A program made the translations under genes and the position numbers. Under the pieces are notes generated by a model that did no database searches, was not told the origin of the DNA, and was given only the letters and a program-made list of their open reading frames with translations. Below, piece after piece: positions 1-64,000 of a DNA stretch of 64,000 nucleotides. How positions within the stretch are numbered: the stretch's first letter is position 1; each line of letters begins with the position of its first letter. Source of the stretch: Volvox africanus (taxonomy: Eukaryota > Chlorophyta > Chlorophyceae > Chlamydomonadales > Volvocaceae); the NCBI GenBank assembly GCA_030268105.1, contig BSDZ01000078.1, forward strand, positions 5,565,001-5,629,000, read 5' to 3'.

Positions 1-159
1 CTGAGGTGGCCAGTTCAAGGGTGGGGTACTTGACAACGTACTAAGCGTGTAATGCGGTCTTCCTGCCACATACATGTATACTGTGCGAATTTCCAATGGC
101 TGCATGGCTCTGTCCTATATTAATTCCTGTCTTGGCGACGGCTTTTATTCAACCTGCAG

Positions 160-1552
160 ATGTGGTTTAGCTTCTACCGCCGCGACGGTCAGAATGACTC
201 GTGCGGATTCGAGCACGTGTTCGTGGGCGAGAGCAAGGGCGACACCATCACCGGCTTCCACAACTGGATCCAGGTTAGGGGGACGAGAGGTTGAGTGAAA
301 CCTGTACACAGGTACCTGGTAGAATTGCGCTTTCTAGATTCCCGCAGTCAGGTTAAGAGACTTAACGTTCTTTAGCCTCCCTGGCTTGCTGTCAGGTGCG
401 ACAGGAGGCTGCAAACTCAAAACCTGGGTGATGAGCGTCGACAGCCAAGGGCGACAAAGCTCAAATAGTGTAGGCGGGTTGCCGGAACTGTGGAGCTGGG
501 AAGGTTTATGCATACCAGATTCAAACAGCAAAACGTACGGCAACATATTGTATGCAACTTCGTTCATGCCGCCGCATCTAATAAGCTGCAAATTCAGATG
601 AGCCTTAGCGCGTACTCTCTTTACTCGTGACATGCCTAGCCTTTACGTTCCTTTTAGTCATTTGTACCGTCCAATAGGTCACTGGAATCCCTCCACCGCC
701 TGCGGCCTCGTCCAAACGCGGCACCTGCTGTAAACTCATACCGACGTTATCTGGATAGGTGTTGCAAACGGTGGCAACTAAGCTCTTCTGTCTTCTCTGT
801 CGCATGCACGAACCTATCTCATCCCTCAGTTCTTCATCGAAGAGGGTCGGGGCAACGTGGACTACCTGGGCTATATCAAACCCAAGCAAGGAAGGGATGA
901 CACGGACAATGAGGATCGTGTGATTTCCGTGGCGTTCAGCTGGAAAGGCGAGGAGAAGAACGTGTCTACGTTCTTTGTGGGTGAGTCATTGCTGTGGGGA
1001 CACCATTACCTTGGGCTGGGACGAGGGAAGGCTGAAACGCTTTGACAAAGAAGACGCTATTGGGGACGGTTTTTATTCGGCACTTCATCTTATACTGCAT
1101 AGCGGGAAGGGGACGGATGATTAACGCCCGTGTGTCGGTGTGCAAATTGGGGCTGTGCCCGGCGCGGTACATAGTATGTACGGCGTGGTACATAGGATGG
1201 CCAAGGGGAGGATTTGTTGCTCACTGTGTGGGGTTGTTATTCGGGTCTTGCCGGGCGCCAGAACGTCTGTCCGCAGCGGCCTGGGGACCGATATAGCGGT
1301 CCACGGCTCTGTGATTTTCTTATATCTTCCTCGCGGTCTTCTCCTGTATCAGAACCCGCGACAAAACCCCTCCGCCATTTGAGGCAATCGCTACGCATCC
1401 GTGCCTGAACAGGCACCTCTCCCGAGTTCGAGTTGGCATTATACACGATGTGCTTCTTGGTTAACCCCGATGAGACTAAGACTTTCTTAGAGATTGGACC
1501 GTACGATCTCAACATCACGTGCTATCGCATCCGCTCGAAGTACGGCGATAAG
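160..1552 (+). CDS. EndoU (XendoU/PP11-like) endoribonuclease, internal part of a split gene
   Basis: Three exons can be joined in frame: 160-273, 830-980 and 1413-1552, each with AG acceptor and GT donor. The product reads through the EndoU core: GFEHVFVGE and GFHNWIQ carry the two histidines expected for catalysis, then [29 protein letters not shown], and the family signature [16 protein letters not shown]. EndoU enzymes are metal-stimulated nucleases that cut RNA at uridines and leave cyclic phosphate ends. The exon 2/3 junction splits a glycine codon (GTGG|GC) and restores FVGTSPEFE exactly. Exon 1 begins just after an acceptor, so the N-terminus lies outside the window. The last exon, expected to carry the closing strand of the domain, was not found between 1,553 and 4,200. 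The domain call is secure; gene completeness is not. Confidence 0.88.
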
Positions 1553-4211
1553 GTGTGTGGTAGGCGCCGTCCGTATCACCATGGAAGGGGGAATCATTTC
1601 GGTCAGTGCCGCATGAGGCGCCTGTGGCCTAGTCCCCGCGATTATGGATAGCTAGAGCCACGCATATATGTAGAATTTGCGTCCCAGCGTCGTAGCCAGG
1701 CAGGTTCCGAAAAACGGCGAGGGGCCTCATATGGCCAAGCCGTACACTATCTGGAATGCGGTACATCTCTGCTGCATTACGCCTTAGGCACAATGAATGC
1801 AAACAACCTGCGTCCTTTGCCATATCCATACATCTTTCCCCGCCATGTGCAAACCTCTCTCCCGTTCCGTAACCAAATGATCCCTGCACGGCCCCCAGGT
1901 AGCCACCGCTTACCCAGATCTCCTTGGAGAAGACCCGTCCAACGAGCTGGCTAACCTTACCGTGTAGCGTGCACGTGACCAAGTACCAAGTTCCGGGTCT
2001 GCAACCCAAGCGGCTCCCGTCAAGAGATGTGATTTCGGTCAGGATTCGCAACAGATGGATGGACAGGCAGAAGGAAGTTTGGGCAGCAGCAGTCCTTACT
2101 AAGATTATCTTGTGGATCTTTGAGCGTTGGAGACCGCCCCGCGTGAGATACCTGTCTTGTGACAGATGCCCTTATGATGAAATCGGTTACAAATGATAAA
2201 ATAAACCGGCAAATGGAAAGGCCTGCATTCGTGACCAACAAGAGCCGCAGGAAAAAGCGGCGGGGAATTGTGGTCTTACCAATGTCTACATGTCACGCCG
2301 GAAGCCGGTGAACGTGCGTGGCAGCAGGGTGCGATTATCAGCAGGGTAAATATTTTCGTTTAAACGGGGTTACTGACGTCTTTTTGTATTTTCGTTGGGT
2401 GTCATTTATATTTAATTGTGTACGTACGTCTTGGGAGGTACTCAAGTTACTTGGCAAGTGTTCCAAATTCGACGGTCTATCTGGATACTCAAAGAGCATG
2501 CAGTATGTTGCTGGCTGGGACTACTTGATATTTTGTGTTTTGCAAGCCCTCTGCTGAGGCGTACATAAGACCAGAATCGGGGGCAGCTCAAGTGCCGCCA
2601 AACAGCTGGCTTCTGTCATGCACCGTTGACAGCGTGACAATTCTGGTAAAAGAGCGGTTAGGAAGCGACAGTTCCGACAGCTGCTGATTCGCGTGAATGA
2701 CAGTTGGTCGTTGTTGGATCCAAGAGCCGTACATTTCAGTGATCTATTGCTGTTACCTAAGGCGAAGACTTCCCGTTGGAATCTTCGAGATGTTACTAAA
2801 TGTGTAGGTTAGGGGAGGTCCTCTGTTGTGGATCATCTCCGTTCTATCAGGGAGCCTTGCGACCGCTTGGTTTGTTTATTTAGCATTAAGTGGGATATAT
2901 CCGTACAAATAAATGCCATATGCCGCCGGAAAGGCCTCCTAATCCTAACGGCGGTACACGTGGCGCAAATTCCGCGCTATGAACGTGAGTCAACCCGACA
3001 TTCTTTTCGCAACTCGTTGGAAAGTAAGGTGGCGGCAAAGGTTACGGCGGCATCCCCAAAACATCAAGCACCACACTTATTAAGCTAACCTACAAGGCGT
3101 GTGTAAATGAATATAACTGAACCTAAGACCAAACGTTATTACGTTTGCATCCTTGAGTCCATCAGCCCGTGTATATATGGCCATTCATTCACGAATCAAA
3201 ACTACACATGGCGGCGCAACTTCGCTCCTGGTGAATGACCAAGGTAGGTTAGGGGACGGGGTGCATATTGGTTACCTTGCCGCCGTGTGTCTGGAATGGC
3301 ATCTCAAAACCCAAAGAGGACGATAAAAGAAAGGAACCTCGCCCATCAGCTGCAAGCCTCAAGCTGCCCTACTGGATGCCTGCCAGGGACACCCAGGGAC
3401 GTTCGCTGCAGGGTGAGGAGAAATGTAAGGTGAGAACTCGCACCCCAGCACCACTCACTCGCTATTGCACTGTGTGTTACACCAGGATCAAATACCAACA
3501 GGCACAGGGACAAGGTCTTCCAAGGCCTGCATTGGGAGCCACAGCAGCCACATCGGATTAGTGGGCACTGAAATCCAAACAACTATGAATCATCTTGTGT
3601 GCAGTAGTAGAAGGGGTTGGTTCGGAGGGGATAACAATGACTCTACCTCCGAAGTTAATTAGATGCGCGGGAGTTCCAATGTGCTCCCGACGTGACTCCA
3701 TAAAAACACTTCGGCAATTTTTGTTTACTTCGCAATGCTTGAGTTATTGCCCGCCATGCGAGCAGCAGCCCAGGTGAGGAACCTACGGCCTAAAGAACAG
3801 ATGCATGGGTTTCGACCAAGTCCACTTACATCTGACAATGGATAGGTTTTAAAGCTTAATATATCGCTCTGCCTTCCAAAGGATGGATTGCACAGGTACG
3901 CGCATACAAAAACAATTGCACGCATGCATCCATGAACTCATGTACCCGCCAACAGAGGCAGGGCAGTGGACGAACCCGCCCAATTCCCAGTAAGGTAGGC
4001 ACATCTGCATGGTGCGGCAGACCGCCATCAGACACAATGCGTCCTGGCTCTTACAATCTCTGTGTGCTCACGGGCACATCTCCACACACTCTGTACTTGC
4101 TTCTACCCTCCGCGTCAGAGTCAGGGGCTAGGTCTTCAGAGAAGTAAGATTTTGAAGAAACCCTTCAGAATCGCAAATCGCTGCAGCAGGGTAATCATTT
4201 CAGGTGCGGTT
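1553..4211. other. No recognisable gene
   Basis: The EndoU 3' end may lie in the first part, but no exon could be matched to the family. Short open frames here show no codon structure or family motif. One exon-like stretch near 3,330-3,430 ends in a good donor (AAG|GTGAGA) but has no partner. The only structure noted is the inverted-repeat pair listed separately. Confidence 0.5.
2803..3094. repeat. Possible small MITE-like element with 10 bp inverted ends
   Basis: TGTAGGTTAG at 2803-2812 is the exact reverse complement of CTAACCTACA at 3085-3094, bounding a 292 bp noncoding stretch. A further GTAGGTTAGGGGA lies at 3,244. No convincing target-site duplication is visible, so this may be chance. 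Confidence 0.25.
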
Positions 4212-7200
4212 CTAGGCGTCCTCCTTCGTTTCCAGGATGTGACGGTGGGAGCGGCGGCCGCTGCCGGTTGAGGGGGTGCTTTGGATGGGCAGGCACCGGC
4301 CCAAGTAGTCGTCCGTGTGGCCCCTGACGATTGGCTGGCATTCGTACTTTTTGGGCCAGCACTGAGTGCCACTGGGCGCGTTCAGGATGCAGAAGTCGTT
4401 CTTCTTGCCGATGGTACACTCAAGTTCATTGCAGTGCTGGCACTTGCCGGCCTTCTTGATGTCGGTCACACCCACACACGAAGCAGCGCAGCTGCGGAGA
4501 GGGGGTTGACGGGGTTAAGTTGAACAGGGCGGCATCTATCGCAGCAGTCAGAGAGTGCGGAGAGTATGGACTCCTCGTATTTGCTGTGTCGCTGTTTTTA
4601 CGCACGCGTCACTCGCTTCGTATACCATCCATGCATTCTCAAAACCCTTCCACACACGCATGCACCTAAATCCCTCAGACATGTGGTGGACGCCCCAAGA
4701 TGACGCCTGCATCGCTCCGTCACTTTGGAGGATAGATGCACATGGTAACAAGATGCCCATACTCAACTACCAAACCTCATTCCCTCAACAGATGCGTATT
4801 GCATTGGCCGCACCCCATGTTCCCACATTCATGTAAATGTATGATTTTATTTGTATAATTTTGTATGATTATATATGAAGATCCTACACCAAATATTGCA
4901 TACGTTTCCTCACATGCATCTGTCACTCACCTGTTTGGGAATGTTTGATAGGTACGATTGAAGAAACCACAAACCGGCTCGTATGTAAATGGGCAGGAGC
5001 ACTTTGGCGGTGGAGCCTGGCTGCACGAAGTAGAGTTCAACAAGTCACCTGTGGTGGAGTCGTACCAGATGGCCGAGCACGCCGGCAGTGTAATGCCGTG
5101 TAAAGTGCTGATGCAAGGCATTTCGATGCACTTGGCGTCAGGGACGCCGGGGCAGGTGGAGGTCTCGCATGGCGATAGCGTATTACACATGTAGCGAGGG
5201 GATCCTGGAGCGCAACTACAGGTTGGGTGACAGCGGGCAGTTGTGCAGGCGTAAGGACAAATACCATTAGTGAGACGGGGCGACATCTGGAATACCTTAC
5301 GACCTGTTTATCGCATCATTAGAAAATAATATTGATTCACTCCCCGCCTATTACACGTGTAATATTAACCATACCAGGAGCTAATGAGTTCATAACGAGG
5401 CCAGATCGGTTAGGTTGCTGTCAACTCAATCACAAGGTTATGTAGCAAGGAAAGAACGCTCCCCATCATCACGGTACTTCACTAAGACATCCTGCCTGCG
5501 CATGTACAACGCAATATCGCACTATTAGGCCACTGACCTAGGAAGAGATGTACACACGCCCGTGTAAGCCACCTCCTGATTGGCGCACGACGCCTCGCAC
5601 GAGTTGCCGTAGGTCTTGTTGTTCTTGCCACAGACAGGATCGTAGACCGCCATGCACATGCAGCTGCCGTTACTGCTGCTATTCGTGGATGGACCCGAAC
5701 AGTTGACCCGTTTGCCGTCCAGGTCCACGTACACCGCCTCGCAGGGCGGCACTGGCTCTCCCTGGAAGGTGCCGTCCAGGCAGTAGTTCGCCAGGCAGGA
5801 AGCGGTGGGGTTGGCCGGGCAGGAGCTGACCGCGCAGGGGTCAGCGAAGCACACGACCCAATTGTCGCTAGGGCAGCTGCGCAGCATTTAACACGGATAC
5901 GCGCACGCACACCACGATAGGAAGATAAGATGCAGCTGCCATTAGGACTGCTTTCTACGTTTTCATCGACACCAACACGGAGAGCAGGCCAACTGCAAGG
6001 TCGCATCTGACAATGACATGGAGCCTGAATATGTATTGGGACCTAGAGCTGGCTTGAGTTTTCATTCGGGGCTTTGTTGGCCCTTGGACTGCTCGAATGG
6101 GCCGGGATAAAACCCCGGTTTTGTGTCAATGCATGCGAAGAGGAACCCTCGTCAAATGTCCCACCGAATAGATGGCTCGGTTGGGCCGCAGGTCACCGGC
6201 TCATTAGTGTCGGCTGAGACCCAGATGGCCGTGCATGCCGGTCATTCTACGTCATTGTAAGTGCTCTTGCAGGGCTTGATGATGCACTTTGCGTCAGGAA
6301 CGCCAGGGCAGGTTGCCCCCTCGCATTCCGATGGCGATATACACTTGGCTTGAGGATATTGTGGTGAGCAACTACGGGTCAAGTGGTGGGGGTCAGCACA
6401 CGGAAACTGAGCAAGAGCAAGGTTAACCAAACCCGTGCACAGCTGGTGCGCACGGGTTTTTCATTGGTTACTACCGGATGTAGCAATGAACATTGCGCAC
6501 GCTCCAACGGACTGGACTGACCTCCTGTGCGCCCGGACAAGATGAAGGCCATGTGTTGGCTAGACGCGGTGCCCAAGGCTCCGGACCGCCCAGGGCCCTA
6601 CCTGACGAAGTCGTTGAGTGCTTCACACGCGCCTTCAGTCCAAGTACCATCCATATCCAACTCGCAGGTTGCCATACACTTGTTTGCGTACGTCTTGCCG
6701 TTGCTGCCACATACGGGGTTGTACTCCAGGGTGCAGATGCAGGGCTCCTCGCACTTTCCTACTGTCCAATTGCCATACGCACCAAGATCACAGGCCGCAA
6801 AGCAATTAATTGGAGTCGGTTCGGCCATTGCCGCTGCACACTGGGCTGTGCAGCATAGCACAGACGCATGGTTCATGGCACATACCTGCCGTCCACTTGC
6901 CATCCTGACCCAATTGGCAGGCTGCCGTGCAGTTGTTGGCATAAGTCACTCCGTCGCTACCACAGACGGGTTCGTACTCCGTTGTACATCTACAGGGCGC
7001 CTTAATGGTAGTATTGCAGCGGATTATCTCTTGTGTGGTAGGATCAACCCACAATGGAGCGCAGGGCACCAGCTGCTGTCCTTGGTACTCGATGCCGTTG
7101 CAGGCGTTCAGGTAGCAGATCGCATCAGCGGGCAGGGGGTTCAGACACGTGCTCGGCCATGGCTGCTCGCAGGGGTTGCTGGCACAGCGGGCTACGCCAA

Positions 7201-7839
7201 TGCACCTGCAGAGGGCATCTGGGGTGCTAAGCTACAAGCCAGGCGGGCCAGGCTGGACGGACTGGATATGATGCATGGCGACGTGATGGCGTCATGAATT
7301 CGACCCGATTCGTCGGGTGCGAGTTTACTCACCCTGCTACCGGGTTCAGTTCGTCTTGCGGACATCGGCCTGGACTCCAAGCCCCCTGGCCGAGCTGGCA
7401 TTCCGCATAACACTTATTCGAGTAGGTACTGTTGTCCTTGCCGCAAACGGGCAAGTACTCGAGCGTGCAAGGACTGCAGCTGTCTGTATTTCCCAGGCTG
7501 TCGCTGTTTTGGGAGCCTCCACCTGCACAATGATAACTCAGATTGCTCATTAAGTCGTAAGAAACGGGAAATCCAAAACAAACGAAGCGGGACGTCGGAC
7601 GATTCTTTTCTAAGACCTTTGCGTTGCCCAGAAAATTTAATATCACCATATCTAGAAGGCTGAAATAGACACAACTAGAGATCTGCGAGCGAGGTGATAA
7701 ACCTCGCTCGCCGAAAGGCTTTCAAACCGGAATAACCACCAGCCCAAATGCCATATTCGCAAAAGAAACGCCCATACCCACCTTGTGCAAGTGAACCTTC
7801 ATGAAGAAGTTGACATGCAGCAAGGAAAATGACAACCAT
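4212..7839 (-). CDS. Secreted multi-Kazal serine protease inhibitor (copy B)
   Basis: Exons in transcript order: 7839-7782, 7522-7333, 7205-6886, 6833-6602, 5876-5538, 5215-4931, 4491-4212. They total 1,704 nt (567 codons plus stop). The first intron is phase 1 and all others phase 2. Exon 1 is a neat signal peptide, [19 protein letters not shown]. Kazal cores follow: [74 protein letters not shown]. They alternate with a Cys-rich module of the type DPC..SCP..P.A.C....C....PC.A.YVD. The last exon is a separate Cys-rich domain ([24 protein letters not shown]) shared with copy A. Kazal domains block serine proteases with a rigid loop, and the product should be extracellular. A further exon with an in-frame stop (6371-6242) is left out of this model; see its own entry. 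Confidence 0.85.
6180..6371 (-). pseudogene. Nonsense-containing duplicate exon inside Kazal gene B
   Basis: After a TAG acceptor, an exon in the same phase as the later exon at 5215 reads [11 protein letters not shown], then CPGVPDAKC. It matches that exon almost word for word (CPGVPDAKC in both). At 6244-6242 it hits TGA, after which the frame goes on with a recognisable PACTAIW (paralogue: PACSAIW). No Kazal core follows. Joining 6602 directly to 5876 keeps frame, so the exon can be skipped without harm. It is either a decayed exon or a poison exon. Confidence 0.65.
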
Positions 7840-9832
7840 GCGCGCTCCTGAAAGATGACCGCCCACCATTAATGACCCGTAATGCATGCTCACCAAACAA
7901 CAAGGAAGCTTGCAAATAAGGATAGCGAATTTGGTAAGCGACTTTGAGCGGGGACTTTTGAGTCACACTGTATTGGACGACGTGACAACTAAGGAACGAA
8001 GCTCCTACTTTTCAGGAATAGGGAGGCGATATGTATGTGGTTTCAGCTGTTTCAGTATCCATTCCTGGCGAGATAATGGAAAAAACTTTATGCCAATTGT
8101 CACACAGTACGACATATGCAGCTGGGTAGCTTACGGCAAGCTAGGCTTATGAAGCTTCCAAACTACGGCGCTGCGATGTTGGAGGTAACCGATTACTGTA
8201 AGAGCCTACCGCGCGTTAAGCATAGTGAGGAAGGTGTGGAAGCTGCCCGCTGTCAACGTACTCGCGGACACAAATGAAGGAACTTGATGCACGCCGAACC
8301 CATTTAGGTCTTTTGATATGTGTTCATCGGATAAAGTGATAATGTAATGATGTCAGTATATTGCCGTGGCAAGACAGGGCAAGGGGTGTGCTTGGCAGGC
8401 GCGGTCTCACCAGGAGCATGAGCCGACACGAGCGAGCCTGAGAAAGTTTAAGACAATCTTACAGTTTGATGTACATCCATAATATTGTAAATCTTTTACT
8501 ATTTTAAAGTGTCAATGTATCAGGGTCAGCAAGAAAAGGAGTCGAGCTAACCACCGTGGATCGGAGAACCGGACAAGGAGTATCATTTTTTGTAAATCAG
8601 CGCCAAGCGCCCGCCTGCTTAGATTGTGCGCCCTAGGTTATTAACGCCCTCCGTTCTTACCCGTTTGTGCAACCTTTTCGCTGAAAATCATACCATATCA
8701 CGGGCGGGCGGAGAAGTTGCTATGAGTGACATTCGAGTGACCTTAAATAGTGGTCCCAGTTGCATGAAATCGTTGCATGGAAGCTGATTCCTTTGCATAA
8801 GGGCTGCATATAATCTTAACTTGGCACAACAAGATCAATTGAAAGCGGGAAAGAGTGACTTGCGCCCGTAGTGAGCCCGCCGTCAGCGCAGGGGACGACA
8901 CCAAAGTGAATACAATAAAATTAAGCATTTGCCTGCGAGAAGAATGAAAGTGACTGGCTCCCATGTATCTCAAACGAGCGTTTTGCCACGGCTGTCATCG
9001 GCGTGCGCACTGTTCGCGGGCGGGTAATGAAGCGGAAACGAAGGAGGATGCAAGCGATTACTACAAAATACAATGCGGGCGTTCTGGAGGGCATAGCAAA
9101 TACATATGTCATTATGGACCCAAGGTGTAAGACACATATGTAAGTACGAGAAAGTAGTCCCAAAAAAGAAGCTAAAGGAAGAAACATAATCGAAAACCAC
9201 GTGAGCAAAATACGCGCGCTTTAAATCAGTGAACCGCTATGGCATCGACTGGCACTCACGTCGCCCCAAGTCATCGTTATTTCCAAATCCTTATTTTACC
9301 CGCCTCTTCATCCCCTCCGCATGTACGTCCAGTCGATTTCATACCACACACAGTGCTTTGCGCGCCTCAGGTTGAAAAGTAGACATTCAAATAAATGCAT
9401 ATGAATTCGAGCACCACATCTAACATAGCAACAAAGCTGGCTTCGCGCAACCACCACCTGCTCCGGCCGGATACGTGCAACTATAACCCTGCCATATTCC
9501 CCCCACCAACAAGTGTCCGTCCTGTTTCGCTGTATGGATAATGTCGCAATCACCACGCGTGCCTTAATTACGTCTCAGCTATTGCAACTGCATGCATCAT
9601 ATTTCTATTGGCCCCACCCCTTATGCGTTTTCTTATCGGCTTGGTTTCTCTACATGGCGAACTCAACGCGCAGAACTTACTATGTCTCCTTCCAATAATT
9701 GAACTTTCAACCTGCGTTTCAGAAACCTTGACGATACAGACCCTCTAGCCGAAGACTGCCGCGCAGCAACCCCATTGAGCGGTGTGCATGGATACAAGTA
9801 TTCGAAGACATGCGTGCCCAGACCAAGTCCAC
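7840..9832. other. Intergenic, no recognisable gene
   Basis: This lies between the start of Kazal gene B and the 3' end of Kazal gene A and should hold the promoter of B. Open frames on both strands lack family motifs and usable splice partners. Nothing else was seen. Confidence 0.5.
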
Positions 9833-12420
9833 CTAAACCGCCAAACGACGACCAGCTTTGTGGGCGGGGGCGGATGGCGGGGGAACAGCAGGCCTCTGCT
9901 GGCACTTCCCTAGGAAGTCGCAATACTTGACGTCAGAAGCCGCCTTGCACTCATACTTGACATCCCAGCACTGCTGATTGCTAGGCACTGCTAATATGCA
10001 CAGATCATTCTTCTTTCCAATGATGCACTCCTCGCCATTGCAATGATTGCATTTTCCGATCTTTTTAATAGTGGCGCCCAAGCAGTCCGCAATGCACCTG
10101 GGGCCGGGCAGGGGACAGGGCATGAGACATCACGGCGAGAGAGAGTGACATGAAGAAAGTGAACGAGAGGACATCGCTCGCACAGCGCCATAGTGGAAAA
10201 CACTCGCTTCGGTACTTTCTTTATCTCCGGCGCTATCACTCGCCGATGAAGGTATAGGCACTCGGGCACACCGGCCAGCTGTTTAGGGACCGCAGCTGTG
10301 TTCGGATGCTTACTTGTTAGGATAGTTCTTATAATCGACGCCGCACACCGGCTGGTAGTCCGTTGGGCAGTCGGAGCAGGCAGGCGCTCCCGGCAATGAC
10401 GGGATCTTGGTGCAGCTGGCCGGGGGAGGCTTCCCAGTGCAGGGCGTCGGTGCATCAGGCGTATCGGGAACATCCGGGGAATCCGGGGGAGCGCTGGGCG
10501 GGTTGGTCGCTAAAGGATTCTGTGCACCGGAACTCTTCGGAGGCGGAGAAGCTGGAGACCTGCAGACGTGAGAATGAAACATGGCGTCAGCGGCCGGAAG
10601 TGGCATCCAAAATCAGTACCTTCACTCGCTTCTTTGTGTTGGAACTGGGAAATAGCATCGTAGCTCAAATAAAATCATTACAAAGCCGTCTTGACCATCT
10701 GGAACAAACTGTTGCTACACAAACGCAGGCGAAAAACATCGGCCACTCTACAGCCGATGCCACTTTGGACGCGGTCCCAACGCCCCACCACCTAACTGAA
10801 ACCTTGATCAATATTTTCGCAGAATGAAGGCGGACCAGGAGTACTCAGAAACGCAGTACTGGCAATTTCAAACGGCTGAAGGGTTCAGGTCAGTGCCAAA
10901 TAAGATCAACACAAGGCCCGGAGAGCTGTGCGACCACCTCACCGTACAGCCGCGCCGTTGCAGACCCCGGTGGATTGCACGGACACTCCACAGCAATATG
11001 CCTCGCAGGTGTTCCCGTAGGTTAAGCCGTCTGACCCGCATACTGGTCGATACTCTAGGGTGCAAATGCAGTCGGGGCGGCAAGAGGAGCAAGCATCATT
11101 ATAGGCGACCTGTACACCTCTGCACTTCGCCTCGCAGTCGTTTGTGTACGTCTGTCGATCAACTCCGCATACGGGGACATAGTCCGTAGAGCAGGTGCAT
11201 TTGTTGGAGAATTTCAGGTCGGTCTTTCGCACGAAGGGCGTTCCGTTCTGGGGTATCCACACCGCGCTGCAGGGATCAATCTGGGGGGACGAAGGGAAGG
11301 GGGCGGAAGGGAAGGGCAGGCGGACAAGCTAAGAGGGTGCAGCAATAGGAATTGGTCACGACCACAAACTTAACACAGGGTCTGGATACCAAAGGAGGGG
11401 AGGGAGGGAGCAGATCCGGACGGGGACTTGTCCCTGCGAGTCTTACACAGTGAAGCATAAAGCGCCGCGCGTTAGCCAGGAAAGTGTCCCACCGAAACTC
11501 CCACCAATGGATTTCATGGCGTACACATCGCAAAGATCCATTCCCCCTCTTTAACTATACGGAGATCAGGAGCATTTCCTGACGACCTTCTGGAGCTGTT
11601 GTCAACCTAGATACCAGCGGCACTGTGGCCGCTGGTTACAACACGAGCCATGCTCATTCAGTGACGATCCTCTAAACCAACTGTGACAGGGTTTTCAACC
11701 CATGAGGGGTGACAGGGCAACGGAGTAACTGAGCGAACTCGCCATGTGCGCAACCGGCTGTGGGTCCGAACTGACCGTTTGAGAAGTCTTGCTCCAGTGT
11801 TTCGCGTTCATGCAGCGCACGGATAGACAGGTTGAGGTCATGGCGTCAGCGAAGTCTTTGCTGGTCACAGCGCAGGGATCGCCCGAGCACGTAACTTCTG
11901 GATAGCACCTGTGGAAATGGAAAGAGGCAACTGAGTTACGTCGTTGTGCGAAAAAATCCACAGGTTTGGGGCCGCGGGGTTAAAGGCAGTAGAAAAAGAC
12001 TCCAAAGCTTCTAATAACCAGCATTTGCAATGCTAGGACAGGAAACGCTTAATGTAATAGCAGCAGCGCGGTGCTTGCGTGTCGGACCGTCAGATATTGG
12101 CAACCCAAGAATCCCCCAAGATTCCCTGAACCCCGTGCGGGCTTTACATCGCGGTGGGCCGCCAAGTGAACGTACCTATCGAAGGGGTTCTTATAATCGC
12201 ACGAGCCCAGCGTCCAAGTGTCCTTGCCAAGCAAAGTGCAGTTTGCTATGCAACTGTTTGGGTACGTCGTGAGATTCTTGCTGCTGCATACAGGATCATA
12301 AACTGCCGGGCAAGAGCAGTCTGAGGCGCCCAGGACAGCGCGACTGAGCAGACCTAAGAGAGCCGCAAGAAAATTTGGGTCAAGCCAAAATTCATCCATC
12401 AAAATCATCCATCCTTTCAT
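9833..12420 (-). CDS. Secreted multi-Kazal serine protease inhibitor (copy A)
   Basis: Exons in transcript order: 12420-12176, 11908-11776, 11280-10943, 10559-10314, 10097-9833. They sum to 1,227 nt (408 codons plus stop) with GT-AG borders. The N-terminus has a hydrophobic signal stretch ([16 protein letters not shown]) before the first Kazal core CPAVYDPVC. Further cores are [32 protein letters not shown] and [19 protein letters not shown]. The last is cut at PNK by an intron and finished in the next exon (CIADC). A Pro/Ser-rich linker (near [11 protein letters not shown]) precedes the last Kazal. The final exon encodes the same Cys-rich C-terminal domain as copy B ([20 protein letters not shown]). 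The loop [12 protein letters not shown] is nearly that of ovomucoid third domain, giving a predicted P1 leucine. The upstream ATG choice is uncertain. Confidence 0.85.
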
Positions 12421-15039
12421 ACATTAATCGATTTATGCTCGGGGACATAGATTTTAGTTTGGCGCGACGGCAGATGAAAAAACGCAAGCGTGCTCGGCGC
12501 CGAACTACGAACCTGTGCTAAAGAGCGTGACGAGGCACGCTACTAGGCAATAACCATAAGTGAAATATGTGATTTGTCTGGCCATGATTTAAATTTCTCC
12601 GGCAGTTACCGGTAGAAGCAAAGTGAGTCTGAGTGGCGGAACTCCCAAGTCGTCGTGGCTTAACACCAAACTATTCCAAGGTTGCACTTTCTTACTTTGG
12701 AGGTATTTATCTGAGGAAAATGCGAAAGAAACTTGAAACAACAAGTAATGCAGCCAAGACATAGTCAATTATATGAAGCTCATGGCGGCGCAGTGGTGGA
12801 TTTTGCGGTGTCAAGTATTATGTTGCTGATGTGTAGCTGAAGACTGTAGGGAGCCCGTACGAATGTACAGCAAATTATGGCAGGCCCTAACGAGTTCCGG
12901 CTTTGGATCGTCCTGGATGTTGCATGTTTTGATAGTTTCGATCAAAGGCCGTGAACTGTGTTTATAATAAAATTAAAAAAAGGTGAATGCTGCCGACAAT
13001 GCATCCTGAGAATGTTGCGAGATTATTTTGGCGCAAATACTGTAAACCGAAGGGCCTGAAGCAGAAAGGTTTGCAATTGTCATAACCTACATGTAAACAA
13101 TTTTTTACTCCGAGTTGTCACGCATCAAAGATCCGCTATGAAGCTGTACGGTGGATGCAGTCCACCTCACTGCATAGGTAGCGAGGTTGGACGATCCTTA
13201 TCTGCGAACGAAAGTGTAATTAAGTATTGTTATCTCTGTGTATCTGACTTGTGTAATTCTGGAAGTCATACCAAGTTCTGCGCATTATCGGTTCACTTCC
13301 GTTTCGAGATTTATTAGTGTTAAACGTCCTCCCAAAACCGCCCAGCTGCAATTCTTGCACCCTGCCGTTCTCAACAGCCATTAGTTATTTGCATTACAAT
13401 AGAACTCCAACAACCTAAGCTGAAAGATAGCCGCTTAGGGATTATGGTATTACGCAACCTTCCACAGGGAAGTGCGGAGAAGCATCACCTGAATGACAGG
13501 CAGTGGCAGCCCACCAGCAACGGTTTCCACTTATCCTTCCAGTAGTAGTGAGTACTCCTTACTTCCTAGCTAGCTATTCCTGTGGTATCTAGCACCGCCG
13601 TATTCCCGATCATTCCGGAGTGTAGCATCCTCGCGGTGCAAAGATGCCGCTTCTCTTTAATTCCTCTTGTTACCTGCTCGCCCTATATAATGAAGCTGAA
13701 CCCTTGTGCCAGGGCTACATCGCAGCACACGGGCTCAAGGTCCGCCAGGGCCTGCGTACACACGCTTTCACGTTCGATCCCGGTTCGATCCCGTACATCA
13801 GGACAGGCTTTCGCAATCGTTGAGAAGAAAACATGTTGCACGGCTAACTTCCCTACCGCAAATCTAAAGAAACAGATTGATTAGGAAAAGGGGAACCCTT
13901 GCTAAGACAAAGGACGCGACTTGTGTAATATGCATGTCTTGAATATAAGTCATCACGAAATGGATCCCGAAAGGTTGGTTGGTGGAACCTCACCCTGAAC
14001 TGGGGCGGATGTTATCAGAACAGTGCCATATCTAAAACCCTGTTTAATTCCATTCGCATTTTCCGGTTAAAAGGAATACCATAAATGCGCATGGAGCACG
14101 ACGCACAACAATGCGCACGCAGTGCGGTGTGTTTAAGCCTGTTACAGCACTGAAATATGATATTGAGGTGAACTGCACTATGGATGTACTATTCTAATGT
14201 AGCTCGTGCGCTGAAGCAAGTTAGGGGAGCCTTTCAGGCGTTGTCCGCTTGTCATACCTTGCGCATGATCGTTGGAGAAATCTGGCACACGCTGGCACTA
14301 ACGCAAATGGCCGGTTTGCCACTTTGGTTCTGCAGTTTCACGCAACTTGAATAAATGAATACGCGTGACCCCGGAATTCAACATGGGTTTTAATCTTGAC
14401 TATGAAAACATCTGGTCGCTGACGATTTTGCCGGTCCTTGCGTCCCTGTATGTCGACCATCCGAAATGACAAGATCCATCTGGTTATTTTCTTCAGTTGC
14501 CTAAGGTAGTTTCCATTGAAGTTTGTAAACAGTACTTCACGTTAACTGCCTTCCAGAATCCAGAAGGATCCAGAAGGAATGACGATCGCGGACAGCAAAA
14601 GCAAAATGGCGCGAGTCTCGCGGAGGGCCTTGCGCGGCCATGGGCGCTGCCCACCCAGAGATTCCCCGTCATCCGTCCCGATGTTAGGAAATTGGTATTG
14701 AGCCAATGCGAGTACAGAGAAAAATACTGCGGCAACTCTTCTGCTTTTGTGCCGAGTGTTGACGGGGCCAGACACCGAGCATACACCGAACCTCCCTGAA
14801 ACCTTCTGGACCTGGCTCAAAGACACAAAACAGGCCACAGAGATGGTAAGATGGACACATTTCAAGATGTACACCTTCCTCCTTTCCTCTGTAAACAGCG
14901 GTTCAGCGACCGGAAATACGTTTGCCTATGTCCTCGTTTCCTGTTTCGGGACTCGTCTTGACGCGCTGTCAAATCTGTATGCATGCAAGGCCCGCGATGC
15001 ATGTCTCACATTGTTACGTGCATATCATTGCCTCGACAG
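12421..15039. other. Intergenic, no recognisable gene
   Basis: This is AT-richer DNA upstream of both the Kazal gene (minus) and the next plus-strand gene. Upstream exons of the latter may lie in the 14.5-15.0 kb part but could not be supported. No repeats or RNA genes were seen. Confidence 0.5.
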
Positions 15040-18000
15040 GGTTGCGGTGCGTCGGCGCCTTTGGAACCGGCATCCAAGAAGCGGATGGCAGCCGCTGCCG
15101 CGATTGCCGCGTCCACGCAAGCCAGCGACTCCACGCCTTCACCCAACGCTTCCCGCAGTGCCGCACGTTTCCCCGCGGACAATGCTGCACTGGCGCCACA
15201 GCGCGCTTGTTCCGCTGAAAAAGCCGGTGCGGGACGTTCGGTATGGCACAATACTTGATTGTATTTTGTGCCGAGCTCTGCAAGCGCTGATTAGCGTAGA
15301 CGAGCGGCCGTTCGTGAGTGCACAGAAAAGGGTTATTGTCATGGGCAACAGTCTTTCTTCGTGGATTGCTCTCTGGCAAGTGAATCAGATAGCCATGCGT
15401 GAGGAGATGCGCCATGTCATTTACTCGCAGATTTGCTCGGAAAACCCATTTGTTCCAGCTCGATCTAAGCTCTATCGTCCATGGGACACATTCGCAGGTA
15501 AATCTCGCGAAGGTGTTGGAGGGAGCGAACCCACTCGTAATCTTCCGGGAAGCAGCAGTCGCAGTGGCAGTCGTGCCGCTAGTGGGGTCAGCGCCCGCGG
15601 TGACGGCTTCGTGAAGGCTGCAGCCATAAAGGTACCCGCGGGCGCCGTTGTGAGAGGCCGGTGTGGTGAGGCGCCGGCGGACGCATGCCGTTCGGTAAGT
15701 CGACGTACCGGCTGATGGGGAAATGACACCTAGCGCCGCATACGCCGTGGCCTTGTAAAATGTCAAAACTCGTGTACGTTGATTGCTCGCCCGCTGCTTT
15801 GGCTTGGGTAGTCTGTTGCTATTGCTCTTGCCGTTGCTGTTGCCGTTGCTGTTATAACAAAGGCGTCTATGCGTGCGTTGTCTGTGTGTACCAGCATCTT
15901 CCCACTGTATTGCCGCATGGCTGCACTGGTCGTTGCGCAGCTTAAATTACCCTTACAACTGCTATAGCTTCCATTGAACGCTTCGCTTAGGAAACGATTC
16001 GCGCGGGAAAAGATGCGGCGGTGGGTGGGGACCCCGCCGCATCAAATGGCGACGTCTTCGCTATGCCAAGTGGCGATGCAGTTGAGGTCACAATATCGAA
16101 TAGGACTGAGAGCATGATTGCAAGACTCGGCACTGATAACGACGAATGGGTGAGTGCGCTGCATTCGGTGCAAATCAATCCTCTGCTAGTGCAAAGGCCA
16201 TACAACAGAAACACTTTTGCTGCTGGCGCATATGCAGTTATCGAACGATAGAATCTACTGGCTTGTGATGTGAAGGTAAACGCACCGGTCCCCATTGCGC
16301 GGATGTGGAGCGCGTCTTCATTCGTAAGGATGTCAAAAGGATAGGACGACAGTAAGGATGTCACGAATGTCAGTTGTCCGCATCGCATCTCAAATTTTGT
16401 CCATGCAGATTGCCACTCTTGACCCAGATCACTGTTTTTAAGTGCACCCTCTGGCACTACTGCGATCTGCATTACTATGGCACCACGTAACGATGGCGCG
16501 AAAGGCAGCAGGCTATCAGGGTCTTGTGTATCCATCAAACGCTCGCACAGGAGATCTCGCAGAAGTAATGTCACCGTTTAAAGTTATAGGCCCTCTCTAT
16601 TCACCGAAGATGCTGACGGCCTTGTACCCTTGAAGGTGATTCTACCCACCAAACAACAATACCGCACCCCGTTTACTGGACCCCATCACCCCAGCGGCAC
16701 AACGAGCTTGTTGACCCCAGCCAGCAGTCATGGTCCGGGCGGATCACTCGCGAAGCGGCATTTTCGGGGGAGGAGGAGATCCTGGAAGCTGCGGATGCGC
16801 CTAAGGTGGCAACATCTTGGAGTGACGACGATAAGGCGGCGCCCGTGGTAACGGCAGAGGCGGCGGGGCGGGTACCAAGGTCAAGTAACTTCTCGGGACT
16901 GAAGCCTGTCGATGCTGCTGCAGTGCAGATGTCAGCAGGCAGCGGACTGGGGACGTCTTTGTTGGCAAACGGAACGTGGCGCCCTATCTCCGCAGGAGCG
17001 ATTCTTGGTGCGGCCACGGCCCCACGGATGCCTTCCGATAGGCCGCATTCGGCGGCGGCGACAGTTGAAGCTTCACAGCCTGTTACCTTTTCGGATGTGA
17101 AGTCGGGCCGTTCTGCTGCCGCTTTGCTGCCTTCTGAAAGCAGGCCCGGTTCAGCGGCTGCGGCTGCGGATGGGGGAATGTCGCGGCCTAACTCCGGAGC
17201 CCTGAAATTGAGCAATTCAGCGGCTGTAGGGATGCCAAGAAGTAGGCCAGGGTCAGCATCAGCGGCATTACAACCCCCAGATGTCACACTGGCTCGCACA
17301 GGACCCTATGGCCCGGCAGGAGCTGAGGCGGCGTTTGAGGCGGTGGGAGCTACAAAGCGGGAGTCGATGGACCCCCTGAAGGCTGTGAAGCCAATCGACG
17401 AGGCTGCTCGGTCCAGCCATGATGGCCGGTTAGAGCTGGACGGTGACATGACCGCGTCCTGGGAGACGTCGATGCCTCCTGTTTCAACACGGCATAGACA
17501 TCGTTACGCCCTCAGCGGTGAACAAGAGGAAGGCAGTAATGCGGAGGAGGAGGAGGAGGAAGGGATGGCGGGTTTTAAGGTGAGCGCGGTGCCTAAGGAC
17601 CTGAGTTGCGAGCTGTCGGGGGCAGGCTCCAACGTGGCCGCGCTGTTGACGGTGCCGCCAGCGGTCTTCCAGTCCAGTAAGGAGATTGGCGAGCAGGCGG
17701 GCGACGAGCTATTAGAGGACGCCGGCAGTGTGGAGGCTCCAGCTGCAACTGCAGCGGCTGAGGCCCCTGCTAAACTCCGCCACGGGTCTGGTTCAGAGCT
17801 GCTGAGCTATGAACAGGAAGAACGATGTGCCGCCCTTTCGGCCGCTGAGGCGATGGCTGCAGGTGGGGCTATGGCTGCCGCTGAGGCTATGGCTGCCGCA
17901 CCAAGGAAGTCTCGCAGTGATGACCCAGATGTAAAGGGCGATCCCTTGCGGGTTGGTGGGCCAACGACGGCGACTGATACTGATGCATACACGGACATTG

Positions 18001-18176
18001 CACCAGCTGGTGGAGGCGTCACAGCCACCGGAAATGACACGGGCGAGGAAGAGCACGAGGATTCAGACGACGAGGAGCTGCAGACTTCCTTGGCCACGGA
18101 GACCACAGAAGTGGTGCCTTTCACAGAGCCTGGCGATGCGAAGCAGCGCAGGACGACCGACCCACGCGATGGCTAG
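15040..18176 (+). CDS. Unrecognised low-complexity Ala/Ser/Glu-rich protein, C-terminal exons
   Basis: Four exons, all phase 0: 15040-15240, 15498-15599, 15991-16149 and 16695-18176 (the last is 494 codons including stop). No known domain was recognised. Exon 1 is Ala/Ser/Pro-rich (MAAAAAIAAST). Exon 2 reads VLEGANPLVIFREAAVAV. Exon 3 is hydrophilic. Exon 4 is dominated by RPGSA/RPHSA-type repeats, a run of Glu near 17,540-17,565, AMAAAEAMAA-type Ala repeats and an acidic tail (EEEHEDSDDEEL). This composition suggests a largely disordered protein or the tail of a larger regulatory protein such as a kinase. The N-terminus was not found. A missing exon may sit in the 16,150-16,694 gap, near 16,410-16,500. 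Exon joins rest on phase and splice borders only. Confidence 0.55.
15814..15853. repeat. GTTGCT/GTTGCC microsatellite
   Basis: This is an imperfect hexamer run of TTGCT/TTGCC units lying in the predicted intron 15,600-15,990. Confidence 0.7.
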
Positions 18177-19318
18177 TTTATCTGGCAGGCCAGCTGGACG
18201 TTTAACGATTGCCTAGCTTATACCCGCTTGTGAGATAGTTGGTGCGTCCCGTTTGGGCCGGATGTGGGAAGAGTTTGGCGACACTCTGGCCTGGCTTGGC
18301 CTCCCCGGCGTACTGTTGGCGTTCCGAGGAGGTTATTTTAGGCAGGATAGTGGCAGTGTTCGGGGGCTCCAGGTGATTGGATTCGGGATACGTGTCCAAT
18401 CAGTTCCGTATGCAGTCAATGCATCATGGCAAGGACTGGGGGTTGATGGCTCCGTAGGGCTTGCGCTTTGTGAACGCCTCCGCTCCTTCCTGGCTTCGTC
18501 GCTCGAAGGGGAGGCGGGGAGGCACGAAGTGTAATCAAGTATCGCGCTAGCGGGGCTTTTCATCAGGCCGTAGAGAGCTTTCTTTCCCTTTGTTCCGATC
18601 ATCTGGATGCATATCAGCGTATATAAGTAGATTGCAGGTCTTAGACGCAATTGCTGATGAGTGGCAATATACACTGTTTTCTCTACATGAAGGGTTTGTT
18701 TGGAATTTTGGATTTTGCTGATGCATGCTTTCAAGTCGCACTGCGTCACTCCTTTTACAGATGTCTTGCTTCATGCGTCTTAGTCTTTTCCTCGCTCGCT
18801 CAGCCCTGCTCAATCTTTTTTGAGGATCCGTGCGTGTGCTTTAGGGTCCCAGGAAGTTTAGGTTCTTTCTACTGCTGCCTGCTTGTTTCTGATCAACGAT
18901 GTATCTTGCTAAGAAAAACACCTTCCATTCAAGCGTTCCTCACAAATGCATGCGTGGAAGCACACACTGATGATTTGGAATCTCTAGGTGGTGGTCTTGC
19001 TTTTATCCCATGGTTGCGTGCAAGCCGGCCTGATCGCTCGGGCTCTCTGTGTACTCTCTTGCCCCTTCCGTCCCAGCATCATAGAACATCTTGCCCGTGC
19101 TTAACTTTTGTCCGTAAATGGCATTATACCGCCGGGAACAGAAGACAGATAGAAAGACTCAGACTTCATCATTTCCTTGCGAGAGGTAAACACACAGGGT
19201 GCCGCCAGACGCCAATCCACGCCTGCACGATGTATGCGCACCCATGCATTATGTCCTATGTATGATATGTGAAAAGTACAAATATGGGTTCAGAAGCATA
19301 AAAAAGAAACTTCTTTAT
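18177..19318. other. 3' flank of the Ala/Ser-rich gene, no further gene
   Basis: An open frame of 204 codons on the plus strand (18,651-19,265) is Cys/Phe-rich, without family resemblance or splice context. I regard it as UTR or noncoding. Nothing else is recognisable. Confidence 0.45.
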
Positions 19319-19321
19319 TTT

Positions 19322-19360
19322 TGGGTTTAGGGTTTTTAGGGTTTTAGGGTTTTAGGGTTA
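19322..19360 (+). repeat. Interstitial telomere-like repeats (left)
   Basis: About five units mixing TTTAGGG, TTTTTAGGG and TTTTAGGG. The G-rich strand runs left to right, the orientation expected if the DNA to the left once ended here as a chromosome end. TTTAGGG is the plant-type telomere repeat and TTTTAGGG the Chlamydomonas-type. Confidence 0.8.
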
Positions 19361-19364
19361 GTCC

Positions 19365-19454
19365 ATATATGGACTGGGACTTCTAATATAGTCCCAGTCC
19401 ATATATTATGTTGGGGACTATATTTTTTCTGCCTCCATATAGTCCCCAACATAA
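19365..19454. repeat. Two adjacent perfect 17 bp hairpins
   Basis: ATATATGGACTGGGACT (19365-19381) pairs with its exact complement at 19390-19406. TTATGTTGGGGACTATA (19406-19422) pairs with 19438-19454. The hairpins share a border base and follow the telomere-like block directly. The first arm also begins inside a 14 bp perfect palindrome at 19361-19374. Confidence 0.75.
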
Positions 19455-19585
19455 TCCAGATGAGTATTTAAACAACGATTATGCACAAGAAAATTAACAG
19501 GCGACCTGTGCCTTGAATGTTCTAAGCTCATATGGTTTTTTAGAACATTAACCCCAGTTACGGATAAGAGATTCTAGGTTTAGAG

Positions 19586-19675
19586 CTGTTCAGAGAGCTT
19601 TTAGAACAAGGAATTTTTATGGTCACGAGAGTGAAGAAAAATATGAAGAATAAGCTTATGTCCTTAATTGAATAG
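19586..19675 (+). pseudogene. IS982-family transposase fragment (bacterial)
   Basis: A 29-codon frame ending in TAG reads LFRELLEQGIFMVTRVKKN and then MKNKLMSLIE. This closely fits the IS982 transposase stretch of the type GVQLVTGIRKNMKNKLMPL. The sequence is AT-rich, unlike the host genes. Traces just upstream (GATAAGAGATTC, as in DKGY) are out of frame. It is a short, dead scrap of bacterial origin lying 32 bp outside the left CACTA element. Confidence 0.6.
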
Positions 19676-19707
19676 CCTCACTGCTAGAATGTTTTCTTCC
19701 TAGCACC

Positions 19708-19853
19708 CACTATAACAACAGATTCGTGCGTTAGGCTCGCGTTAGGCTGCGTTAGGGCGCGTATGTGTGCGTTTTGTGCGTTAGCGGTTGTGTTAGCCTA
19801 ACGCGAGCCTAACGCAAAGAAATAGAAAACTGGACAGAACGTCTGTTATAGTG
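19708..19853. repeat. 146 bp terminal block with its own inverted CACTATAAC ends
   Basis: The element's first 146 bp begin CACTATAACAACAG and end GTCTGTTATAGTG, an extra inverted copy of the tip. Inside are opposing GCCTAACGC and GCGTTAGGC repeats. The same block is at 29,768-29,923 in the other copy. It resembles a nested MITE or a duplicated terminus. Confidence 0.65.
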
Positions 19854-20100
19854 CGTCGTTTTCAAGTTTGTTTAAATGAAAACAATATTTATAATGAGTA
19901 TAAAAGTTCCCTGCAATTTTTATTACGTTTCGTGGTGCTCGAAAATCGGGGGCTTGCGTATGTTCTAACGCGAGCCTAACGCAAACCTAACGCACGCGAT
20001 CGCAAACCTAACGCACGCGTTAACTTTACGCAAACAGCTTGCGTATATCTTGCGTACAGTGCGTTACCATACGCACGTAACGCACTGTAACGCAGTTTAC
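19730..20100. repeat. 5' subterminal GCGTTAG/CTAACGC repeats of left CACTA
   Basis: Many direct and inverted copies of GCGTTAGG, GCCTAACGC and TAACGCA are present. In other CACTA elements, subterminal repeats bind the element-encoded TNPA-type protein; that role here is inference. Confidence 0.75.
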
Positions 20101-20907
20101 GTTTATGTAGATAGCGCATAATAATGTTCGGAGCACGGGTTCGCCGGATTTATTTAGTTTGCTTACTTGCTCTTATTGTGCAGTAGCATTGGAGACTTTG
20201 TGCATAAAATATCTTCAAAGTTAATTTCAATTTAGGATAGCGCTATGAATGCTAGTCGTTGTACAAGAGATTGCTCTGGTGAACGCTTGTTAACATCGCT
20301 AAATCGCTACCATTATATGGATTTAGAACCTGTACATGTGGCTTACTTTGTAACATAAAACTCTTAAGTGCCACACATGTCTCTTCATGGCTACCTTTCT
20401 AGTTATGGAAGGCTTTCTAATTATTGAGCAGCAAGCTGCCGGAGTTAGCAAGCGTGGGTAAGGATCGCGGAAAGTTGGCAACAGCAAACCTTACACAGTA
20501 GCCAGGCAACAATGTTGCCAGATGGAGACCCAAACAAAGTCACCAAGAGCCACAGTTACACATCGAGCAGGCCCCCAAAATTATATAGCCTTTTCCGGCA
20601 AGCACCATAGCAGCTTTGCGTAGGTGTGAAAATTGACCATGAAAATTGACCATGTGTGAGACGTACTCTATGACCCCAATGCTTCCCAAATCCAGACATA
20701 TTGCAAGGCAGATTAGTTCAATCGCTGCACGGGAATGAATACTTCAACGGATTCACGCCACAATTTTCAGCACGGTTATTATTTTGTCATCGCATAAAAA
20801 CGTAATGCACATTTTAAGGGGAAGGCTTGGAACCAGGCTCAGAAGAAACTAACTATCCATATATCCCTAAAACAGCCATCTGTTCAATTGGTATCCCCTG
20901 AAGTAAG

Positions 20908-23387
20908 CAGAATCAGTATACGAAAGGATCATGATCGTGGTGAGCCATCAAAGCGGAACAGGTCATATGAGCAGGCCGCCATCAACAAAGCCGTCCACGA
21001 CAACGTGCCGTACAACCTCGACAGCAGCCTGAAGAATCCACGGGTCCTCATTGCAAAGGATATTCAACGTGTGCCGCATCTGCAGCCCGTTTGGGATAAG
21101 TGCTTTGCTGCTGGCTTTGCACAAGTGGCTGACTTACAGCCAAGAGTTACGGTCGACTGCTTCAAGAAGAAATGGCAAAAGTACGTACATGTTTATTTTC
21201 CTACTGTTATGCTTCTAGTGATTATCTTGTTTGTGGTCATCATACATGCCATCCATATCATTAGCTTACTTTCAGTGGGGACAGACAACAATAGAATGAA
21301 GCATGCACAGTATAAAAAGTAAGCACTTTTATTTGGTGCATCCCATGTACTTTGTAGATATGCAACGGATTACAATGCCCAACATGCAAGGTACGAAAAG
21401 GTGAAGGCCACCCAAAAGGAGGAACTTGCCTGCAAGCCAGGTTTGTGAGCTCGTACTGCTACTTGTCATCCATATACTTTTTTACAACATATTTTGATCA
21501 GGTTGTTTGATAAAAAAATCCTTTCTATGTATTTTGAAAAATGGAATATGGGGTAAACGCGGGCCAAAGATTTGTTTTACGACAAAGGACATGCCATGCC
21601 GCTTACGCTATGTACGGGATTACGAAAACTTTCGACAATGATGTGTATCATGGCATCTGGCGTTGATGTTCGTCTTCACATTATTTTTATGTAGATGAGT
21701 TTGAGAAGAAGCCATGGAAGAAGCTGTGGAACAAGGAGTCTTGGGCAGCCTGGAGGAGCTTCAAGTACGCTCAGCCAGATAACCCAGATGCGGGTCCCAG
21801 TGAGCACCGCATTGTGATGGAGGATTTGAATGTGACAGATCGGCAACAGGAGCTTATTAATACACTTGTGCAGCGGAAGCAGATTGAAAGCAGTAAGACA
21901 TCCTTTGCCGTACCAGCCACTCCAGTGCCGGTTGGAGCTGGTGGAACAGCTCAGCATACACCAGGCCTTGGTGCACTGGAGTTGCCAAAAGGCACTAGGG
22001 TAAGATGCGATTATGCATGTGTTCACTTTAATTATTGCTGCTGCTTCGCCACCATAATAGTACGTACTTCTTAGTATGTTTGCAGAAAGTACATCACAGT
22101 TCATGCATAACCTTTTTTTTATTTTAGCTAGTACAACAATAACAATGTTTTCATGCCTTCATTTCCTTGTTTACAAAATGCTTAATTGCTACCAAACCGC
22201 AGAAAAGCGGCCGAAATGACGAGCCGCCAGGAACTCAGGATGGGCGCACTAGCAAACGCCAAAAGTAGCCCGCACATGGTGAAGATGCATTGATGATGGT
22301 GCTGGCTACCAATGCAGCTCGCATACATCAGAAGGAGGAGATCCAGGCCGCTAGACGCCGACAGGTTAGTCCAAATAATAGTGGTAAAGAGAGTGGTTGA
22401 TGGGGTGTGCAAATTTCCAGGCGCGCTTAGCAAGGTTATTGCAGGATGGGTGATGTACATTATGGATTGCATGTACAGGGATGTACAGGTCATTAATGTC
22501 CTTTAACCTGTTTTCTCCTTTTTGTCTTTTATGTAATTGTTCCTATTTTCCTCAAACATACTTCCTTTTCATGTAGGCAAAGAGTCCACAGCCCTCTAAG
22601 GCAAGGAACTCCAGCAGGAATGCTACGAACTCAAGCAAGGCGGCAGCGAAAAAGGTACAGCCCATTAATGAATATTCATCCTGTCTTCCCGTTTTAGTGA
22701 GTTGTAATTTTATGTTTCGTTCTATTCTTTTAATTTGCTGCGTGCTTTGTGGTTTGATGTGGTATACGTCGATTTGTTTTTCTCTTTTTAAAAAGAAAAT
22801 ATAAGCTTATCATTTCTAAAATCATATATGTATGTTAACGGTGGCCCTTGAAGGTAACAAACGACGGCGATGTGCGGCCATCCACGAAAGTGAGACGGAC
22901 AAGCACGGGCATCAAAAGAAAGGTACAATATATTGAGGCCCGGCATTAATTACTTTTTAATTATATTTGCTATCACTACCTAGTCCCTTCACGTATTTTG
23001 GACCAGCAGGTGCCGGTGGAAGACAAGTCTACGGACGGTGACGACAATAATGACAGTTACGACCACCGGCGAAAGAAGGTAAATTTCCTGAGTTCAGCTT
23101 GTTGTCTTAATTTCCTGCTTGTATGAATGTAATATTCTAATATGTGTTGTTTCGACTGATAAACGTCAAGAGTGCTATCGTAACCGAAAATGATTGCTGG
23201 GTCGTGTCGGCTTAATTTACCTTTATATATATGCATGTAAATAAGTATAATTTTCCTTTTCTGAACTTTTCAGGAGTTGTTTGAGGAGGAGGTGAGCAAG
23301 GACGAGAGGAGTGAGGACGAGCAGGATGATGCCACCAGTGCGCGAGAGGACGACGACAACGACGATAGTGAAATAGAAGACTATTAG
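20908..23387 (+). pseudogene. Split gene carried by left CACTA (TNPA-like accessory candidate), one nonsense codon
   Basis: Exons: about 20908-21180, 21358-21440, 21695-21999, 22203-22364, 22577-22654, 22854-22922, 23007-23078, 23274-23387. All are GT-AG and in frame. The first exon's start is uncertain and no initiator was found. Recognisable stretches are basic/aromatic: VDCFKKKWQKYATDYNAQHA and KKPWKKLWNKESWAAWRSF. A basic middle (AARRRQAKS, STGIKRK) and a strongly acidic end (EDDDNDDSEIEDY) follow. No catalytic domain was recognised. By position in a CACTA element it may be a DNA-binding accessory protein, but that is inference. At 22266-22268 TAG interrupts the frame; the inverted copy has CAG there. 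Translation resumes sensibly after it, so this copy looks recently dead. Confidence 0.65.
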
Positions 23388-23869
23388 ATAGAACTAACAT
23401 CTATCATGTTTGTTTCTAAGCTTATATTAGAGCGGGCTGCTAAATGTTCGGTGGCAGATGAAGTTAGGATGTATGTACCTAATGATGATTGAAATGATTG
23501 GTGCATGGTACAAATGATTATTTAACTCATAAACAAAATTTGATTGGCAGGATTGGATGTGTAGAAATTTGATTGTTTCGTTGAATTAATGGGTAGTCAC
23601 TCACCAATGGCTGCTTACCTGGATGCTTTCCGAATAATGAGCTGTAAATTATTTCCTGGAATATTTTCATCTATCAAAACTGAAATCCTATTGATATTCT
23701 TCATAACAGCTACGTACATTACGACAGGATAGTATCCGTACACAAAAAATAATTCTGCAGCGGGTTGGCAAAACAGCAAACAATAACAGGAACGATAACT
23801 GAAACAGTAAAGAAATAACCAGAACGACCAAAAGTAGTTAAGAGAGCAAGAATGCGAGGCTGCCTCGTA

Positions 23870-24437
23870 CGCAAAGCGAAAGTGGCGCGAATGTTGCTAT
23901 CGCACGCGTAAGACCTTGCGAAAGCATGCGAATATGTTAGTTACATGCGTATAAAACTTTTACGCAACCCACAACTGCTAGCTGTGTACACATTATTCGC
24001 AGCATACGCAAGCATGCGTTAATGCGCGTTAATGCGCGTTAGGCGTGCGTATATTGTGCGTTAGAGAACTTTAAGTGCGTTAACTTCCATGCACGCTATG
24101 TATTTTTGCTTGCGTATGGGTCTCTAACGCTTGCGTTGCGTTAGGCCTAACGCACACCTTAGAATCTATGTGGGTGGGTTTGACATTGCGTAAGTTCACG
24201 TTAGGTTGCGTTAGCTAACGCAAAGTAAACGCAAACATTTTCGTTCCCTCCCAAAAAAGTTTATTTGCGATTGCGTTAGGTGCGTTAGGATTGCGTTAGC
24301 GATACGCAAGCAATAACGCAATGCGTTTGATTTGCGTTAGGCTTTGCGTTAGCTCGCGTTAGTTCGCGTTAAGCTTGCGTTAGGCTTGCGTTAGGGGTCC
24401 CTAACGCGAGCCTAACGCGAGCTAACGCACGAATTCC
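23870..24437. repeat. 3' subterminal GCGTTAG repeats of left CACTA
   Basis: More than twenty GCGTTAG/CTAACGC motifs appear in both orientations. They are densest at 24,260-24,437 and mirrored at 25,620-26,160 in the other copy. Confidence 0.8.
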
Positions 24438-24451
24438 TTGTTATAGTGACC

Positions 24452-24540
24452 GATAAATCTTTTTCATCAAATGTTTGTATGCCCAGGGAAACTCTATTAA
24501 TTCCGGCTGATTTAAATTGCTTGAATTTATCTGTTTCAAG
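24452..24540 (-). pseudogene. hemW: hemW-like radical SAM fragment (bacterial)
   Basis: The minus-strand frame reads LETDKFKQFKSAGINRVSLG and then IQTFDEKDL. This is the conserved stretch of HemW (formerly HemN-like coproporphyrinogen oxidase family) of the type KF..F..AGINRLSLGIQSF. Only about 29 codons survive. It is cut on one side by the CACTA insertion and on the other joined directly to a folC scrap. Confidence 0.65.
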
Positions 24541-24633
24541 TAAATGAGGGAAAGTATAGGAATGAACTTTGTAACCGGCTGTTTCAAATATGCTTTTTAA
24601 TATAACAACGGTAGACCCTTTACCGTTTGACAA
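24541..24633 (-). pseudogene. folC: folC-like folylpolyglutamate synthase fragment (bacterial)
   Basis: The minus-strand frame reads SNGKGSTVVILKSIFETAGY, then KVHSYTFPHL. This is the FolC P-loop (TNGKGST) and following helix with the SPHL motif (here FPHL). About 31 codons remain. It runs in frame, without stop, into the hemW scrap, though these are unrelated genes. Confidence 0.7.
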
Positions 24634-24651
24634 TGTATACGGTACAAAATG

Positions 24652-24801
24652 ATCGGTTGGTCTGCTATGGCAACAAGAGTGGCCTCTGATGCTTCAAAAT
24701 TATATGCAAGAAATTTATATAATTTCCTTGAGCATGCCGTAAAAGATGGAAAATTAGATTTTTCCAATGACATTGTCGAAGAAATGAGGGTTACTAAATA
24801 A
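24652..24801 (+). pseudogene. pntA: pntA-like transhydrogenase alpha subunit C-terminal fragment (bacterial)
   Basis: The plus frame reads ATRVASDASKLYARNLYNFL, then EHAVKDGKLDFSNDIVEEM, and ends in TAA at 24799-24801. The ASKLYA.NL.NFL...VKDGKL...DDEIV pattern is the C-terminal end of PntA (NAD(P) transhydrogenase alpha-1). It is AT-rich, has no start and carries no bacterial promoter context. Confidence 0.55.
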
Positions 24802-24964
24802 ATTACCCCTAAGGACCATGTACTGATAAAAAAATCTGCAAGGAGTTGGTTGTGGACGAGCCGTAAGATTCACGGATAAAATTTTAGAATATTTAAAAGC
24901 TTATCCCGATGCAAGCGGTATTGAGGTAAGAGATGCCATAGCTCCAAACAGGGGTTTTCCTTTT
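24802..24964 (+). other. Unassigned AT-rich bacterial-like scrap
   Basis: A plus frame reads TDKILEYLKAYPDASGIEV, reminiscent of the N-terminal helix-turn-helix of IS630/ISL3-type transposases, but too short to assign. Confidence 0.3.
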
Positions 24965-25080
24965 TAAAGAATAGCTTTGTAATACTTGGCACTCTTGTTT
25001 TATCCCCACTTCATCGCACCAATGTATTTCTGCCTTTTCATATTCTGCTTGCTCGGCTATTGATAGATATTCCTCATCTA
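24965..25080 (-). pseudogene. IS630-family transposase fragment (bacterial)
   Basis: The minus frame reads EKAEIHWCDEVGIKQECQ and then SYSLK. The motif AEI.W.DE.G ... SY..KG is the second catalytic aspartate region of IS630/Tc1-type transposases. Only about 38 codons are present. Confidence 0.55.
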
Positions 25081-25190
25081 ATATATTTAACAGGATTTAT
25101 ATTATTAAGTTTTGCTGTTTCAATTAAGGTATAGAAGATGGCCGCAGTATTGCCGCCTTTATCAGAACCAGCAAAAACCTCAAACGAGCA
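25081..25190 (-). pseudogene. IS66-family transposase C-terminal fragment (bacterial)
   Basis: The minus frame reads FEVFAGSDKGGNTAAIFYTL, then IETAKLNNINPVKYI. The GS..GG..AA..Y.LIETAKLN..P..Y pattern is the well-conserved IS66 transposase C-terminus. It abuts the IS630 scrap. Confidence 0.65.
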
Positions 25191-25236
25191 TTAATTGAGT
25201 CAGTCTTCAGTAAAATCTTGAGTCAATCAAATTGCT

Positions 25237-25310
25237 AGGAAGCATAAAAACGTTGATGATGAAGCTTACGGCGGAGGTAACGGCCTCATATTGAGACCGG
25301 ATGTTATTTA
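25237..25310 (+). pseudogene. trmD: trmD-like tRNA (guanine-37) methyltransferase fragment (bacterial)
   Basis: The plus frame reads [20 protein letters not shown], then PDVIYL. VDD..YGGG.GM..(R/K)PD is the signature of TrmD. About 24 codons remain, with no upstream or downstream continuation. Confidence 0.65.
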
Positions 25311-25330
25311 CCTTTCGGTAATCTCTTTTT

Positions 25331-25405
25331 GGCAGCGTAGCTAAATTGGAAGAGCACTGACGTTTCAATCCGGAGGAATGAGTTCGAACCCCATCGCTGT
25401 CACCA
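25331..25405 (+). tRNA. Degenerate tRNA-like sequence with encoded CCA
   Basis: GGCAGCG (25331) pairs over 7 bp, with one G-U, with CGCTGTC (25395-25401), followed by A and CCA. A D-arm (GCT..AGC) and a T-arm with TTCGAAC are present, the latter with one A-C mismatch. The anticodon stem is poor (two or more mismatches); the loop GTTTCAA would give UUC. Encoded CCA is a bacterial trait, so this is probably a transferred and decayed tRNA. Confidence 0.45.
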
Positions 25406-25606
25406 CGGGTTGTTCGAGACTTTCAGCAACCAGTGGGGAATGTGGTGACTAGCCCGTCACCTGAAGGCTAGGAGGGGACGAACAAGGCCCCTCTGGAACT
25501 AGACAAGAAATTGATCTGAGGCTTCTACTTAAAAGCATGGCTAGGCCGAACCTCGCACAAGCCTTAGATGTCTACGAGGGGTGCAGAATTCCCCAGCGGG
25601 TGAAGC
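25406..25606. other. Unassigned segment between tRNA-like sequence and right CACTA
   Basis: This is GC-richer than the bacterial scraps. It has several short self-complementary stretches (GAATTCCCC..., GACTAGCCCGTCACC...AAGGCTAGG) but no coding frame. Origin is unknown; it could be structured RNA sequence or host DNA. Confidence 0.35.
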
Positions 25607-25619
25607 GGGCACTATAACA

Positions 25620-26160
25620 AGGAATTCGTGCGTTAGCTCGTGTTAGGCTCGCGTTAGGGACCCCTAACGGGAGCCTAACGCAAGCTTAACGCGAACTAAC
25701 GCGAGCTAACGCAAAGCCTAACACAAATCAAACGCATGGCGTTATTGTTTGCGTATCGCTAACGCAATCCTAACGCACCTAACGCAATCGCAAATAAACT
25801 TTTTTGGGAGGGAACGAAAATGTTTGCGTTTACTTTGCGTTAGCTAACGCAACCTAACGCGAACTTACGCAATGTCAAACGCACCCACATAGATTCTAAG
25901 GTGTGCGTTAGGCCTAACGCAACGCAAGCGTTAGAGACCCATACGCAAGCAAAAATACATAGCGTGCATGGAAGTTAACGCACTTAAAGTTCTCTAATGC
26001 ACAATACACGCACGCCTAACACGCATTAACGCGCATTAACACATGCTTGCGTATGCTGCGAATAATGCGTACACAGCTAGCAGTTGTGGGTTGCGTAAAA
26101 GTTTTAAACGCATGTAACTAACATATTCGCACGCTTTCGCAAGATCTTACGCGTGCGATA
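25620..26160. repeat. Subterminal CTAACGC repeats, inner end of right CACTA
   Basis: This is a mirror image of 23,870-24,437 with scattered substitutions, packed with CTAACGC/GCGTTAG in both orientations. Confidence 0.8.
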
Positions 26161-26670
26161 GCAACATTCGTGCCACTTTCGCTTTGTGTACGAGGCAGCC
26201 TCGCATTCTTGCTCACTGTAACTACTTTTGGTCATTCTGGTTATTTCTTTACTGTTTCAGTTATCGTTCCTGTTCTTGTTTGCTATTTTGCCCACCCGCT
26301 GCAGAATTATTTTTGTGTGTACGGAAACTATCCTGTCGTAATGTACGTAGCTGTTATGAAGAATATCAATAGGATTTCAGTTTTGATAGATGAAAATATT
26401 CCAGGAAATAATTTACAGCTCAATATTTGGAAAGCATCCAGGTAAGCAGCTATTGGTGAGTGACTACCCATTAATTCAACGAAACAATCAAATTTCTACA
26501 CATCCAATCCTGCCAGTCAAATTTTGTTTATTAGTTAAATAATCATTTGTACCATGCACCAATCATTTCAATCATCATTTGGTACATACATCCTAACTTC
26601 ATCTGCCACCGCACATTTAGCAGCCCGCTCTAATATAAGCTTAGAAACAAACATGTTAGATGTTAGTTCT

Positions 26671-27997
26671 ATCTAATAGTCTTCTATTTCACTCTCTCTG
26701 TTGTCGTCCTCCTCTGGCACACTGGTGGCGTCATCCTGCTCATCCTCAATCTTCTCATCACCTCCTCAAGCAACTCCTGAAAAGTTTAGAAAAGGAAAAT
26801 TATACTTATTTACATGCGTATGTATAAATGTAAATTAAGCTGTCACCACTCAGCAATTATCACTTCCGGTTACAAGAATCTTAATCATGTTTAGGGTGGG
26901 CAGTGCTTTTAAGTACCACTAATCATTCTAAAAGCAGAGTCTTTCATTTGCTGTAATATGTACTTGTTACCTGTTTCTGCTAACTCCCTGAGCTCTCACG
27001 TTGACCTAGTGCCCGTGTACATCGCACACCTTCCGAAACACTCTTGACCTTTATCAGTCGAAACAACACATATTATAATTATACACTCAAACATGAAGGA
27101 AATTTAGATAATAAGCTGAACTAAGGAAATTACCTTCTGTCCCTGGTGGTCGTAACTGTCATTGTCATCCGTAGACTTGTCTTCCAACGGCACCTGCTGG
27201 TCCAATATACGTGAAGGGACTTGGTAGTAATAAAAAGGTTATACTAAAAAGTAAGTAATGTCTGGCCTCAATATTTCGTACCTTCCTTTTGGTGCCCGTG
27301 CTTGGTTGCCTCACTTCCGTGGATGGCCGCACATCGTCATCGTTCGTTACCTTCAAGGGCCGACGTTAGCATACATATATGATTTGAGAAATTACAAGCT
27401 TACAATTTCTATCAAAAAAGAGAAAAATAAATCGACATATGGCACATTAAACGACAAAGCACACAGCAAATGAAAAGAATATAACGAAACATGAAATTAC
27501 AGCTCAATAAAACAGGAAGACAGGATGAATGGGCTGTACCTCTTTTGCTGCCGCCTTGCTTGAGTTCCTAGCTATCCTGCTGGAGTTCCTTGTCGTAGAG
27601 GGCTGTGAACTCTTTGCCTACATAAAAGGAAGTACGTCTGGGGAGAAAAGGAACAATTACATTAAAGACAGAAAGGAGAAAACAGGTTAGAGGACATTAA
27701 TGATCTGTACATCCCTGTATATGAGATCCGTAATGTACATCACCCATCCAGCAATAATTTTGTGAAGCGCGCCTGGTAATTTGCACACCCCATCATCCAC
27801 TCTCCGTACTACTAGTATTTGCACTAACCTGTCAGCGTCTAGCGGCCTTGACCTCCTTCTCCTTCTGATGTATGCTAGCTGCATTGGCAGCCAGCACCAT
27901 CATCGATGCATCTTCACCATGCGCGGGCTGCTTTTGGCCTTTGCTAGGGCGCCCATTATGAGTTCCTAATGGCTCGTCATTTCAGCCGTTTTTCTGC
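26671..27997 (-). pseudogene. Remnant of the CACTA-carried gene (exons 4-8), right copy
   Basis: The counterpart of 22203-23387 on the minus strand. Recognisable pieces include QPAHGEDASMMVLAANAA, TNDDDVRPSTEVRQPS and GTKRK. It is dead in its own way. TGA replaces a CGA arginine near the start of exon 4 (27,985 area), a second TGA replaces CGA at the end of that exon (27,834 area), and small deletions shift the acidic last exon (26,690-26,780). The left copy's TAG site is CAG (Gln) here. Confidence 0.6.
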
Positions 27998-28089
27998 GGG
28001 TTGGTGGCAATAAAGTATTTCATACACGACAAAAATAAAAGCATGAAAAAATATTATTCTTTTACTAGTTAAAGTAAAAAACAAATGTT

Positions 28090-28810
28090 ATGCATACGTA
28101 CTACTTAAAAGCGAAGAGTAGTGCTTCCGTACTCCGTCCAGGGTTGTGCGGCTGCCAATCAATCCCATGTAAGCAACAATGTTTCGTAACCCTGCTTTAC
28201 AACATCCTTTATATGTACATTTAATGCCACCCATTGTACACAGTCGTCAGGTCGTCCATGTCATACGGTAGCAGTTCTTTTGGACAACCTTGCTTGCGCA
28301 GGCAGCATACGTATAATTTCTGCAGCATCAACAGCTAATCATATATTTGTAAAGAAATAATAATTGCTTCAGTAACGAATGGAGCCGCCTTCTGCTTATG
28401 ATGGAAAGTCCCCTATACATGAAACTCTTTACGTCCCGAAAACACTTTTTCCCTGAAAGTCAGGAACATTTTCAGTGTGTCATGCCTGGAAGGGAGCCAC
28501 TAGAAGGCAACATTGCATTGGATCTGCTAGATGGCATCGACCAAGGCAGCAGCCGCTTGGCTCAAAGCTTGGCTCTTCCTGGTTTTAGTAGCAATGAGAA
28601 GTGACTTCATTGTGACGAGGATGTTTAGAATCACCATTGCAACGTTTGTACTTGAGATGCCCCGTCTATGTGCCCCGTCTTGGGAGCCAGGGCCAGCGGG
28701 ATGGGATGGAAGGCTAGGGTTCTGGGCAGCCCTCAGTACAGCGCCGTCATCAGGTTAGGCACGTGCTTGGAGTTTCTGGAGCCATGAAACAATTTTGGTT
28801 AGGAATGTGC
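28090..28810. other. Replacement segment unique to right CACTA
   Basis: Outside this stretch the two CACTA copies align, but here the right copy lacks homology to 20,810-22,090 of the left. It holds a 68-codon plus-strand frame (28,398-28,604, with GNIALDLLDGIDQGSS) opposite to the carried gene. No function was recognised. Confidence 0.45.
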
Positions 28811-29499
28811 ATGACGTTTTTGATGCGATGACAAAATAATGACCGTGCTGAAAATTGTGGCGTGAATCCGTTGAACTATTTATTCCCGTGCAGCGATTGA
28901 ACTATTCTGCATTGCAATATGTCTGGATTGGGGAAGCATTGGGGTCATAGGGTACCTCTCACACATGCTCGTTTTCATGGTCAATTTTCACACATACGCC
29001 AAGCTGCTATGATGCTTGCCGGAAAAGGCTATCTAATTTTTGGGGCCTGCTCGATGTGTAACTGTGGCTCTTGGTGACTTTGTTTGGGTCTCCATCTGGC
29101 AACATTGTTGCCTGGCTACTGTGTAAGGTTTGCTGTTGCCAAATTTCCTCGGTCCTTACCCAGACTTGCTAACTCCGGCAGCTTGCTGCTCAATAATTAG
29201 AAAGCCTTCCATAATTAGAAAGGTAGCCATGAAGAGACATGTGTGGCACTTAAGAGTTCTATGTTATAAAGTAAGCCACATGTACAGGTTCTAAATCCGT
29301 ATAATGGTAGCAATTTAGCGATGTTAACAAGCGTTCACCAGAGCAATCTCTTGTACAACGACTAGTATTCATAGCGCTATCGTAAATTGAAATTAACTTT
29401 GAAGATATTTTATGCACAAAGTCTCGAGACTACTGCACTATAAGAGCAAGTAAGCAGACTAAATAAATCCGGCAAACCCGTGCTCCGAACATTATTATG

Positions 29500-29905
29500 C
29501 ACTATCTACATAAACTTTGCGTAAACTGCGTTACAGTGCGTTATGTGCGTATGGTAACGCACTGTACGCAAGATATACGCAAGCTGTTTGCGTAAAGTTA
29601 ACGCGTGCGTTAGGTTTGCGATCGCGTGTGTTAGGTTTGCGTTAGGCTCGCGTTAGAACATACGCAAGCCCCCGATTTTCGAGCACCATGAAACGTGATA
29701 AAAATTACAGGGAACTTTTATAATCATTATAAATATTGTTTTCATTTAAACGAACTTGAAAACGACGCACTATAACAGACGTTCTGTCCAGTTTTCTAAT
29801 TCTTTGCGTTAGGCTCGCGTTAGGCTAACGCAACCTCTAACGCACAAAACGCAGCCTTACGCACACATACGCGCCCTAACGCAGCCTAACGCGAGCCTAA
29901 CGCAC
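29500..29905. repeat. Subterminal repeats, outer end of right CACTA
   Basis: Inverted counterpart of 19,730-20,100, with GCGTTAGG/CCTAACGC repeats and the terminal 29,768-29,923 mini-block. Confidence 0.75.
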
Positions 29906-29926
29906 GAATCTGTTGTTACAGTGGGG

Positions 29927-30280
29927 TCGTAGGGGGCTGAGTACCCTTCACCAGGACAAAGTACCATGTGGTGGTAGATAACGTGACATGGGCGGTGCAG
30001 ATTTCAGGGGGCCAGGTATACACAGGAGCACCCGAATCTGGCAAGATGCAAGAACGGGTCGTGTCCCACAGCGAGAGTGTGGCGTGTGGCCTAGCGATAA
30101 TAGGTTCAACGTTGGTCGAAGAAGATGGACGATCAACCGGGATAGCGGTGGAGATATGGAGTATAGGGAGTCCGTGAGTGTAGTACCTCCTCGGTGCCGT
30201 CTCCCCCTTAACACACGCCAGGCTTCGGCCAGGAGTAATGAAATAATAAAAATAATCTCTTTTCAAGGTCTGCAAGAACA
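29927..30280. other. Unassigned segment right of CACTA-R
   Basis: Both strands carry open frames of about 100 codons (for instance minus, ending near 29,916), with no family motif. This DNA follows the GGG target duplication and precedes the right telomere-like block. Nothing firm can be said. Confidence 0.35.
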
Positions 30281-30309
30281 TTAGGGTTTATGGGTTTAGG
30301 GTTTAGGGA
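30281..30309 (+). repeat. Interstitial telomere-like repeats (right)
   Basis: TTAGGG, TTTATGGG, TTTAGGG, TTTAGGG: about four units, one degenerate, in the same orientation as the left block at 19,322. Confidence 0.7.
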
Positions 30310-30889
30310 TTATGCCTCTAACTCCACCACCATCAATAGCAATAATTTTAATCAAAGGCTTTTGTGGAACCTTGGGATTAGTACACAAAGTATTTTCTTG
30401 AGCAAATACGGTACTAATAATATCCACAGAAGGACAACAGAGAGCTTTCCTAGTAGGGGAATGGGTGAACTAACGGACGAATGAATCAGTAGGACAGGCT
30501 AGAACCACCCACCACGCAATTGAAGTTAAATCCAAAGCACTGCGGCCCACTGGCCCACTTAAAATCCGGTACCTGACAAATCCTGGACATGGCAACTCGG
30601 CAGCAATAGCAGCACCTCATTCCCACAGCCCAACTAGCAATCATTAGTCAGATAAGGGTTCCGAAACAACCTTAGCCACATGCCCACAATAATGCACGAC
30701 TTCTGATTCGTCTTTCCTATAATCAGCTGAACACAACGGGAATATGCATTAAAAAGCCCTTCCCCACCCGTCAATATCACGCATCACCACATATTGGTAG
30801 CAGGCGCCCCCCCCCCGAACCTTCATTGGTTGTTGTCTTCCACCCCAGACGTTTCTATTCGCACTTTAGCGCCACTGCCGGGTTCCCCT
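30310..30889. other. No recognisable gene
   Basis: AT-rich sequence without motifs; a short C-run is at 30,806-30,816. Confidence 0.45.
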
Positions 30890-31095
30890 GCCACTGCCAC
30901 ATGCGAGGCGCCTCCGCCCGCCCACAGGGGCCCCCCACAGCCAACTCCGGGGCCTTGGGGCAGGCACCTGCGTGACGGTGCCGGAGCAGATAGGAGAAAT
31001 GTGAAGACAGCCGAAGCAAAATTCGACTGTGTGGAAACTTGGTGGCGCGTGCAGCGGCCAGGATTGAGGCACTACTGCAGAACGGCAGACATGTC
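30890..31095 (+). repeat. Module Z, divergent copy
   Basis: This is homologous to 37,541-37,760 (+), to the palindrome spacer (part) and to 47,955-48,170 (-). It may derive from a coiled-coil exon (RNVKTAEAK). It sits directly against module Y at 31,096. Confidence 0.65.
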
Positions 31096-31690
31096 TGGCG
31101 AGGCCATGGTGCAGCAGTCCCATGAGAGCAGATGGATTTGAGGTATCGCGCATCCTGTCATTCCGGCTCCAATGTAATAGCTTTTTTGCAATATGGGGTC
31201 CGGTCGGAAGGCAGGGGCCCCTACCTAGCCCGACCCCTGCATTTGCATGTTTGCAATCTTATGAGGGGCCCGGTTCTTTTCAGGCGCCCTACGAAGAGCT
31301 GTATGATGTGGAAGATCATGAGTCAAGGCTGCGTCAGTCAGCTGGTAAGCGTACGGCACAGTATTCCATGTTTTGCAAATCTGTCATGCATGTGCTACCA
31401 CGGGGTATAGAGCCTTAAGCGGTCACCCGAAATGTTTGGGGCATTCAGCTCACTGTGTACAACTGTGGACAATAACATGCGTGGGATTCGACCCCTTAAC
31501 TGTGCCTTGTCATGCAGCAAACATACGTGCTACTGTCCAGATCCACAGCTCTACCTTCCAATAACTTCAGCATCGATGGTGGATTTGCATTTATCAGTAT
31601 CACCTCTATGACCGGTCATATCTAGCGCGTCTTGCCGTTTTCCCACTTGCCCACTGTCAGCGGTTGCCAGCTGCTATTGGCCCAGCCGTG
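31096..31690 (+). repeat. Module Y, outer left copy (exons of an unrecognised gene)
   Basis: One of four Y copies (others 39,056-39,667, 46,041-46,652 and 57,233-57,840). It holds an exon-like segment between TTTTCAG and GTAAGC that reads APYEELYDVEDHESRLRQSA (about 31,285-31,346). It also has a short piece ending in GAG|GTATCG. This copy carries more substitutions than the other three. No function was recognised. Confidence 0.7.
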
Positions 31691-31949
31691 CTTCATTCAA
31701 GACTGCAGCGCCTCAGTAGTAGCAGTATCGCAACCAGTGCCGCATCCAGATACAGACGAATGCTACCGCCATGGCGGAGGCTGTTGGGCTGACAGGCCCC
31801 TCGTGGGTCGAAAATGATTGGTACACAGACCACCGCATAACACAGACCGGCTGCACTGCCGCAGCTGCCGCACTGCCACAGGCGGTGATGGAGCCAGTGG
31901 CGGTTGGAGGTCCTCCACATTGAAGGTGCCCGGCAGGGCAGACCAGGAC

Positions 31950-32205
31950 AGACCACCGCAATGGTGGTCTTGAAGCGGTCGTACGGCGCCTCTAGGTTGT
32001 CATTCACAAGCCAAGCGTAGAAGAAGCCCAGCACCTGCAACCGCTCGACCTCAGCAGTGGCGTTGGACAACCAGAGCCGTACCTTGTCCTCCATCTCAGT
32101 GCCACGGCCACGCAGCCGGGCCTGCGGCACCGCCAGGGAGGGCGGGTCCACAAACATGACTTGGACCTTGGAGGCGGTGTGTGAGGCCTTCACCTTAGTT
32201 GCGCC
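31950..32205 (-). pseudogene. Guanylate kinase C-terminal exon, left arm
   Basis: From the acceptor at 32205 the frame reads GATKVKASHTASKVQVMFVD, PPSLAVPQARLRGRGTEMED, then LVNDNLEAPYDRFKTTI. This matches the end of guanylate kinase (the PPS..L..RL.GRGTE...R and NDDLE.AY... motifs of GMP-to-GDP phosphorylation enzymes). This copy is open, but the P-loop exon is absent and the neighbouring exon has a stop. The frame runs into an inverted GACCACC...GGTGGTC junction at its end. Confidence 0.75.
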
Positions 32206-32541
32206 CTGGAGAGGGGAAACAGGGACGTGGGAAGACAGGATAGCTACCTTTCGGGCGTGCAGGGTAGGGGGGGTAAGGTAGGCTACTGATCATGCATGAC
32301 AACTCATCAATGCTGCTGAATGTGACAGCGGAATGAAAAGCAGGCTTGGTCTACCCAACTCATTGAGCTTAGTCAGCTCAAACCTAGCCTCATGCCCAGC
32401 AGTGAACTGCTGTTTCAGGTATTGAAGATCGAATGGATCTCTCATAGCCCCCCTGTCGGGTTGTGTCCAGGTAACCGGAAGCTCATCTCATTAAAGACAT
32501 CTCATTAATTATTTTCCTGCACCTCCCTGACCTGCACGTCA

Positions 32542-32691
32542 ATGTCCAGCACCGCAAAGTGCCTCCATTGGCCCACCACCGCCACCACCTCAAGGCCGAT
32601 ACTCTACAAGTTGCCATGCACGTCAGCGTACTCCAGGAACACTATGCCTACAATGAAAGCCTTGTGGGGGGCAGGAAGCAACTGGAGAACC
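32542..32691 (-). pseudogene. Guanylate kinase middle exon with stop, left arm (single copy)
   Basis: It reads FIVGIVFLEYADVHGNL, then TAG, then SIGLEVVAVVGQWRHFAVLD and IDVQ, with AG and GT borders. It matches guanylate kinase F(I/L)E.A..HGN.YG...V....G...LDIDVQG. The stop replaces the conserved tyrosine after HGNL. The right arm holds four copies with the same stop, so the nonsense change predates their amplification. Confidence 0.75.
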
Positions 32692-32899
32692 AGACCAGCA
32701 GCACCGCCCTTCTGGCAAATATGGTGCAAGTTGGCTGAAGGAGGGACATGTGTGCTGAAATGAATATGGATGGCATAAGGATGTGTCACTAATGGGAGAA
32801 CTAACATGCCACAATATATGTATAGATAGGTAAATTTAGTAACAACATATCTCAACCACCTTCCATATAGGTAATGCCTTTACTTGCTACATCCATGGA

Positions 32900-33750
32900 C
32901 ACTCATGTGGTACCCAAGACATGCCCCTGTCAAACTTCCTAGCTTGCTATGCCTGATGAAGTCCATGGCCATAAGTAAGAAAGCGTGGGCTTGGTGCTGG
33001 TGCTGCATTGGCTGGCAGGCAGGTAGGCATGGCAGCATGACAGCTTTTAGCATCTAAGTTGTCACAGTGGTGGTACCTTGTGAGACACATGATATGATTG
33101 AAATAACTATAATGAACAGGCATGATTCTTAGTTCACCATTTCAAACTAACAAGCACCAACGAGGGAGGGCAACAGATACACATTAAAGGAGGGAAACCC
33201 TAACCTGAAGTCGGGGCTTAGCAACAGCCCCCTCTTGCATGGCCAACTGAGCAGGCGCCCCATTCACCAGACAAGGGCCACCGCGGGAAGCTGCAAGTCT
33301 GAGCCGCCCCACAAGTCAAAGGGCACCCCGCATCAAACCCCCAGTCATGCAGCCGCCTCTATCTGACCCTAACGAACCTGAAGTTGCCATCATGACCCTC
33401 ACATAAATCTTGCTCCTTTGAATGTCCAATATAGGCTAGGATAACCTCTAGAATAAACCCACCACCTACCATGAACTTGGTTGGCGCCTACACCGACAGC
33501 TGCATTCACAACAGCCCTCTCTCTTCCCCACCACAAGCAGTCATCTGAATACACAACACAAGGGCCTGAAGAGGCTCCTTCAGCAGACTTGCAGTAGTTG
33601 AGAGCCACAAAGGCCTCTCGAGATGCTGAGAGGCTGCTTCTGCACCTTGATGTTGTGCTGGTGTGTGGGGCGTACAGGTACGACTACTACAAGACTTGAC
33701 TCGGATGCTCAAGAAAGCCCATTTGTTGCAGTGTCCAACCACAGCGACCC
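32900..33750. other. Left-arm stretch without recognised gene
   Basis: Counterpart of 52,004-52,860. No exon pattern or motif was recognised. It includes the intron side of the 927 bp unit. Confidence 0.4.
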
Positions 33751-33757
33751 CAAGGCG

Positions 33758-36701
33758 TCAAACATCACCAACACCCTCCGATTCGGGTAGTTGAGAACTT
33801 TCCCCTAAGTCACTCCCTGTGGTGGCGCCCTGGTCACCACCTGCACCACTGCCACTTGAGGTGCTGTCAGCATCAGCCAGGAACCGGCGCAGGATTTCGT
33901 TGTCACCATAGCAAAGTGCAGGGACCTCCGAACTTTTGACCCAGCCCCGTTGAACGGCGAACCTGAATGCCCGCTGTGCATGGACAAATAGTGCCACATC
34001 AGATGGCTGGTTGATGCCCGCCACTGAAAGCTTCTTCTGGTGAAGCTCCCCCCAGATGACCTTCTTAAGTTCCGCTTTTTTTCCACTGCTAGTGCTGCCA
34101 CCGGCAGCAGTCATGTCTGCATCTGCGCGGTACTCAAAAGCGACATGGTTTGAAAGTGACCGCTTCAGCAGGAAGACCTGCGGAGCAGTACGGGAGTGTG
34201 GACATCAAGAACATCAACCTGTCACAATGGGTTTTAGACACTCCAACACATATACAAGCACCCACCAGCACCCACCCAAGCTTGGCCCCAAGGCAATACC
34301 CAGGTTCTCACCTTGTGGTGCACTGGAAGGACCTGCACCCAGCAGGACAAGGCAGCCAGCAAGTAAACATGGTGCGCAGCAACCTCACTGATGTATGGGG
34401 TTGATCAGCAGACAGCAAGTACTGCCTCTCACTTGGCATGCCCCACCACACATAAAAAAATTAGTTCTGAGGCAATCCCGTTACTGTTTCATACACACGG
34501 CAAGCCATGCCTGCAACAGTGAAGTTTGTTTGATAGATTAACTTGACCAACCCACCGTGATCTCAAAGTTGTCAAATGCAGCCTCTATCTTCTTCTGCAT
34601 GAAGAGGATGTTGGTTGGCGCATTGCAATCCAAGTCCAGATGATCCTGCAACACACAAAATTGCAAGGTGGTATTCATTGGCAAGCCCACTGTCCTAGGT
34701 ATACAATGTACGGCACAAACATATACACACACAACTACAAGTTCAAACAGCATATGCTCACCCCTCTTGAGAGGTGTTTTCAGTAGACAAAAACGAATGT
34801 CGCCCATGGGTGATTGCAGGGCAGCACATATGGTATGTTGAGAACACATATGAATTGTCAGTTGGGACAAGAATTATTACATGATGTTCATCTACGGTGT
34901 TCATCAGACACTGCACACATCTGCAGTTCCCTTGCACATTGGGCAAACCTCTCCAGGTACAACCAATCGAATGATCAAATGTTGTGAACAATGGCTGATG
35001 TGCCAACCCTAGTACTCATTTGCAGCACTGCCCCACTTACCAGCATAATCCAACGCAGCTGATATATGTGACCTGCATTCACCTCTTTTGCCGGTAGGCA
35101 TACACCTGACACTGCACAGACGATTGATGGAGGCTCTTCTTGGGACCCAGTGTAATACGCCAGAGCATCTCTTCGACATGCTGCATAGCGTGAGGATGAG
35201 CACCTTGGTGTCAAGGACATGTCGTAATACTTCCTGACCAGCTTGCGTATCAGCTGGTTGTTGTTCGCTGCCAGCTCCGCAGCAGCTTTCACTTCCTGAC
35301 GGATCAGCTGGTTGTTGTTCGCTGCCAGCTCCGCAGCAGCTTTCACTTCCTGACGGATCATGTCTTTCAGACCGGGGAGCCACAAGGAGCGAGGCAGCAG
35401 GACAAGGCAGATATGCATGCATACATGGTAAATGCCTTCACATTGGAACCTTGAACTCAATATGGACAGACACAGAAGCAAGTTCAAAAAACATTTAGGG
35501 ATTCACCATGTAATGATGTCGCACAAGGCAAACCAATGCTGTTCTAGAATGGCGCATGACAAAATAATTACACGGAACTTTGAACACCTTGCTTCTCATG
35601 GCTGGTTTACCCACCCAGAGTGGACATCATATCTCCTGGGCCTGGGCCAGCCGCCATGCCTGTACAGATAGTCACAGGGGTCACAGCAAACCCCATGGGT
35701 CACAGCACAGCATGAGAGTCAACCTGTTGATTGATCGGGGCCGATAAACTCAAGTCTCAAAACACATGTCAAAAATTTCAAGCCAGGGACCTTGAAGCCA
35801 ACCGACTGACCTGCCATACAGTATTTGCTCATCAGTCTGTACAACATGTCTTATAAGAGAGTTACTCTTGCAGTGGAAAATTATTATGCTTTCATTTGGC
35901 AACAAAATAAAGCGCAGGCAAAGCAGCTAACAGTTGCGCATCAGAGAAGATTAATGTAATGTTAATGATACAGCTACCCTTCAGCTGTCAGCGGGACCCC
36001 CCTATCTACAGCTGTTCATCTGTTGTGCTCCAAATTTTCCCTGGCACTAGGATCCCCTCAGCTGCTAGGGTGTGCTGCAATTGCATCACCAAGCTTCGCA
36101 CCTGCCTGGGTTTCTGCACACCTATAGGTTCCTCATGGGAACTACCCCTGCTGCAAACAGTTACCATGCTACTCACGTAACCCGCGGGTTACCCACCCAG
36201 AAGTTAACCTGCTATTTATCTGATCTGCACAGACACGACTGGTCACATTTCTCCCAACCTTGGAATTCAAGGAATGCAAGTCCCCTGCGCAACTGTCCCT
36301 GCGACCCTTGGCTTTGCCTTGAGACGCCATGGCCCCGCACTGCATACCGGATAAAATCCTCTCCAGAACTTGTTTCTCCGTCGGTAAGCCCATAGCAACC
36401 ATCCACATATTGCGAAAGTCCTGGCAATGGAAAGGCCGCGACAAATGAAGACGTCACACGAAAGTTGCACGCGCCAGATTTTTTCACGTCTTCTTACGAG
36501 TAATTTCAAAAGTAGAATATGGTAAGGAAGGCTGCTCATACATATAAGCAAAAATAGTCGCTCCCGCGGTCGGGCTCTTACCGTGAACTTTGCAGCATCA
36601 AGATGGAATATGTCCGCGAAAAGCTTAGTACCCATATCTGGATCATCCCTGTAAAGCTCCAGTATGCGCGCGCCAGCCGCTGCTTTGTCCTCCAGCGCCA
36701 T
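33758..36701 (-). CDS. HNH_2-like nuclease-domain protein, left arm copy
   Basis: Mirror of the right-arm gene at 49,007-52,004. Exons in transcript order: 36701-36582, 36427-36259, about 35366-35041, 34645-34556, 34177-33758. The HNH-like signature is CAVSGVCLPAKEVNAGHIYQ, then, after an intron, DLDCNAPTNILFMQKKIEAA and FDNFEI. These give the C..G, AGHI, N.L and AFD elements of HNH_2. This copy has two units of an 18-residue repeat (QEVKAAAELAANNNQLIR) ahead of the domain, against three in the right arm. It also differs by a few substitutions (NHVAF versus NRVAF). Function is unknown; HNH domains usually cut DNA. The join between exons 2 and 3 is not certain. Confidence 0.55.
35251..35358 (-). 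repeat. 54 bp coding minisatellite, two units
   Basis: Two near-identical 54 bp units encode the 18-residue repeat QEVKAAAELAANNNQLIR in the HNH gene. The right arm has three. Confidence 0.85.
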
Positions 36702-36729
36702 TTGAACGAGCTGCGACGGCGTCAAATAT

Positions 36730-37540
36730 AGAAAAAAAACCTCCGGTAGGATGAAATCGGATGAATGAATGCTCTCAACGTCTTCGGGATCCCTTCAGAT
36801 TGCGCTGAACCGCTCCTGGTATGTAGCGGGCGTTAGCTGACGTTTCACGATCGTACCGCAATCGTGCGGCGGGATACCGCAATGACGACATGACGATATG
36901 GCTATATTTCATAGATGAAATGCTCCTCCTCAAGGGCCTTACGAGGGGAATTGGGACAACAGTCACGAACTTCCATCAAATTTATGTCTAAGTCGGTGCA
37001 GCTCTCGGGCGGATGCTGTACGGGACCAGGACCAGCGACTGGGCGGACTGCCCACGAAGCAAGGAGGCGTTGAAGTGGGGGTTGCCAGGTCAGAGGCTGT
37101 GTGTCCGTGTATTATTGCAAATCGCACAGACTCCTACCCCCAACCCTAACTCCAACGCCTGCGCTCAGATGCAACAAACTCAATTCAGCCTTCCACCCTC
37201 ATATTCCCTCATGTTCTTGACGTGATGCAACACAGCGAGGGATCACAGACAGCTATTTATTCAGTTCTGTGTTGAAGGTGCGAATAGAGGTCGACTGAGG
37301 CAGTGGCGCTCGGGGCCCTCAACCTGACCCTGCGGTCTTCCTCCGCTCGTCCAACCGCCAGTCCCATCATCCAGAAAGCTAAACAAACATCCGGTATCTA
37401 TATGTTCTGGAGTCACAAATCTCAGACCGGCGTGTCTGTAGCCGTGCCGCTCCACATCACTATTTCGGCCTCCTAGACACACACTCCGGTCCCCACAAGG
37501 CTCCAGGAGGTATGAGTTTGGGTCAACACGCGACCTGCCA
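36730..37540. other. Left-arm stretch without recognised gene
   Basis: Counterpart of 48,170-48,980. It should hold the promoter of the HNH gene (minus). No motif was recognised. Confidence 0.4.
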
Positions 37541-37760
37541 CTGCCACCTGTGAGGCGCCCTCGTCTGAGTAATCCGCTGCCCGCCCACAGGGGGCCCCCA
37601 CAGCCAACTCCGGGGCCTTGGGACAGGCACCTGCGTGACGGTGCCGGAGCAGATAGGAGAAATGTGAAGACAGCCGAAGCAAAAATCGACTGTTTGGAAA
37701 CTAGGTGGCACGTGCAGCGGCCAGGATTGAGGCATTACTGCAGAACGGCAGACATTTGGC
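37541..37760 (+). repeat. Module Z, left arm
   Basis: Near identical to 47,955-48,170 (-). Its inner 127 bp recurs as the palindrome spacer at 42,791-42,917 in the same orientation. Possible coiled-coil coding remnant (RIEALLQNG in one frame), otherwise unrecognised. Confidence 0.7.
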
Positions 37761-37854
37761 TATCACCTAGTTCACGTCACAGCTCGTTTCCACATTTCCT
37801 ACTTTGGACGACGTCAGCCATCACCCGACGTTCACGGTTAGTCCTCGATCCCTA

Positions 37855-39056
37855 AGAATCAGCACCAGGTTTCGTTTTATTCGACTTCCCCCCTCCCCAC
37901 GACCCCCACCTCCAAAAGGCGCTATAGTAACCCTGGCCCAGCCTCTGTGTCATGCATCCGACAGGTACTAAGCTAATTCGTGAAAAGATCAACAAGTCGG
38001 CACGTTGTAGCCGCATCGAACCCGGAGTGCTGCAGTTCTTTTTCACTTGCATACCCTCGCCACCACGTGCACCCGAGTCCGTGTGCTCAGACCGCCGCCC
38101 GGGGACTCTGTGCCGACTGACCTCAAATACAATGACGCCATAGCTAAATTCGTCCAGCTTTTCGTTGTACGGCTGATCCCGGTACATCTCTGGGGCCCTG
38201 CATACTCGCGCGCGTGTATTTGTGTTGTGTGTCAGGGGAGGTGAGTTTAAGGGTGTGCGTGCGTGTGCGTGTGCGCGTGTGTGTTTTCTGGAGAACACAG
38301 ATGAAAGCAATATCAAAAGGAACGGGAGCGGCCACTAGTGAACAAGAATCAGATATCTTAGTGTTGGCTCTTAGGGTTTGGGGTTTGTTGAACCCACATA
38401 ACTGACCGCGACCCCCCACCTCACAAGTACATGTAGCTGCCCGTACGTCCCAACAGCTGCTGGGGTGACGGGCTGACCCTCCAGCGCTTGGTCAACGCCA
38501 GGCAATACGATTGGCTCCACATCTCTTGGATGGTCTGGGACCTGTACAGCATGGACGGCGGTACGGAAATATATAACAAGCATGAGGACGGCATGGGTTT
38601 GCTTTCCTTCCGTCACCCGCCCTTAACCCCCCGAGTGTAGCGCGCGCCCCTCCCTCCTATGCCACTATAACCCACATATACGCACATCTCTCCCTCCCCA
38701 GCCCCTCCTCACTGTTTCTTGATTGATAACACGCGGCCAAAGGCGCTCCGGTTGAGTCGAGGGAAATTCAAGTCCGCCTTCCGGAGGAGTCGGCCGTGTA
38801 GTCCCCGATCCCGCGGCTGCACCACCGCCATGAGACCTGGCGCCACAAGCGCAGGTCCGCGTCGGTCCGGTGGAATTCTATCCGGCGGCGAGTGTTCACC
38901 AAAGGAAAGACGAAGCAACAGGTATGCCCCTGCCGTGTTGCTGAAGCGCACCCGCAGGAGAACACATCCGCTCACCGAAATCCGTGATCTTAACGTCCGC
39001 GGTGTGCAGGTCGCTCCCCTGTACCATGATGTTCAGCTGGAGAAGTTCTCCAGCCT
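37855..39056 (-). pseudogene. Protein kinase C-lobe module X, copy 1
   Basis: Contains, in minus orientation, kinase exon pieces LNIMVQGSDLHTADVKITDF, GRTGSYMYL and APEMYRDQPYNEKLDEFSYG. It is an inverted duplicate of 41,475-42,670, from which the modules Y/W and the other kinase exons separate it. At 39,056 it breaks at CTGGAGAAGTTCTCCAG and is fused to module Y, so it has no HRD-loop exon and cannot encode a kinase. Confidence 0.8.
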
Positions 39057-40680
39057 TGAATGAAGCACGGCTGGGCCAATAGCAGCTGGCAACCGCTGAC
39101 AGTGGGCAAGTGGGAAAACGGCAAGACGCGCTAGATATGACCGGTCATAGAGGTGATACTGATAAATGCAAATCCACCATCGATGCTGAAGTTATTGGAA
39201 GGTAGAGCTGTGGATCTGGACAGTAGCACGTATGTTTGCTGCATGACAAGGCACAGTTAAGGGGTCGAATCCCACGCATGTTATTGTCCACAGTTGTACA
39301 CAGTGAGCTGAATGCCCCAAACATTTCGGGTGACCGCTTAAGGCTCTATACCCCGTGGTAGCACATGCATGACAGATTTGCAAAACATGGAATACTGTGC
39401 CGTACGTTTACCAGCTGACTGACGCAGCCTTGACTCATGATCTTCCACATCATACAGCTCTTTGTAGGGCGCCTGAAAAGAACCGGGCCCCTCATAGGAT
39501 TGTGAACATGCAAATGCAGGGGTCGGGCTAGGTAGGGGCCCCTGCCTTCCGACCGGACCCCATATTGCAAAAGAGCTATTACACTGGAGCCGGAATGGCA
39601 GGATGCGCGATACCTCAAATCCATCTGCTCTCATGGGACTGCTGCACCATGGCCTCGCCAGACACTGCCGCAAATTAAAGCAGTAAAACGAAGAAGAGAA
39701 GCCGTAGTTATGAATACTGTGGGCCTTATTGCTGGAGGCGAAGTGAAAGCCGTGTTGAGTCCAAGGCGATGCTGACCTCCCACCTGTAAAGCGGACCTGC
39801 ACGTGTGCGGTTCCACGCAAACCCACTCACCTGGGGCAACTGCGACGGTAGCAGTCGTAGTAGCAAGGATGTGCACGTGCGAGGGAAAGAAGAAGAGTAA
39901 GCGCAGAGATAGGGAAGGACCGAGAAAGGCGAGTGGGCAGTCCAAGGTAGTATGAACAACACGACGGACGCATGCAGCCGATGAGGAAAATGTTCGGAGT
40001 GAAACAAGTAATAGGTTGAGTAAAGAAAAGAATGTAATCTAGAAGAAGGATGAAAGGATGTCTATGTTAGGGTGGGAGCGTACGTCGTTGTCGTACGGAA
40101 GGCAAGAAAACTGGAGGAAACGTGAGATGGGAAGCATGGGTTATTTGGTGCTATGTACGGCAGACGGCAGCGGCTCGTGGTCGTACAGGAAGAGAGGCGC
40201 GGGCTGGAGCCACGAATGGCTCCCGCCAGCCCGCGCACACCAGGGGCGCAAGCATGCCGGACCGCTAGTGCCGTCCGATTGACTGGGGAACTGGGGTCTG
40301 GGGAAGTGGGGACTTGGGGGGGATCGTTGTCCTCTACAGCGTCATATTCCAGGGAGCGGGCCAGTGGTAAACCTCCTTCACCAGGTATCTAGGTAGAGTC
40401 TCACTAACAACTAACCATCAACCACTAACTACTAACCACTAACATGATTGGCGGTGAAACCCTGCTGATCGCTGCTCCTACATTGACGCCCTCATCTACG
40501 CATCCAAATGGATGAGAGTCTTGTTTGTTTTCCTGTGTGTGGGGGGGTATGGAATTTGGGGGATAGGGTCGATAGTTTAGTAGGTTCGCTAGGTCCAGGG
40601 AGGGAGGGAAGGAGGGTTTCATGGCCTTTAAGGTGCTACTAGTGGTGCCAAACGGCCTCTGACCCGTCACCCCTCCAACT
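39056..40680 (-). CDS. Unrecognised split gene Y/W, left arm inner copy
   Basis: Mirror of 45,028-46,652. In minus orientation it includes a roughly 105-codon open exon at about 40,386-40,062 (SLEYDAVEDNDPPQVPTSPD), a piece after TTGCGGCAG, and the exon reading APYEELYDVEDHESRLRQSA. Splice-like borders suggest a real gene, but the full chain could not be built and no family was recognised. The acidic, proline-rich stretch looks disordered. Confidence 0.35.
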
Positions 40681-40780
40681 CCATGTCACATTTACACAAG
40701 GCCTGTGTAAGCCTTGAAATTGAAGACTCGGTTCGACTGAGCCTCCGAAACCCGCACCAAAGGGCCTGTTTCATCACAAC

Positions 40781-42400
40781 AGCAGCGAAGGGGTCAAACA
40801 AAAGACCATGTTCCTTGTGCAGGGTGCGATGGCAGCAGCGATATCACGTGCTACTATCAACTTAGCACTCGTACCCGCAAGGAAAAAGCTGAGCATCTTC
40901 AATATTCCCACCTGCCGTACTGTCTTTTTCGGTCACCTCACCAAACCCTTTATTTAGTCTTTTTCGCAGTACTCCCTAACATACAGTATGGGACCAGAGG
41001 CCAGAAATATGCCGTACGGTGCTTGACTGTTGCTGCATTACACAGGCCCCCGTGGTTACCCGCCTCCCGCTGGCCCCCTGCCGTACATACCTGCCCAGCA
41101 CTTCCATATTGCTATCCTTGTTTCGCTGCTTTCCACGATTATGTTAATATTAAAACAGGATACATGGACGGAGGCACACTGAAGCGGGTGCAATCCGGTC
41201 AAATGGTTGACGTGCCTCGCCAACTGTATTCGTACATGGACGCATTTCGTTGAGAATTGCAGATCGCGGAGGGTGAGTGCAGAGTACTCAAGGGGGAGAG
41301 CCCGTGAGGGATCTTCATTTGGAATTTTCTATGTCGGTCATCATAGCTGCCCAGTTGATATGTTGCACAGACACAGACACACAGACAAGCAGACACACAT
41401 GCACCCCCTTCCCAGGTCTTGAGTATCTGCACAGCGCCCAGCCGCCGGTGATCCATCGCGACCTCAAGCTGGAGAACTTCTCCAGCTGAACATCATGGTA
41501 CAGGGGAGCGACCTGCACACCGCGGACGTTAAGATCACGGATTTCGGTGAGCGGATGTGTTCTCCTGCGGGTGCGCTTCAGCAACACGGCAGGGGCATAC
41601 CTGCTGCTTCGTCTTTCCTTTGGTGAACACTCGCCGCCGGATAGAATTCCACCGGACCGACGCGGACCTGCGCTTGTGGCGCCAGGTCTCATGGCGGTGG
41701 TGCAGCCGCGGGATCGGGGACTACACGGCCGACTCCTCCGGAAGGCGGACTTGAATTTCCCTCGACTCAACCGGAGCGCCTTTGGCCGCGTGTTATCAAT
41801 CAAGAAACAGTGAGGAGGGGCTGGGGAGGGAGAGATGTGCGTATATGTGGGTTATAGTGGCATAGGAGGGAGGGGCGCGCGCTACACTCGGGGGGTTAAG
41901 GGCGGGTGACGGAAGGAAAGCAAACCCATGCCGTCCTCATGCTTGTTATATATTTCCGTACCGCCGTCCATGCTGTACAGGTCCCAGACCATCCAAGAGA
42001 TGTGGAGCCAATCGTATTGCCTGGCGTTGACCAAGCGCTGGAGGGTCAGCCCGTCACCCCAGCAGCTGTTGGGACGTACGGGCAGCTACATGTACTTGTG
42101 AGGTGGGGGGTCGCGGTCAGTTATGTGGGTTCAACAAACCCCAAACCCTAAGAGCCAACACTAAGATATCTGATTCTTGTTCACTAGTGGCCGCTCCCGT
42201 TCCTTTTGATATTGCTTTCATCTGTGTTCTCCAGAAAACACACACGCGCACACGCACACGCACGCACACCCTTAAACTCACCTCCCCTGACACACAACAC
42301 AAATACACGCGCGCGAGTATGCAGGGCCCCAGAGATGTACCGGGATCAGCCGTACAACGAAAAGCTGGACGAATTTAGCTATGGCGTCATTGTATTTGAG
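40781..42400 (+). pseudogene. TKL-type protein kinase, truncated and interrupted, left arm
   Basis: Kinase exons in natural order: 40781-40823 (SSEGVKQKTMFLVQ), 41159-41272 (YMDGGTLKRVQSGQMVDVPR), 41416-41546 (EYLHSAQPPVIHRDLKLEN, catalytic loop, then DVKITDFG), about 41,985-42,100 (GRTGSYMYL) and 42325-42400 (APEMYRDQPYNEKLDEFSYG). This is the hinge-to-APE part of a Ser/Thr kinase of the plant/algal TKL style. The glycine loop and VAVK lysine exons are missing. TGA at 41251-41253 replaces an expected tryptophan after DAFR. An 8 bp insertion, TTCTCCAG at 41478-41485, shifts frame after HRDLKLEN. The exon after DFG is also out of phase. It is therefore a pseudogene. Confidence 0.8.
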
Positions 42401-42790
42401 GTCAGTCGGCACAGAGTCCCCGGGCGGCGGTCTGAGCACACGGACTCGGGTGCACGTGGTGGCGAGGGTATGCAAGTGAAAAAGAACTGCAGCACTCCGG
42501 GTTCGATGCGGCTACAACGTGCCGACTTGTTGATCTTTTCACGAATTAGCTTAGTACCTGTCGGATGCATGACACAGAGGCTGGGCCAGGGTTACTATAG
42601 CGCCTTTTGGAGGTGGGGGTCGTGGGGAGGGGGGAAGTCGAATAAAACGAAACCTGGTGCTGATTCTTAGGGATCGAGGACTAACCGTGAACGTCGGGTG
42701 ATGGCTGACGTCGTCCAAAGTAGGAAATGTGGAAACGAGCTGTGACGTGAACTAGGTGATAGCCAAATGTCTGCCGTTCTGCAGTAATGC

Positions 42791-42917
42791 CAACTCCGGG
42801 GCCTTGGGACAGGCACCTGCGTGACGGTGCCGGAGCAGATAGGAGAAATGTGAAGACAGCCGAAGCAAAAATCGACTGTTTGGAAACTAGGTGGCACGTG
42901 CAGCGGCCAGGATTGAG
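42791..42917. repeat. Spacer at centre of giant palindrome
   Basis: The left arm ends CTGCAGTAATGC at 42790 and the right arm starts GCATTACTGCAG at 42918. The 127 bp between them are a direct copy of part of module Z (from about 37,609). Confidence 0.9.
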
Positions 42918-43307
42918 GCATTACTGCAGAACGGCAGACATTTGGCTATCACCTAGTTCACGTCACAGCTCGTTTCCACATTTCCTACTTTGGACGACGT
43001 CAGCCATCACCCGACGTTCACGGTTAGTCCTCGATCCCTAAGAATCAGCACCAGGTTTCGTTTTATTCGACTTCCCCCCTCCCCACGACCCCCACCTCCA
43101 AAAGGCGCTATAGTAACCCTGGCCCAGCCTCTGTGTCATGCATCCGACAGGTACTAAGCTAATTCGTGAAAAGATCAACAAGTCGGCACGTTGTAGCCGC
43201 ATCGAACCCGGAGTGCTGCAGTTCTTTTTCACTTGCATACCCTCGCCACCACGTGCACCCGAGTCCGTGTGCTCAGACCGCCGCCCGGGGACTCTGTGCC
43301 GACTGAC

Positions 43308-44927
43308 CTCAAATACAATGACGCCATAGCTAAATTCGTCCAGCTTTTCGTTGTACGGCTGATCCCGGTACATCTCTGGGGCCCTGCATACTCGCGCGCG
43401 TGTATTTGTGTTGTGTGTCAGGGGAGGTGAGTTTAAGGGTGTGCGTGCGTGTGCGTGTGCGCGTGTGTGTTTTCTGGAGAACACAGATGAAAGCAATATC
43501 AAAAGGAACGGGAGCGGCCACTAGTGAACAAGAATCAGATATCTTAGTGTTGGCTCTTAGGGTTTGGGGTTTGTTGAACCCACATAACTGACCGCGACCC
43601 CCCACCTCACAAGTACATGTAGCTGCCCGTACGTCCCAACAGCTGCTGGGGTGACGGGCTGACCCTCCAGCGCTTGGTCAACGCCAGGCAATACGATTGG
43701 CTCCACATCTCTTGGATGGTCTGGGACCTGTACAGCATGGACGGCGGTACGGAAATATATAACAAGCATGAGGACGGCATGGGTTTGCTTTCCTTCCGTC
43801 ACCCGCCCTTAACCCCCCGAGTGTAGCGCGCGCCCCTCCCTCCTATGCCACTATAACCCACATATACGCACATCTCTCCCTCCCCAGCCCCTCCTCACTG
43901 TTTCTTGATTGATAACACGCGGCCAAAGGCGCTCCGGTTGAGTCGAGGGAAATTCAAGTCCGCCTTCCGGAGGAGTCGGCCGTGTAGTCCCCGATCCCGC
44001 GGCTGCACCACCGCCATGAGACCTGGCGCCACAAGCGCAGGTCCGCGTCGGTCCGGTGGAATTCTATCCGGCGGCGAGTGTTCACCAAAGGAAAGACGAA
44101 GCAGCAGGTATGCCCCTGCCGTGTTGCTGAAGCGCACCCGCAGGAGAACACATCCGCTCACCGAAATCCGTGATCTTAACGTCCGCGGTGTGCAGGTCGC
44201 TCCCCTGTACCATGATGTTCAGCTGGAGAAGTTCTCCAGCTTGAGGTCGCGATGGATCACCGGCGGCTGGGCGCTGTGCAGATACTCAAGACCTGGGAAG
44301 GGGGTGCATGTGTGTCTGCTTGTCTGTGTGTCTGTGTCTGTGCAACATATCAACTGGGCAGCTATGATGACCGACATAGAAAATTCCAAATGAAGATCCC
44401 TCACGGGCTCTCCCCCTTGAGTACTCTGCACTCACCCTCCGCGATCTGCAATTCTCAACGAAATGCGTCCATGTACGAATACAGTTGGCGAGGCACGTCA
44501 ACCATTTGACCGGATTGCACCCGCTTCAGTGTGCCTCCGTCCATGTATCCTGTTTTAATATTAACATAATCGTGGAAAGCAGCGAAACAAGGATAGCAAT
44601 ATGGAAGTGCTGGGCAGGTATGTACGGCAGGGGGCCAGCGGGAGGCGGGTAACCACGGGGGCCTGTGTAATGCAGCAACAGTCAAGCACCGTACGGCATA
44701 TTTCTGGCCTCTGGTCCCATACTGTATGTTAGGGAGTACTGCGAAAAAGACTAAATAAAGGGTTTGGTGAGGTGACCGAAAAAGACAGTACGGCAGGTGG
44801 GAATATTGAAGATGCTCAGCTTTTTCCTTGCGGGTACGAGTGCTAAGTTGATAGTAGCACGTGATATCGCTGCTGCCATCGCACCCTGCACAAGGAACAT
44901 GGTCTTTTGTTTGACCCCTTCGCTGCT
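43308..44927 (-). pseudogene. TKL-type protein kinase, truncated and interrupted, right arm
   Basis: Exact mirror of 40781-42400 (coordinate sum 85,708), carrying the same TGA and the same 8 bp insertion. The shared lesions show the kinase was already broken when the palindrome formed. Key segments are YMDGGTLKR at 44,549-44,436, HRDLKLEN at about 44,240 and APEMYRDQPYNEK at about 43,380. Confidence 0.8.
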
Positions 44928-45027
44928 GTTGTGATGAAACAGGCCCTTTGGTGCGGGTTTCGGAGGCTCAGTCGAACCGAGTCTTCAATTTCAAGGCTTA
45001 CACAGGCCTTGTGTAAATGTGACATGG

Positions 45028-46652
45028 AGTTGGAGGGGTGACGGGTCAGAGGCCGTTTGGCACCACTAGTAGCACCTTAAAGGCCATGAAACCCTCCTTC
45101 CCTCCCTCCCTGGACCTAGCGAACCTACTAAACTATCGACCCTATCCCCCAAATTCCATACCCCCCCACACACAGGAAAACAAACAAGACTCTCATCCAT
45201 TTGGATGCGTAGATGAGGGCGTCAATGTAGGAGCAGCGATCAGCAGGGTTTCACCGCCAATCAGGTTAGTGGTTAGTAGTTAGTGGTTGATGGTTAGTTG
45301 TTAGTGAGACTCTACCTAGATACCTGGTGAAGGAGGTTTACCACTGGCCCGCTCCCTGGAATATGACGCTGTAGAGGACAACGATCCCCCCCAAGTCCCC
45401 ACTTCCCCAGACCCCAGTTCCCCAGTCAATCGGACGGCACTAGCGGTCCGGCATGCTTGCGCCCCTGGTGTGCGCGGGCTGGCGGGAGCCATTCGTGGCT
45501 CCAGCCCGCGCCTCTCTTCCTGTACGACCACGAGCCGCTGCCGTCTGCCGTACATAGCACCAAATAACCCATGCTTCCCATCTCACGTTTCCTCCAGTTT
45601 TCTTGCCTTCCGTACGACAACGACGTACGCTCCCACCCTAACATAGACATCCTTTCATCCTTCTTCTAGATTACATTCTTTTCTTTACTCAACCTATTAC
45701 TTGTTTCACTCCGAACATTTTCCTCATCGGCTGCATGCGTCCGTCGTGTTGTTCATACTACCTTGGACTGCCCACTCGCCTTTCTCGGTCCTTCCCTATC
45801 TCTGCGCTTACTCTTCTTCTTTCCCTCGCACGTGCACATCCTTGCTATTACGACTGCTACCGTCGCAGTTGCCCCAGGTGAGTGGGTTTGCGTGGAACCG
45901 CACACGTGCAGGTCTGCTTTACAGGTGGGAGGTCAGCATCGCCTTGGACTCAACACGGCTTTCACTTCGCCTCCAGCAATAAGGCCCACAGTATTCATAA
46001 CTACGGCTTCTCTTCTTCGTTTTACTGCTTTAATTTGCGGCAGTGTCTGGCGAGGCCATGGTGCAGCAGTCCCATGAGAGCAGATGGATTTGAGGTATCG
46101 CGCATCCTGCCATTCCGGCTCCAGTGTAATAGCTCTTTTGCAATATGGGGTCCGGTCGGAAGGCAGGGGCCCCTACCTAGCCCGACCCCTGCATTTGCAT
46201 GTTCACAATCCTATGAGGGGCCCGGTTCTTTTCAGGCGCCCTACGAAGAGCTGTATGATGTGGAAGATCATGAGTCAAGGCTGCGTCAGTCAGCTGGTAA
46301 ACGTACGGCACAGTATTCCATGTTTTGCAAATCTGTCATGCATGTGCTACCACGGGGTATAGAGCCTTAAGCGGTCACCCGAAATGTTTGGGGCATTCAG
46401 CTCACTGTGTACAACTGTGGACAATAACATGCGTGGGATTCGACCCCTTAACTGTGCCTTGTCATGCAGCAAACATACGTGCTACTGTCCAGATCCACAG
46501 CTCTACCTTCCAATAACTTCAGCATCGATGGTGGATTTGCATTTATCAGTATCACCTCTATGACCGGTCATATCTAGCGCGTCTTGCCGTTTTCCCACTT
46601 GCCCACTGTCAGCGGTTGCCAGCTGCTATTGGCCCAGCCGTGCTTCATTCAA
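45028..46652 (+). CDS. Unrecognised split gene Y/W, right arm inner copy
   Basis: Mirror of 39,056-40,680. A plus-strand open stretch at about 45,322-45,646 reads LEYDAVEDNDPPQVPTSPDP and is followed by exon-like pieces at about 46,041-46,092 and 46,235-46,296 (APYEELYDVEDHESRLRQSA, GTAAAC donor). No family was recognised. A strong GC hairpin (GCGGGCTGG...CCAGCCCGCG) lies near 45,475-45,510. Confidence 0.35.
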
Positions 46653-47856
46653 GGCTGGAGAACTTCTCCAGCTGAACATCATGGTACAGGGGAGCGACCT
46701 GCACACCGCGGACGTTAAGATCACGGATTTCGGTGAGCGGATGTGTTCTCCTGCGGGTGCGCTTCAGCAACACGGCAGGGGCATACCTGTTGCTTCGTCT
46801 TTCCTTTGGTGAACACTCGCCGCCGGATAGAATTCCACCGGACCGACGCGGACCTGCGCTTGTGGCGCCAGGTCTCATGGCGGTGGTGCAGCCGCGGGAT
46901 CGGGGACTACACGGCCGACTCCTCCGGAAGGCGGACTTGAATTTCCCTCGACTCAACCGGAGCGCCTTTGGCCGCGTGTTATCAATCAAGAAACAGTGAG
47001 GAGGGGCTGGGGAGGGAGAGATGTGCGTATATGTGGGTTATAGTGGCATAGGAGGGAGGGGCGCGCGCTACACTCGGGGGGTTAAGGGCGGGTGACGGAA
47101 GGAAAGCAAACCCATGCCGTCCTCATGCTTGTTATATATTTCCGTACCGCCGTCCATGCTGTACAGGTCCCAGACCATCCAAGAGATGTGGAGCCAATCG
47201 TATTGCCTGGCGTTGACCAAGCGCTGGAGGGTCAGCCCGTCACCCCAGCAGCTGTTGGGACGTACGGGCAGCTACATGTACTTGTGAGGTGGGGGGTCGC
47301 GGTCAGTTATGTGGGTTCAACAAACCCCAAACCCTAAGAGCCAACACTAAGATATCTGATTCTTGTTCACTAGTGGCCGCTCCCGTTCCTTTTGATATTG
47401 CTTTCATCTGTGTTCTCCAGAAAACACACACGCGCACACGCACACGCACGCACACCCTTAAACTCACCTCCCCTGACACACAACACAAATACACGCGCGC
47501 GAGTATGCAGGGCCCCAGAGATGTACCGGGATCAGCCGTACAACGAAAAGCTGGACGAATTTAGCTATGGCGTCATTGTATTTGAGGTCAGTCGGCACAG
47601 AGTCCCCGGGCGGCGGTCTGAGCACACGGACTCGGGTGCACGTGGTGGCGAGGGTATGCAAGTGAAAAAGAACTGCAGCACTCCGGGTTCGATGCGGCTA
47701 CAACGTGCCGACTTGTTGATCTTTTCACGAATTAGCTTAGTACCTGTCGGATGCATGACACAGAGGCTGGGCCAGGGTTACTATAGCGCCTTTTGGAGGT
47801 GGGGGTCGTGGGGAGGGGGGAAGTCGAATAAAACGAAACCTGGTGCTGATTCTTAG
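46652..47856 (+). pseudogene. Protein kinase C-lobe module X, copy 4
   Basis: Inverted partner of 43,038-44,233 and mirror of 37,855-39,056. It starts at the CTGGAGAA-C-TTCTCCAG junction next to module Y and carries the DVKITDF, RTGSYMYL and APEMYRDQPY pieces without the HRD exon. Confidence 0.8.
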
Positions 47857-48169
47857 GGATCGAGGACTAACCGTGAACGTCGGGTGATGGCTGACGTCGT
47901 CCAAAGTAGGAAATGTGGAAACGAGCTGTGACGTGAACTAGGTGATAGCCAAATGTCTGCCGTTCTGCAGTAATGCCTCAATCCTGGCCGCTGCACGTGC
48001 CACCTAGTTTCCAAACAGTCGATTTTTGCTTCGGCTGTCTTCACATTTCTCCTATCTGCTCCGGCACCGTCACGCAGGTGCCTGTCCCAAGGCCCCGGAG
48101 TTGGCTGTGGGGGCCCCCTGTGGGCGGGCAGCGGATTACTCAGACGAGGGCGCCTCACAGGTGGCAGTG

Positions 48170-49006
48170 GCAGGTCGCGTGTTGACCCAAACTCATACCT
48201 CCTGGAGCCTTGTGGGGACCGGAGTGTGTGTCTAGGAGGCCGAAATAGTGATGTGGAGCGGCACGGCTACAGACACGCCGGTCTGAGATTTGTGACTCCA
48301 GAACATATAGATACCGGATGTTTGTTTAGCTTTCTGGATGATGGGACTGGCGGTTGGACGAGCGGAGGAAGACCGCAGGGTCAGGTTGAGGGCCCCGAGC
48401 GCCACTGCCTCAGTCGACCTCTATTCGCACCTTCAACACAGAACTGAATAAATAGCTGTCTGTGATCCCTCGCTGTGTTGCATCACGTCAAGAACATGAG
48501 GGAATATGAGGGTGGAAGGCTGAATTGAGTTTGTTGCATCTGAGCGCAGGCGTTGGAGTTAGGGTTGGGGGTAGGAGTCTGTGCGATTTGCAATAATACA
48601 CGGACACACAGCCTCTGACCTGGCAACCCCCACTTCAACGCCTCCTTGCTTCGTGGGCAGTCCGCCCAGTCGCTGGTCCTGGTCCCGTACAGCATCCGCC
48701 CGAGAGCTGCACCGACTTAGACATAAATTTGATGGAAGTTCGTGACTGTTGTCCCAATTCCCCTCGTAAGGCCCTTGAGGAGGAGCATTTCATCTATGAA
48801 ATATAGCCATATCGTCATGTCGTCATTGCGGTATCCCGCCGCACGATTGCGGTACGATCGTGAAACGTCAGCTAACGCCCGCTACATACCAGGAGCGGTT
48901 CAGCGCAATCTGAAGGGATCCCGAAGACGTTGAGAGCATTCATTCATCCGATTTCATCCTACCGGAGGTTTTTTTTCTATATTTGACGCCGTCGCAGCTC
49001 GTTCAA
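48170..49006. other. Right-arm stretch upstream of HNH gene
   Basis: A possible short upstream reading frame begins with ATG near 48,732 (MEVRDCCPNSPRKALEEEHF). No other motif; mirror of 36,702-37,540. Confidence 0.35.
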
Positions 49007-52004
49007 ATGGCGCTGGAGGACAAAGCAGCGGCTGGCGCGCGCATACTGGAGCTTTACAGGGATGATCCAGATATGGGTACTAAGCTTTTCGCGGACATAT
49101 TCCATCTTGATGCTGCAAAGTTCACGGTAAGAGCCCGACCGCGGGAGCGACTATTTTTGCTTATATGTATGAGCAGCCTTCCTTACCATATTCTACTTTT
49201 GAAATTACTCGTAAGAAGACGTGAAAAAATCTGGCGCGTGCAACTTTCGTGTGACGTCTTCATTTGTCGCGGCCTTTCCATTGCCAGGACTTTCGCAATA
49301 TGTGGATGGTTGCTATGGGCTTACCGACGGAGAAACAAGTTCTGGAGAGGATTTTATCCGGTATGCAGTGCGGGGCCATGGCGTCTCAAGGCAAAGCCAA
49401 GGGTCGCAGGGACAGTTGCGCAGGGGACTTGCATTCCTTGAATTCCAAGGTTGGGAGAAATGTGACCAGTCGTGTCTGTGCAGATCAGATAAATAGCAGG
49501 TTAACTTCTGGGTGGGTAACCCGCGGGTTACGTGAGTAGCATGGTAACTGTTTGCAGCAGGGGTAGTTCCCATGAGGAACCTATAGGTGTGCAGAAACCC
49601 AGGCAGGTGCGAAGCTTGGTGATGCAATTGCAGCACACCCTAGCAGCTGAGGGGATCCTAGTGCCAGGGAAAATTTGGAGCACAACAGATGAACAGCTGT
49701 AGATAGGGGGGTCCCGCTGACAGCTGAAGGGTAGCTGTATCATTAACATTACATTAATCTTCTCTGATGCGCAACTGTTAGCTGCTTTGCCTGCGCTTTA
49801 TTTTGTTGCCAAATGAAAGCATAATAATTTTCCACTGCAAGAGTAACTCTCTTATAAGACATGTTGTACAGACTGATGAGCAAATACTGTATGGCAGGTC
49901 AGTCGGTTGGCTTCAAGGTCCCTGGCTTGAAATTTTTGACATGTGTTTTGAGACTTGAGTTTATCGGCCCCGATCAATCAACAGGTTGACTCTCATGCTG
50001 TGCTGTGACCCATGGGGTTTGCTGTGACCCCTGTGACTATCTGTACAGGCATGGCGGCTGGCCCAGGCCCAGGAGATATGATGTCCACTCTGGGTGGGTA
50101 AACCAGACATGAGAAGCAAGGTGTTCAAAGTTCCATGTAATTATTTTGTCATGCGCCATTCTAGAACAGCATAGGTTTGCCTTGTGCGACATCATTACTT
50201 GGTGAATCCCTAAATGTTTTTTGAACTTGCTTCTGTGTCTGTCCATATTGAGTTCAAGGTTCCAATGTGAAGGCATTTACCATGTATGCATGCATATCTG
50301 CCTTGTCCTGCTGCCTCGCTCCTTGTGGCTCCCCGGTCTGAAAGACATGATCCGTCAGGAAGTGAAAGCTGCTGCGGAGCTGGCAGCGAACAACAACCAG
50401 CTGATCCGTCAGGAAGTGAAAGCTGCTGCGGAGCTGGCAGCGAACAACAACCAGCTGATCCGTCAGGAAGTGAAAGCTGCTGCGGAGCTGGCAGCGAACA
50501 ACAACCAGCTGATACGCAAGCTGGTCAGGAAGTATTACGACATGTCCTTGACACCAAGGTGCTCATCCTCACGCTATGCAGCATGTCGAAGAGATGCTCT
50601 GGCGTATTACACTGGGTCCCAAGAAGAGCCTCCATCAATCGTCTGTGCAGTGTCAGGTGTATGCCTACCGGCAAAAGAGGTGAATGCAGGTCACATATAT
50701 CAGCTGCGTTGGATTATGCTGGTAAGTGGGGCAGTGCTGCAAATGAGTACTAGGGTTGGCACATCAGCCATTGTTCACAACATTTGATCATTCGATTGGT
50801 TGTACCTGGAGAGGTTTGCCCAATGTGCAAGGGAACTGCAGATGTGTGCAGTGTCTGATGAACACCGTAGATGAACATCATGTAATAATTCTTGTCCCAA
50901 CTGACAATTCATATGTGTTCTCAACATACCATATGTGCTGCCCTGCAATCACCCATGGGCGACATTCGTTTTTGTCTACTGAAAACACCTCTCAAGAGGG
51001 GTGAGCATATGCTGTTTGAACTTGTAGTTGTGTGTGTATATGTTTGTGCCGTACATTGTATACCTAGGACAGTGGGCTTGCCAATGAATACCACCTTGCA
51101 ATTTTGTGTGTTGCAGGATCATCTGGACTTGGATTGCAATGCGCCAACCAACATCCTCTTCATGCAGAAGAAGATAGAGGCTGCATTTGACAACTTTGAG
51201 ATCACGGTGGGTTGGTCAAGTTAATCTATCAAACAAACTTCACTGTTGGAGACATGGCTTGCCGTGTGTATGAAACAGTAACGGGATTGCCTCAGAACTA
51301 ATTTTTTTATGTGTGGTGGGGCATGCCAAGTGAGAGGCAGTACTTGCTGTCTGCTGATCAACCCCATACATCAGTGAGGTTGCTGCGCACCATGTTTACT
51401 TGCTGGCTGCCTTGTCCTGCTGGGTGCAGGTCCTTCCAGTGCACCACAAGGTGAGGACCTGGGTATTGCCTTGGGGCCAAGCTTGGGTGGGTGCTGGTGG
51501 GTGCTTGTATATGTGTTGGAGTGTCTAAAGCCCATTGTGACAGGTTGATGTTCTTGATGTCCACACTCCCGTACTGCTCCGCAGGTCTTCCTGCTGAAGC
51601 GGTCACTTTCAAACCGTGTCGCTTTTGAGTACCGCGCAGATGCAGACATGACTGCTGCCGGTGGCAGCACTAGCAGTGGAAAAAAAGCGGAACTTAAGAA
51701 GGTCATCTGGGGGGAGCTTCACCAGAAGAAGCTTTCAGTGGCGGGCATCAACCAGCCATCTGATGTGGCACTATTTGTCCATGCACAGCGGGCATTCAGG
51801 TTCGCCGTTCAACGGGGCTGGGTCAAAAGTTCGGAGGTCCCTGCACTTTGCTATGGTGACAACGAAATCCTGCGCCGGTTCCTGGCTGATGCTGACAGCA
51901 CCTCAAGTGGCAGTGGTGCAGGTGGTGACCAGGGCGCCACCACAGGGAGTGACTTAGGGGAAAGTTCTCAACTACCCGAATCGGAGGGTGTTGGTGATGT
52001 TTGA
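49007..52004 (+). CDS. HNH_2-like nuclease-domain protein, right arm copy
   Basis: Exons: 49007-49126 (MALEDKAAAGARILELYRDD...), 49281-49449 (DFRNMWMVAMGLPTEKQVLE...), about 50342-50721, 51117-51206 and 51585-52004, with GT-AG borders. The third exon has three 18-residue repeats QEVKAAAELAANNNQLIR (likely helical) and then CAVSGVCLPAKEVNAGHIYQ. The fourth gives NAPTNILFMQKKIEAAFDNF. Together these form an HNH_2-like core: zinc/fold cysteine, AGHI histidine, N and a terminal AFD. The last exon is a basic stretch (FLLKRSLSNRVAFEYRADAD), then a Ser/Gly-rich tail. A single-copy chromosomal role or a selfish-nuclease role are both possible. The exon 2/3 phase is unresolved, so an exon may be missing. 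Confidence 0.58.
50350..50511 (+). repeat. 54 bp coding minisatellite, three units
   Basis: Three tandem 54 bp units encode QEVKAAAELAANNNQLIR. The extra unit relative to the left arm accounts exactly for the 54 bp shift in arm symmetry. Confidence 0.9.
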
Positions 52005-52655
52005 CGCCTTGGGGTCGCTGTGGTTGGACACTGCAACAAATGGGCTTTCTTGAGCATCCGAGTCAAGTCTTGTAGTAGTCGTACCTGTACGCCCCACACA
52101 CCAGCACAACATCAAGGTGCAGAAGCAGCCTCTCAGCATCTCGAGAGGCCTTTGTGGCTCTCAACTACTGCAAGTCTGCTGAAGGAGCCTCTTCAGGCCC
52201 TTGTGTTGTGTATTCAGATGACTGCTTGTGGTGGGGAAGAGAGAGGGCTGTTGTGAATGCAGCTGTCGGTGTAGGCGCCAACCAAGTTCATGGTAGGTGG
52301 TGGGTTTATTCTAGAGGTTATCCTAGCCTATATTGGACATTCAAAGGAGCAAGATTTATGTGAGGGTCATGATGGCAACTTCAGGTTCGTTAGGGTCAGA
52401 TAGAGGCGGCTGCATGACTGGGGGTTTGATGCGGGGTGCCCTTTGACTTGTGGGGCGGCTCAGACTTGCAGCTTCCCGCGGTGGCCCTTGTCTGGTGAAT
52501 GGGGCGCCTGCTCAGTTGGCCATGCAAGAGGGGGCTGTTGCTAAGCCCCGACTTCAGGTTAGGGTTTCCCTCCTTTAATGTGTATCTGTTGCCCTCCCTC
52601 GTTGGTGCTTGTTAGTTTGAAATGGTGAACTAAGAATCATGCCTGTTCATTATAG
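52005..52655. other. Right-arm stretch without recognised gene
   Basis: 3' flank of the HNH gene up to the first 927 bp unit. No motif was recognised. Confidence 0.4.
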
Positions 52656-55600
52656 TTATTTCAATCATATCATGTGTCTCACAAGGTACCACCACTGTGA
52701 CAACTTAGATGCTAAAAGCTGTCATGCTGCCATGCCTACCTGCCTGCCAGCCAATGCAGCACCAGCACCAAGCCCACGCTTTCTTACTTATGGCCATGGA
52801 CTTCATCAGGCATAGCAAGCTAGGAAGTTTGACAGGGGCATGTCTTGGGTACCACATGAGTGTCCATGGATGTAACAAGTAAAGGCATTACCTATATGGA
52901 AGGTGGTTGAGATATGTTGTTACTAAATTTACCTATCTATACATGTATTGTGGCATGTTAGTTCTCCCATTAGTGACACATCCTTATGCCATCCATATTC
53001 ATTTCAGCACACATGTCCCTCCTTCAGCCAACTTGCACCATATTTGCCAGAAGGGCGGTGCTGCTGGTCTGGTTCTCCAGGTGCTTCCTGCCCCCCACAA
53101 GGCTTTCATTGTAGGCATAGTGTTCCTGGAGTACGCTGACGTGCATGGCAACTTGTAGAGTATCGGCCTTGAGGTGGTGGCGGTGGTGGGCCAATGGAGG
53201 CACTTTGCGGTGCTGGACATTGACGTGCAGGTCAGGGAGGTGCAGGAAAATAATTAATGAGATGTCTTTAATGAGATGAGCTTCCGGTTACCTGGACACA
53301 ACCCGACAGGGGGGCTATGAGAGATCCATTTGATCTTCAATACCTGAAACAGCAGTTCACTGCTGGGCATGAGGCTAGGTTTGAGCTGACTAAGCTCAAC
53401 GAGTTGGGTAGACCAAGCCTGCTTTTCATTCCGCTGTCACATTCAGCAGCATTGATGAGTTGTCATGCATGACCAGTAGCCTACCTTACCCCCCCTACCC
53501 TGCACGCCCGAAAGGTAGCTATCCTGTCTTCCCACGTCCCTGTTTCCCCTCTCCAGGGCACAACTAAGATCAAGGCCTCACATTATTTCAATCATATCAT
53601 GTGTCTCACAAGGTACCACCACTGTGACAACTTAGATGCTAAAAGCTGTCATGCTGCCATGCCTACCTGCCTGCCAGCCAATGCAGCACCAGCACCAAGC
53701 CCACGCTTTCTTACTTATGGCCATGGACTTCATCAGGCATAGCAAGCTAGGAAGTTTGACAGGGGCATGTCTTGGGTACCACATGAGTGTCCATGGATGT
53801 AACAAGTAAAGGCATTACCTATATGGAAGGTGGTTGAGATATGTTGTTACTAAATTTACCTATCTATACATGTATTGTGGCATGTTAGTTCTCCCATTAG
53901 TGACACATCCTTATGCCATCCATATTCATTTCAGCACACATGTCCCTCCTTCAGCCAACTTGCACCATATTTGCCAGAAGGGCGGTGCTGCTGGTCTGGT
54001 TCTCCAGGTGCTTCCTGCCCCCCACAAGGCTTTCATTGTAGGCATAGTGTTCCTGGAGTACGCTGACGTGCATGGCAACTTGTAGAGTATCGGCCTTGAG
54101 GTGGTGGCGGTGGTGGGCCAATGGAGGCACTTTGCGGTGCTGGACATTGACGTGCAGGTCAGGGAGGTGCAGGAAAATAATTAATGAGATGTCTTTAATG
54201 AGATGAGCTTCCGGTTACCTGGACACAACCCGACAGGGGGGCTATGAGAGATCCATTTGATCTTCAATACCTGAAACAGCAGTTCACTGCTGGGCATGAG
54301 GCTAGGTTTGAGCTGACTAAGCTCAACGAGTTGGGTAGACCAAGCCTGCTTTTCATTCCGCTGTCACATTCAGCAGCATTGATGAGTTGTCATGCATGAC
54401 CAGTAGCCTACCTTACCCCCCCTACCCTGCACGCCCGAAAGGTAGCTATCCTGTCTTCCCACGTCCCTGTTTCCCCTCTCCAGGGCACAACTAAGATCAA
54501 GGCCTCACATTATTTCAATCATATCATGTGTCTCACAAGGTACCACCACTGTGACAACTTAGATGCTAAAAGCTGTCATGCTGCCATGCCTACCTGCCTG
54601 CCAGCCAATGCAGCACCAGCACCAAGCCCACGCTTTCTTACTTATGGCCATGGACTTCATCAGGCATAGCAAGCTAGGAAGTTTGACAGGGGCATGTCTT
54701 GGGTACCACATGAGTGTCCATGGATGTAACAAGTAAAGGCATTACCTATATGGAAGGTGGTTGAGATATGTTGTTACTAAATTTACCTATCTATACATGT
54801 ATTGTGGCATGTTAGTTCTCCCATTAGTGACACATCCTTATGCCATCCATATTCATTTCAGCACACATGTCCCTCCTTCAGCCAACTTGCACCATATTTG
54901 CCAGAAGGGCGGTGCTGCTGGTCTGGTTCTCCAGGTGCTTCTGTTGTATCTCTGTTGTGTCGGCCAACAAAGGCCCGATCGGAAGGATGACCATCTAAGG
55001 TCCAGGATCCTTTGACACTGCCCGTAGATACCCCAGGATACTACAAGTATTCCCCCTCAGATAGGGTGCGTCCTCGCATCCTACAGTCTAAGGGCCAGCC
55101 CTCACCCTAGTCTGTAGTCAGACGATTCGATCCCTCACGGCCTGGTGACGGTTTCCCAAGCCATCTACCAGTCAGAACCGCCCTCACCATCCCGTAGGTG
55201 GGGGGATTCGAACCCGGACAACCTGCTCGATACCAATGTTGTATCTCTGTTGTGTCGGCCAACAAAGGCCCGATCGGAAGGATGACCATCTAAGGTCCAG
55301 GATCCTTTGACACTGCCCGTAGATACCCCAGGATACTACAGCTTCCTGCCCCCCACAAGGCTTTCATTGTAGGCATAGTGTTCCTGGAGTACGCTGACGT
55401 GCATGGCAACTTGTAGAGTATCGGCCTTGAGGTGGTGGCGGTGGTGGGCCAATGGAGGCACTTTGCGGTGCTGGACATTGACGTGCAGGTCAGGGAGGTG
55501 CAGGAAAATAATTAATGAGATGTCTTTAATGAGATGAGCTTCCGGTTACCTGGACACAACCCGACAGGGGGGCTATGAGAGATCCATTTGATCTTCAATA

Positions 55601-56767
55601 CCTGAAACAGCAGTTCACTGCTGGGCATGAGGCTAGGTTTGAGCTGACTAAGCTCAACGAGTTGGGTAGACCAAGCCTGCTTTTCATTCCGCTGTCACAT
55701 TCAGCAGCATTGATGAGTTGTCATGCATGACCAGTAGCCTACCTTACCCCCCCTACCCTGCACGCCCGAAAGGTAGCTATCCTGTCTTCCCACGTCCCTG
55801 TTTCCCCTCTCCAGGGCACAACTAAGATCAAGGCCTCACATTATTTCAATCATATCATGTGTCTCACAAGGTACCACCACTGTGACAACTTAGATGCTAA
55901 AAGCTGTCATGCTGCCATGCCTACCTGCCTGCCAGCCAATGCAGCACCAGCACCAAGCCCACGCTTTCTTACTTATGGCCATGGACTTCATCAGGCATAG
56001 CAAGCTAGGAAGTTTGACAGGGGCATGTCTTGGGTACCACATGAGTGTCCATGGATGTAACAAGTAAAGGCATTACCTATATGGAAGGTGGTTGAGATAT
56101 GTTGTTACTAAATTTACCTATCTATACATGTATTGTGGCATGTTAGTTCTCCCATTAGTGACACATCCTTATGCCATCCATATTCATTTCAGCACACATG
56201 TCCCTCCTTCAGCCAACTTGCACCATATTTGCCAGAAGGGCGGTGCTGCTGGTCTGGTTCTCCAGGTGCTTCCTGCCCCCCACAAGGCTTTCATTGTAGG
56301 CATAGTGTTCCTGGAGTACGCTGACGTGCATGGCAACTTGTAGAGTATCGGCCTTGAGGTGGTGGCGGTGGTGGGCCAATGGAGGCACTTTGCGGTGCTG
56401 GACATTGACGTGCAGGTCAGGGAGGTGCAGGAAAATAATTAATGAGATGTCTTTAATGAGATGAGCTTCCGGTTACCTGGACACAACCCGACAGGGGGGC
56501 TATGAGAGATCCATTTGATCTTCAATACCTGAAACAGCAGTTCACTGCTGGGCATGAGGCTAGGTTTGAGCTGACTAAGCTCAACGAGTTGGGTAGACCA
56601 AGCCTGCTTTTCATTCCGCTGTCACATTCAGCAGCATTGATGAGTTGTCATGCATGACCAGTAGCCTACCTTACCCCCCCTACCCTGCACGCCCGAAAGG
56701 TAGCTATCCTGTCTTCCCACGTCCCTGTTTCCCCTCTCCAGGGCACAACTAAGATCAAGGCCTCACA
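52656..56767 (+). repeat. Four tandem 927 bp units, each with a guanylate kinase exon
   Basis: Units lie at 52656-53582, 53583-54509, 54510-55840 (with a 404 bp insertion) and 55841-56767. Each runs from TTATTTCAATC to GGCCTCACA. Each ends in the first 27 bp or so of the next guanylate kinase exon, so the breakpoint lies inside coding sequence. The left arm has a single unit. Confidence 0.93.
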
Positions 56768-57054
56768 CGCCGCCTCCAAGGTCCAAGTCATGTTTGTAGA
56801 CCCGCCCTCCCTGGCGGTGCCGCAGGCCCGGCTGTGTGGAGGACAAGGTACGGCTCTGGTTGTCCAACGCCACTGCTGAGGTCGAGCGGTTGCAGGTGCT
56901 GGGCTTCTTCTACGCTTGGCTTGTGAATGACAACCTAGAGGCGCCGTACGACCGCTTCAAGACCACCATTGCGGTGGTCTGTCCTGGTCTGCCCTGCCGG
57001 GCACCTTTAGTGTGGAGGACCTCCAACCGCCACCGGCTCCATCACCGCCTGTGG
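53081..57054 (+). pseudogene. Guanylate kinase pseudogene with quadruplicated exon, right arm
   Basis: The exon FLEYADVHGNL-stop-SIGLEVV...DIDVQ occurs at 53081-53230, 54008-54157, 54935 to 55488 (split by an LTR element) and 56266-56415. The C-terminal exon starts at 56742 (GTTKIKAS, VQVMFVDPPSLAVPQARL). All four middle exons share the TAG after HGNL (first at 53156-53158). The C-terminal exon also lost 17 bp net after QARL, relative to the intact left-arm frame, which shifts it. No P-loop exon (GPSG.GK) was found upstream. Confidence 0.78.
54942..55340 (-). mobile_element. TRIM-type LTR retrotransposon, 399 bp
   Basis: Two identical-looking 104 bp LTRs (54942-55045 and 55237-55340) run TGTTGTATC...ACTACA on the plus strand. 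In minus orientation they run TGTAGT...ACA. A 5 bp duplication GCTTC flanks the element at 54937-54941 and 55341-55345. In minus orientation a primer-binding site TGGTATCGAGCAGG follows the first LTR after one base, and a purine tract (TGAGGGGGAA) precedes the second LTR. There is no coding capacity, so it must be mobilised in trans. It sits in the third 927 bp unit, inside the guanylate kinase exon. Confidence 0.92.
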
Positions 57055-57232
57055 TAGTGCGGCAGCTGCGGCAGTGCAGTCAGTCTGTGTTATGCGGTGG
57101 TCTGTGTACCAATCATTTTCGACCCACGAGGGGCCTGTCAGCCCAACAGCCTCCGCCACGGCGGTAGCATTCGTCTGTATCTGGATGCGGCACTGGTTGC
57201 GGTACTGCTACTACTGAGGCGCTGCAGTCTTG

Positions 57233-58062
57233 AATGAAGCACGGCTGGGCCAATAGCAGCTGGCAACCGCTGACAGTGGGCAAGTGGGAAAACGGCAAGA
57301 CGCGCTAGATATGACCGGTCATAGAGGTGATACTGATAAATGCAAATCCACCATCGATGCTGAAGTTATTGGAAGGTAGAGCTGTGGATCTGGACAGTAG
57401 CACGTATGTTTGCTGCATGACAAGGCACAGTTAAGGGGTCGAATCCCACGCATGTTATTGTCCACAGTTGTACACAGTGAGCTGAATGCCCCAAACATTT
57501 CGGGTGACCGCTTAAGGCTCTATACCCCGTGGTAGCACATGCATGACAGATTTGCAAAACATGGAATACTGTGCCGTACGTTTACCAGCTGACTGACGCA
57601 GCCTTGACTCATGATCTTCCACATCATACAGCTCTTCGTAGGGCGCCTGAAAAGAACCGGGCCCCTCATAGGATTGTGAACATGCAAATGCAGGGGTCGG
57701 GCTAGGTAGGGGCCCCTGCCTTCCGACCGGACCCCATATTGCAAAAGAGCTATTACACTGGAGCCGGAATGGCAGGATGCGCGATACCTCAAATCCATCT
57801 GCTCTCATGGGACTGCTGCACCATGGCCTCGCCAGACACTGCCGCAAATTAAAGCAGTAAAACGAAGAAGAGAAGCCGTAGTTATGAATACTGTGGGCCT
57901 TATTGCTGGAGGCGAAGTGAAAGCCGTGTTGAGTCCAAGGCGATGCTGACCTCCCACCTGTAAAGCGGACCTGCACGTGTGCGGTTCCACGCAAACCCAC
58001 TCACCTGGGGCAACTGCGACGGTAGCAGTCGTAGTAGCAAGGATGTGCACGTGCGAGGGAAA
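57233..58062 (-). repeat. Module Y plus partial W, outer right copy
   Basis: Y (57,233-57,840) mirrors 31,096-31,690. The following W piece (57,841-58,062) has no partner at the outer left and is broken at 58,062, where it is fused to a kinase exon. Confidence 0.75.
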
Positions 58063-58603
58063 GAAGTTCTCCAGCTTGAGGTCGCGATGGATCACCGGCG
58101 GCTGGGCGCTGTGCAGATACTCAAGACCTGGGAAGGGGGTGCATGTGTGTCTGCTTGTCTGTGTGTCTATGTCTGTGCAACATATCAACTGGGCAGCTAT
58201 GATGACCGACATAGAAAATTCCAAATGAAGATCCCTCACGGGCTCTCCCCCTTGAGTACTCTGCACTCACCCTCCGCGATCTGCAATTCTCAACGTATGT
58301 ACGGCAGGGGGCCAGCGGGAGGCGGGTAACCACGGGGGCCTGTGTAATGCAGCAACAGTCAAGCACCGTACGGCATATTTCTGGCCTCTGGTCCCATACT
58401 GTATGTTAGGGAGTACTGCGAAAAAGACTAAATAAAGGGTTTGGTGAGGTGACCGAAAAAGACAGTACGGCAGGTGGGAATATTGAAGATGCTCAGCTTT
58501 TTCCTTGCGGGTACGAGTGCTAAGTTGATAGTAGCACGTGATATCGCTGCTGCCATCGCACCCTGCACAAGGAACATGGTCTTTTGTTTGACCCCTTCGC
58601 TGC
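58063..58603 (-). pseudogene. Kinase fragment with deleted hinge exon
   Basis: Homologous to 44,219-44,927 but lacking 44,460-44,617, so the exon YMDGGTLKR... is gone. The exon EYLHSAQPPVIHRDLKLEN is present and then fused at GAACTTC to module W. It directly follows the N-lobe exons in gene order. Confidence 0.7.
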
Positions 58604-59371
58604 TGCTATCCGTGCTGCCGACGCCAACGAACTCAACAATGCGCCTGGAGGGGTGGTAGAGGGAGAAGCGCGAGGGAGAGGACGGGGAGGGGGAGGGACG
58701 AGAGGGGGGGGCACGAGGGGAAGGAGGACATCCTCATGATGACCAGGGCAGAAAAACGAAAACCCGTGGGACCGTAGCGGCGCCAGGGAAGGGATACGTA
58801 CTGGGTATAGCCGAGGGAGGGGTAGGAGGGGTATAGGGGTAATGTAGGAGGTGGAGGCACCCTCGTTCTGAGGGGGTGTGTTAAAAGAGGCACAAAACAC
58901 ACACATACACATACACATACACATATACACACATGCTGAAGCAGGTTAGCTGCTAGGTAATTAGCTTTTCCCCTGATATAGACAGACACGTAGCAAGGAG
59001 GCAGACAGGCAGACAGGCGGACGTATTTGTGGGAAAGCTTGCTCATTACGGCGGTCTCTGCAACAAATGACTCGAGACTCCCCCGCTGGTTCACAATGTC
59101 CGGCTTGAGTCGCTTCACCGCCACTCTGCGGATCAGGCCTGGGCACTTTTCCCCCTTCCCCCCCGCCCAACCCGGGGGTCCCGGGTGTGTATTTGGCCTC
59201 CTCCACCACTGCGAAGGCGCCCTCCCCCAGCTTGCAAAGGACCTTGAGTTCGTCCGGTCGCACCAGCATCCCGCCCATATCACGCAGGGTGGTAAAGCCA
59301 TGAGAGGCCTTGAGGGTGAGTTTGACGGCAGTGCCTGCGCCTTTGAAAGAGCTGCAGGTTGCGGGGGTGGG
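58562..59371 (-). pseudogene. TKL-type protein kinase N-lobe exons
   Basis: Minus-strand exons: about 59,371-59,180 with MLVRPDELKVLCKLGEGAFA and VVEEAKYTP (glycine-rich loop GEGAFAVV); about 59,131-59,030 with RVAVKRLKPDIVNQRG (VAVK lysine) and ESFVAETAVMSKLSHK (helix C Glu); 58,644-58,562 with IVEFVGVGSTDSSSEGVKQK and TMFLVQ. This supplies exactly the part missing from the kinase copies inside the palindrome. Those copies begin at SSSEG within the last of these exons. Because the downstream hinge exon is deleted here and the HRD exon is fused to W, this locus is also broken unless correct copies exist elsewhere. Confidence 0.75.
58890..58932. repeat. ACACAT microsatellite
   Basis: Imperfect CACACATACACATACACAT run within a kinase intron. 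Confidence 0.7.
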
Positions 59372-62300
59372 CGGGTAGGAGAGGGAAATAGAGGAGGGAG
59401 GTAGTTTTGTTTGCGGTTTTACTGGTTCAGGTTGAGGTGGTAAGGTGATGGAAGCGGTTGGGTGGATGTGTATGTGGTGACGGAGGGCATGTGTGTGTGT
59501 GTGTGTGTCTCAAGGTGCCGAGTACTGCGCCGCAAAAAAGTAAGTACCAGTATGACCAGTGGAATGTGCGTGCTACGGATGTGGAGGCAGATTTGGATGT
59601 GGATTCGGATGTGGAAATGTGTGTATGCTAACAGAACCGAGAAAACCGAACGCCGTGATGCGACACTCTTGCAGCAGGATGATGTCCTTACTTGGACTGT
59701 TTCTAAAAATACAATTGGTGCGTATCAATGTATTTGTTGTGTGTTAGGGGGGTACATCACCCGTGGCCACTAACCTGGCAGTCCCTACCTTCCCCGGTAT
59801 TTCGGGGCACCCTCATCCGGTCTCCCGACTTCTCCAAATCAGTGCTTTTCCCAGGTTCAGCACCCACCACCGGCATCCAGCGGAATCTGCCGAATCAACT
59901 AAAGCGTCAACTCCGCTCCTGGTCAGCTCGCAGGTCACTTTAATTGGAGTCGCGACCGTCCATAGACATGGGGGCACCCTGCCCTCAACTTTAAGTCTTT
60001 GGCCCGCTCTAGGTCGGGGTGGAAACCTGGAACTCCAGGGGCATATTAGTCGTGCCATAACAGTCGTGCCTGAACATATGTGTATTCGTGTATGTCCACG
60101 TTGATCAATGGCAAATCTACGTTAGGCATGGCTGCGCGTAAATGTGAATAGTGCAGGAAGAATTAAGGATGTGCCCACTTGAGGCCTCTTGAGGGGCGTA
60201 CGACTGGATGATAGGCTGCTATCACTAAGTACTACCAATGCAAGCGGTATCTATCTGTCCTGTTTGAGATGGCGGTGAGGGCACTGTCCATTAAACCAGT
60301 GGATTCAGGTACTCCTTCCTGAATAGGAAGGTCGCAACAGACCGTGAAGAAGGAAGCATAACAGGAGCATGGAAGAGACAACGCAGGAATTAAAGCGCTC
60401 AAACTTCAAGGTAATTGTCTCTGATACCGATCTAAAACGTACAACATTGGGTTATTGACGGGGATACGACAGCTCGCGAGCTCTCGCTCGACTGGGGTTG
60501 CGGATTTACATGTTCAGATATATTTCCAGTTTTACATCCTTGCTTGTTTCGCCCAGAGCCGGTTCTTTGTGTACTCGTGCTGCTTACACTTCCCAGCTGC
60601 TCTAGACCGGTTGAGCCGTCTTTAATGCCTTGCTCCTGGGAACGTTTTGCCGTCTCGGGTGGAAGCATACTTGTATCAAGTATCAAGATCGCGATAAATG
60701 TGGTACTTTCTGTTGAGGCAAACAGTGTATCGATCGGGCGAGTGTCCACGTCCACATAGCCAAGCGCAAAACCCCCAAAGGTCCGCTCAGGCTTCGTCGC
60801 CGAGCTTAACTGTTCCTTACTAGACAATGTCTGGAATAAATAGCAACTAAAGACTGCACGCAACATGCATCGCGGAAAATAGCCGTGGGAAGTACGGCGG
60901 TGAGGGGCGATGACACTCCCCCAGCCCGCTTTAATATCACTCCTCGAACCACTAATACATTTTGGTTGCTTAGTTGCGGAAAAATGGCCGATATTGCTAA
61001 ATCCTGAAAAGAAGTAAGGTGCTGGCATGAGTAAATATACTGCCGCTTTACAGAACTCCGTCCGGAACAACAGACCAATCGAGGTGGGTTACCTGTGCAA
61101 TACTTTCAATTTGTCATGTGCCTCGCAGCTACTCGTTCCTTCCAGCGATAGATATCGGCCACGTGGTGGACCCTTCCTCCTTTCGAAAACTTTCCGATTC
61201 GACAACATAAGATTTCCAGTGGCACAATAATTGCAATGGTGATGTGGTATTAATTATTGAACATCCGCTTAATTAGCCGTCGATGCAAACCATTTTGGAA
61301 AATCAGCTGGATCCCGCTTTGAAGCGTCCGACAGAATGATTTATGAAAGTGACACGAGTCATGTTGGCGATACTACCTTCTATTCTGTCGCCAACCCTAT
61401 TAGTGGTCTCCTGCCGCGCTTTGGCCGTGGTCTGTTCATAGGAAAAGTCCTTGCGGTTTGTTGAATGCCTGTTTCCTCCAAACCAATTTAGATAACCCTT
61501 GTTTAAAAACCAATGTGACATATTTGATAACAGCTCAAATGGAAGCGCTGTGCGCGATAATAGTGGACAGCCGTGGTTTCGCTCTGACAAATGTTATGGC
61601 CGGACCTGTTTCATCTGCAGCAATGTGACGGTCGGAGCTGCTTGAGGCAGGGTTCAGGCCTCTGCAGGGTCGCTTAGCTGCTCTGATGAGCCCGCTGACG
61701 CCCGATGGGGCGGCCTGCTGGAAATCAATCAGTCATTCTGTTCACGTCAATGGTTATGAGTGTTGAATTTCGAGACGCGGAGGAAACATCGTTATGGCAA
61801 CAATGAGATATGCGCGCTTTGATAAGTCTTCATACAGTTTCACAGCTGCACAACTAACATGTCTTGTACAGCCTCGTATGGGAGATTTTCCGCTGCTGAA
61901 TGAAATACATTGAATGAAGTAGTTACTGAGCCAAGAGCCTATACGACTAAAACCCTGACTTGCAGACTCCCCGCCACCCGCCCCTACCTGGTGCACATTT
62001 GGACCAAAGAGCCAGTGGCGCCCCAGTAGTGCTTTCCCACCTACCACGGGAAACGCCTTGATTCCCAAGGGATGTTTACGAGTGGCATGCACTGCGTGGT
62101 GCACCTGCGCGGCCTCCTGATATTGTACCGTATATGGCACGACATCGACTCTCCCAACTGCTTGACGTAGCGCCACCTGCTAGGATTACTAGAAAGCAAG
62201 ACTAACACGGCCTTGATAATTGATGCAGATCCGTCCGAACTTTTGGGTTTCTGCAATGCGGACATGTTGAGTTTTGCCTCCTCAGTAATCCACATAAAAT

Positions 62301-63860
62301 CCGATGTGACGACTAATTTGGCGACTAAACATTATGGTAGATTATGGTATTCAATAGGCCGCCCACCGGAGCTGACCGGGCGCCGTCGATGAGGTTGGTG
62401 TTGATTGGAGAAGTCCTTAAAAAGAAGAAATGGCGTTGAAGCCCTGATACCCCTGCCGCCTCCTTTCCAGTGGTACGTGATAGCAGCAAACAACCTTGGT
62501 GTTTGCACACCCCCTGTACATCAGCGATGTCCTATCAGTACCAAAATGCAATATGCCAGGGAATGCAGTGGTAAATGTTTGTGAGCCTTTGTTGATCGTG
62601 TGAAACAGAGTGGAATGGTACTTTGCTCTTCTGCCAGGTACCTCAGGTGAGTAGTGGCAAGTGCAAGTTGTCAGCAACCGTAGTACATTAAATCCGCCGT
62701 GAGCAGTTGTAAGAACCACTTACCCGGAACAATGTTACGTATCCTGTATAACACTGTCGTGCTTCGAGCTTTTTGCAGAACGCTTCGGACGATTGGAACC
62801 AACCATTTTATCCTTCTATAATTTATTGATTTGTTTATGATATTTGTTGTTTAGTTATCATTCCCGGATGTCATCCCGAACATCGCTGACCAAGGTAAGC
62901 ATTGTTGCTGGCATGCAAGCTATGGACATACCTTGCAACTAACGCCACGATACTTCATAAGTAATAGTAAGAATACTTGAAATCTCCGGAATCCATTAGG
63001 AGTCCCTATCCCCGAAATACTTGACTGTGATGGATGTGTCAAACCCGAGTTTCAACCATGGCAAAACTAAATATCCCGATGTAAAGGTCTATTAGTATCC
63101 TACTCTCATCGTGTGAAATGACTAGTTTGGCATGACTGGAGTCCTCAAGAGGTAGAAGTTGTCTTTCGACAGGGTGACGGACGGAGGAGCGCTCGACCAA
63201 TCAAACACAACTTGTCAAGGCGTAACGTTTCTTTATAAGTTTTCAGTCTTTATTCATCGAGCACACTAGCTGATGCTACTGCGTTCACAGCGTGACGGAT
63301 GGCCCCTTCGGACCGAGCTTGCTGGAGCGCTCTCAGCGACGTCGCTTGGTACTTCATCTTGATGCAACTAACCTGGCGTGATATTGGACACTGCCGGTAA
63401 GTGCGGCTTGGGTCCCCTTCCTGATTTCACAAAACAAGCCCTGGGCCGGGTAAAGTCTTCTCTCCCCTCTCCCGCGCCCTGGTCTCCCCGTGCTCTTTCG
63501 CACGTCTCTAAGTCGAAGTAGTTTGTGTCATCTGGGTTGATATCATCTGTGTGGGGAAGAGAATGCGTACCGTGTAATATTTCACACGTTGGGCAAAACC
63601 CCAAACCCTATTCGAAAATCTGTATACCAAAGCGATACACGGATACCAAAGCGCGGCAAATCTTGATTTCGTAGCTACTATTTCCGCTGCGTCATTCTGA
63701 CACTACCTGATCTCTAAAAATACTTTCAGCAGCTATTTACTCAATCGCCATTGTTCGGAACTTATTGGAACTTATTCCCCGTGCATGTCGCTTCACCTCT
63801 GATGTAACAATGCGTTTGCATTTGCATTTGCATTTTCATTTGCCTGCTGCCCCTTTTTCC
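59372..63860. other. No recognisable gene
   Basis: Includes a GT-dinucleotide run at about 59,490-59,509. Several open frames of 60-210 codons lie on both strands (longest minus, 60,432-61,070), but none shows a family motif, coding bias or splice partners that I could support. Confidence 0.45.
63806..63843. repeat. ATTTGC hexamer repeat
   Basis: GCATTTGCATTTGCATTTTC run, about five units with one substitution. Confidence 0.7.
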
Positions 63861-63879
63861 ATCGAATAACGTCATATTG

Positions 63880-64000
63880 GATGCCTTGCCACATTACGCG
63901 TTGTCGCAGAGTCGCCTGCCGGAGCTGGCGCAGGGACGTGGACCGCTGTCTGCAACGCCTCCACCTGCGGGACCCTACCCTCGACTGCCTCACCCGGCTG
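63880..64000 (+). CDS. Possible F-box/LRR protein, start cut by window edge
   Basis: The plus frame reads CRRVACRSWRRDVDRCLQRL, then HLRDPTLDCLTRL. The VACRSWRRDV stretch resembles the end of an F-box (VCRSWR) and the following residues a leucine-rich repeat. It remains open to the window end. Start and first exons are undetermined and the call rests on about 35 residues. Confidence 0.35.

Follow-up and report, generated by a model that had tools for sequence, protein, structure and literature searches.

The window analyzed here, a whole stretch of 64,000 nucleotides of green algal DNA, carries a chain of DNA scraps of Candidatus Megaira type (Rickettsiaceae) that amounts to approximately 1.4 kb once later host insertions are subtracted. 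It is very probable that this symbiont DNA was already in small fragments when end joining built it into breaks. The pieces are 39 to 141 bp long, with hemW counted as one piece, and are 86 to 100% identical to Megaira-type DNA. They run in the order IS630, IS982, hemW, folC, pntA, IS630, IS66, IS982, and trmD, together with others, in both orientations and with every gene incomplete, and little space is left between them when they are tiled on Megaira DNA by blastn.

Composition and extent of the mosaic

A sequence-only reading had named eight incomplete bacterial pieces in mixed orientation, lying end to end across 19586 to 25405. Their incompleteness and mixed orientation were borne out by the matches to Megaira DNA, and seven of the eight names hold. 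Family profiles identified the donor open reading frames (ORFs) beneath the pieces as IS982, HemW, FolC, PntA, TrmD, IS630, and IS66 (seven of seven ORFs tested), with PntA falling below the curated cut-offs at 371 of 383 bits. The eighth, a CCA-bearing tRNA read as a bacterial scrap (25331 to 25405), belongs to a dispersed SINE of the host, whose head it forms, and the supposedly continuous array is split at 19708 to 24448 by a host transposon. The limits of the mosaic also had to be moved: it starts near 19272 and probably resumes past 30263.

Comparison of the whole window with Megaira DNA by blastn gave 12 matches within 19272 to 25308 and one at 10662 to 10716, and none was obtained from 10 Markov-resampled windows, 40 resampled mosaic-sized sequences, or the reversed window. 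The features are collected in Table 1, where G002 is the genome of Megaira MegNEIS296.

Table 1. Positions in the window of the Megaira-type pieces and of the host elements among them (percentages are identities)
Feature	Positions	Strand	Remarks
Separate lone Megaira scrap	10662–10716	+	98% over 55 bp to G023; 9 kb left of mosaic
Megaira IS630 piece, part 1	19272–19322	+	86% DNA over 51 bp; donor overlap with part 2, 10 bp
Telomere-like repeats (TTTAGGG/TTTTAGGG) and palindromic stretch	19323–19417		Read directly; interrupts IS630 piece
Megaira IS630 piece, part 2 (LPPYSPQHNPDEYLNND)	19418–19480	+	90% DNA; donor ORF, NCBIfam NF033545
Dispersed Megaira-type repeat	19481–19551		44 bp at 100% to several G001 places; 71 bp at 86% in G002
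IS982 piece 1	19582–19671	+	88–90% to multiple G002 copies; donor ORF, NF033520
hemW piece, left of TE-A	19671–19707	-	100% over 37 bp; holds one ACC copy
TE-A, host CACTA-like transposon within hemW piece	19708–24448		Ends CACTATAACAA/TTGTTATAGTG; ACC duplicated on both sides
hemW piece, right of TE-A	24449–24539	-	91%; second ACC at 24449–24451
folC piece	24536–24629	-	94% to G002 and G023
pntA piece	24646–24786	+	91% to G001; 88% to G002 and G023
58-bp piece recurring in host mosaics	24780–24837		Present at 9 of 27 other host loci examined
109-bp piece recurring in host mosaics	24838–24946		77% to Rickettsiaceae genome G075; in 10 of 27 other host loci
IS630 piece	24947–25081	-	93% to Ca. 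Megaera plasmid p1
IS66 piece	25083–25177	-	98% DNA to G023; donor ORF, NF033517
IS982 piece 2	25179–25217	+	90%; in G002, 13 bp separate it from piece 1
trmD piece	25240–25308	+	90% G002, 86% G001, 87% G023; donor ORF, TrmD family
Host SINE, tRNA-Glu-like head, left of TE-B	25331–25609	+	tRNA at 25331–25405; dispersed in host
TE-B, inverted second copy of TE-A family, within SINE	25610–29923		GGG duplicated on both sides
Host SINE, right of TE-B	29927–30263	+	Ends in target duplication TAATCTCTTTT; joined SINE alignment
Telomere-like repeats	30281–30315		Sequence scan
Patatin-like piece (IKIIAIDGGGVRGII)	30314–30430	-	Lead only; motif read directly

The two recurring pieces keep company with Megaira DNA elsewhere in the host. 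The 58-bp piece has Megaira DNA no more than 500 bp away at six of its nine loci (five of nine without a 60% match at L091), and the 109-bp piece does so at 7 of the 10 loci that carry it, with no match among 72,556 plasmid records. The last piece bears a motif that we take to be patatin-like, an identity left unconfirmed by Pfam and by the Megaira DNA compared, neither of which gave a match. An overlapping 34 bp is found at 88% identity in one Rickettsiaceae genome, and plasmid matches reach only E values of 0.6 to 0.8.

Host elements nested in the chain

The repeat at 25331 to 30263 is a tRNA-derived SINE, as seen from its tRNA-like head, its dispersed copies, and its 11-bp target duplication. 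At least 39 other host matches were found at 73 to 90% identity, most of them including the head (40 of 95 candidates scored), and the SINE joined across the TE-B site aligns with all seven copies compared (82 to 88%). The head had no match in the Megaira DNA compared.

TE-A ends in CACTA at both termini, TE-B in CACTA at one and CACTG at the other, and both have a 3-bp target duplication. Such termini and duplication are what we take to define a CACTA-type DNA transposon, although the sole ORF tested for a CACTA-family transposase (20888 to 21322) had no Pfam match. The two copies align over two blocks of 1.1 to 1.3 kb at 94% identity and over a third block, 1.1 kb long, at 85%, and a 609-bp stretch of TE-A recurs in at least 39 other host places at 97 to 100% (40 of 289 candidates scored). 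Joining the flanks of TE-A into an empty site restores the hemW reading frame. Since the target duplication of TE-A lies inside the hemW piece and that of TE-B inside the SINE, both elements are younger than the chain.

The two telomere-like arrays in the mosaic are a local oddity. Donor DNA runs uninterrupted across the site of the first, within the IS630 piece. Telomere repeats were rejected as a general filler of joins: among 28 other loci selected for scraps (27 distinct), only L077 has an array, approximately 0.9 kb from its Megaira piece, and none of seven SINE loci scanned has one. Several host contig ends carry telomere-type repeats. Taken with a RuBisCO small-subunit query, which was 89 to 91% identical on its main exon and 66 to 88% on the remaining ones, these point to a volvocalean host. 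A Kazal-type ORF in the window led to one relative.

The donor

The donor is an intracellular symbiont lineage, of a kind found within algal cells, that the Megaira-group genomes and plasmids match best. The Rickettsiales source proposed earlier is confirmed by plasmid and Rickettsiaceae genome matches and narrowed to Candidatus Megaira or close kin, and a search for best matches spread over unrelated bacteria found no such spread. The hemW, folC, pntA, and IS66 pieces match G001, G002, and G023 at 88 to 98%, versus at most 83% in the other Rickettsiaceae scored, except for substretches of 32 to 40 bp that reach up to 89%. Two pieces discriminate poorly: trmD scores 86% in several other Rickettsiaceae (86 to 90% in the three genomes above), and 65 bp of IS982 piece 1 match another Rickettsiaceae genome, G052, at 89%.

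Among 25 loci compared with the pntA piece at the protein level, the three best (84, 80, and 73% identical) all belong to Rickettsiales and the remaining 22 stand at 59% or less, and the IS66 piece is 91% identical to a Ca. Megaera plasmid, with the next at 69% among the best 5,000 records. An 882-bp stretch was matched by only two of the 72,556 plasmid records, both from Ca. Megaera polyxenophila. The exact donor is absent among the sequenced Megaira. Both Ca. Megaera plasmids are rich in insertion sequence (IS) genes and fragments.

Recurrence in the host genome

Two 20-kb Megaira stretches matched 46 and 47 places in the host genome and a 6.15-kb stretch matched 19. The 6.15-kb neighborhood of the related Rickettsia sp. 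bin_208 gave three matches, at places that Megaira also matched and with lower identity for bin_208, which speaks for specificity within the Rickettsiaceae. Extrapolation gives a rough host total of 2,750 to 6,200 Megaira pieces, or 0.2 to 0.6% of the genome. The 103 census matches at 80% identity or more include 18 pairs no farther apart than 5 kb versus 0.37 expected, and half of these (9 of 18) join different donor chunks or places more than 3 kb apart within one chunk. Other chains, of 10, 11, and 9 pieces, occur at the host loci L079, L093, and L097, respectively. Scrap ends shared with other host loci had raised the possibility of recurrent cutting at fixed sites, which was rejected: the ends coincide, where Megaira DNA is recognized, because the query pieces stop there.

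Longer Megaira DNA is found at other host loci, for instance a piece around hemW of at least 2,663 bp. On host contig C36 one piece measures 2.74 kb and another at least 2.66 kb, which indicates that not all of the DNA came in shredded.

Origin of the mosaic

The chain brings together many pieces that differ in orientation and in their place of origin in the donor, as in complex mosaics of nuclear mitochondrial and plastid DNA (numts and nupts). In the reading that we favor, a probably volvocalean green alga, or an ancestor of it, would once have hosted a Candidatus Megaira-type endosymbiont, and DNA, perhaps from dying symbionts, would have entered the nucleus with much of it precut to about 50 to 150 bp. 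The host end-joining machinery may then have linked unrelated pieces as chains at chromosomal breaks. Many loci bear such pieces, and the window holds one chain and one lone scrap. The chain was later entered by a SINE, the hemW piece by a CACTA-like element, and the SINE in turn by another copy of the same element. End joining of DNA shredded before or during insertion, as suggested by the sequence-only reading, is supported indirectly by the distant donor sites, the blunt-like junctions, and the little decay.

The junctions agree with blunt or short-microhomology end joining. Overlap averaged 1.1 at 34 observed junctions versus 1.6 in 559 simulated blunt joins (P = 0.87), a comparison of little power given the 34 junctions, piece edges uncertain by a few bases, and some pieces with identities down to 60%. 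Joining driven by microhomology was rejected for want of any excess overlap. In excerpts from a Chlamydomonas insertional-mutagenesis paper (PMC5376698), filler DNA is not mentioned.

Insertion of Megaira DNA as a single long segment or a few of them, scrambled afterwards in the host by deletion, inversion, and transposition, would accommodate the kilobase-long C36 pieces and the nearness of folC to trmD (3.7 kb in G023) and of the two IS982 pieces in G002. It is nevertheless unlikely. When single-copy pieces that share a locus are paired, the donor sites of 101 of the 119 pairs are separated by over 100 kb, and the scraps, in a chain without a complete gene, are yet nearly undecayed, which leaves little time for slow scrambling in the host chromosome. 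Across six pieces, 52 substitutions are distributed 10/5/37 by codon position, no stop is present, and the third-position share is 0.71 versus 0.64 to 0.67 between living genomes. At C36, host-private changes split 18/18/47 (third-position share, 0.57), pointing to some decay there after insertion. A tendency of pieces in one mosaic to come from neighboring donor sites was considered and set aside, the excess of single-copy pairs within 5 kb in the donor being weak (4 versus 1.6 expected, reached in 144 of 2,000 shuffles). The paired IS630 and IS982 pieces (two from each) and the nearness of folC to trmD hint at larger molecules cut locally.

It is highly improbable that the chain was prebuilt in the donor, for instance in an IS-riddled plasmid, and moved as one segment. 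Two Ca. Megaera plasmids do hold many IS genes and fragments, but among the matches listed the pieces lie far apart in each genome, save those from one same IS element, and other host loci hold differently composed chains that draw from all over the donor chromosome. Transposons can capture foreign pieces, and two copies of one transposon family flank and split the chain. Delivery of the bacterial pieces by these elements is, however, scarcely plausible, because their own target duplications postdate the chain and neither TE-A nor TE-B matched the Megaira DNA compared. Assemblers can create palindromes, and a near-perfect one of 21 kb lies in the window, but a chimera or contamination can be practically dismissed, since the chain stands on a 7.5-Mb contig and is broken up by host elements that bear target duplications, scraps are distributed over 33 host contigs, and the longest match to two Megaira chromosome chunks is 2.74 kb. 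Judged from the assembly, the insertion is joined to host chromosomal DNA, with the nested host SINE and transposons on that same contig.

Relation to known systems and significance

The finding has precedents. Excerpts of the Volvox carteri report describe a rickettsial gene-like insert of four genes at one locus of approximately 9 kb (16S, 412 bp; murB, 768 bp; an interrupted ddlB; and ftsQ, 75 bp) (PMC4324946). The same excerpts show the likeness to the present case in a volvocalean host, a rickettsial donor (hydra group), adjacent truncated genes, and later breakage by host repeats, in V. carteri also by the Jordan transposon; unlike that single locus, the pieces here are 39 to 141 bp and matches are genome-wide. 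The V. carteri murB piece retains its 3' end, as excerpted (PMC4324946), yet MurB_C had no match in the present host genome, which is therefore probably not of that species or strain.

Scattered nuclear DNA of obligate intracellular Rickettsiales is also known from Wolbachia in nematodes, where the excerpted accounts give short pieces with means of 159 to 174 bp at 78 to 81% identity (PMC2882956, 2010) and a total of nearly 1 Mb with inactivating mutations (PMC4046930, 2014). Those pieces are more diverged or mutated, and chains of unrelated scraps are not described in the excerpts of either report. For complex numts and nupts, concatenation before or during capture in breaks has been proposed, and excerpts of that report share with our case the multiple fragments, the varied donor places and orientations, and the blunt or short-microhomology joins; they differ in their organellar rather than endosymbiont donor and in example fragments that are much longer (PMC6215612).

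In old, decayed insertions, entry of endosymbiont DNA as long segments is hard to distinguish from entry as degraded scraps. Here, fresh scraps, a sequenced donor group, and many loci make it possible to measure how large the pieces are, what types of join link them, how the donor was sampled, and where insertion took place. The finding would widen the V. carteri observation, made at one 9-kb locus, to genome-wide seeding in a probable relative and would show short AT-rich symbiont scraps to be a measurable share of an algal genome. More tentatively, and with somewhat less than an even chance in our estimation, Megaira DNA may have been routinely degraded in the cell to about 50 to 150 bp and such fragments chained together at thousands of break sites, with these rather than long segments as the main currency of transfer. 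The algal genome would then preserve, like fossils, the traces of symbionts that died time and again. If so, transfer from a facultative endosymbiont would proceed at a rate comparable with that from organelle to nucleus, and the distribution of piece sizes would reflect the nuclease that cut the DNA.

Bacterial pieces and their donor

The window lies on a 7.5-Mb contig, C75, of a eukaryotic assembly of 141 Mb in 126 contigs, with telomere-type repeats at the ends of several of them. A Chlamydomonas RuBisCO small-subunit query found six gene copies, at 89-91% identity over the main exon and 66-88% over smaller exons; with the telomere-type repeats, this points to a volvocalean green alga as the host. 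Comparison with Megaira DNA by blastn gave 12 rows within the mosaic of joined scraps and one at a lone scrap, and no row in 50 resampled sequences or the reversed window searched against the same DNA. The donor open reading frames (ORFs) beneath the pieces were assigned by NCBIfam to IS982, HemW, FolC, PntA, TrmD, IS630 and IS66, that of PntA scoring under the curated cut-offs. Seven of the eight piece names in the sequence-only reading are therefore correct, while the eighth, a tRNA-like sequence, belongs to a host repeat.

Features of the window outside and within the mosaic
Feature	Coordinates	Description
Possible host gene array	4927-12420	several minus-strand ORFs resembling Kazal-type inhibitor repeats (by eye); the one relative found carries PF07648/PF00050
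Lone Megaira scrap	10662-10716	55 bp, 98% to the Megaira-group genome G023; within a 154-aa mechanical ORF (10363-10827)
Mosaic (12 rows)	19272-25308	split by host insertions
Telomere-like repeats within mosaic	19322-19361; 30281-30315	one array splits an IS630 piece
TE-A (CACTA-like)	19708-24448	inverted relative to TE-B; ends CACTATAACAA; 3-bp duplication ACC
Piece common to many host loci	24780-24837	58 bp; unmatched in the search of Rickettsiaceae genomes
Adjoining piece	24838-24946	77% match in another Rickettsiaceae genome
tRNA-like sequence	25331-25405	opens a dispersed host repeat
TE-B (CACTA-like)	25610-29923	same family as TE-A, inverted; one end CACTGTAACAA, the other as CACTATAACAA; 3-bp duplication GGG
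Near-perfect palindrome	32180-53582	arms of 7.5 kb (35246-42791/42917-50462) and 3.2 kb, 100% complementarity, 125-nt centre
Spaced copies	52.6-56.6 kb	927-bp spacing, alongside the palindrome

The lone scrap encodes a 16-residue stretch also present in a donor ORF, which we take to resemble a putative YbgF/CpoB protein. The palindrome is either real or an assembly fold-back.

At the protein level, the IS66 piece shares 91% identity with a Ca. Megaera polyxenophila plasmid; among the best 5000 records, the second reaches 69%. For the pntA piece, 25 loci were retrieved: the top three are all Rickettsiales (84, 80 and 73%), and the remaining 22, a contig titled Rickettsia typhi among them (41%), do not exceed 59%. 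An 882-bp stretch has matches in 2 of 72,556 plasmid records, both from Ca. Megaera and over the IS630 piece. Some match was present in 66 of 85 Rickettsiaceae genomes (four candidates scored per genome), the strongest being in G001 (an uncultured Rickettsiales), G002 (Megaira MegNEIS296) and G023, which differs from G002 by 2.3% over 2.35 kb of coding sequence. Best identities in these three genomes reach 94% for hemW, 94% for folC, 91% for pntA and 98% for IS66, against at most 83% in the other Rickettsiaceae scored, where only short sub-stretches (32-40 bp) go higher, to 89% at most. Discrimination is poor for the trmD piece (86% in others) and for part of the IS982 piece (89% in others).

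No match in the Megaira DNA compared was found for the 58-bp piece or the piece adjoining it. They lie within 500 bp of Megaira pieces at 6 of 9 (five without one row at 60%) and 7 of 10 other host loci carrying them, respectively, and are probably mobile elements of the unsequenced donor.

Spread through the host genome

The mosaic used as a query also matched other host loci. Together with 27 loci picked for sharing scraps with it, and so not a random sample, it was compared with the G023 chromosome and two Ca. Megaera plasmids; 22 of these 28 sequences carry at least one Megaira piece and 6 carry none (21 and 7 without the single 60% row of one locus, L091). Across them 95 pieces were counted, of median length 83 bp; a few are weak.

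In a census, two 20-kb chunks picked arbitrarily from the Megaira chromosome were compared with the host genome. With 40 of 58 and 40 of 68 candidates scored, they matched it 46 and 47 times, and 38 and 46 of these matches had at least 80% identity. A 6.15-kb Megaira stretch, for which all 18 candidates were scored, matched 19 times. The corresponding gene neighbourhood in a genome titled Rickettsia sp. bin_208, a related member of the Rickettsiaceae, served as the control and matched 3 times. These matches sit at three of the 19 Megaira sites, with identities of 81, 85 and 78% versus 88, 96 and 90% for Megaira. Extrapolation from matches of at least 80% and a donor of 1.45-2.0 Mb yields some 2,750-6,200 pieces, 0.3-0.8 Mb or 0.2-0.6% of the host genome. 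This estimate is rough because only 40 candidates were scored for two of the three queries, the chunks cover about 3% of the donor, and 36 of the 47 matches of one chunk are concentrated in its 4.3-6.7 kb, evidently a multi-copy element.

At that 80% threshold, 103 matches are spread across 33 contigs. Overall, the sequence-only reading was essentially correct and understated the scale. Eighteen pairs lie within 5 kb of each other (0.37 expected), and nine of these combine different chunks or donor sites more than 3 kb apart in one chunk.

On contig C36, at about 43,000-51,000 (including locus L074), Megaira segments lie close together, one of 2.74 kb and one of 2.66 kb or more. They derive from different donor regions and are far longer than the pieces in the window. 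On contig C26, one Megaira stretch is matched four times within 30 kb (1,637,593-1,666,717), over 788 bp in two cases and over 915 and 132 bp in the others, which suggests local duplication following insertion. Telomere-like arrays are seldom found at other scrap loci.

Joins, age and later insertions

Joins between neighbouring pieces were compared with mutated Megaira pieces joined blunt and read by an identical procedure. Mean overlap was 1.1 bp at 34 joins versus 1.6 bp in 559 simulated ones (Mann-Whitney p = 0.87), in a small sample with fuzzy piece edges and some weak pieces, from which one pair overlapping by 33 bp was excluded (15-bp limit). The lack of microhomology above chance at these 34 joins agrees with the expectation for classical end joining.

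Donor sites of single-copy pieces at the same locus are more than 100 kb apart in 101 of 119 pairs. Four such pairs are at most 5 kb apart; shuffling gave 1.6, and 144 of 2000 shuffles reached the observed number. The slight excess weakly hints at larger molecules having been cut locally. Within the mosaic, a distance of 3.7 kb separates the folC and trmD donor sites, and two pieces each derive from IS982 and IS630.

Six coding pieces, leaving out the IS982 pieces and both halves of the left IS630 piece, differ from G023 or the Ca. Megaera plasmid p1 by 52 substitutions (10, 5 and 37 at codon positions 1, 2 and 3) and contain no stop codon. The third-position share is 0.64-0.67 between living genomes and 0.64 for the C36 insert that measures 2.66 kb or more. 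Changes found in this host copy alone number 18, 18 and 47 (share 0.57), and it carries a 35-bp deletion. These counts indicate that most of the divergence was gained in the living donor lineage and little was added once the pieces had inserted. Scraps this fresh speak against slow scrambling inside the host.

Query 24440-25610 has at least 39 other host matches (40 of 95 candidates scored), all from query position 882 onward and therefore within the tRNA-headed repeat, whose tRNA-like start was rejected as a bacterial scrap. The repeat is a tRNA-headed SINE with target duplication TAATCTCTTTT; without TE-B, about 0.6 kb aligns across the TE-B site in all seven copies compared (82-88%). When the flanks of TE-A are joined, the hemW frame reads through the site again (...LGIQTFDEKDLSVLGRKHSSSEAI). 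The target duplications, the restored frame and the continuous SINE show that the bacterial chain came first, that the SINE and TE-A entered it afterwards (in either order) and that TE-B then inserted into the SINE. TE-A looks young by sequence comparison, since a 609-bp stretch of it recurs with 97-100% identity in at least 39 other host places (40 of 289 candidates scored).

Relation to known transfers

In Volvox carteri, Kawafune and others (PMC4324946) describe a region of about 9 kb that carries rickettsial 16S, murB, ddlB and ftsQ sequences and is broken up by host repeats; Davison and others (PMC9098888) cite the Volvox inserts as partial Megaira inserts. Nematodes are known to contain Wolbachia fragments with mean lengths of 159-174 bp (PMC2882956) and Wolbachia-like DNA amounting to nearly 1 Mb (PMC4046930). 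Complex organelle insertions consist of several pieces in a chain, and the joining is held to take place before the pieces are captured in breaks or at the time of capture (PMC6215612). Among the listed results of a literature search that reached few subscription papers and no preprints, none described Megaira scraps across a whole genome, or chains of scraps, in an alga. This type of event is already known; the novelty lies in piece size, freshness and number.
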